DNA from: a virus
IMG/VR virus record: IMGVR_UViG_3300007038_000007
Span: 1-29,462 of that record
Length of the DNA: 29,462 nucleotides
Strand: one strand, 5' to 3'
A model generated the notes under the pieces. The model made no database searches. It had not been told where the DNA came from and saw only the letters and a list, made by a program, of their open reading frames with translations. A program made the position numbers and the translations under genes. Below, in pieces: positions 1-29,462 of this stretch. Each line of letters opens with the position of its first letter. The first letter of the stretch is position 1.

Positions 1-52
1 AACCTCGAAATTTCGAACATCGGATTCAGTCTGGACTAATCGGAGAAGTAAA

Positions 53-88
53 ATGAATAACACAATTAATATGGAGGTGACTCGATAA
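53..88 (+). other. 11-codon leader ORF ending in TAATG
   Basis: An ATG at 53 opens an 11-codon frame (MNNTINMEVTR) whose TAA overlaps the ATG of the propeller gene at 88. The Shine-Dalgarno sequence of that gene lies inside this frame. It could couple translation of the two or be chance in a short leader. No homolog can be claimed. Confidence 0.25.
73..80 (+). promoter_or_regulatory. Strong Shine-Dalgarno site GGAGGTGA
   Basis: GGAGGTGA matches the archaeal anti-Shine-Dalgarno sequence over eight bases and sits 7 nt before ATG 88. Most other genes in the window have no such site and seem to use leaderless starts or stop/start overlaps, so this one stands out and fixes the start at 88. Confidence 0.8.
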
Positions 89-1182
89 TGGCTTGGGACG
101 ATAACAAGGGACCCGGTGATGGGCTTCCGTCGAGTGAATGGAACAGTCACGTCACTCACCAGAAGAACCGCTCTACTATAAGCACAACAGAACCGACTGT
201 CGGGACAAAGGAGGATGGTGATTCTTGGTATCAGCCAACGAAAATTGGTACTTCTGGTTCGACGTTTGATACTGGTGGGAGCGAAATAATAGACATCGTT
301 TACGATAGCAATAACAACCAGATTTACGTCATTTACGGTAACATCCTTGCCGCATATGACACATCTGGAAATCAACAGTGGACTTACACAGTTGGTACGG
401 CAACTGCGAACACTTGTGTCTACGACTCCACCGACGATTTCGTTATCGTTACGCAAGGGGCTGACAGCAGTTCACCACCAATTCGTGCTGTCTCAGCATC
501 TACGGGGGCTGAGCAGTGGACTAACAGCGATGCTATTTACGGTGCGGGGCTGTCCTACGATAACGTAAACAATCAGGTAATCTATGGTGAAAATGCTGGT
601 GGGGCAACGAACCCCGAAACGGTGTACGCCGTGGATGCCTCTACTGGTAGCACTAACTGGAGCCACACACTACACGGTGGCTCAATCTCCAGTTCGACAT
701 ATGGAGATGTTAATGATTTAGTATTCTCCGAGGACGGTTCAACAATTGAGGCTGTCGATGCGACTACTGGAAATAGTTCGTACTCTGTAAGTTCAAATGA
801 CAGTTACTTGAAGTACAACTTGAATGAGGGTGTTTTGTACTCTACTGACTCCAACACAATAAGGAAGCGGAACCCGTCTGATGGTTCTGTAACAGCATCT
901 TTTACAGCGCCAAGCACCATCAACAACAAACCAACATATAATAGCACAAGCAATAGTGTCTATCTCCCAGTAGGTCTGGATACTGTAATAGCGTTGAAGC
1001 AAGACTTCACATCCTTGTGGAGTTACACCGAACTATCATTCGAGTCGAAAGCCCTCACGTTTAGAAACAGTAATGATACAGTATATGTTGGGGATAATGC
1101 TGGTTCTGTTCTGGAACTTATTGAGACTGACGCTGTTGACGAGTTCACGCTCTACAACGGCAACTGGGTTCCGACACTATAA
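88..1182 (+). CDS. Beta-propeller (PQQ-like repeat) virion protein, 364 aa
   Basis: After an N-terminal segment with GDGLPSSEWNSHV (residues about 11-23), the protein is a run of propeller blades. Each has a YDSxxxxVY-type strand followed by AVDASTGSTNW-like PQQ/quinoprotein signatures (for example residues 180-194). The end (about 345-364) is a short beta segment. PQQ-like propellers usually bind other proteins or sugars; no cofactor or catalytic residues are evident, so I infer a tail spike or adhesin role from its place among large propeller genes. It has the strongest Shine-Dalgarno site in the window. Its base composition looks lower in GC (rows 301-360 about 40%, 841-900 about 47%) than the terminase gene (row 22741-22800 about 65%), which may mark recent exchange. 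The next gene starts 7 nt after its stop. Exact role is unproven. Confidence 0.8.
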   Translation: MAWDDNKGPGDGLPSSEWNSHVTHQKNRSTISTTEPTVGTKEDGDSWYQPTKIGTSGSTFDTGGSEIIDIVYDSNNNQIYVIYGNILAAYDTSGNQQWTYTVGTATANTCVYDSTDDFVIVTQGADSSSPPIRAVSASTGAEQWTNSDAIYGAGLSYDNVNNQVIYGENAGGATNPETVYAVDASTGSTNWSHTLHGGSISSSTYGDVNDLVFSEDGSTIEAVDATTGNSSYSVSSNDSYLKYNLNEGVLYSTDSNTIRKRNPSDGSVTASFTAPSTINNKPTYNSTSNSVYLPVGLDTVIALKQDFTSLWSYTELSFESKALTFRNSNDTVYVGDNAGSVLELIETDAVDEFTLYNGNWVPTL

Positions 1183-1189
1183 ATAGTAA

Positions 1190-4100
1190 ATGACTGACAG
1201 ATTCGACGAGTGGAAGTTCCCTGAAACCTTTGACGAGGACACAGCGGATACTTTCCTCAAATTCGCTGACACCTTCGACAAGGATAGTGGCGACTACGCG
1301 GTATTCCCGTGGCAGTTCCCACAGACCTTCGGCGAAGGTGGAATTGATTCGACTCAAGTAACGGCTTCCGCCTCGATGAATACAGCCGCCGCATCCTCTG
1401 CATCTGGAATCAGTTCGGCTCAGTTCACGGCAACAGCCACTCCTTCGAATTCTGTCATTGATATTAACCAGCCCTCTGAGCAAGTTACTGCTTCTGCGGC
1501 ACCAGTCTCCTCGACGGTAACAGAAGACGCGGTGTCGTCACAGATTACTGCAAGTGCGAGTGTCAACGATGGCGTCTCGCTTGAGTCGTTCACCGCTTCA
1601 CAGGTAGCGGCATCGGCTTCGATGAACGGGGCGGCACTGCTGACGCGAGGGACTGCCACCCAGTTCAACTCCTCGGCGTCGATGAATACAACCGAGGCGG
1701 TTGAAACGGCTCAGACGATTCCGACAGCGTACTACGAGCCGATTATGCAAGAGGCTGTCAACGACCCGTCACTACAACGCCTCGACCCAAGCGACGGCTC
1801 CGTTCTACAGAGCAACAATATTGGGAATGAATTGAGTATTCTCAAAACGTCGCAACAGTATCTATATGCGAGAACGACTGATGCAGACCTCAACAACAAT
1901 AATGACGAGTATCTCGTCCAGATAGACAGGGAGACATTAACCGAGAACTGGCGAGTCTCCGTTAATCCTACGACGAGAGATGACAGGCCACGACGCATCC
2001 AGCCGATGATAGATGCTGTCGCGTTCATTAATACCTATAATGGTGACATCTACAAGTATAATGAAGATGGTACACAAGAGTGGGTTGCCGACCATTATCC
2101 GAGTAGTGACGGTAGCGGCGCAGAGGAGATTGCAGCAACGCCAGATGGGACGATACTAACGTGGTCGTCTCAGAATAGTGAGTTCAAGACGTGGGACACT
2201 GACGGCAATCTAATCACCAACGAGTTAGAAAGTAACCTGTCCTTTACAGATGTAACGTGGGTGACTGGTCGCTCTGACAACGTATTCGTTGTACACTCTG
2301 GGCCAGACCAGCGAGTCTCTGTAATTGATAAGAACCTCAACGAACAGAGTACCTATACGACAGGAGGCGACCCGCTAAGTCTTGGAGCGGTAATCGCCGG
2401 TATCGACGAGAATAATACTGTTCACACGCTGAACCAGAGTGATGACACAATCGTCTCCGTAGATACGTCGCTAACTCTCACAGAGGAGACGCAACTCCAA
2501 CACGACGCAAATAGTATCGCGCTCGACAACAACGGCGGATACTACTACCGTACAGGTAGCACCGACAGTTACCTCCGACGAGCGAACAGCGAGGGTCACG
2601 AAATCTGGGAGATTAACGGAGACGCTGGTAACGTTGCTCGCTCCCCAGACGGCTCCCTGTTCCCCGGTGAGTATGGACCACAAGAGACGCTGACGGCGAC
2701 TGCTGTCTCTGCCTCTGTGTCGATGAACGATTCGTTCTCGGTGGAGTACGAGACTGCCACACAGTTCACCGGGAGTGCCGACGCTAACGCTGCAATCGCC
2801 GCAATCCTCAGTGACGCAAACCAGTTCACGGCGTCTGCTGAGACGAACAGCGCATTCGCCGCAGCAGAGAATCCGCCGAGTGCGAAGATTACGACGACCT
2901 CCGAGGACGGGACGACGCTACAGTTATCCGACGACTTGTCGGTTGATTGGAGTGTTTCCGTTGACGGTGATAGTGTTGCTGCCGACAGTGACGGCAACAC
3001 CTACGTCGTTGCAAGTGATGGAAACCTCTACAAATACGACAGCAGTGGTAGCCTGACTTCGACGCAAGGGAACACGAACTGGGCGTCTGTGGATTACAAT
3101 GATTCTGTCGAGCGGCTCGTTGCTGGTAACGAGAATGGTGATGTGACGATATTCGAAGGAGGAGACTTCGGTAACTCTCCGACGAATGCGTCTGTCACTG
3201 CCACGTCAGCGAGTGCGCTCGAACAAGTTCACATAAACGATAGTAACAACGTCTACGTCGGGTCGAGTGGTTCCGACACCCCTGCGCTCGAAAAGTTCTC
3301 CGCAGACGCAAATGGGTTCGTTTCGAGTGAGTGGACATACGACCCCGGAACATCGTATGGAATCACGAGAGACATCGAGACGTACTCTGGCAACGTCTAC
3401 ATCGCGTTCAGTAGCGACTCCATCCTCTACCGCCTCGACGACACTGACGGCTCCGAGGTGTCCACGGAGTTCGTCTTCCCTGATGGTGCAATCGAGGTAG
3501 ACGCGGATGGCGGCAACGTCATCTACTCCGCAGATGGTTCGACGGTTCGCAGTGAGCCATTCGACTCCATCGACGGTAGTTCACCGAACTGGGAGTATAC
3601 GACGGATGACGGAGTTAGGGGAAACATCTCACTAAGTGGTGGGGATATCTACTTCGGAGACTTCTCCGGAAACGTCTACAAAGTCGATAACAGCAATGGT
3701 TCCGAGGTGTTGAAGGATACGACAATCCACTCGAATAACGTTACGTATGTAGACACGTATCCATCTGCACCAGAACTGGTGGCTGCACCTGCTGTTGCGA
3801 GTGCGTCGATGAACGATAGCATCTCGACGGATGTTATCACTGCCACGACGACAGATACAAACGCTGTTGTGAACGTCGCAGACGCAGTTGACGTAACGGC
3901 GGTATTTGTCACTCCACCGACAGCCAGCGCTTCGATGAGCCAGACGGTTTGGACGGAGCAGTTTGATGCAACGCAGTTCACGACATCTGCGTCGATGCGT
4001 ATTGCTGTTGCTGCTAACATAACAGCAACACAGACTCCGGCGACTGCGACAATGAATGCGCCGACGCTGTACTCCTTCGTGGACGAGTCTACAGACTCCA

Positions 4101-4600
4101 TCGCAGTCAGCGTCACGCAGCCACAGTCCACGCTCGTGGAAGGGCAGGGTGAGTCATCCGTTCCGGCAACTGCCTTCGCTACTCCGCTCAACATCATCGA
4201 GACGGGGCGTGCTGAGACAAGTAGCCAGAAGGGTCAAGTGTTGGTAGCGCGTACTGTTAACCAAGACACAGGTAATGCTTCCACGGAGGCTGACACGCTA
4301 CAGCCAACGGCGACGATTACAGCATCCGACGCTGTTCCGCCTAACCTCGAACTGGATTCGGTACTGAACGAAGTAGATGTTACGGTACCCGAACCGAACT
4401 TCATCTACACAGTACCGACAGAAACGAGCCTCATCTCGATTACAGCACGCGACACGGGGACATTTGCTCGACGGAGCGGGTTCCGCCTTCCCGTCGAAAT
4501 CGTCTCACGAACAGACCTCGTTGATGTTTCGACGAAGGCAAAAATCGCACGCGCACAGCGCATCCGAAATCGTGGAGTCGGTGAAACAACTTCAACATAG
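1190..4600 (+). CDS. Giant double beta-propeller protein with VTASASMN repeats, 1136 aa
   Basis: The order is: a short N-terminal segment; a repeat zone (about 55-165) with units such as VTASASMN, ITASASVN and VAASASMN roughly every 20-30 residues; a first propeller (about 185-500) with blades ending in KYNEDGTQEW-type PQQ-like strands; more repeats (about 505-560); a second propeller (about 565-865) with LYKYDSSG and VYKVDNSNGSE blades; a third repeat zone (about 870-960); and a less repetitive C-terminus ending in a basic stretch. No signal peptide, membrane segment or catalytic motif is visible. The repeats look like a stalk joining globular propellers, suggesting a fibre or spike. It lies 7 nt after the 364-aa propeller gene and before a BppU-like gene, consistent with a host-attachment operon. 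ORF and repeats are clear; function is inferred. Confidence 0.8.
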   Translation: MTDRFDEWKFPETFDEDTADTFLKFADTFDKDSGDYAVFPWQFPQTFGEGGIDSTQVTASASMNTAAASSASGISSAQFTATATPSNSVIDINQPSEQVTASAAPVSSTVTEDAVSSQITASASVNDGVSLESFTASQVAASASMNGAALLTRGTATQFNSSASMNTTEAVETAQTIPTAYYEPIMQEAVNDPSLQRLDPSDGSVLQSNNIGNELSILKTSQQYLYARTTDADLNNNNDEYLVQIDRETLTENWRVSVNPTTRDDRPRRIQPMIDAVAFINTYNGDIYKYNEDGTQEWVADHYPSSDGSGAEEIAATPDGTILTWSSQNSEFKTWDTDGNLITNELESNLSFTDVTWVTGRSDNVFVVHSGPDQRVSVIDKNLNEQSTYTTGGDPLSLGAVIAGIDENNTVHTLNQSDDTIVSVDTSLTLTEETQLQHDANSIALDNNGGYYYRTGSTDSYLRRANSEGHEIWEINGDAGNVARSPDGSLFPGEYGPQETLTATAVSASVSMNDSFSVEYETATQFTGSADANAAIAAILSDANQFTASAETNSAFAAAENPPSAKITTTSEDGTTLQLSDDLSVDWSVSVDGDSVAADSDGNTYVVASDGNLYKYDSSGSLTSTQGNTNWASVDYNDSVERLVAGNENGDVTIFEGGDFGNSPTNASVTATSASALEQVHINDSNNVYVGSSGSDTPALEKFSADANGFVSSEWTYDPGTSYGITRDIETYSGNVYIAFSSDSILYRLDDTDGSEVSTEFVFPDGAIEVDADGGNVIYSADGSTVRSEPFDSIDGSSPNWEYTTDDGVRGNISLSGGDIYFGDFSGNVYKVDNSNGSEVLKDTTIHSNNVTYVDTYPSAPELVAAPAVASASMNDSISTDVITATTTDTNAVVNVADAVDVTAVFVTPPTASASMSQTVWTEQFDATQFTTSASMRIAVAANITATQTPATATMNAPTLYSFVDESTDSIAVSVTQPQSTLVEGQGESSVPATAFATPLNIIETGRAETSSQKGQVLVARTVNQDTGNASTEADTLQPTATITASDAVPPNLELDSVLNEVDVTVPEPNFIYTVPTETSLISITARDTGTFARRSGFRLPVEIVSRTDLVDVSTKAKIARAQRIRNRGVGETTST

Positions 4601-4614
4601 AGTGATATAAAACA

Positions 4615-5016
4615 ATGCCACTACGACCAAACGACGATACGTTCTACATCAAGCAGGGTAATCGTGTCCCTGTCCTACAAGCACAGTTGACAGACGAAAA
4701 TGACGCTCCACTAAACCTTCAGTTCGCTGACAGGGTGATGTTCAAGATGTACGACCCACGAACAGGTAACGTTATCTTCGAGCGAGACGCTGTTATCGAG
4801 AATATCAAGAGCGGTGTTGTACAATACATCTGGCGAGATGGTGACACTGACGACCCCGGAAGGTTCCGTGCAGAGTTTGTTGTGCGGTATCCCGGTGGTC
4901 GGGAGGAGTCTTTCCCGAACTTCGGCTACCGAGATATTATGGTCTGGGGAAGCGAATACCAGCCAGATGTTGGCAGCGACGTGGACGTAAGTTTCCCAGC
5001 AGGGAGTGATGAATAA
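4615..5016 (+). CDS. BppU-like immunoglobulin-fold tail/baseplate domain protein, 133 aa
   Basis: The sequence follows the pattern of the BppU N-terminal domain (PF10651) as I remember it: an opening strand, a linker ending NDAPLNLQFAD, then VMFKMYDPRTGNVIF, GVVQYIWRDGDTDDPG and FRAEFVVRYPGG. In phages this Ig-like domain is part of baseplate or receptor-binding assemblies. Here it is a stand-alone acidic protein between a giant propeller gene and a conserved 218-aa gene, so an adaptor joining spikes to the short tail is likely. It is separated from the gene before by 14 nt, and its stop overlaps the next start (TAATG at 5014-5018). The family assignment is by eye. Confidence 0.65.
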   Translation: MPLRPNDDTFYIKQGNRVPVLQAQLTDENDAPLNLQFADRVMFKMYDPRTGNVIFERDAVIENIKSGVVQYIWRDGDTDDPGRFRAEFVVRYPGGREESFPNFGYRDIMVWGSEYQPDVGSDVDVSFPAGSDE

Positions 5017-5672
5017 TGGCAGAATATAACGAAGGGGACGTTGTGACGACACCCGATGGACTCGGGGTAGTGAGCGGCGTCTTTACGGAGCCGATTGACT
5101 GGCCTGTGGGCGACGAACCGGAGACAGTCGAAGGAACAGAAGACAATCCGACTTACATCGTTGGCCTCCTCTCAGGTGGTAGTAAGCCGTACCGTGAGAA
5201 CGAGTTGGAGCCTGACGAGTTCGATGGACCAGAACCGGATTCCGACGAGATTGCAGATGCAACTCGGGAAATGGTCGAGGAAGCAGGTATCCCCGACTGG
5301 TATCGCCGCGTCGGAGACGTTGAGTCTCTGGAGTCGATGCACGAAACGATGAGTGGACTCGTTCGAGTCAGCAATGTCGCAGAGTTGGCACGCACCAGAG
5401 GCACCAGTGAGATGACCTACGAAGAACTTATCGATATTCCCAGCGTGGACGACCCCGAAGTCGGGTTCTCAGACTGGCCTGACTCGTGGGAGGAGTCGGA
5501 ACAGCCTGCACGCCTCATTCTCCTGAAGGCGTGGGCCTCGATGGGTGGAACTTGGCGCGCCTGCTTCCGCGAGATGAGTACGAATATGACTCCTCGTGGC
5601 GCGCGCCGACTATGCAGTTCTATGAAGGATGAGGTATATGGAACCGAGATGTGGCGTTCATTTAGCGACTAA
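5016..5672 (+). CDS. Conserved halovirus-type protein, KOW/SH3-like N-terminus, 218 aa
   Basis: Residues about 6-65 resemble a small SH3/KOW-like barrel, starting GDVVTTPDGLGVVSG and ending in a YRENELEPDEF-type strand. After an acidic linker, the C-terminal half is helical with a distinctive WASMGGTWRACFREM motif (about 172-186) and SSMKDEVYGTEMWR near the end. I recall such W-G-G-T-W-R proteins in haloarchaeal virus and provirus structural regions, but their function is not known to me. Its start overlaps the stop of the BppU-like gene and it precedes the 744-aa propeller gene, so it probably belongs to the tail/attachment operon. Confidence 0.7.
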   Translation: MAEYNEGDVVTTPDGLGVVSGVFTEPIDWPVGDEPETVEGTEDNPTYIVGLLSGGSKPYRENELEPDEFDGPEPDSDEIADATREMVEEAGIPDWYRRVGDVESLESMHETMSGLVRVSNVAELARTRGTSEMTYEELIDIPSVDDPEVGFSDWPDSWEESEQPARLILLKAWASMGGTWRACFREMSTNMTPRGARRLCSSMKDEVYGTEMWRSFSD

Positions 5673-5685
5673 TGGTGAGTAATTA

Positions 5686-7920
5686 ATGCCTTTCGAACCA
5701 AGCATCCTTACGTCCACGATGGACGAGGACCAGATTAACGACGTACTCGACGTACACCGAGAGTGGTATCAGGGCAGCGCGTACTTGGATAACGTAAACG
5801 TACTCGGAGTCCCGAACACTCGATACAACTTCGGTGGTGGTAGAGAGTTCTCTACCCGAGGTGGATACGACGTTAAGTTCCAAGGACCTGACGGTAACTA
5901 CTACTCCCGTGCCAACGACGGTGCGCTGGAGAAGATTGACGACGAGTTCCTCGTAATAGAGCGAACGGATTTCGTCGGTAGTTTCGACCACCTTCTCGGT
6001 AATGGTTATGTCGTTGACATCCTATTCCTCCCAGATTCAAAGGACATCGAACTACAGTACGTGGATACAGATACGATGGAATGGGTGACGAATCTGCCGG
6101 GTGGAAGTGGCACCCCGTTCAGCCACAGAATCCCCGGTTCGTCTAATCTTGATTTCGTCTACCGACCCGAGGATAACTCGATGTATTACTGCGCGACGAA
6201 GACGACGCGGGATAGTGGCCTCGTACAGACGCTCGGCAAAATCAAGTTCGACGGCTCCCCAAGCAACACCCCACAGGTCGAGTGGCAGAAGGATTTGACG
6301 GATAGTCGTAACTATCTCGGTGAACGAATCGAACAAATCTTCTGGTACGATGGGGACCTCTATACATATGGACCCGGCATCATCCTACAGGTTGACCCGG
6401 TTGATGGTCGTATCACTGGTCGGGACAACTTCGGTGGTCAACTCCCCACAGAAGTGGACTTCGCTGAACTCGACATAGATGCTCCAGCACAGGTGACTCC
6501 TGATGGGAACCTGCACATTCACATCAAACACGCACCCGGTGAACTTGGTGGTGGTGAGTTCGACAGCGACACCAGCAGTACGTACAACCTCGAAGTAACA
6601 GACCAAGACAGATACATCGTTTACGATATCGACAATGGTGAGATTACAAAGGACCTGTACACCTATGATGGAATCGAGGGTGTTCCTCTTGCTGGGCCTG
6701 TTAACCGAGAGGATATAGACGGCGACGGATTCCTCGAACGAACAGACATTCGTGGTCGGTTCAGTGAGAACGGCATCGACAGAGAGCCGTGGGCTTCCGT
6801 TCCTGACAACATCTCGTCAATCGACGTGACACCATACGGATACATTCTATCTATCGACAGCGACATCCTCCCTCGAATAGAGTTCCGAGACCACGAGGAC
6901 GATAGACTCAAGTGGCGGGTATACTCTGGCATCTTCCAGTACGAGACTGGCGCAGAGCCGGAGGGAGAAGCCTTCAACCACCGACAGATTGGTGCTGACG
7001 CTGAGAAGTTCGTGGACGAAGCCTACCCCGAGTACGAGAAGATTCCCGATGTATGGAGTAACCCACCAGAGTTTGTTGATGGGACGGCGCAGACGCCAAC
7101 TGCCGTTGCAACTCAGGCTGGAATCATTCCTGATTACATCCTCAATGCTGGTGAAAGTAATCCACGCGGAACGCTCGAAGAAGTGACAGCGCCGGGTGAC
7201 GTATATAAAGTTGTCGATAGTGAGTTTGCACTACGCGGCTCGCACGACCTCAAATACGATTATGTCCTTCTCCAACTCGGCTCGAATCTGTACGAGAAGT
7301 ACAACATTGTAAAGTCTGTAACGACTAACGTTGGTGGTAGTGAATACTTCGTTGGTGAGGAGAACGAGCAGATTACCTTCCGCAAGTCGAGTAACGTCGC
7401 TGTGGCAAACGAAGGTGTCGTCGTCGAGGAATCGTCTGTAAAGAGTTCCGCAACAGCGACGGCGACCACATCCTCGTTCGGAGACGTGCGTGTCGTTGCG
7501 ACGAGCAACCTCGTCAAACCGCAGGTTGGTATCCTTGGTGGTGGGGAGTCCATCGACGGTGGTCCTGCTGCCGACGAAACTAACACACTCTATACGAACA
7601 CCAGCAGCACACTTAACAGTATCAGTGTAACCACCAAATCGAGTGAGACTGTCGGTGCATCTGTAGAGAACTCTGTCACGCAGTCTGTTACTGTAACGAC
7701 GACTGGTAACAACGAGACAGTGTACCTTGCAACTGAGGCTAACCCAAGCCTCGTCACTACCACGACGAGCATCAAGACTACCACGACTGAAGCGAACGCT
7801 GTTCCAAACATCAAGTTGAATCTAATAGAAGTCGATACAATCAGCGAACCCGACGACTTCTACCTACGTCGTGCGCTAACTGTTGGTGAAACGACTGGTG
7901 CAGACACGACACCCGACTAA
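5686..7920 (+). CDS. Propeller-head and Thr/Ser-rich stalk protein, probable tail spike, 744 aa
   Basis: The N-terminal two thirds (about 40-460) contain blade-like repeats such as IFWYDGDLYTYGPG, QVDPVDGRITG and IVYDIDNGEITKDLYTYDG, consistent with a beta-propeller more degenerate than those at 88, 1190 and 26013. From about residue 540 the sequence becomes Thr/Ser/Val-rich with short beta repeats (SVTTKSSETVGASVENS, VTVTTTGN), resembling a fibre stalk. GGTGA at 5674-5678 sits 7 nt before the ATG. It is the last gene before the promoter of the protease-capsid operon. A receptor-binding or spike function is inferred from architecture and position; no glycosidase or protease motif could be recognised. 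Confidence 0.7.
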   Translation: MPFEPSILTSTMDEDQINDVLDVHREWYQGSAYLDNVNVLGVPNTRYNFGGGREFSTRGGYDVKFQGPDGNYYSRANDGALEKIDDEFLVIERTDFVGSFDHLLGNGYVVDILFLPDSKDIELQYVDTDTMEWVTNLPGGSGTPFSHRIPGSSNLDFVYRPEDNSMYYCATKTTRDSGLVQTLGKIKFDGSPSNTPQVEWQKDLTDSRNYLGERIEQIFWYDGDLYTYGPGIILQVDPVDGRITGRDNFGGQLPTEVDFAELDIDAPAQVTPDGNLHIHIKHAPGELGGGEFDSDTSSTYNLEVTDQDRYIVYDIDNGEITKDLYTYDGIEGVPLAGPVNREDIDGDGFLERTDIRGRFSENGIDREPWASVPDNISSIDVTPYGYILSIDSDILPRIEFRDHEDDRLKWRVYSGIFQYETGAEPEGEAFNHRQIGADAEKFVDEAYPEYEKIPDVWSNPPEFVDGTAQTPTAVATQAGIIPDYILNAGESNPRGTLEEVTAPGDVYKVVDSEFALRGSHDLKYDYVLLQLGSNLYEKYNIVKSVTTNVGGSEYFVGEENEQITFRKSSNVAVANEGVVVEESSVKSSATATATTSSFGDVRVVATSNLVKPQVGILGGGESIDGGPAADETNTLYTNTSSTLNSISVTTKSSETVGASVENSVTQSVTVTTTGNNETVYLATEANPSLVTTTTSIKTTTTEANAVPNIKLNLIEVDTISEPDDFYLRRALTVGETTGADTTPD

Positions 7921-7944
7921 CAATGATACGAAACTATCCTAATG

Positions 7945-7979
7945 GGCACAAGAGTAAAGGGAAGACAGCACCTATTAAT
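7945..7979 (+). promoter_or_regulatory. Late promoter: GGCACAAGAGTAAAGG, 12 nt, TATTAAT
   Basis: GGCACAAGAGTAAAGG at 7945-7960 is followed after exactly 12 nt by TATTAAT at 7973-7979. The same 16-mer and spacing recur before 21533, a one-base variant before 16925 and a three-mismatch variant before 29010. TATTAAT would be the TATA box, putting the transcript start near 8000. The upstream 16-mer is not a standard haloarchaeal BRE, so I infer a binding site for a virus or host activator. Confidence 0.7.
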
Positions 7980-7998
7980 GAACAAGTACGTCCATCGG

Positions 7999-8014
7999 TG
8001 GACACATCTGTACA
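7999..8014. promoter_or_regulatory. Operator-like dyad TGGACA-CATC-TGTACA
   Basis: This copy matches the TGTACA-N4-TGTACA dyad seen at 15013 and 17602 except for one base in the left half, and like them it is followed by TC. It lies where transcription from the TATTAAT box at 7973 should start, a position suited to repression of the protease-capsid operon. A small hairpin GTCCA-TCGG-TGGAC (7990-8003) overlaps its left half. Confidence 0.55.
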
Positions 8015-8020
8015 TCGCTT

Positions 8021-10933
8021 ATGACTGAGGCAATTGAAACCGTCGCCCTCGAAGTAGTCAACAAGAAGGTTGCAGTAGAGGATGCAGACGTAGAAGATGG
8101 TACTGTTGTTAGTGGCATCGCCCTCGGTGCAGGTGACGTAACCGTTGGACAGAGTGGTACGAAGAAGAAGTGGCCTGCTGAGACGTTGAAGGACGCAGCA
8201 CCAACACTTGCTGGGCAGCCACTCGTTACAGACCACGAGAACAATTCTCGAAATACTGTTGGTCAAGTGACGAAGGCTGGTTACAAGGAGGACGTTGGTG
8301 TCGTCTACGAAGCGGTTCTTTTCGACAATGAGTTGGCACAGAAAGTAGAGAAGGGACTACTCGAAGTAAGTATCCGTGGCTACCACAAGGACCCAGAGGA
8401 GATGGAGAAGGACGAGGATGGTGCTGCTATTATCGACAAACTCGTCTTCGACAACCTCTCCATCGTTCCGAACGGTGCCTCTCCGAGCAACACGCTCGAA
8501 ATGGGAGAACACGCTGAACTCGAACAGAATCTCGCTGGCTTGTTCGATGGGGAAGTCGCCAATCTGACAGAATCAGAAGTGTCGGGAAATTCCGAAGGCT
8601 ATTCTCCATCGGAAGGAGATTACGTCAGTTGGTACGACGAGTCAGAGGAGATGGATAGGTTCGGTAAGATTATCCGTAACCCCGATGAAGAAGACACGGT
8701 TGAGGTTATCCCACACGACTCTGCCGAGGCTGTCGAAGTTTCCGAGGAGTCGCTGGAGCCGTGGAAGAAGGGTGAAGACCTCGAAGGGGACGGTGACAAG
8801 CAGAAATCACCAGACTGGCAGAAACTCGCTGAAAAACACAACGAACGTGTAGGCGAGACCTACCAAGAGACGAACGCCGATACACTGGAAAAAGTGTACA
8901 ATCGTGGGATTGAGAACTACGACGAGGAGGGCGCGGAAGTGCCTGCGCCGAACTGGGCAATGGCTCGTGTTAGTTCCTTCCTCAAGTTGCTCCGAGAACA
9001 GCGAGTCTCTGACGAGTACACGCAGGACGACGACCTCCTTTCAGAAGACCATCCGTGGTTCGACGAGGAGGCTCCGTCTGGACGCGCCGCTGGAATCCCT
9101 CGACAGATTTCGGAGGAGGACCAGAAGAAGGTTCAAAAACAGTTCGGTGAAACCTACAACTCCAAGAAGAAGGCTACCACCCGCGCCAAGGAACTTGGTC
9201 TCGACGGCTACCACGAAGTCACGTTTGGTGACAAGACTGTGTATATGCCGGGAGACGACCACACTGATTTCGTCAAGGCTCTCTCCACTGAAGGACAGGA
9301 CGACGAGCCTGACACGACAGAGCAGTCGAACGACGATTGGCGCACCGACGACTCGCTCTCACTCTGGCAGAAGGTCTGCCGAGAAGTTGACATCTCCGAC
9401 GAGAACTTGGAGACTGTCGATGAACTTGAAGGCGTAGATGAAATCTACGCTGAGTGGCAGGACGCCACTAATATGAATGAGGAGTCGATGGACGAGTGGA
9501 TGCAACATCCGTGTTCGTCCAAGGCTTCCGTTCGACCCACGAAGGTTCAGGAACGTAACCTGAAACTGATGGAAGACTCCAAGGGTGACTGGGACGAGAC
9601 GCACACCGAAGCGGCAAAGCGTGCTGTCTCCTTCATCTCTCGAATGAGAGGTCAGCGCCCCGAAGACATCAACGAAGGACCAGAGGGTTGTCCCAGCAAG
9701 TGGGCTATTAGTCTGCTCAACTGGGGCTTCAATCCCTTCGATAGTCTACCACCTGAGCCGGATGGGATAGAACTTGAAGTGCGTATGCCAGATTATCGCG
9801 GCATCAACGCCGAGGATGACTGGAACGCACCAGACTTCGAGGACTTCCGCGAACCGTACAATCTCGATGATGGTACGTCGTGGAACGACCTCGATAGAGA
9901 GATGCGAGACGCCATCGCGGAACACTTCGTGTACTCCGCAGACGGGTGGCCTCCTGAGAACTTCGGTGATTTGAAGTTCCCGGTTGTCCATCCAGATGGT
10001 ACACTGTACCTCTCTGCACTACGAAGCGCGAAGCAGTTCGCATCCCGTGCCAACATCCCTGAAGAACAGCAGACGATGGTTCGGGAGATTGTGAACGACT
10101 TGGCAAAGCGAGAGTTCGACAAGGACTGGTCAGAGAATGAGCCAACCGAGCAATCGGTGGACATTCCGTCTGGCGACCTGAAGGTCATTCAGACTCAAGC
10201 GCACTCGCTGAACCGACGCTCGAAGGCGACCCTCCAACAGATGAAGGAGGTCTATCGTCGTGGTCGAAAGGTCTACGACGAGGCTCCCGATGAGGAAATC
10301 GAGGGCGTTAACCCGAGCGAGTTCGCGCTCGAACGAGTCCATCACTACAGTAACCTGCTCGAAGCAGGACTACCGATGGACGAGCGGTATTCCGAGGATA
10401 ATGACTTGCTTCCGTCTAACCACCCTCGGAAAGAACCGATGGATTCGTCGGAACTCACGGAGGTAACTCCTGCGGGGTTCCGAGGATTCGAAACGCAGTC
10501 GGTGGAGGAAGCAGACAACGATTCAGATACAACAATGACTGATGACAACGACGAGTCTGTCGAGGAACTCCGCGAAGCCGTGGAGGAACTTGAGCAGACC
10601 AACGACGAACTACTCGACGAAATCGAAACTGTTCGTGGAGAGTACGCGGCTGCTCTATCCGAGCATTCGCCCTTCGACGAGGAGGAACTTGTAGATAAGT
10701 TCTCCGTCGAGGAACTCCGCGAGAAGTACGACGAGTACGATGAGGCTCGCCTCGCTGACGCTGGCCCTGCTCCCGAAGCAGGTGACGCTGACGAGGCTGA
10801 ACTATCCGGCTCCGACGAGGAGACTGACGAGCGCATCGCCACACTCGAAGCACAGGCTGAGAATTATGAGCGTATGGGCTGGGACGCCGCACTCGCGGAG
10901 ACCAAGCAGGAGATTGAGGAACTCCGTAACTAA
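8021..10933 (+). CDS. Prohead maturation protease fused to scaffold, 970 aa
   Basis: Residues 1-165 resemble HK97-type prohead proteases: DHENNSRNTVGQV with candidate catalytic His72, a GLLEVSIRGY motif with Ser117, and NLSIVPNGASPSNT. There follow an SH3-like piece (about 195-250), a helical module around LEKVYNRGIENYDEEG...NWAMARVSSFL (about 287-345), a long acidic centre, a second copy of that module, MKEVYRRGRKVYDEA...SEFALERVHHYSNLL (about 740-807), and a highly acidic coiled-coil scaffold (about 838-970). The duplicated module resembles DUF5824 as I remember it. Typical proteases of this type have about 200 residues, so this is far larger. In the family the enzyme cleaves the scaffold during capsid maturation. 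The capsid gene follows after 29 nt. Met838 could be an internal start giving scaffold alone. Confidence 0.8.
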   Translation: MTEAIETVALEVVNKKVAVEDADVEDGTVVSGIALGAGDVTVGQSGTKKKWPAETLKDAAPTLAGQPLVTDHENNSRNTVGQVTKAGYKEDVGVVYEAVLFDNELAQKVEKGLLEVSIRGYHKDPEEMEKDEDGAAIIDKLVFDNLSIVPNGASPSNTLEMGEHAELEQNLAGLFDGEVANLTESEVSGNSEGYSPSEGDYVSWYDESEEMDRFGKIIRNPDEEDTVEVIPHDSAEAVEVSEESLEPWKKGEDLEGDGDKQKSPDWQKLAEKHNERVGETYQETNADTLEKVYNRGIENYDEEGAEVPAPNWAMARVSSFLKLLREQRVSDEYTQDDDLLSEDHPWFDEEAPSGRAAGIPRQISEEDQKKVQKQFGETYNSKKKATTRAKELGLDGYHEVTFGDKTVYMPGDDHTDFVKALSTEGQDDEPDTTEQSNDDWRTDDSLSLWQKVCREVDISDENLETVDELEGVDEIYAEWQDATNMNEESMDEWMQHPCSSKASVRPTKVQERNLKLMEDSKGDWDETHTEAAKRAVSFISRMRGQRPEDINEGPEGCPSKWAISLLNWGFNPFDSLPPEPDGIELEVRMPDYRGINAEDDWNAPDFEDFREPYNLDDGTSWNDLDREMRDAIAEHFVYSADGWPPENFGDLKFPVVHPDGTLYLSALRSAKQFASRANIPEEQQTMVREIVNDLAKREFDKDWSENEPTEQSVDIPSGDLKVIQTQAHSLNRRSKATLQQMKEVYRRGRKVYDEAPDEEIEGVNPSEFALERVHHYSNLLEAGLPMDERYSEDNDLLPSNHPRKEPMDSSELTEVTPAGFRGFETQSVEEADNDSDTTMTDDNDESVEELREAVEELEQTNDELLDEIETVRGEYAAALSEHSPFDEEELVDKFSVEELREKYDEYDEARLADAGPAPEAGDADEAELSGSDEETDERIATLEAQAENYERMGWDAALAETKQEIEELRN

Positions 10934-10962
10934 ATCCTCAAACAACTAATAGGTAAACTACA

Positions 10963-11787
10963 ATGGTACAAGATGGAACTCTCACGTCCAGTGAGGTAAT
11001 TTCGCAGGAAGCAGTTCGAGCAGAGGTTCTGGAAGCCGTGCAGGAGGACCTTGTCTTCCGTCAGGCTTTCGATGAGTACGACGCAACCGACATCAATTCC
11101 AGCGCGGTTCAGATTCCCGTCGCTGACGACACCGTTCCCGAGACTTCGACTGTCTCCGAGGGTTCGGCTGTCGCCTCCCGTGAGGAAGAACTCACGAGCA
11201 AGGTAACGGTTGACACGTCGAAGTATATGGCTGAAGCGGCTATCACCCGCGAGGCAATCGAGGACTCCATCCTTGGAGAAATCGAGCGTCAGGTCGAAGC
11301 ACACCAGCAGTCTCTTATGGAGGCTCTCGACGGTGCCGCTTACGCCGAACTCAACGCAGGCTACACTCAGCCTGATGTTGGTGACCTTGGTGGAAATATG
11401 GACTACGACACCATCGTTGACGCGATGACGGCGCTGGAGGAAGACGGCTACTCGCCTGACCTTCTCATCGTCGGCGCTCAGTCGAAGGGTGACCTCCTCA
11501 AGTCCACTGAGTTCACTCGTGCATCCGAGATGGGTGACGAAGTGATTATGAACGCTCAGTTCGGTGAGGTCGCTGGCGTGCCTGTTGCTGTCTCCAACGT
11601 TGGAGACCTCGGTGCAGGTGAAGGGTTTATGGTTGACTCCGACCATTTCGGTGTCGAAGTTATCCGCTCCGACGTGGAGACCCGAGAGTACGAGGAGGAG
11701 AGCAACGACCAAGTTGTTGTCCAGATTCGTACCCGACGTGGATACAAGACGCTGCGCGGAGACGCCGCAGTAAAGATTACGGCGTAG
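10963..11787 (+). CDS. Major capsid protein, HK97 fold, 274 aa
   Basis: The position directly after the protease/scaffold gene and the sequence pattern identify the capsid protein. A helical N-terminus is followed by EELTSKVTVDTSKYMAEAAITREAIEDS (E-loop to spine-helix region, about 70-97), an A-domain-like stretch around SPDLLIVGAQSKGDLL and VAGVPVAVSNVGDLG, and the ending VVVQIRTRRGYKTLRGDAAVKI. The last block is typical of HK97-type coat proteins of haloarchaeal tailed viruses. It should assemble the icosahedral shell around the scaffold. At 274 aa it is compact, with no obvious cleaved delta domain because the scaffold is carried by the protease gene. There is no Shine-Dalgarno site before ATG 10963; translation probably depends on the operon transcript. 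Confidence 0.85.
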   Translation: MVQDGTLTSSEVISQEAVRAEVLEAVQEDLVFRQAFDEYDATDINSSAVQIPVADDTVPETSTVSEGSAVASREEELTSKVTVDTSKYMAEAAITREAIEDSILGEIERQVEAHQQSLMEALDGAAYAELNAGYTQPDVGDLGGNMDYDTIVDAMTALEEDGYSPDLLIVGAQSKGDLLKSTEFTRASEMGDEVIMNAQFGEVAGVPVAVSNVGDLGAGEGFMVDSDHFGVEVIRSDVETREYEEESNDQVVVQIRTRRGYKTLRGDAAVKITA

Positions 11788-11820
11788 AGCCTGTAATCTA
11801 AACCCTCGGATTTCATATTT

Positions 11821-12174
11821 ATGGCACGAATTGAACCAGAAGACATTGAAGAAGTCGCGGATTTCGACCTCGAACCCAGCGACGTACAGGGGTTCATCGA
11901 TGACGCACACCTTATCGTGCAACGTCGATGCGCTCCCTACGCCACAGACGCAGACCAGCAGTCTCTCGCGTCTACCGAGGTCTACGTAGCCGCGCACTTG
12001 CTCACAAGCAAGTCACCACAGGTTCAATCAACCTCAGCCGAGGGGATGAGTGTTTCCTACGCTCGCGGTGACGGTGGCGACGACTACTGGCATAAGGCGA
12101 TTCTCACTGACCCGACAGGGAGACTCGCTCGACCAGACGGTTGGAACGTGTACTCAACACATCAAGACGCTTAA
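11821..12174 (+). CDS. Head-tail connector (adaptor-like) protein, 117 aa
   Basis: This small acidic protein opens with ARIEPEDIEEVADFDLEPSDVQGFIDDAHLIVQRRCAPY, then a helix TEVYVAAHLLTSK and a C-terminal arm with SYARGDGGDDYWHKAILTDPTGRL. This helical layout (residues searching for D-x-x-L/V helices, then a membrane-free helix 'VAAHLLT', then an arm) is typical of gp15/gp6-type head completion adaptors that bind the portal underside. It is the first gene after the capsid gene, as expected for an adaptor. There is a 33-nt gap upstream without a clear Shine-Dalgarno site. The family call rests on pattern and position. Confidence 0.65.
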   Translation: MARIEPEDIEEVADFDLEPSDVQGFIDDAHLIVQRRCAPYATDADQQSLASTEVYVAAHLLTSKSPQVQSTSAEGMSVSYARGDGGDDYWHKAILTDPTGRLARPDGWNVYSTHQDA

Positions 12175-12180
12175 CTAATT

Positions 12181-13050
12181 ATGCCACTCCTCAAACCAGA
12201 AGAAATCTCCACGGCTGGACCACAGGGTGTCGCAGAGGACGAACGTCCCGTCATCTATATGGCAGGACCAACTCCCGCGAACGAGACAGAACTGGGACCA
12301 ATTATGGAGAAGTTGTACGAGCGATTCTACAATCGCGCAGACTTCGTTGACCCTTCATCTATTCACGGTGAGGGTGATGGTGGAGGCGGCGACCTTGTAG
12401 ACATCGACAACAATCGCTACTGGAATAGTGGGGGTGGCTTCAAGGAGAGCGTCTTCGAACGAGACAGGACGCGACGAGCAGACGACTCGCTTATTATCGA
12501 CCTCATTCGTGGAGACATCGACGAAGCGTTCGGTTTCGAAGGATATACTGAACGGTTCCTCGACGTTGCGTTGAACAGTATCGACGCACTAATCGAAATC
12601 GACCCGCTACTGTTCGACCTCAACTTCGACGCAGACCCAGACATCGTGTTCGCAGGACCAATTCCAATTCCGATTGGGATTCCGTTCTTCGACCTTGAGT
12701 TCGACCCGGTTGATATTAACATCTTCGGCGGAATTGTCGAATTTGTTAAGCAGATGATATTCCAGTCACTTGCAACAGTTGTGGACGCGGTACTCGTGTC
12801 CAGAAAGGCTGGACACAATATGGTCGGTGCAGCGATGGAAGTGAAGGAAGCGTATGATAACGACCTTCCAGTTGCAGTGTACGACCACTCCGACAAGGAA
12901 ACATCAGACCCTATTCCCGTGATGCTCGACCAGCACTCGGATTACGTCACCAATAATCCTAACTGGGCGGCATCGTGGTTGATTGACGAGGTACAGAAGC
13001 GGAAAGAAAACGGCGACGTACAGCAAATAAAAGACAGCGACCACCAGTGA
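12181..13050 (+). CDS. Nucleoside deoxyribosyltransferase-like protein with internal insertion, 289 aa
   Basis: Residues 23-58 (PVIYMAGPTPANETELG to FVDP) look like the first strand, AGP loop and helix of nucleoside 2-deoxyribosyltransferase/DUF4406 Rossmann-like proteins. Residues 201-235 (VDAVLVSRKAGHNMVGAAMEVKEAYDNDLPVAVY) look like the second half, in which G-x-x-x-E (here with Glu220) is the catalytic region. Between them lie about 100 extra residues, including a hydrophobic Pro/Ile/Phe-rich stretch (158-185). Family members cleave or transfer N-glycosidic bonds of deoxynucleosides. The gene sits in the head-tail connector operon, 6 nt after the adaptor, so the fold may have been recruited to a structural or host-interaction role. 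Activity is unproven and the match is remote. Confidence 0.45.
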   Translation: MPLLKPEEISTAGPQGVAEDERPVIYMAGPTPANETELGPIMEKLYERFYNRADFVDPSSIHGEGDGGGGDLVDIDNNRYWNSGGGFKESVFERDRTRRADDSLIIDLIRGDIDEAFGFEGYTERFLDVALNSIDALIEIDPLLFDLNFDADPDIVFAGPIPIPIGIPFFDLEFDPVDINIFGGIVEFVKQMIFQSLATVVDAVLVSRKAGHNMVGAAMEVKEAYDNDLPVAVYDHSDKETSDPIPVMLDQHSDYVTNNPNWAASWLIDEVQKRKENGDVQQIKDSDHQ

Positions 13051-13055
13051 CCCGA

Positions 13056-13259
13056 ATGAGCGACGAGTCTGATGAACAAGACGACTACGAGAAATATGGA
13101 TTGGATGTTGCTAAGGCAAACGGTGACATCCGAATCTATATGGTTGCAGATAAAGAAGTTTATCTACAGTCTGACACCTCCGTTGACGAACTCTTGGACG
13201 ACACTGACAGCGACCCAACATATAACCCAGACACCGATAACCGAGGTGGGGACGAATGA
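13056..13259 (+). CDS. Small acidic protein in connector operon, 67 aa
   Basis: A very acidic protein with one predicted beta segment (DIRIYMVADKEVYLQ, about residues 25-39). I chose ATG 13056; a GTG at 13047 would add three residues and overlap the preceding stop. Its stop overlaps the next start (ATGA at 13256-13259). I recognise no family. Being translationally coupled between head-tail genes, it may be a minor virion protein or a chaperone. Confidence 0.6.
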   Translation: MSDESDEQDDYEKYGLDVAKANGDIRIYMVADKEVYLQSDTSVDELLDDTDSDPTYNPDTDNRGGDE

Positions 13260-13609
13260 GTGAACAATTGAGTGATATTCCCGATTTCTACGAGAAGAAC
13301 AGAGCCGCCCTCGAACGACAGTTTAACCATTTCTCGCAGAACGCAACGCTCATCCAAACACTCGCTGGCGGCGACACCGAGGAGCAGGAGTTAGAGGTGA
13401 TAGTCGTCCACCGAAACCCTGTCTCGCTCGACAACTACACAAACTTCGACGTACAGATTAAGGCGCTCCAACGAGACTTGCCGAGCGACTTCGCGCAGAA
13501 CGATTACATCCGTCTTTCTCGGAACGACCAACTGTTCCAAGTTGACGCAATCAGCGACGAGGTTGTCACGGTGCGGCTCGAATGTAGTGCCCAGACGACT
13601 ATATCATAA
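13256..13609 (+). CDS. Probable head-tail stopper/completion protein, 117 aa
   Basis: A short helical start (DIPDFYEKNRAALERQFNHF) is followed by a beta-rich body, including ELEVIVVHRNP, TNFDVQIKALQRDLPSDFAQNDYIRLSRNDQLFQVDAI and VVTVRLEC. This resembles the small barrel of head-closure proteins such as SPP1 gp16, and the position two genes after the adaptor agrees. It overlaps the previous gene by four bases. The identification is from layout and secondary-structure pattern, not a confirmed motif. Confidence 0.5.
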   Translation: MSEQLSDIPDFYEKNRAALERQFNHFSQNATLIQTLAGGDTEEQELEVIVVHRNPVSLDNYTNFDVQIKALQRDLPSDFAQNDYIRLSRNDQLFQVDAISDEVVTVRLECSAQTTIS

Positions 13610-13623
13610 CTCTGACAATAACG

Positions 13624-14016
13624 ATGGACCCAGTAATGGTTGCCATCGTCGGAGCAGTTGCCTCTGCGATTCTTGCAGGAATCGCGTGGTTTTGCCGAAG
13701 GCTACTACGAAAGTGGCGCTCCTTCTGGGAGCGGTTCGAGACACTCGAAGAACGAGCCGACAAAGCGAAGCGACGTAACGACAAAGTATTGTCAATCCTC
13801 TTTGGACGAGAGGTAGACGAATCCGACGATGGTCTGGCAGAAGAAGTACAGAGCGGTTTCGGAGAACTCGCGCAAGAAATCGACGAACTCGACGGAGACC
13901 TCGACGACCTCGATGGAGTGGTAAGCATCATCGTTGTCGAACTACATCAAGACGATGACGTAGACTTCGACAAGAATGATTACGACTTCAGCGCCGAGTT
14001 GAAGAAACTCGAATAA
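13624..14016 (+). CDS. Membrane-anchored coiled-coil protein, 130 aa
   Basis: One hydrophobic helix (residues about 4-23, VMVAIVGAVASAILAGIAWF) is followed by a basic patch (CRRLLRKWRSF) and a heptad-like acidic helix to about residue 100 (ERADKAKRR, LAQEIDELDGDLDDLD). The N-out helix with positive flank suggests anchoring in the host membrane with the coiled coil in the cytoplasm. It closes the late operon and could be a holin-like exit protein or a membrane-penetration component; neither can be decided from sequence. Confidence 0.65.
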   Translation: MDPVMVAIVGAVASAILAGIAWFCRRLLRKWRSFWERFETLEERADKAKRRNDKVLSILFGREVDESDDGLAEEVQSGFGELAQEIDELDGDLDDLDGVVSIIVVELHQDDDVDFDKNDYDFSAELKKLE

Positions 14017-14056
14017 CTATTCAAACGCCATAGAAGGCTTAACAGCAGACGGGGTT

Positions 14057-14084
14057 CATCACTCTTTTCCCACTTTCCTTTCCC
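14057..14084 (+). terminator. Pyrimidine/T-rich tract after late operon
   Basis: A run of short T-tracts (CTCTTTTCCC, ACTTTCCTTTCCC) begins about 40 bp after the stop of the last late gene. Archaeal RNA polymerase stops at T-rich stretches on the non-template strand without needing a hairpin, so this is the likely end of the 8021-14016 transcript. Confidence 0.4.
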
Positions 14085-14124
14085 GAACAGAAACATCTCT
14101 TTTCGGAACGCAAACATATCTTCG
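14085..14124. repeat. Two tandem near-repeats GAACRSAAACATMTCTT, 21-bp period
   Basis: GAACAGAAACATCTCTT at 14085 and GAACGCAAACATATCTT at 14106 differ at three positions and repeat with one 21-bp step, two helical turns. This phasing suits side-by-side protein binding, as in iterons. Confidence 0.45.
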
Positions 14125-14156
14125 TGAAGTAGTAAGTAGGGTTGGCTGGTGACGAA

Positions 14157-14227
14157 GTATATAAAGGAATACGGTAAATGTGGTTTGTGGAGTCAGAATA
14201 ATTCTTTGGCTGAGAGTATATAAAGGG
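14157..14227 (+). promoter_or_regulatory. Two TATA-like boxes GTATATAAAGG, 59 bp apart
   Basis: GTATATAAAGG occurs at 14157-14167 and again at 14216-14226. The first is preceded by GACGAA, acceptable as a BRE. No gene follows in either direction at the right distance, so these would make short untranslated transcripts or be AT-rich melting sites. Confidence 0.4.
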
Positions 14228-14285
14228 ATTGGGAGAATTGGTTTACGAGAAGCCGTGCGCGGAAACAGAGGGGAGAGAGGGGAGA

Positions 14286-14301
14286 TTCCGCCGATTCGGA
14301 A
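14286..14301. repeat. Inverted repeat TTCCG-CCGATT-CGGAA
   Basis: A perfect 5-bp stem with a 6-base loop lies in the noncoding region. Just downstream GAGGGT (14326-14331) and ACCCTC (14361-14366) form another possible stem enclosing 29 bases. The function is unknown; structured RNA or a protein-binding site are both possible. Confidence 0.35.
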
Positions 14302-14713
14302 AACAGGGGTCTCATAGCCTCTCTGGAGGGTACAGTATCCACCGTATTCTGGGAGTATGAACCCTCTCGTTGAAGTTGGGCGCGCCGAAGGCACGCATCC
14401 GCAGAAGAATTGCAACAACTTAGAGAAGGCTCTGTCAAGGTTCTTACACGACCCTCAAAGAGGTACAGCAGTCACCTGAATCCGACGAGAAAAATGCCAT
14501 AGAGTCGGCTCAGAAAAGTAAGTCTCTAAGTAGTGAGGGCGATTGACTACTCCTCACAAGACGACAGCACACGAGGACAGCGGGTTGTCACGGGACAGCC
14601 AGCAAGAGAGTGTTCGGATGAAGTGTCTTCCATCCAAGTGTGTTGAATCATTCCATCTGATATCTCTGTTCAACCAACCTGTCTGGAAGGAATCGTTCGA
14701 CCACACTCTGCTG

Positions 14714-14736
14714 CCACCGTGCCAACTCTGCGGTGG
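14714..14736. repeat. Inverted repeat CCACCG-N11-CGGTGG
   Basis: A perfect 6-bp GC-rich stem encloses an 11-base loop. It lies in the noncoding region with no gene in register on either strand. It could be part of a folded RNA or a terminator-like structure. Confidence 0.35.
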
Positions 14737-14955
14737 AAGGGAGTAAGTGTCTCGCTTTCGTTCCACCTGACTCGTCGAAGTCTTCTTCTCCTCCCTTCAG
14801 AATATAGTTACGCCTACCTTGTCTCAATACTTCCCTATCCCTTTAGACAGCAACGGTGGCTGAGGTTCAGGAGTCCCAACACCTCGTCGGATGAAGGGAC
14901 TTGCGCTTGGACGAGACTTTGTTGTACTTCGTTATTACTACATACGCACTACACC

Positions 14956-14987
14956 CACTTAAGTCTTGTGCCGATGCGGGTAGCATC
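14956..14987. repeat. 32-bp imperfect repeat, copy 1
   Basis: This 32-bp stretch begins CACTTAAGTCTT and ends GGGTAGCATC. It matches 15226-15257 at 25 of 32 positions. CACTTAAGT contains a TTAAGT box like the early promoters, and the 3' part forms a hairpin GATGC-GGGTA-GCATC (14973-14987). Confidence 0.5.
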
Positions 14988-15012
14988 ATTGATGGACAGA
15001 GTTGGCACTCAA

Positions 15013-15028
15013 TGTACAGAAGTGTACA
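15013..15028. promoter_or_regulatory. Operator-like dyad TGTACA-GAAG-TGTACA
   Basis: Two perfect TGTACA hexamers are separated by four bases and followed by TC, exactly as at 17602. Since TGTACA is itself self-complementary, the whole site is a strong dyad. It lies in the noncoding region about 26 bp downstream of the first 32-bp repeat. Confidence 0.6.
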
Positions 15029-15091
15029 TCGCCGCCCTCGTCGGAGGAGTCGCACGTTGAGTCTCGTCCAAAGATGTAGGCGCGGAGAAAA

Positions 15092-15108
15092 ATCCTCCGA
15101 CGAAGGAT
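15092..15108. repeat. Inverted repeat ATCCT-CCGACGA-AGGAT
   Basis: A perfect 5-bp stem with a 7-base loop lies within the noncoding region, preceded by an A-run. Its role is unknown. Confidence 0.3.
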
Positions 15109-15225
15109 GGGCGAACACTATCGAGGAAGATGCTGAGGAGGAAGTCGAGGCGCAACAAGTATGGCAACTTACTGACCTTGACGGAGTGTCCTGCCTGACT
15201 TCCATCTGTATATAGGGCCTCTCAT

Positions 15226-15257
15226 CACTTAACTCTTTCGCCGCTGTGGGTAGCGTG
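15226..15257. repeat. 32-bp imperfect repeat, copy 2
   Basis: This is the second copy of the 32-bp element, 270 bp from the first, beginning CACTTAACTCTT and ending GGGTAGCGTG. A short dyad CGCT-GTGGGT-AGCG (15242-15255) keeps the GGGT in the loop. TGTATATAGGG lies just upstream. Confidence 0.5.
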
Positions 15258-15293
15258 TCAACCACTTGCCGGAGGAGTAAGACTTATGTGCCC

Positions 15294-15410
15294 ACCCCGT
15301 AGTTCACAGAGAACCGTAACCCCTTTATAGGAGGCGGTGTCGGTGTCACACTCATATTCTCTGAACAAGGATTTCCACCGCCGATTACCCTACCCCGTAT
15401 TCCACAGAAA
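15294..15410. repeat. Paired 19-bp repeats ACCCCGTAKTYCACAGARA
   Basis: The element occurs at 15294-15312 and 15392-15410 with three differences and a 98-bp step. CCCTTTATAGG (15319-15330) lies between the copies. They are close to the end of the leftward operon and could be protein-binding sites. Confidence 0.45.
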
Positions 15411-15470
15411 AAGTCGCCTGCTCGACAGAACCGTCGTCGGTGCTATATTCCTATCTCGTCTGAGAGTATT

Positions 15471-15668
15471 TCAATCTCTCGGTGGAGCGTGTTCGTTCTC
15501 TGTCCAGCACTTGTCGTTGAGTACCTGCGATACCATTCCCTGAGTGACGTTGTACTTCTCGGCTAAGTCTGCCTGTGTCGGTTCCTTGTATGGGATGGGA
15601 GAGTATTCTTCGCGGATGGCTCTTGCTTTCTCCCAAGTCATATGTCCACTCGCACAAGTGTCTGTCAT
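15471..15668 (-). CDS. Small helix-turn-helix DNA-binding protein, 65 aa
   Basis: Residues about 31-54 (TQADLAEKYNVTQGMVSQVLNDKCW) form a clear helix-turn-helix of the phage repressor/sigma-like kind: AxLAEKYxVxQ, turn, MVSQVLND recognition helix. The N-terminal helix WEKARAIREEY supports it. The protein is just long enough for a single DNA-binding domain. It is the last gene of the leftward operon, 15 nt after the gene before. It is the best candidate for binding the TGTACA dyads, but this is inference. An alternative start is Met10. Confidence 0.7.
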   Translation of the reverse strand: MTDTCASGHMTWEKARAIREEYSPIPYKEPTQADLAEKYNVTQGMVSQVLNDKCWTENEHAPPRD

Positions 15669-15683
15669 AATTCTGATAAGACC

Positions 15684-16241
15684 TTAGTCGCGCTGGTACT
15701 GACTCCAGTGCGGGACAGTCGGGTTCTCAAGAATCGTGTTCTTCGTGTTGATAGTCTTCCCGCGTAGGTACTCGTCACACTTGGCGCAGACGCTTTCTTC
15801 CTCCGCGCCACTAATCGTGTGTGCGCCGAGCATCGCCTCAGCACCACAACACTGACACTGCCCTACACCGAGACGCTGAATCTCCTCAGGGAAGTCTGAC
15901 GTACTCGGGTGAGCGCGCGCCTTCTCCGACTCGGTGGAGACGGTGACACCCTCGTCATCCGAGTGTACGTCTTCTTCGGAGACTTCGACAGCCTCCCCAG
16001 TTTCCACGTCGTCAGAGTCAATCGACTCGCGCTCCACCGACTCACCTTCTTGCTGCTCGCGTGTCAACTCTGCGTTGCTGTCGGCGCGGCTTTCCGTCGA
16101 GTGGACGATGCCGTGTTTATCAATCCACCGTTCAATCGTCTCCGGTGTCACGTCACAGTCCTCTGCAATCTCCTCTACGCTCGATTCACCGAGTGCGTCG
16201 AGGAGCCAGTCTTCGTCGTGGTATGGGTATCGTTCACTCAT
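15684..16241 (-). CDS. HTH - acidic linker - zinc-ribbon regulator, 185 aa
   Basis: Residues 8-44 resemble a helix-turn-helix (DEDWLLDALGESSVEEIAEDCDVTPETIERWIDKHGI), like the N-terminal HTH found in many haloarchaeal HNH or zinc proteins. A long acidic Ser/Glu linker (about 48-118) leads to a zinc-binding module with C129-x2-C132 and C152-x2-C155. Such a layout fits a transcriptional regulator or nuclease-related adaptor; HNH histidines are not evident (only H141). It overlaps the preceding gene by 8 bp. Role in early/late switching is a guess from the operon. Confidence 0.7.
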   Translation of the reverse strand: MSERYPYHDEDWLLDALGESSVEEIAEDCDVTPETIERWIDKHGIVHSTESRADSNAELTREQQEGESVERESIDSDDVETGEAVEVSEEDVHSDDEGVTVSTESEKARAHPSTSDFPEEIQRLGVGQCQCCGAEAMLGAHTISGAEEESVCAKCDEYLRGKTINTKNTILENPTVPHWSQYQRD

Positions 16242-16437
16242 CTTCGTTCACCTCGTAGGCGTCTGCTTCTGCCAGCGCCTTTCCCATCTCCTCACCGAAG
16301 TTCTCGGCAAAGGAGAGGTTCACGTCGTCTCGTTCGAGCGCCTCCTCCAAGTCTTCTTCGCGCAGGCGCTCGTGTAATGCGTCTCTGTCGATGACGATGT
16401 TCCCGTCATCGTCGAAGGATACGAAATCAGTAGTCAT
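16234..16437 (-). CDS. Small acidic protein of leftward operon, 67 aa
   Basis: The N-terminus (TDFVSFDDDGNIVIDRDALHERL) has a beta-hairpin followed by helices, reminiscent of small antitoxin or AbrB-like proteins that start with a DDDGNIVI strand pair. The remaining helices are acidic. It starts in an ATGA overlap (16434-16437) with the gene before. No firm family. Confidence 0.6.
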   Translation of the reverse strand: MTTDFVSFDDDGNIVIDRDALHERLREEDLEEALERDDVNLSFAENFGEEMGKALAEADAYEVNEDE

Positions 16438-16646
16438 TCTCGCTGTGCCTCGAAGAACTGCTCGGTTGCTTTATCGACTGCGTTGTATGCGTTTCCAGCA
16501 GTGACGTTAATGTCAGTTACGGGACGTGTCGTGCCGGGTTCCTCGAAGAAGATGCGAACTCGGTAGAAGTTGTCACGGAGTTCGTAGGCGACTGCTGTTC
16601 CGGTGCGCCCCTTCTTCTCGAACTCTACGTGTTCACCGTCAGTCAT
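16434..16646 (-). CDS. Small beta-rich protein of leftward operon, 70 aa
   Basis: The order of strands (HVEFEKKGRTGTAVAYEL, FYRVRIFFEEPG) followed by one helix (AYNAVDKATEQFFEAQRE) suggests a small beta-sheet plus helix domain. I do not recognise it. It is coupled by ATGA overlaps to the genes on both sides, so the five genes are very likely one transcript. Confidence 0.6.
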   Translation of the reverse strand: MTDGEHVEFEKKGRTGTAVAYELRDNFYRVRIFFEEPGTTRPVTDINVTAGNAYNAVDKATEQFFEAQRE

Positions 16647-16786
16647 TCTGCCACCTCGTCGGTAACGTCTTCGATGAATCGTGCCATCGAGATTTCATCC
16701 GCAAGTTCGCCGTAGTAGTCTGCCTTCTTCTCTCGGAGGTCTGCAAGACGCTCCTGTGAGATACTAATGCTCGTCCATTCAGTCAT
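16643..16786 (-). CDS. Ribbon-helix-helix-like protein, 47 aa
   Basis: The sequence TEWTSISISQERLADLREKKADYYGELADEISMARFIEDVTDEVAE follows the haloarchaeal ribbon-helix-helix pattern: a short TSISIS strand, then a helix with LADLRE, a loop, and a second helix. Such proteins bind DNA as dimers and often control their own operon. It is the first gene after the BRE/TATA at 16820-16834, with ATG at 16786 on the minus strand and a short leader. The weak point is the low conservation expected for such small proteins. Confidence 0.6.
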   Translation of the reverse strand: MTEWTSISISQERLADLREKKADYYGELADEISMARFIEDVTDEVAE

Positions 16787-16819
16787 ATCTGCTCACATAG
16801 TAATGTATGCGCCCCACAA

Positions 16820-16834
16820 CTATAAAGGTTTCGG
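16820..16834 (-). promoter_or_regulatory. Promoter of leftward operon: CCGAAA-CC-TTTATAG
   Basis: Read on the minus strand, CCGAAACCTTTATAG is a textbook haloarchaeal BRE plus TATA box. Transcription would start near 16797, giving a leader of about ten bases before the ATG at 16786. Confidence 0.7.
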
Positions 16835-16842
16835 CTATTAGA

Positions 16843-16852
16843 GTAGCGCTAC
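16843..16852. promoter_or_regulatory. Palindrome GTAGCGCTAC between divergent promoters
   Basis: A perfect 10-bp palindrome sits between the leftward promoter (16820-16834) and the rightward element (16860-16893). The position would let one bound dimer affect both directions. Confidence 0.4.
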
Positions 16853-16859
16853 ACATATC

Positions 16860-16893
16860 GGCACAACAGTAAAGGTCGAGGGAACCGTATATT
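16860..16893 (+). promoter_or_regulatory. Late-type promoter: GGCACAACAGTAAAGG, 12 nt, TATATT
   Basis: The 16-mer at 16860-16875 differs by one base from those at 7945 and 21483, and the 12-nt gap to TATATT (16888-16893) is the same. It should start transcription near 16913, just before ATG 16925. Confidence 0.65.
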
Positions 16894-16924
16894 CTACACA
16901 AGGCACAAGCCTGACTTCACAACT

Positions 16925-17239
16925 ATGAGCGGAACAAAAGAACAGACGCAGACTGGTGCTGCTGACGGCACCTCTCTGACGTTCACATTCGACATTGGTA
17001 GTATCGAGAACATCACAGTCTTCGTAGACGACAATGCTGGCGGCGCTCCCGCAAGTTACGACATCACCTACGAGACGCACGCTGGCTCCGGTAACTTTAT
17101 GACCCACTATGAGGCTACGGGTAATACAGCCTATCGCCACGACCTTGGCCCTGATGGGACGAAGGCACAACTCACTGTCACCAACACCTCCGGTGGAGCG
17201 GCAGACCACCGAGTTCGTGTAGTGTACACGGCGGATTAG
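16925..17239 (+). CDS. Small beta-sandwich protein under late-type promoter, 104 aa
   Basis: The protein is Gly/Thr/Ser-rich with alternating strands: SLTFTFDIGSIENITVFVDD, ASYDITYETHAGSG, AQLTVTNTSGG and HRVRVVYTAD. This looks like an Ig/jelly-roll-type sandwich such as capsid decoration or tail proteins; I know no specific family. Although it lies at the head of the early region next to regulators, it shares the promoter element of the structural operons, so I infer a minor virion protein made late. Transcripts may run on into the zinc proteins that follow. Confidence 0.65.
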   Translation: MSGTKEQTQTGAADGTSLTFTFDIGSIENITVFVDDNAGGAPASYDITYETHAGSGNFMTHYEATGNTAYRHDLGPDGTKAQLTVTNTSGGAADHRVRVVYTAD

Positions 17240-17284
17240 ATACGCTGGTAATGCGAGATGTGGTGGCGTGGGAGTAACGATTGG

Positions 17285-17392
17285 ATGATGACAGACAGGC
17301 GGTGTTTCATCTGCGACCAACGACTCTACAAGCGCCACTGTAAATCAGTTTGCCCTACACACGGAGTACAGTATGATTGCTCAGATTGTTAA
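17285..17392 (+). CDS. Cys-rich zinc microprotein, 35 aa
   Basis: The short frame MMTDRRCFICDQ... contains C7-x2-C10, C19, C23 and C32-x2-C35, arranged like a zinc ribbon. GGAG at 17270-17273 is 11 nt before the ATG. An upstream in-frame ATG at 17258 would add nine residues. Its stop is 2 nt before the next gene. Haloviruses carry many such small CxxC proteins, often of unknown function and probably protein- or nucleic-acid-binding. Confidence 0.55.
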   Translation: MMTDRRCFICDQRLYKRHCKSVCPTHGVQYDCSDC

Positions 17393-17394
17393 CA

Positions 17395-17601
17395 ATGATG
17401 AAGAACCCCAGACATCCGTCGAGTTGGGACGACACTCCCATCTCGGAACAGTTATTAGTATGCCCTCTTTGCGAATGCACGTTCCTCGAAATGGGACCAG
17501 CGAAGACACACTTTGCACAATCGCACGGGGCTAAGTTCGACGAGACACATCTGTCGGAAGATGTCTGGAAACGTTCATCGGAGGACACATCTGAACAATA
17601 A
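17395..17601 (+). CDS. C2H2 zinc-finger protein, 68 aa
   Basis: LVCPLCECTFLEMGPAKTHFAQSH contains C23-x2-C26-x12-H39-x4-H44, the classical C2H2 zinc-finger spacing. The rest is acidic. I use ATG 17395, two bases after the stop of the Cys-rich microprotein; the longer TTG start at 17377 would overlap that gene and has no support. It probably binds DNA or RNA early in infection; the target is unknown. Confidence 0.7.
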   Translation: MMKNPRHPSSWDDTPISEQLLVCPLCECTFLEMGPAKTHFAQSHGAKFDETHLSEDVWKRSSEDTSEQ

Positions 17602-17617
17602 TGTACACATTTGTACA
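17602..17617. promoter_or_regulatory. Operator-like dyad TGTACA-CATT-TGTACA
   Basis: Two perfect TGTACA hexamers with a 4-base spacer lie directly after the zinc-finger gene and 17 bp before the BRE of the next promoter. A weaker copy (AGGACA-CATC-TGAACA, 17583-17598) precedes it. This position would suit a regulator of the early promoter. Confidence 0.6.
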
Positions 17618-17634
17618 TCAGTTGAGTGACACTA

Positions 17635-17665
17635 ACCGAAAGACTTAAGTACCTACAGTGCATAG
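17635..17665 (+). promoter_or_regulatory. Early promoter: ACCGAAA-N3-TTAAGT-N4-ACAGTGCATAG
   Basis: ACCGAAA (17635-17641) is a consensus BRE and TTAAGT (17645-17650) a consensus haloarchaeal TATA box. After 4 nt comes ACAGTGCATAG, also found with the same spacing at 21253 and 21420. Start of transcription is expected near 17672, leaving a leader of roughly 35 bases before ATG 17708. Confidence 0.75.
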
Positions 17666-17707
17666 TAGTACATAGGAACGCATTGAGACAGATGCGAACC
17701 AACAAGT

Positions 17708-17905
17708 ATGGCTGAAGACGAAAACACAGTATATACGACCTCGCAGAAGAATAGAGTACAGAGCGGTGGGATGGGTCCCGACAAGACCAATATGCAACAG
17801 GTAACGCTACAGGTTGCAGTTCCCGCACGCTGGGACGAACAGAAGATTATGACAACCATCCAGCAAGCGGTTGTCGAAGAAATGGAAATAGAGGAAGGAC
17901 AATGA
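17708..17905 (+). CDS. Small early acidic protein, 65 aa
   Basis: The first part is polar and Gly-rich (VQSGGMGPDKTNMQQ), followed by a strand (QVTLQVAVPARW) and a helix (EQKIMTTIQQAVVEEMEI). No family is recognised. It is the first gene of the operon driven by the 17635 promoter; its leader ends TGCGAACCAACAAGT, nearly the same as the leader of the primase-polymerase gene. The stop overlaps the next start. Confidence 0.65.
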   Translation: MAEDENTVYTTSQKNRVQSGGMGPDKTNMQQVTLQVAVPARWDEQKIMTTIQQAVVEEMEIEEGQ

Positions 17906-18210
17906 AAGAAGACGACGAATACTTCATCGCTGAACTCGTGGAATCTTCATTCGACGACGTTAGCGAACTATCTGAGGAAAAGCGCGAACAGGTTGCCGAA
18001 CTACAGTCTCTCTACCACGAGGTAGAACTATCCGACTACGCTGAGGGTACGGAGAATCTGAGCGAGCGCGATGCTCGTATGATGAAGATTCTTATTGCTG
18101 AGTTCAAACGTCTTGGACAGAACAAGGATAGAGAAGAAATCCTTGACGAAGCCGAGATGCTTGGTGGAAACCGGGAAGCACTTGAGGAGCGCTTCGGTGA
18201 CGATGTATAA
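17902..18210 (+). CDS. Small helical acidic protein, 102 aa
   Basis: The whole sequence looks alpha-helical and acidic, with motifs FIAELVESSFDDVSELSEEKREQVAELQSLYHEVEL and ERDARMMKILIAEFKRLGQ. The last segment resembles a short helix-turn-helix-like pair (EILDEAEMLGGNREALEERFG), but not convincingly. ATGA overlap with the gene before (17902-17905) and an 8-base overlap with the gene after point to translational coupling. Function unknown. Confidence 0.65.
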   Translation: MKEDDEYFIAELVESSFDDVSELSEEKREQVAELQSLYHEVELSDYAEGTENLSERDARMMKILIAEFKRLGQNKDREEILDEAEMLGGNREALEERFGDDV

Positions 18211-18628
18211 GGTTGATATTTCTTACGACGCACCAACCGATGTGCGACTCCTCTCCCCATTCTTCCTCGACGAAGAATGGAAGAACGTCTTCGCGGCGCG
18301 AGTTCTCGAAGAAGGACACGTCCCGCACGAAATCGAGCCAGATGATATAGAGTTCGTCCACGAAAAGGACGATGGACAGGACAAGTTCTACATCGAACTG
18401 GACGTAATCGAGAAGAAGGAACACGAGGCTATTGCGAGCGCACTCCCGATGCTTATTATTCAGACGGAGGTTACGTCCACGTCTACAATGAGTGATGGTG
18501 AGTCGCTTGGTGCGATGCTTCTCGACAGCGGGATGGCTCCTGCGGAAATCGACCACATTATGGGGTCACCAGAGAACTGGCGAACGAACACCACACTTGC
18601 AGCAGAATACGAAACACTACGACAATGA
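18203..18628 (+). CDS. Early protein of unknown function, 141 aa
   Basis: I place the start at ATG 18203, where the frame turns acidic and the sequence MYKVDISYDAPTD begins with a good beta strand; a TTG start at 18095 would add a basic stretch that looks spurious. The body holds helix (FFLDEEWKNVFAARVLEEG), strands (FYIELDVIEKKEHEAI, MLIIQTEVTSTST) and a C-terminal helical hairpin. No known domain is evident. Stop and next start overlap (ATGA at 18625-18628). Confidence 0.6.
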   Translation: MYKVDISYDAPTDVRLLSPFFLDEEWKNVFAARVLEEGHVPHEIEPDDIEFVHEKDDGQDKFYIELDVIEKKEHEAIASALPMLIIQTEVTSTSTMSDGESLGAMLLDSGMAPAEIDHIMGSPENWRTNTTLAAEYETLRQ

Positions 18629-18747
18629 ACATCGAAACACTATACGGGGAAGTCGTCGGAGATAAAGAAGGCGTCGAGCAAATCTCTGAAGGCGAAGGGC
18701 AGTTCGATAATCAGTACGAAATTAACTACACGGAGGCGGAGGAATGA
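18625..18747 (+). CDS. Acidic microprotein, 40 aa
   Basis: MNIETLYGEVVGDKEG... is very acidic and ends YEINYTEAEE. It is linked by ATGA overlaps to the genes on both sides, the main reason to accept it as coding. No function can be suggested. Confidence 0.5.
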   Translation: MNIETLYGEVVGDKEGVEQISEGEGQFDNQYEINYTEAEE

Positions 18748-18800
18748 CTGGAGTTATTATCGTACTACTCGTGATTTACCTGCACTACAAAATGGGATAG
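18744..18800 (+). CDS. 18-residue membrane microprotein
   Basis: MTGVIIVLLVIYLHYKMG is almost entirely one hydrophobic helix. The ATG overlaps the stop of the preceding microprotein (ATGA at 18744-18747), as for every junction in this operon. If translated it would be a minimal membrane peptide, perhaps acting on host membrane proteins. The short length means it could be chance. Confidence 0.4.
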   Translation: MTGVIIVLLVIYLHYKMG

Positions 18801-18807
18801 GACGGTA

Positions 18808-18824
18808 TTGCACACCTCGTGCAA
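18808..18824. promoter_or_regulatory. Inverted repeat TTGCAC-ACCTC-GTGCAA
   Basis: A perfect 6-5-6 inverted repeat ends one base before the BRE of the promoter at 18826. It is differently shaped from the TGTACA operators, suggesting control of this promoter by another dimeric regulator, or termination of the preceding transcript. Confidence 0.5.
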
Positions 18825-18825
18825 A

Positions 18826-18842
18826 ACCGAAAGACTTAAGTA
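18826..18842 (+). promoter_or_regulatory. Early promoter: ACCGAAA-N3-TTAAGTA
   Basis: ACCGAAAGACTTAAGTACC is identical over 19 bases to the promoter core at 17635. Transcription is expected to start near 18865, giving a leader of about 40 bases that ends TGCGAATCTGACAAGT before ATG 18907, close to the leader at 17692. Confidence 0.75.
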
Positions 18843-18906
18843 CCTGTAGCCCCAATGTATATACATAGAAGGTTGCTGAGGACACCCTTCTGCGAATCTG
18901 ACAAGT

Positions 18907-19860
18907 ATGGCAAATTTCAAATTCCAAACACTAAACGAATCTCGAATCGAAACGTTTGAATACGTCCCCGAAGAACTGAAGCAGCGTCAGCAATGGCTCT
19001 GCTACAGAATCGACGGAGACGATAAAATACCGAAGGCTCCACGCTGGACGGTAGACGGTGACCTCCACGTCAAGAACATCGGTGTTCGCTCGAACGACGA
19101 GTGGACAGACTACCGAACTGCGTCGGAGTTCGTACAAGAAACCGAACAGAAACTCCCACCAGAAGAATCACTGGATGGCGTTGGGTTCGTTCTTACAGAA
19201 GATGACCCCTACGTCTTCGTAGACCTCGACCACCACATCGAGGAAGGTGAAATAAGCGACTTCGCGCAGGAGTGGCTGGACGAACTCGACGGATGGACTG
19301 AGCAGTCTTCGTCTGGTGATGGGCTTCACATTTTCGTGAAGGCTGATGATTTCTCGATGGACGGCTACCGGAAGAAGGCAGACGAACTCGGTGTAGAAGT
19401 TTACACGGAGGCACGGTTCTGTGCCACAACTTCCGACACACTCTCTAATTATAACACTTCTATCTCTCCGCGTGCCAACCCGCTGCGGCGGCTTGCGGAG
19501 CGGTACTTGGTGAAGGAGGAAGATGATTCTTCCGAACCACTCGAACCACAATGGGACGACGAATCGGAGAAGGACGTGCCGAAGATTATTAATACTGCAT
19601 CACAGTACGACGACACGTTTGAAACTCTGCACCGAGGCGGAACGGTGCATCACGACGACTCCCACGACGACATCTCCTACCTCACGAAGTGTTTCTTCTG
19701 GGCGAAGGGCGACGAAGGCGTCGTGCGAGATATGGCGAAACGGAGTAGCCGACCACGACAGAAGTGGAAGGAACCACGCAATGGCGGAACGTGGTTCGAC
19801 GAGCGAATCGAGGAAGCGAAGAAGTTTCAGGACGACACATACGACGGCAGTTACTTCTGA
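18907..19860 (+). CDS. Minimal archaeo-eukaryotic primase-polymerase (NrS-1-like), 317 aa
   Basis: The three catalytic motifs of archaeo-eukaryotic primase-like polymerases are visible: FVDLDHH (D106, D108), SSSGDGLHIFV (SGxGxH type, H141) and VEVYTEARFCATTSD (about 163-177). The N-terminus has the RQQWLCYRI and PKAPRW pattern of phage NrS-1-like primase-polymerases, and residues about 252-305 (DISYLTKCFFWAKGD...VVRDMAKRSSRPRQKW...FDERIEEAKKF) match their helical C-terminal domain. It should make primers and possibly extend DNA at the virus fork. No helicase domain or helicase gene is present, so the virus must borrow a host helicase. It has its own promoter at 18826. Confidence 0.8.
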   Translation: MANFKFQTLNESRIETFEYVPEELKQRQQWLCYRIDGDDKIPKAPRWTVDGDLHVKNIGVRSNDEWTDYRTASEFVQETEQKLPPEESLDGVGFVLTEDDPYVFVDLDHHIEEGEISDFAQEWLDELDGWTEQSSSGDGLHIFVKADDFSMDGYRKKADELGVEVYTEARFCATTSDTLSNYNTSISPRANPLRRLAERYLVKEEDDSSEPLEPQWDDESEKDVPKIINTASQYDDTFETLHRGGTVHHDDSHDDISYLTKCFFWAKGDEGVVRDMAKRSSRPRQKWKEPRNGGTWFDERIEEAKKFQDDTYDGSYF

Positions 19861-19895
19861 ATCGACACACAATCAACTACCAACTCTATACTACT

Positions 19896-20426
19896 ATGAG
19901 TATCAAAATGCAGACTAATTCGGTTATGGAATCTAATAGTAACGTATCTCTACGACAACTACTGGCAACAGCGCGGAACTACGAACGACTGACAGGGCTT
20001 CCTGACACATTCAAGATGAAGGATACCGACCTCGAAAAGAAACACCTTCATACACTACGGATGGGAGACTGTATAAAGAAGGCAGACTTCCAGATGGGCA
20101 AGGAGAATCGCTGGACCATCCCTGACGAGATAGAGCAAGCACTCGAACGCCTCGACGGAGAGGCAGTTAAGTGTTTCGATGGGATGGATAAAGAGAGCCA
20201 GCGAATCGCTCTCGCTAATGCAGAGTCCTTTGCAGAGGACATGCCTGACTCGACTGATGAAGTGTTCCTCTCGAAGGAGGTTGGACTCCGTGGGCGTTCA
20301 CCCGGTGGTCTCAACCGACACGGCTTCATCACTCCTGACGAACGGCGTTCCGGTTATGCGACGAAGTGGCGAATGACTGAACGTGGTGTCGCACTCAAGC
20401 GACTTACAGAGATAGCAGATGAATAA
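19896..20426 (+). CDS. Winged-helix-like DNA-binding protein, 176 aa
   Basis: ATG 19896 was chosen because it follows the primase stop by 35 bases and the upstream part of the frame overlaps that gene. The centre is helical (RQLLATARNYERLTGL, IPDEIEQALERL). Near the C-terminus, DEVFLSKEVGLRGRSPGGLNRHGFITPDERRSGYATKWRMTERGVALKRL resembles a winged helix whose wing is SGYATKWRMTERG. A role in replication or transcription is inferred from its place beside the primase-polymerase. Met5 and Met11 are alternative starts. Confidence 0.6.
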   Translation: MSIKMQTNSVMESNSNVSLRQLLATARNYERLTGLPDTFKMKDTDLEKKHLHTLRMGDCIKKADFQMGKENRWTIPDEIEQALERLDGEAVKCFDGMDKESQRIALANAESFAEDMPDSTDEVFLSKEVGLRGRSPGGLNRHGFITPDERRSGYATKWRMTERGVALKRLTEIADE

Positions 20427-20538
20427 GACTGAGTATGCGATTGTTGCAGCAATCGTACTCGTTATAGCGGCAGTTAGCGGAATCGTCGGCGTTCTCTCCT
20501 TCCTTATGGGATTCGCCGTTATTCAGATATGCAGATAG
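20419..20538 (+). CDS. Single-span membrane microprotein, 39 aa
   Basis: MNKTEYAIVAAIVLVIAAVSGIVGVLSFLMGFAV holds one long hydrophobic segment (about residues 6-35) with two glycine kinks, so it could span once or form a hairpin. It overlaps the end of the preceding gene by 8 bp, supporting coupled translation. Superinfection exclusion or a membrane function is possible, without evidence. Confidence 0.5.
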   Translation: MNKTEYAIVAAIVLVIAAVSGIVGVLSFLMGFAVIQICR

Positions 20539-20551
20539 ATTTGCAGACCAG

Positions 20552-21220
20552 ATGTCATCTACGAATTTCAACTTCACCGACACTACCGAACCGACAATCG
20601 AATCACTCAGCGAAGATAGCGACTCCGTGGCGGAGTGGCGCGAGGGCCACGTCGGAGTGACGCTCTCGGCTAAGGTCATCGACTACGTATCTACCTACGG
20701 GTCCCAACGTAATAAGTCTAACGGTGGAACACACGTTCGCCGCGACTCTGAATCCTCTGACGAAGGTATTCAGGTTCATGGGGTGAAGGGAGAAGCGGCT
20801 CTCCACATAGCCTACGACGAGTTCCAGTTCGACGACGAAATTTACGACGACTCGGGAGACGGCGGCATCGACGGAAAGATGTATCTCGATGGTGAGATGC
20901 GTACCGTGGATGTGAAAACGACGAGAAATAATCCACCGTGGATTAAAATTGAGGCTGGTGCGATAGAGAAAAAGTCTGAGGACGAGCGTGCAGACGCCTA
21001 CGTCGCCGCCTACGCTGAGGGTGACACGGTACTCTTTTATGGATGGCTCCCCTCGGAGGACGTTATCCAACAGTCGAACAAGCGAACGTCCTACGCAGGA
21101 GACCACAAGAACTACGTTAGAGAAGGTGGATTTAATCCTATGCCTTCACTCACAGTCAGATGTAATCAGGAGTCTGAGAGGTTCTCCTTGCTGTCTGCGG
21201 CGTCTGAGCAGGAAGATTAA
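20552..21220 (+). CDS. PD-(D/E)XK-type nuclease, 222 aa
   Basis: The pattern of a PD-(D/E)XK nuclease is seen: GVKGEAALHIAY (E81), GGIDG (D107) and TVDVKTTR (D120, K122), followed by a helix and the strand DTVLFYGWL. The N-terminal 60 residues are acidic and probably regulatory. Candidates are a Holliday-junction or RecB-like exonuclease, or a nuclease degrading host DNA. The gene follows the membrane microprotein by 13 nt and closes the replication block. The catalytic residues are intact. Confidence 0.7.
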   Translation: MSSTNFNFTDTTEPTIESLSEDSDSVAEWREGHVGVTLSAKVIDYVSTYGSQRNKSNGGTHVRRDSESSDEGIQVHGVKGEAALHIAYDEFQFDDEIYDDSGDGGIDGKMYLDGEMRTVDVKTTRNNPPWIKIEAGAIEKKSEDERADAYVAAYAEGDTVLFYGWLPSEDVIQQSNKRTSYAGDHKNYVREGGFNPMPSLTVRCNQESERFSLLSAASEQED

Positions 21221-21241
21221 ACTGGGCTACTGGGCACAAAC

Positions 21242-21263
21242 GTTACGTCAATACAGTGCGTAG
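21242..21263 (+). promoter_or_regulatory. Promoter TTACGT-N4-ACAGTGCGTAG
   Basis: TTACGT (21243-21248) and ACAGTGCGTAG (21253-21263) keep the spacing seen at 17645 and 21410. CACAAAC upstream is a weak BRE. A start near 21270 would put the zinc microprotein gene at 21279 about ten bases downstream. Confidence 0.5.
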
Positions 21264-21278
21264 TTAGTAGTCCCGACA

Positions 21279-21386
21279 ATGGCTAATCCGAACTATTTTG
21301 ATGCGTGTCCAGACTGCGGAGCAGACCCGATTCCAGAATCAGGATGTATTCTGTGTAGAGCGTGCGGTTGGTCTGCCTGCGGTTGA
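21279..21386 (+). CDS. Zinc-ribbon microprotein, 35 aa
   Basis: MANPNYFDACPDCGADPIPESGCILCRACGWSACG carries C10-x2-C13 and C26-x2-C29 in the CPDCG and CRACGW contexts of zinc ribbons, plus C23 and C34. Identical-style mini proteins are frequent in haloarchaea and their viruses. It stands alone between two copies of the promoter-like element. It may be a small regulator or protein-binding module. Confidence 0.65.
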   Translation: MANPNYFDACPDCGADPIPESGCILCRACGWSACG

Positions 21387-21408
21387 GACTATTCTAATTA
21401 CCAGAAAG

Positions 21409-21430
21409 GTTACGTACTAACAGCGCGTAG
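21409..21430 (+). promoter_or_regulatory. Promoter-like TTACGT-N4-ACAGCGCGTAG
   Basis: CCAGAAAGG (BRE-like) is followed by TTACGT (21410-21415) and ACAGCGCGTAG (21420-21430), as at 21243. It lies 100 bases before the terminase operon and 50 bases before the late-type promoter, so the terminase operon may have two promoters. Confidence 0.5.
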
Positions 21431-21482
21431 ATACATCTGGGAAAAGAGTGGTGACTCCACTCTCATTTTCGCTACCCTAATC

Positions 21483-21517
21483 GGCACAAGAGTAAAGGGA
21501 GGACAGCCCCTATTAAT
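21483..21517 (+). promoter_or_regulatory. Late promoter: GGCACAAGAGTAAAGG, 12 nt, TATTAAT
   Basis: The same 16-mer as at 7945 with the same 12-nt gap to TATTAAT (21511-21517). Identity extends further (GGGAGGACAGC against GGGAAGACAGC). The TATA box is only 22 bases before ATG 21533, so the transcript should be leaderless, common in haloarchaea. Confidence 0.7.
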
Positions 21518-21532
21518 AGGCAAGAGCATCTT

Positions 21533-21988
21533 ATGTCTGAGGATGGACCAAACGGCAACCCTGACCCTCCGAACCAATTCGAGGAGGGCAACACTGCCCA
21601 CCTAAAGCACGGCTTGTGGCAAGAGCAGGATAAACTCGTTGACTCACTCGATAGCGAGGAGCAGAAACTCGTTGGAACGATGAGCAAGGAGTTCGTCTCG
21701 AAGTACAAGGACGCCCACGGAGAGGCACCCGGCTCTGTCGAGCGAGAGATGATTCGTAATCTAATTCTCGACACCATCAAGCGCCGTCGCTTCAACGACT
21801 GGCAGTTCACTCAGGAGGATTTCATCAACTTCGACTCCGAGGCTCGGCACAACGTGTACTCGCGTCTCCGCCGTGACAACCGCGAGGAGATGGAGTCGCT
21901 TGGGCTACTCGACTCACCAGAGGCAAAGAAGCAGGAAGCAGAAGCAGACTGGTTTGAGGCGATGTCCAACGCCGACCCCGACGAGTAA
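21533..21988 (+). CDS. Terminase small subunit, 151 aa
   Basis: The N-terminus NPPNQFEEGNTAHLKHGLWQEQDKL-like stretch (residues about 10-35) is the typical G-N-x-A-x-x-H-G start of phage small terminases, followed by helices and a long charged helix (EARHNVYSRLRRDNREEMESLGLL). It should recognise the packaging site and recruit the large subunit, whose start follows its stop directly. The protein is acidic as expected for haloarchaea. The start is fixed by the leaderless promoter at 21483-21517. Confidence 0.8.
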   Translation: MSEDGPNGNPDPPNQFEEGNTAHLKHGLWQEQDKLVDSLDSEEQKLVGTMSKEFVSKYKDAHGEAPGSVEREMIRNLILDTIKRRRFNDWQFTQEDFINFDSEARHNVYSRLRRDNREEMESLGLLDSPEAKKQEAEADWFEAMSNADPDE

Positions 21989-23578
21989 ATGAGTACGTCA
22001 CCAGAGACACCGACTGACGAACGCCCTGACGTTTCCCGTGAGGAGTACGTACAGCGATACGTCTCTGGTGAGAATCGGTATATTCGGTTCGCAGAAGATA
22101 TTCTTGGACAGGAACTCGCAGACACACAGAAACAAATTCTACGAGCAGTAGAGGAGAACAAGCACACGCTGATAATTTCAGGCAACGGAGTGGGGAAGTC
22201 GCACGCAGTGAGCATTCTCTCCCTCGCCTATCTCTACTGCAACCTCGAAGCAACGGTACTCGCCACGAGCGGGTCTTACTCTCAGTTGAACGACACGATG
22301 TTCAAGCCAATGAGTAAGATGCTTCGACAGGCACAGGAGCGATATTCGTTCCTGCCGGGACGTACTGTTGATAACCCTCCGCAGATTAAGTTCGAGAATC
22401 GGGAGGACCAGTATCTCAAGTGTATCAGCACGCGAAATCCCGGTGCGCTGGAAGGACGGCACAGCAAGCACATTCTTTCCATCGTGGAGGAAGGTGACAA
22501 ACCGGAAGTCACTGAAGACGTGCTTGACTCGGCTCGTTCGAGTATTACCGATGGACGGGACAGAATGGTGGTCATCGCAAATCCACCGAAGGACGAGTCC
22601 AACTCCATCGTTCCACTAATGCAGGACGACAACTGGGAGGTAGTGCAGTTCTCCTCATTCGAGTCGCGCAACGTAATGGTGGACGCCGGAGAGAAGGACG
22701 CGAAGAAGATTCCGGGTCTCGTTGACCTCGAAAAAGTCAAGGACGACTGGGAGGCGTGGAACGACGAGCCGTGGCCCTCCTACGAGGAAGCGAAGAACTC
22801 GGCAGAACGCGACGACCTCGACCAGAGATGGTATCGACGCAGACTCGGTGTCATCCCGCCGGATAACGCGAACGCAATTCGCCCATTCCGAGTCAACCAC
22901 GTCGCAGAAGCAGAGTCGCGCTGGAAGGACGAACACGAGTACGACGCCGAAAGTGGTACGGAATATCGTGCATACGGCGTGGACGTTGCTCGTGGTGGAG
23001 GTGACAGGACTGTGATTACTGGAGTCGGTGACGACTTCATCCACATCCTCGCCTCTGTCGAGTCTCCCGGCAACCACCAAGTCAACAAAGAGTTGGTGCG
23101 GGAGAACATTACAGACCCCGACGCTCCTGTAATTATGGACGCCGTGGGTGAAGGTTCAGGAATCGCTGACGACCTGAAGGAAGATTACAACGTCACTCGG
23201 TTCAAGTCAGGTGAGAACGCCAAGCAGGAAGACAAATACTACGACAAGCGTACCGAAGCACTCGGTGAACTTGGACAGTTCCTCAAAGGTAGTGGCGCGG
23301 TGAAGCCACAGACTGAACTATCGAACGAACTCCGTGCAGGCGCACACTCTATCGAGTACGAGGAGAAGCGCACTCGCGGAAGCAACTCGTTCAAGGCCAC
23401 TTCGAAGAAGGAACTCAAGAAGGGCCACAATCTTGGTCGTTCTCCTGACTTGCTGGATTCTGCTTCCCTCGCGCTGTGGGGACGGAATCTTTGCGCTCGA
23501 CGCGACGACGTTGGATTCGGAATGTACGGCGACTCGTTCGATGACGACGAGGTAGAAGAACACGTCATCAGACTATAA
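21989..23578 (+). CDS. Terminase large subunit, 529 aa
   Basis: Both halves of the packaging motor are intact. The ATPase has Walker A GNGVGKS (65-71), a Walker B-like HILSIVEEGD (161-170, E167/E168) and the coupling segment VVIANPP (194-200). The RNase H-like nuclease has YGVDVARGGGDRT (D332), VIMDAVGEGSG (D384) and SPDLLDSASLAL (D487/D490). It cuts concatemers and drives DNA into the prohead through the portal. Length is typical. The start directly abuts the small subunit gene; the portal gene follows by 6 nt. Confidence 0.92.
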   Translation: MSTSPETPTDERPDVSREEYVQRYVSGENRYIRFAEDILGQELADTQKQILRAVEENKHTLIISGNGVGKSHAVSILSLAYLYCNLEATVLATSGSYSQLNDTMFKPMSKMLRQAQERYSFLPGRTVDNPPQIKFENREDQYLKCISTRNPGALEGRHSKHILSIVEEGDKPEVTEDVLDSARSSITDGRDRMVVIANPPKDESNSIVPLMQDDNWEVVQFSSFESRNVMVDAGEKDAKKIPGLVDLEKVKDDWEAWNDEPWPSYEEAKNSAERDDLDQRWYRRRLGVIPPDNANAIRPFRVNHVAEAESRWKDEHEYDAESGTEYRAYGVDVARGGGDRTVITGVGDDFIHILASVESPGNHQVNKELVRENITDPDAPVIMDAVGEGSGIADDLKEDYNVTRFKSGENAKQEDKYYDKRTEALGELGQFLKGSGAVKPQTELSNELRAGAHSIEYEEKRTRGSNSFKATSKKELKKGHNLGRSPDLLDSASLALWGRNLCARRDDVGFGMYGDSFDDDEVEEHVIRL

Positions 23579-23584
23579 TCAACT

Positions 23585-25063
23585 ATGGGATTTAGACAAC
23601 GTATCGCGGAACTCGCACGAGGTGAACCTGCCCCTGAGTCGCAGGACCCCGATACGAGTTTCTTCACAGAGACAGCGGTAGGAGACTTCGAGCGACGTGA
23701 GCCGGAGGACGACGACCTCGAAACATACTGGGAACTGTACAAGCAGGAACCACTTGTTCGAGAGCCGATTCGTCGCTTCGCTGACGACGTGGTTGAACCC
23801 GGCTACAAGGTGTACGCCGACGACCCACAACTCGAAGAAGACCTCGAAGACGCCTTGCAGGATTCGGCAATCATTGCCGGAGAATCGGGGCACGACTTCC
23901 GAGAGGTACTCCACCAGTCTGTCGTCCAGCGTGAAGTTCGCGGGACAGCAATGTGTGAACTCGTTCCTCGCAAGGGACAGGAAGACGACCCTGACTCGAT
24001 GTGGGGCTTCCGGCTCATCAATGCTGGTACGTGTTCCGCACTGACTTACGACGAACAGAACGTGCTTATCAATCCGAATGATACCGAGCGCCAAGGAATC
24101 CCCGTCACACCCCGTGGTGAGGCGGCGGCATACATCCAGTTCGACAAGGATGCTACGCTTGGCCCATTCGATAGTGATAAGGTCGAAGTACCGCTCTCCC
24201 AGAATGACGTGGTGAAACTCACCACTGACGCCGACACGAGCGACATCTTCGGAACCTCGCGTGTCGAGGCAGTTGCACACGAAGTGCAGGGCCTCCGACA
24301 AATCAAGCGAGATAACGAAGAAGCAATCGCGGCAAAGGCGTACCCGCACTGGATTATCAAGGCAGGCTCTCCTGACCCTGATATGTCTGAAGCGGGTCGC
24401 GTCGGAGGGATGTGGCCTGACGAAAAGATGAAGCAACTTCGCTCTGCTCACAGTCGAGCCAACTTCAAGCCGGGACAGAAGGACGTTGTTCCCGGTGACG
24501 TTGAGTTCCAGAAGATTTCTGGAGAAACGGCTGACGTGCAGGAAGTTATCAAGCACTACGTCGAACACATCCTCGCCGCAATGCCGACGCCGAAGTATTC
24601 GGTTGGTTTCAGCGACGACATCAACCGCGACGTAACGGGACCACAGTCTGACGACTATCAGCGTCTCGTTCAGCGTACTCGGCGTGCCTTGGAGGACGCC
24701 TATCAGAAGGCACTCCAGCGCAAGGCTCGTGACCTCGGTTACGAGGAGGGCACAGCAAAGTCTGTTTCGATGAGGGTCGAACCCCGTCGTGGCAGCAATC
24801 CGCTAAAGGACGACTCGTTCGACATTGGACAGTTCCAGTCCTTTATGCAAGGTGTCGCTACTGCGAACCAAGTCTCTGGTCGCCCCGTGATGACGCGGGA
24901 CGAGATTCGTACCAGAGTGCTTGGGCTTGAGCAGTACGAAGACCTACCAGAAGATTTGAAGCCTGTCGTGGATGACCCTGAATCCGAGGCGGCTGAACAA
25001 GCAGTAACCTCCACCGAGGAGGAGACGGGTGACGACGCTGAAAGAAGCGAAACAACAGAGTAA
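23585..25063 (+). CDS. Portal protein, 492 aa
   Basis: Its place just after the large terminase, length and acidic sequence identify the portal. The N-terminal YWELYKQEPLVREPIRRFADDVV and the middle DIFGTSRVEAVAHEVQGLRQIKRDNEEAIAAKAYPHWIIKAG (about residues 220-260) resemble portal wing and stem regions. The stretch VQEVIKHYVEHILAAMPTPKYSVGF and the following long helix LVQRTRRALEDAYQKALQRKARDLGY fit the stem and crown. It forms the 12-fold ring at one vertex for packaging and tail attachment. The C-terminus (about 455-492) is highly acidic and disordered. No unusual fusion is seen. Confidence 0.87.
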   Translation: MGFRQRIAELARGEPAPESQDPDTSFFTETAVGDFERREPEDDDLETYWELYKQEPLVREPIRRFADDVVEPGYKVYADDPQLEEDLEDALQDSAIIAGESGHDFREVLHQSVVQREVRGTAMCELVPRKGQEDDPDSMWGFRLINAGTCSALTYDEQNVLINPNDTERQGIPVTPRGEAAAYIQFDKDATLGPFDSDKVEVPLSQNDVVKLTTDADTSDIFGTSRVEAVAHEVQGLRQIKRDNEEAIAAKAYPHWIIKAGSPDPDMSEAGRVGGMWPDEKMKQLRSAHSRANFKPGQKDVVPGDVEFQKISGETADVQEVIKHYVEHILAAMPTPKYSVGFSDDINRDVTGPQSDDYQRLVQRTRRALEDAYQKALQRKARDLGYEEGTAKSVSMRVEPRRGSNPLKDDSFDIGQFQSFMQGVATANQVSGRPVMTRDEIRTRVLGLEQYEDLPEDLKPVVDDPESEAAEQAVTSTEEETGDDAERSETTE

Positions 25064-25072
25064 ATTACAACA

Positions 25073-25468
25073 ATGGCATCTGGACTAAAGAACAACGGTG
25101 AAACGCAGATTCTCGAAGACGCAATGGGTTCGACCAATTACGAGATTGGTCTGTACAATGACAGCACTGACGCTCTCGGTGACGGCGCTACGGTAAGCGA
25201 CATCACTACAGAGCCGTCTACTGCCGACGACTATTCTCGGCAGACTGTCAACGGCTTCAACGTATCGCTTAACGCAAACAGTAACGGTGAGGCTGTCGCT
25301 CCGCAGGTGACGTTCAACGTTTCCGCTAACACGGAGACTGTTGACGCAGTGTTCGTCGTCAATTCCTCGACTGGCGAACTACAGTTCACGTCTGCTCTCC
25401 AGCAGTCGCGTGACCTCTCCAGCATCGACAACCTCGTTAACAACAACACTGGAATCATCCTCGACTAA
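25073..25468 (+). CDS. Small beta-rich virion protein, paralog A, 131 aa
   Basis: Shares with the proteins at 25507 and 29010 the pattern YEIGLYNDSTDALGDG, ITTEPSTAD, YSRQTV, QVTFNVSANTETVDAVFVVNSSTGE and a final INxGIILD strand. The alternating strands suggest a jelly roll or Ig-like sandwich. Three copies in one genome, next to portal and propeller genes, suggest decoration, turret or spike-base proteins of the capsid or tail. A similar type of protein is, as far as I recall, common in haloarchaeal tailed viruses, without a settled function. Confidence 0.7.
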   Translation: MASGLKNNGETQILEDAMGSTNYEIGLYNDSTDALGDGATVSDITTEPSTADDYSRQTVNGFNVSLNANSNGEAVAPQVTFNVSANTETVDAVFVVNSSTGELQFTSALQQSRDLSSIDNLVNNNTGIILD

Positions 25469-25506
25469 TCGGGGCTGATTCTTTCGATTAATCTACTCCC
25501 CTAACA

Positions 25507-26007
25507 ATGGCAATCGTACTAACTGACAGAGCAGAACAGGAAATCCTCGAAGCAGCCTACGTAGGGGAGTCTGTAATTGTAGGACTATATTACGAGACTG
25601 GTGACAGGCTCGACTCACCTACGAAGAACTATGCAAAACCGGGAGAGTTGCCTGATGGCGTCTCGAACGACGAATATGGCACCTCACTCTCGGAGGGGGG
25701 AAACCTATCTCGCGTTGCGGCAACTGAGCCGAGTGGGGCCTCGTACTCACGGCAAGAAACTGACATCTCTCAGACGAACATTCGCCGTGACGCAGGCTTC
25801 TCTGCGAGTACAGACCTCTCCTCAAAGGTTTCACTCCCACCCGTCATCTTCGACGTGAGTGATTCGGAGTACCCGGTTAATGCAGTGTTCGTTATCTACG
25901 AACCAACGGGGAACATACACTTCAACACGTTCCTCGACCAGACGTACAAACTATCCGAATACAACTCGGAACTGACAATAAGTAACGTCGAACTCGTCAT
26001 CGAATAA
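25507..26007 (+). CDS. Small beta-rich virion protein, paralog B, 166 aa
   Basis: It is related to paralogs A and C (VIVGLYYETGDRL, ATEPSGASYSRQET, PPVIFDVSDSEYPVNAVFVIYEPTGNI, ISNVELVIE), but has an insertion of about 35 residues between the first strand and the TEP motif. The gene is 6 nt upstream of the 979-aa propeller gene. That arrangement, small beta protein then propeller protein, is repeated with paralog C at 29010 and the propeller at 88. Confidence 0.7.
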   Translation: MAIVLTDRAEQEILEAAYVGESVIVGLYYETGDRLDSPTKNYAKPGELPDGVSNDEYGTSLSEGGNLSRVAATEPSGASYSRQETDISQTNIRRDAGFSASTDLSSKVSLPPVIFDVSDSEYPVNAVFVIYEPTGNIHFNTFLDQTYKLSEYNSELTISNVELVIE

Positions 26008-26012
26008 CCTGA

Positions 26013-28952
26013 ATGCCCTCGACAGATTTCGTCTATGTCGCTGATGAAGATGGACTCCACCGCTACAACAAGCAAGGGAGTCTGAACCAAGAAGTTACAT
26101 CTGAAGAAGTTACCGCTGTCGCGTTAGACGAATACGAAAACGTCTACGCAGCAGTTGGCACGGGTAGTAACGCGAAGATTCGGAAGTACGACTCATCTTT
26201 CAATCAACTATGGACGCAGACGAATCTGTCGGTTTCAGTGACGAGTATTGTCGCCGTCGAATCGCAGAACACGCTCTACTACGGAACCCGCTCGCAGTTT
26301 GGTGACGGTAGTGTTGGGCGTATCTGGATGGAGGATGATGGACTCCGTACAGGCGGCGCACAAATCGACGAGGGTGACGTACCAAGCGGAGTCACTGGCC
26401 TCTCGTGGGACGCTCGTGGCTACGTCTGGGTATCTGGTGAATCAGACTCCTCTAACCCCGAGAACATCTTCTGTCTGAACGAGGACCCGAACAACCTCGT
26501 GCAGACGTGGACTGTCTCGACGAGTAAGGCAAGTGACAACAACCCCGTAACAGGAATCCGCTTCGACAACGAAGAAGAAGCAGTATTCTTCACTGACGCG
26601 GATGGAATGGTTCGCAAGGCAAACGCCGACCCGACCAGCACGACGTACCCCGGCGACTTATGGGACGTTCAGCACACCGCTGGCTCCTACAACTTCACAT
26701 CCTCGACAAACCTACAGCGCGACTACTTCGCCGCAGACGCGGATGGAGTGACCCGACTGAATCAGGATGGTTCGACACAGTGGAGCGCCGACGTGGGGCA
26801 AGAAGTGCGCGACGTTGCCGTGGACTACAACAACACGGCGTATGTTCTCTCCAAGAACCGCTTCGGTTCGGAGAAGGTATACAAACTCGATACAGATGGC
26901 ACCACTATCACGTCGTGGGAGGTCGCCAACTCCGCTAACGACATTGCTGTCTATCAGGAGTTCGACAGCGACCCATACTCGTGGCGGCGTAACACGTTGA
27001 ACAATTTCATCAACGTTGCGACTGACACACATATAGTACAATTGTCGAACAGTGGCTCGGTAGAGCGAACGGTAGATACTGATGGCAGCCGCTTACCGCA
27101 GGGTCCACAGATTGACCCAGAAGGTGTCGTCTACAGCGTTGACACAGACGATTACGTAAAGGCTTACGATAATAGATACAACCTTCTGTGGAAGGCTGAC
27201 CTCGGCGGGACGAACGGAGATGCCGCTCTACAGCACGTCGCTGAAGGAGAACTATACACACTCACACTAACTTCGTCTGGTCGTATCTACCGACACGCTG
27301 AGCGTGATGGTCACGAAATAGAGGCGGCGTTCTCGCCGGAACCGAACGACGACCTCGCGTATCCGGTAATGTCAGTAACCGAGATTAACGGCACGCGGTA
27401 CTTGAATACCTCGTGGCGAAAGGCTGACACCGCAGGCGACACCGACGTTAGTGTCCACAGATACGAGATTGGTAGCAACTTCCAGAACAGCGAGGAGGAT
27501 TTCCTCACTATTAACAACTCCATCGAAGGAGACGTGAAGGATATTGAATCCTTCGAGAACTCCTCGCAGTTGTACCTCCTCTTGACACCCGGTTCTGGAT
27601 TCGGTGCAGACGGCGAGCAAGTGAAGGTCGTCAACGAAAACGGGAACGAGGTTCGTTCCACGAGTGTAGACAATATCGAAGACATTGAGATTGTAGACGA
27701 CACAATCTACACCGATGAGTCTGGTATTGCGTACACCAACACGTCGTACCACGCAGAGTTGAGAGGAAATAGTATTGAGTATTACGACAACTTCGGCTCA
27801 CTACGTTGGTCTACGGATATCAGTCAGTACGGCTCAATTGAGACCCGTGGACTAAAGGTCTTCCCTGATAAGGAAGCGCATCCTGACTTTTGGAAGACTC
27901 TTGTCACGAACAGCGACCTACTCTCCGTAGATTCAGTAGCGACTGATTCCGAGAGCGACATTCCTGTTTCGACGACGACACAAGACATCAACGTCGTAGC
28001 AGACATTACGACAACGGAGACACTACACGAGTTCGAGACGACGAGTACGTTGGTCGCCCCGAGTACACAGATGCTCGTTTCGGAGACGCTGATTCAGGCT
28101 GATACGACGAGCGCGGAGAACACCATCACCGTGCCAACTACCTCCAACGAGGAGAGTACGAACGCACAGACGAATGCGTCGGTACTATCACCTGATGTGT
28201 TCGCCACCATCTCCGACTCTGATAACGAGGCAGTTACGGTTACTGTCCCGAACCTCATCAACGTCGCGGATGTTGGTGCGACCTCTCTGAAAGAGCAAGT
28301 GTCAAAGGCGTCACTCCAGTTGGTTACATCTTCCATCCAAGGGACGACCTCGGAGGAGGGTATCACTGCTAACTCGACGCCGAGTACAGTAGATTCGACT
28401 ATCACATTCTCGAACTCCTTCACACAGACGTTCGAGGAGTCGGTTGATAACACTGTATTCTCACAGACGATTGCGGCTAACAGTAACACGGAGGCGCTAA
28501 CTCAGGGGTCGCTTGATGTGGTATCTGTAACATTCGAGCAGGTCGATACTGCGAATGCTCTCACAGACAGCACGACGACGCCTGTGGCGATTCAGACGAC
28601 GGGGGTAGCGTTCCCCGGAACAGTTATTCCGTCGATTCTGACGGCAGTCTCCGCCGACACGACGCAACTGAGCGAACGACTCGACATCACGACTACGACG
28701 AATCTTCAGCCGGTTGCAGCAACGAGTGTCGCGGCGACTTCGACGAGTCAGTACGAAACGGTGTCTACTCCCGCACTCGTCGATGTTGACCCGACAATCT
28801 CACAGGCACTCCGAAAGGGACTCATCGGAATCAAGCAAGTGCAGACGACGAGCGTTCCACCAAGAGTCTATGCAGCAGCGACGACGACTGGTGTGAACGA
28901 ACAGCGTGTGCAGACCTTCGGGGACTCCAACCGCTTTAACGCCTCGGAGTAG
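26013..28952 (+). CDS. Giant beta-propeller and Thr/Ser-rich stalk protein, 979 aa
   Basis: Propeller blades start right at the N-terminus (FVYVADEDGLHRYNKQGSL, NVYAAVGTGSNAKIRKYDSSFNQLWTQ) and continue to about residue 620, enough for two propellers, with PQQ-like blades such as VVYSVDTDDYVKAYDNRYNLLWKADLGG. From about 640 to 920 the sequence is a Thr/Ser/Val-rich repeat region (for example VTVTVPNLINVADVGATS, TITFSNSFTQTF), a likely fibre. The C-terminus (about 920-979) includes KGLIGIKQVQTTSVPPRVYAAATT. The order, propeller before stalk, is like the 744-aa protein and unlike the interleaved 1136-aa protein. A receptor-binding spike is inferred. Confidence 0.78.
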   Translation: MPSTDFVYVADEDGLHRYNKQGSLNQEVTSEEVTAVALDEYENVYAAVGTGSNAKIRKYDSSFNQLWTQTNLSVSVTSIVAVESQNTLYYGTRSQFGDGSVGRIWMEDDGLRTGGAQIDEGDVPSGVTGLSWDARGYVWVSGESDSSNPENIFCLNEDPNNLVQTWTVSTSKASDNNPVTGIRFDNEEEAVFFTDADGMVRKANADPTSTTYPGDLWDVQHTAGSYNFTSSTNLQRDYFAADADGVTRLNQDGSTQWSADVGQEVRDVAVDYNNTAYVLSKNRFGSEKVYKLDTDGTTITSWEVANSANDIAVYQEFDSDPYSWRRNTLNNFINVATDTHIVQLSNSGSVERTVDTDGSRLPQGPQIDPEGVVYSVDTDDYVKAYDNRYNLLWKADLGGTNGDAALQHVAEGELYTLTLTSSGRIYRHAERDGHEIEAAFSPEPNDDLAYPVMSVTEINGTRYLNTSWRKADTAGDTDVSVHRYEIGSNFQNSEEDFLTINNSIEGDVKDIESFENSSQLYLLLTPGSGFGADGEQVKVVNENGNEVRSTSVDNIEDIEIVDDTIYTDESGIAYTNTSYHAELRGNSIEYYDNFGSLRWSTDISQYGSIETRGLKVFPDKEAHPDFWKTLVTNSDLLSVDSVATDSESDIPVSTTTQDINVVADITTTETLHEFETTSTLVAPSTQMLVSETLIQADTTSAENTITVPTTSNEESTNAQTNASVLSPDVFATISDSDNEAVTVTVPNLINVADVGATSLKEQVSKASLQLVTSSIQGTTSEEGITANSTPSTVDSTITFSNSFTQTFEESVDNTVFSQTIAANSNTEALTQGSLDVVSVTFEQVDTANALTDSTTTPVAIQTTGVAFPGTVIPSILTAVSADTTQLSERLDITTTTNLQPVAATSVAATSTSQYETVSTPALVDVDPTISQALRKGLIGIKQVQTTSVPPRVYAAATTTGVNEQRVQTFGDSNRFNASE

Positions 28953-28959
28953 ACTAATC

Positions 28960-28994
28960 GACAGAACAGTTAAGGCAACACAGCAACAATACAT
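28960..28994 (+). promoter_or_regulatory. Weak late-type promoter: GACAGAACAGTTAAGG, 12 nt, AATACAT
   Basis: The 16-mer differs by three bases from the one at 16860 but keeps the 12-nt gap to an AT-rich box (AATACAT, 28988-28994). The box is 22 bases before ATG 29010, the same distance as at 21533. It may boost the paralog C and propeller genes. Confidence 0.45.
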
Positions 28995-29009
28995 ACACAA
29001 GGCAAAACA

Positions 29010-29402
29010 ATGGCAAATCAACTATTCAACGAAGGGGAACTATTCACCCTCAACAACGACCTTAGTGGCGTCACCTACGAGGTGGGGCTCTACAACGATA
29101 GTACAGACTCTCTGAGCGACTCGGCTTCATACGCAGGCATTACGACTGAGCCAACTGGCTCTGCCTACGCCGCTCAGACGCAAGCAACTGTGACGATTTC
29201 ACTCGACGGTTCGAGCAACGGGAACGTGACGCTCGACCCAGTGACGTTCGATGTGAGCGACTCGTCCAACGCGGTTGACTCGGTATACATCCGAGACTCC
29301 GCCTCTGGCGACCTCATCGCTTCGAACAGCATCGGTTCGCAGGACCTCTCTACCAAGAGCGGAAACCTCGAAATTTCGAACATCGGATTCAGTCTGGACT
29401 AA
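29010..29402 (+). CDS. Small beta-rich virion protein, paralog C, 130 aa
   Basis: Closest to paralog A: YEVGLYNDSTDSLSDS, ITTEPTGSAYAAQTQ, LDPVTFDVSDSSNAVDSVYIRDSASGDLIASN and ISNIGFSLD align along the whole length. It precedes the 364-aa propeller gene (29451, equal to 88) and has its own weak late-type promoter. The three-copy family and its pairing with propeller genes suggest that it forms the base or collar for an attachment protein. The family is not named in my memory. Confidence 0.72.
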   Translation: MANQLFNEGELFTLNNDLSGVTYEVGLYNDSTDSLSDSASYAGITTEPTGSAYAAQTQATVTISLDGSSNGNVTLDPVTFDVSDSSNAVDSVYIRDSASGDLIASNSIGSQDLSTKSGNLEISNIGFSLD

Positions 29403-29462
29403 TCGGAGAAGTAAAATGAATAACACAATTAATATGGAGGTGACTCGATAATGGCTTGGGAC
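29364..29462. repeat. 99-bp terminal direct repeat, right copy
   Basis: This is an exact copy of bases 1-99. It includes the last 12 codons and stop of the gene at 29010, the leader with GGAGGTGA, and the first four codons of the 364-residue propeller gene (ATG at 29451, equal to 88). That final fragment is the duplicated start of the complete gene at 88 and is not a separate truncated gene. Confidence 0.9.

Follow-up and report, generated by a model that had tools for sequence, protein, structure and literature searches.

A putative nucleoside deoxyribosyltransferase-fold accessory protein with an altered active site in the capsid operon of a halovirus

Nucleoside deoxyribosyltransferase (NDT) genes are recorded as nucleotide-metabolism accessory genes in several families of archaeal tailed viruses (PMC8651126). 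A preliminary description of the 29,462-nucleotide stretch of viral DNA analysed here (the window; IMG/VR record IMGVR_UViG_3300007038_000007) recognised a deoxyribosyltransferase-like fold in an unexpected place, inside the operon for head and tail assembly. This raises the question of whether the gene encodes an enzyme that has strayed from its usual neighbourhood, a structural protein built on an enzyme fold, or something in between.

The window is the genome of a small virus of salt-loving archaea (halovirus). Its first and last 99 bases are identical (window positions 1–99 and 29364–29462), and this exact end repeat shows that the assembly is circular and complete, at 29,363 bp. Among the main open reading frames (ORFs) in window 88–14016 and 21533–29402, no tail tube, sheath or tape measure was recognised by Pfam and PHROG searches. 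As tail proteins went unmatched in a complete genome, the window group may represent another short-tailed or tailless haloarchaeal lineage, judging from its gene content; the only short-tailed archaeal family named in a 2021 survey is Shortaselviridae (PMC8651126). HGTV-1, a capsid and portal relative of the window virus, has a contractile tail. A beta-propeller protein (PF13360; 88–1182) and three paralogous small phrog_17792 proteins (25073–25468, 25507–26007 and 29010–29402) flanking a 979-amino-acid (aa) protein look like host-recognition or surface proteins. A primase/polymerase with an NrS-1-type domain (PF22763) is encoded at 18907–19860. The ~1.4 kb separating the late operon from the minus-strand genes (14020–15470) lacks an acidic, halophile-like ORF and is a possible regulatory or replication origin region.

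Positions 12181–13050 contain an intact ORF of 289 aa (Table 1). Two other IMG/VR contigs, L006 (IMGVR_UViG_3300017587_000015) and L007 (IMGVR_UViG_3300019924_000030), carry orthologues at the identical gene position, with pairwise protein identities of 44–58% across the three viruses. In this comparison, pN (0.26–0.35) was far below pS (0.74–0.75, saturated), and we therefore consider this a real gene whose frame is, by its substitution pattern, under purifying selection. Two ORFs that overlap it, 12141–12350 on the plus strand and 12417–12896 on the minus strand, were taken as chance occurrences, selection acting on the 289-aa frame. Conservation is unevenly distributed along the protein: 52% of residues 21–62 and 46% of residues 186–280 are invariant in the three orthologues, compared with 19% of residues 63–185. 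Such a pattern points to a single conserved domain split by a variable segment. The characteristic motifs lie in the conserved parts, VIYMAGP at residues 24–30, GAAME at 216–220 and LPVAVY at 229–234, which agrees with the motif and the Glu220 numbering first proposed.

Table 1. Coordinates of the NDT-fold gene, its parts and its neighbours in the window.
Feature	Positions	Strand	Evidence
NDT-fold protein, whole ORF (very likely fold)	12181–13050	+	ORF; PHROG 19940, E = 6.3e-6; orthologues in L006 and L007; PDB fold matches to NDTs
Core part 1, residues 21–62: strand 1 (VIYMAGP, Tyr26), helix, strand 2 (ADFVDP)	12241–12366	+	52% invariant; aligns with IYLTGA and FINP of L065
Variable region, residues 63–185, at the putative site of the DNPH1 lid ('shielding loop')	12367–12735	+	19% invariant; alignment with relatives
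Core part 2, residues 186–280: VDAVLV strand, GAAME helix with Glu220, LPVAVY strand, last strand and helix	12736–13020	+	46% invariant; 40% identity to L065 over 43 residues
Glu220 codon, equivalent of the NDT nucleophile Glu	12838–12840	+	Invariant in three orthologues and L065; Tyr in HGTV-1 gp52
DUF4054-like head–tail adaptor, upstream	11821–12174	+	PF13262, E = 0.0047 (below cut-off); phrog_37884, E = 3.7e-24
70-aa ORF, downstream	13047–13259	+	Start overlaps the NDT-fold gene end by 4 bases in all three viruses
117-aa ORF ('stopper' of the preliminary description)	13256–13609	+	No significant family match; 19–27% identity between the three viruses

The variable segment accounts for the unusual length of the protein. 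VIYMAGP and GAAME are 185 residues apart, not about 100 as originally estimated, and the same motifs are separated by only ~74 residues in the related protein of contig L065 (see below), so that the window protein exceeds it by about 110 residues in this part. On the sequence alignment, as opposed to superposed structures, this insert would sit where DNPH1 has its variable lid, the 'shielding loop' (PMC10603095). A proline-rich hydrophobic stretch within it was rejected as a membrane segment: the segment is hydrophobic in places, with hydropathy maxima of 1.2–1.5 compared with 2.3 for the transmembrane protein encoded downstream, and contains no stretch of transmembrane grade by this measure.

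Direct searches of Pfam, NCBIfam, PDB sequences, phages and IMG/VR with the window protein returned nothing beyond PHROG 19940, a family of unknown function that covers residues 199–271; no Pfam, NCBIfam or connector PHROG family was matched. The core with the insert deleted had no Pfam match even at E = 10, and no relative of the window protein was found in scans of GTDB genomes. The PHROG 19940 profile is common to the window protein, L006, L007, HGTV-1 gp52 and L065, a 4.7-kb viral contig that was reached with a profile built on the second core half and encodes a 145-aa protein (E = 8.5e-10 against PHROG 19940). The sole Pfam match of the L065 protein is PF05014, the family of NDTs and DNPH1-type N-hydrolases, at E = 0.014 over profile positions 1–102 of 117, with a score of 15.9 bits against a curated cut-off of 28.8. 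PF05014 and PF15891 profiles found no match in the window virus, the two other carriers, three other IMG/VR relatives and 11 isolated haloviruses. Both models are therefore too narrow for the halovirus clade. Comparison of the core with eight phage DUF4406-type proteins (PF14359) by hhalign, a relationship raised in the preliminary description, was not significant (probability 0.8%, E = 0.067).

Structure prediction led to the same family. The AlphaFold2 model of the L065 protein, based on a five-sequence alignment, had a pLDDT of 71.9 and a pTM of 0.72. A Foldseek search with this model against 350,542 PDB chains placed NDTs (14 of 16) and human DNPH1 (2 of 16) at ranks 1–16, the best match having an E-value of 2.2e-4 and a probability of 1.00, with TM scores of 0.54–0.59. 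For the window protein, an alignment of three sequences yielded only a poor model (pLDDT 34), yet the top six PDB chains it retrieved were without exception NDTs or BcmB, a CMP N-glycosidase (E = 0.015–0.062). The low confidence of this model, together with the missing direct family match, would be expected if the resemblance to NDTs were a chance match of Rossmann-like motifs. We consider this very improbable, given the transitive family match through L065 and the top ranking of NDTs and DNPH1 with a reasonable L065 model. The L065 bridge to PF05014 and the fold search of the models are two independent lines, on the strength of which we take the NDT fold to be established across the family; for the window protein it is very likely, as the preliminary description had proposed. 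The window group shares with PF05014 the order of strands and helices, the G-x-x-x-E nucleophile motif, the fold matches to NDTs and DNPH1 and, in two of the three orthologues, the Tyr after strand 1. It differs from PF05014 in its extra lid-region residues, its late-operon position, the lack of the triad Asp at the expected place and, in the relatives, an altered AGP loop.

Catalysis in the NDT superfamily depends on a triad of Tyr, Asp (or Asn) and Glu, represented by Tyr6-Asn77-Glu103 in DmtZ and likewise present in DNPH1 (PMC12884076, PMC10603095); replacement of Glu103 or Tyr6 of DmtZ by Ala abolishes activity (PMC12884076). In the window group, neither the nucleophile Glu220 nor the surrounding segment GxAMExKEA varies among the window, L006 and L007. 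The triad Tyr after strand 1 is present in the window (Tyr26) and L006 and replaced by Phe in L007. No Asp or Asn was found eight residues before the strand-3 Asp in the window, L006, L007, L065 or gp52, in an alignment where a register shift of one residue is possible; the corresponding column holds Asp in HATV-2 gp51 and PhiCh1 gp70. The loop that follows strand 1 reads AGP in the window, TTRP in L006 and VSAP in L007, so the VIYMAGP half-motif noticed at the outset is present in the window but its AGP is not kept in the orthologues. The triad is complete in HATV-2 gp51 and PhiCh1 gp70 and is without its Asp in L065, whereas Tyr, Asp and Glu have all been lost in HGTV-1 gp52 (L008 2288–2737), an NDT-like protein from a tRNA and DNA polymerase B region. 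On this alignment, the window group appears to stand part-way along a series of active-site change. With only part of the catalytic triad present, the protein cannot be assumed to be an active enzyme.

An enzymatically inactive nucleotide-binding protein, serving as a regulator or as a sponge for nucleotide-derived signals, would fit the missing triad Asp and the disappearance of the AGP loop from two of the three orthologues, all the more as HGTV-1 gp52 of the same family also lacks the Tyr and the Glu. Strict conservation of the nucleophile Glu argues against such a protein, as does a PADLOC analysis that gave no match to defence-related families, and we rate this explanation as fairly unlikely.

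The gene is embedded among late genes. In contig G001, terminase, portal, fibre-like proteins, protease, capsid, adaptor, the NDT-fold protein and three small proteins follow one another contiguously. Upstream of the adaptor lie an HK97-type capsid gene (10963–11787) and a protease-like gene (8021–10933). The latter encodes a 970-aa protein that is DUF2213-like at its N-terminus, matches DUF5824 and ends in a coiled-coil, probably scaffold-like C-terminus; the protein varies in length from 820 to 991 aa across relatives. The adaptor itself directly precedes the NDT-fold gene, as first described, and the latter begins six bases past the adaptor stop. Downstream, the overlap with the 70-aa ORF makes translational coupling of the two genes likely, judging from their arrangement. 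The next ORF had been labelled a stopper, a name for which Pfam and PHROG scans provided no significant family match. The late operon ends with a 130-aa protein (13624–14016) that combines a coiled coil with a single transmembrane helix at its N-terminus; it occurs in all three relatives, the L007 copy stopping at the contig end, and a role in lysis or injection is possible.

This setting is an argument for a structural or assembly protein of the head–tail connection, in which the catalytic site would be a relic and the insert would dock on the adaptor or portal. The gene sits between the adaptor and the following late genes in all three viruses and overlaps the next ORF, its triad is degenerate, and unusual neck parts are conceivable in a virus in which tail tube and tape measure were not found. 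However, among the relatives sharing the major capsid protein (MCP) that were examined, only the window virus, L006 and L007 carry the NDT-fold gene, whereas the others have neck genes without such a protein. Several of these contigs are short, and the absence is firm only where a contig covers the downstream region. The adaptor is shared by L015 (45% identity, against 53% for the capsid protein), where siphovirus-type genes come next and an NDT gene is missing. A clean insertion beside the 70-aa ORF was considered and set aside, the 63-aa ORF of L015 being too weakly similar to prove it. As those other MCP relatives do without the gene, its product would not be an obligate connector. In addition, the surroundings of Glu220 are among the most conserved parts of the protein, conservation is lowest in the insert that would do the docking, and relatives of the gene are found in replication regions. 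A structural role thus has an appreciable chance of being correct but is not the explanation we would choose. A reading in which the protein is virion-borne, anchored by its lid at the head–tail vertex, and targets nucleotides of the host or immune signals derived from nucleotides when the genome enters, appears quite improbable.

The gene neighbourhoods of halovirus relatives are as one would expect for an enzyme of nucleotide metabolism, and here the initial expectation of a home among nucleotide or replication genes was confirmed: HGTV-1 gp52, HATV-2 gp51 and L065 are all encoded near DNA polymerase B (L065 beside a family B polymerase), the first two also near tRNA genes. HGTV-1 gp52 and L065 share PHROG 19940 and ~29–40% identity over 43–63 residues of the second core half with the window protein; unlike it, they are single-domain proteins of 145–149 aa without the insert. 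HATV-2 gp51, annotated as a nucleoside deoxyribosyltransferase, and PhiCh1 gp70 also come from haloarchaeal tailed viruses and keep Glu and Tyr, with weak sequence similarity detected via L065 (E = 0.6 and E = 4e-3, respectively), but differ from the window protein in keeping the Asp and having no long insert. Among phage enzymes of the NDT superfamily, DmtZ of Gordonia phage Ghobes is a dAMP hydrolase/transferase; in contrast to the window protein, it has a complete triad and is encoded in a Z-genome nucleotide cluster (PMC12884076). A viral fold search also matched a phage Ghobes entry, annotated as deoxyuridine triphosphatase.

Because the relatives sit beside DNA polymerase B genes in other haloviruses, an intracellular role acting on nucleotides is the simplest reading. 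We propose that the protein is a late accessory member of the NDT superfamily, made inside the infected cell along with the other late gene products, that would bind a deoxynucleoside or deoxynucleotide and cut or exchange its N-glycosidic bond through Glu220, while the long lid would set substrate choice or serve docking. We regard this proposal, including its location outside the virion, as about evenly poised between right and wrong. It is favoured by the invariance of Glu220 and its surrounding segment and by the membership of L065 and all three orthologues in PHROG 19940. Against it stand the missing triad Asp, the Tyr26 to Phe change in L007, the changed AGP loop in two of three proteins, the lack of a direct Pfam match at E = 10, the non-significant DUF4406 comparison, and an assembly-gene setting that, with the overlap into the next gene, could mean a virion role.

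Most simply, an NDT-like gene of haloviruses would have moved into the late operon of the window group and gained its insert, a direction of change that we infer. NDT genes in haloarchaeal tailed viruses were known before, and the relatives that could be located (HGTV-1, HATV-2 and L065) lie near DNA polymerase genes; the window gene instead sits inside a capsid operon, and its product has a large insert at the putative active-site lid and a partly dismantled triad. The window protein is best described, from sequence comparison, as an accessory protein of NDT fold whose active site is altered and not as a proven NDT, probably an ordinary virus enzyme in an unusual place that has been partly remodelled. 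The graded series of HATV-2 gp51, L065, the window group and HGTV-1 gp52 may illustrate how viruses repurpose a nucleotide enzyme.
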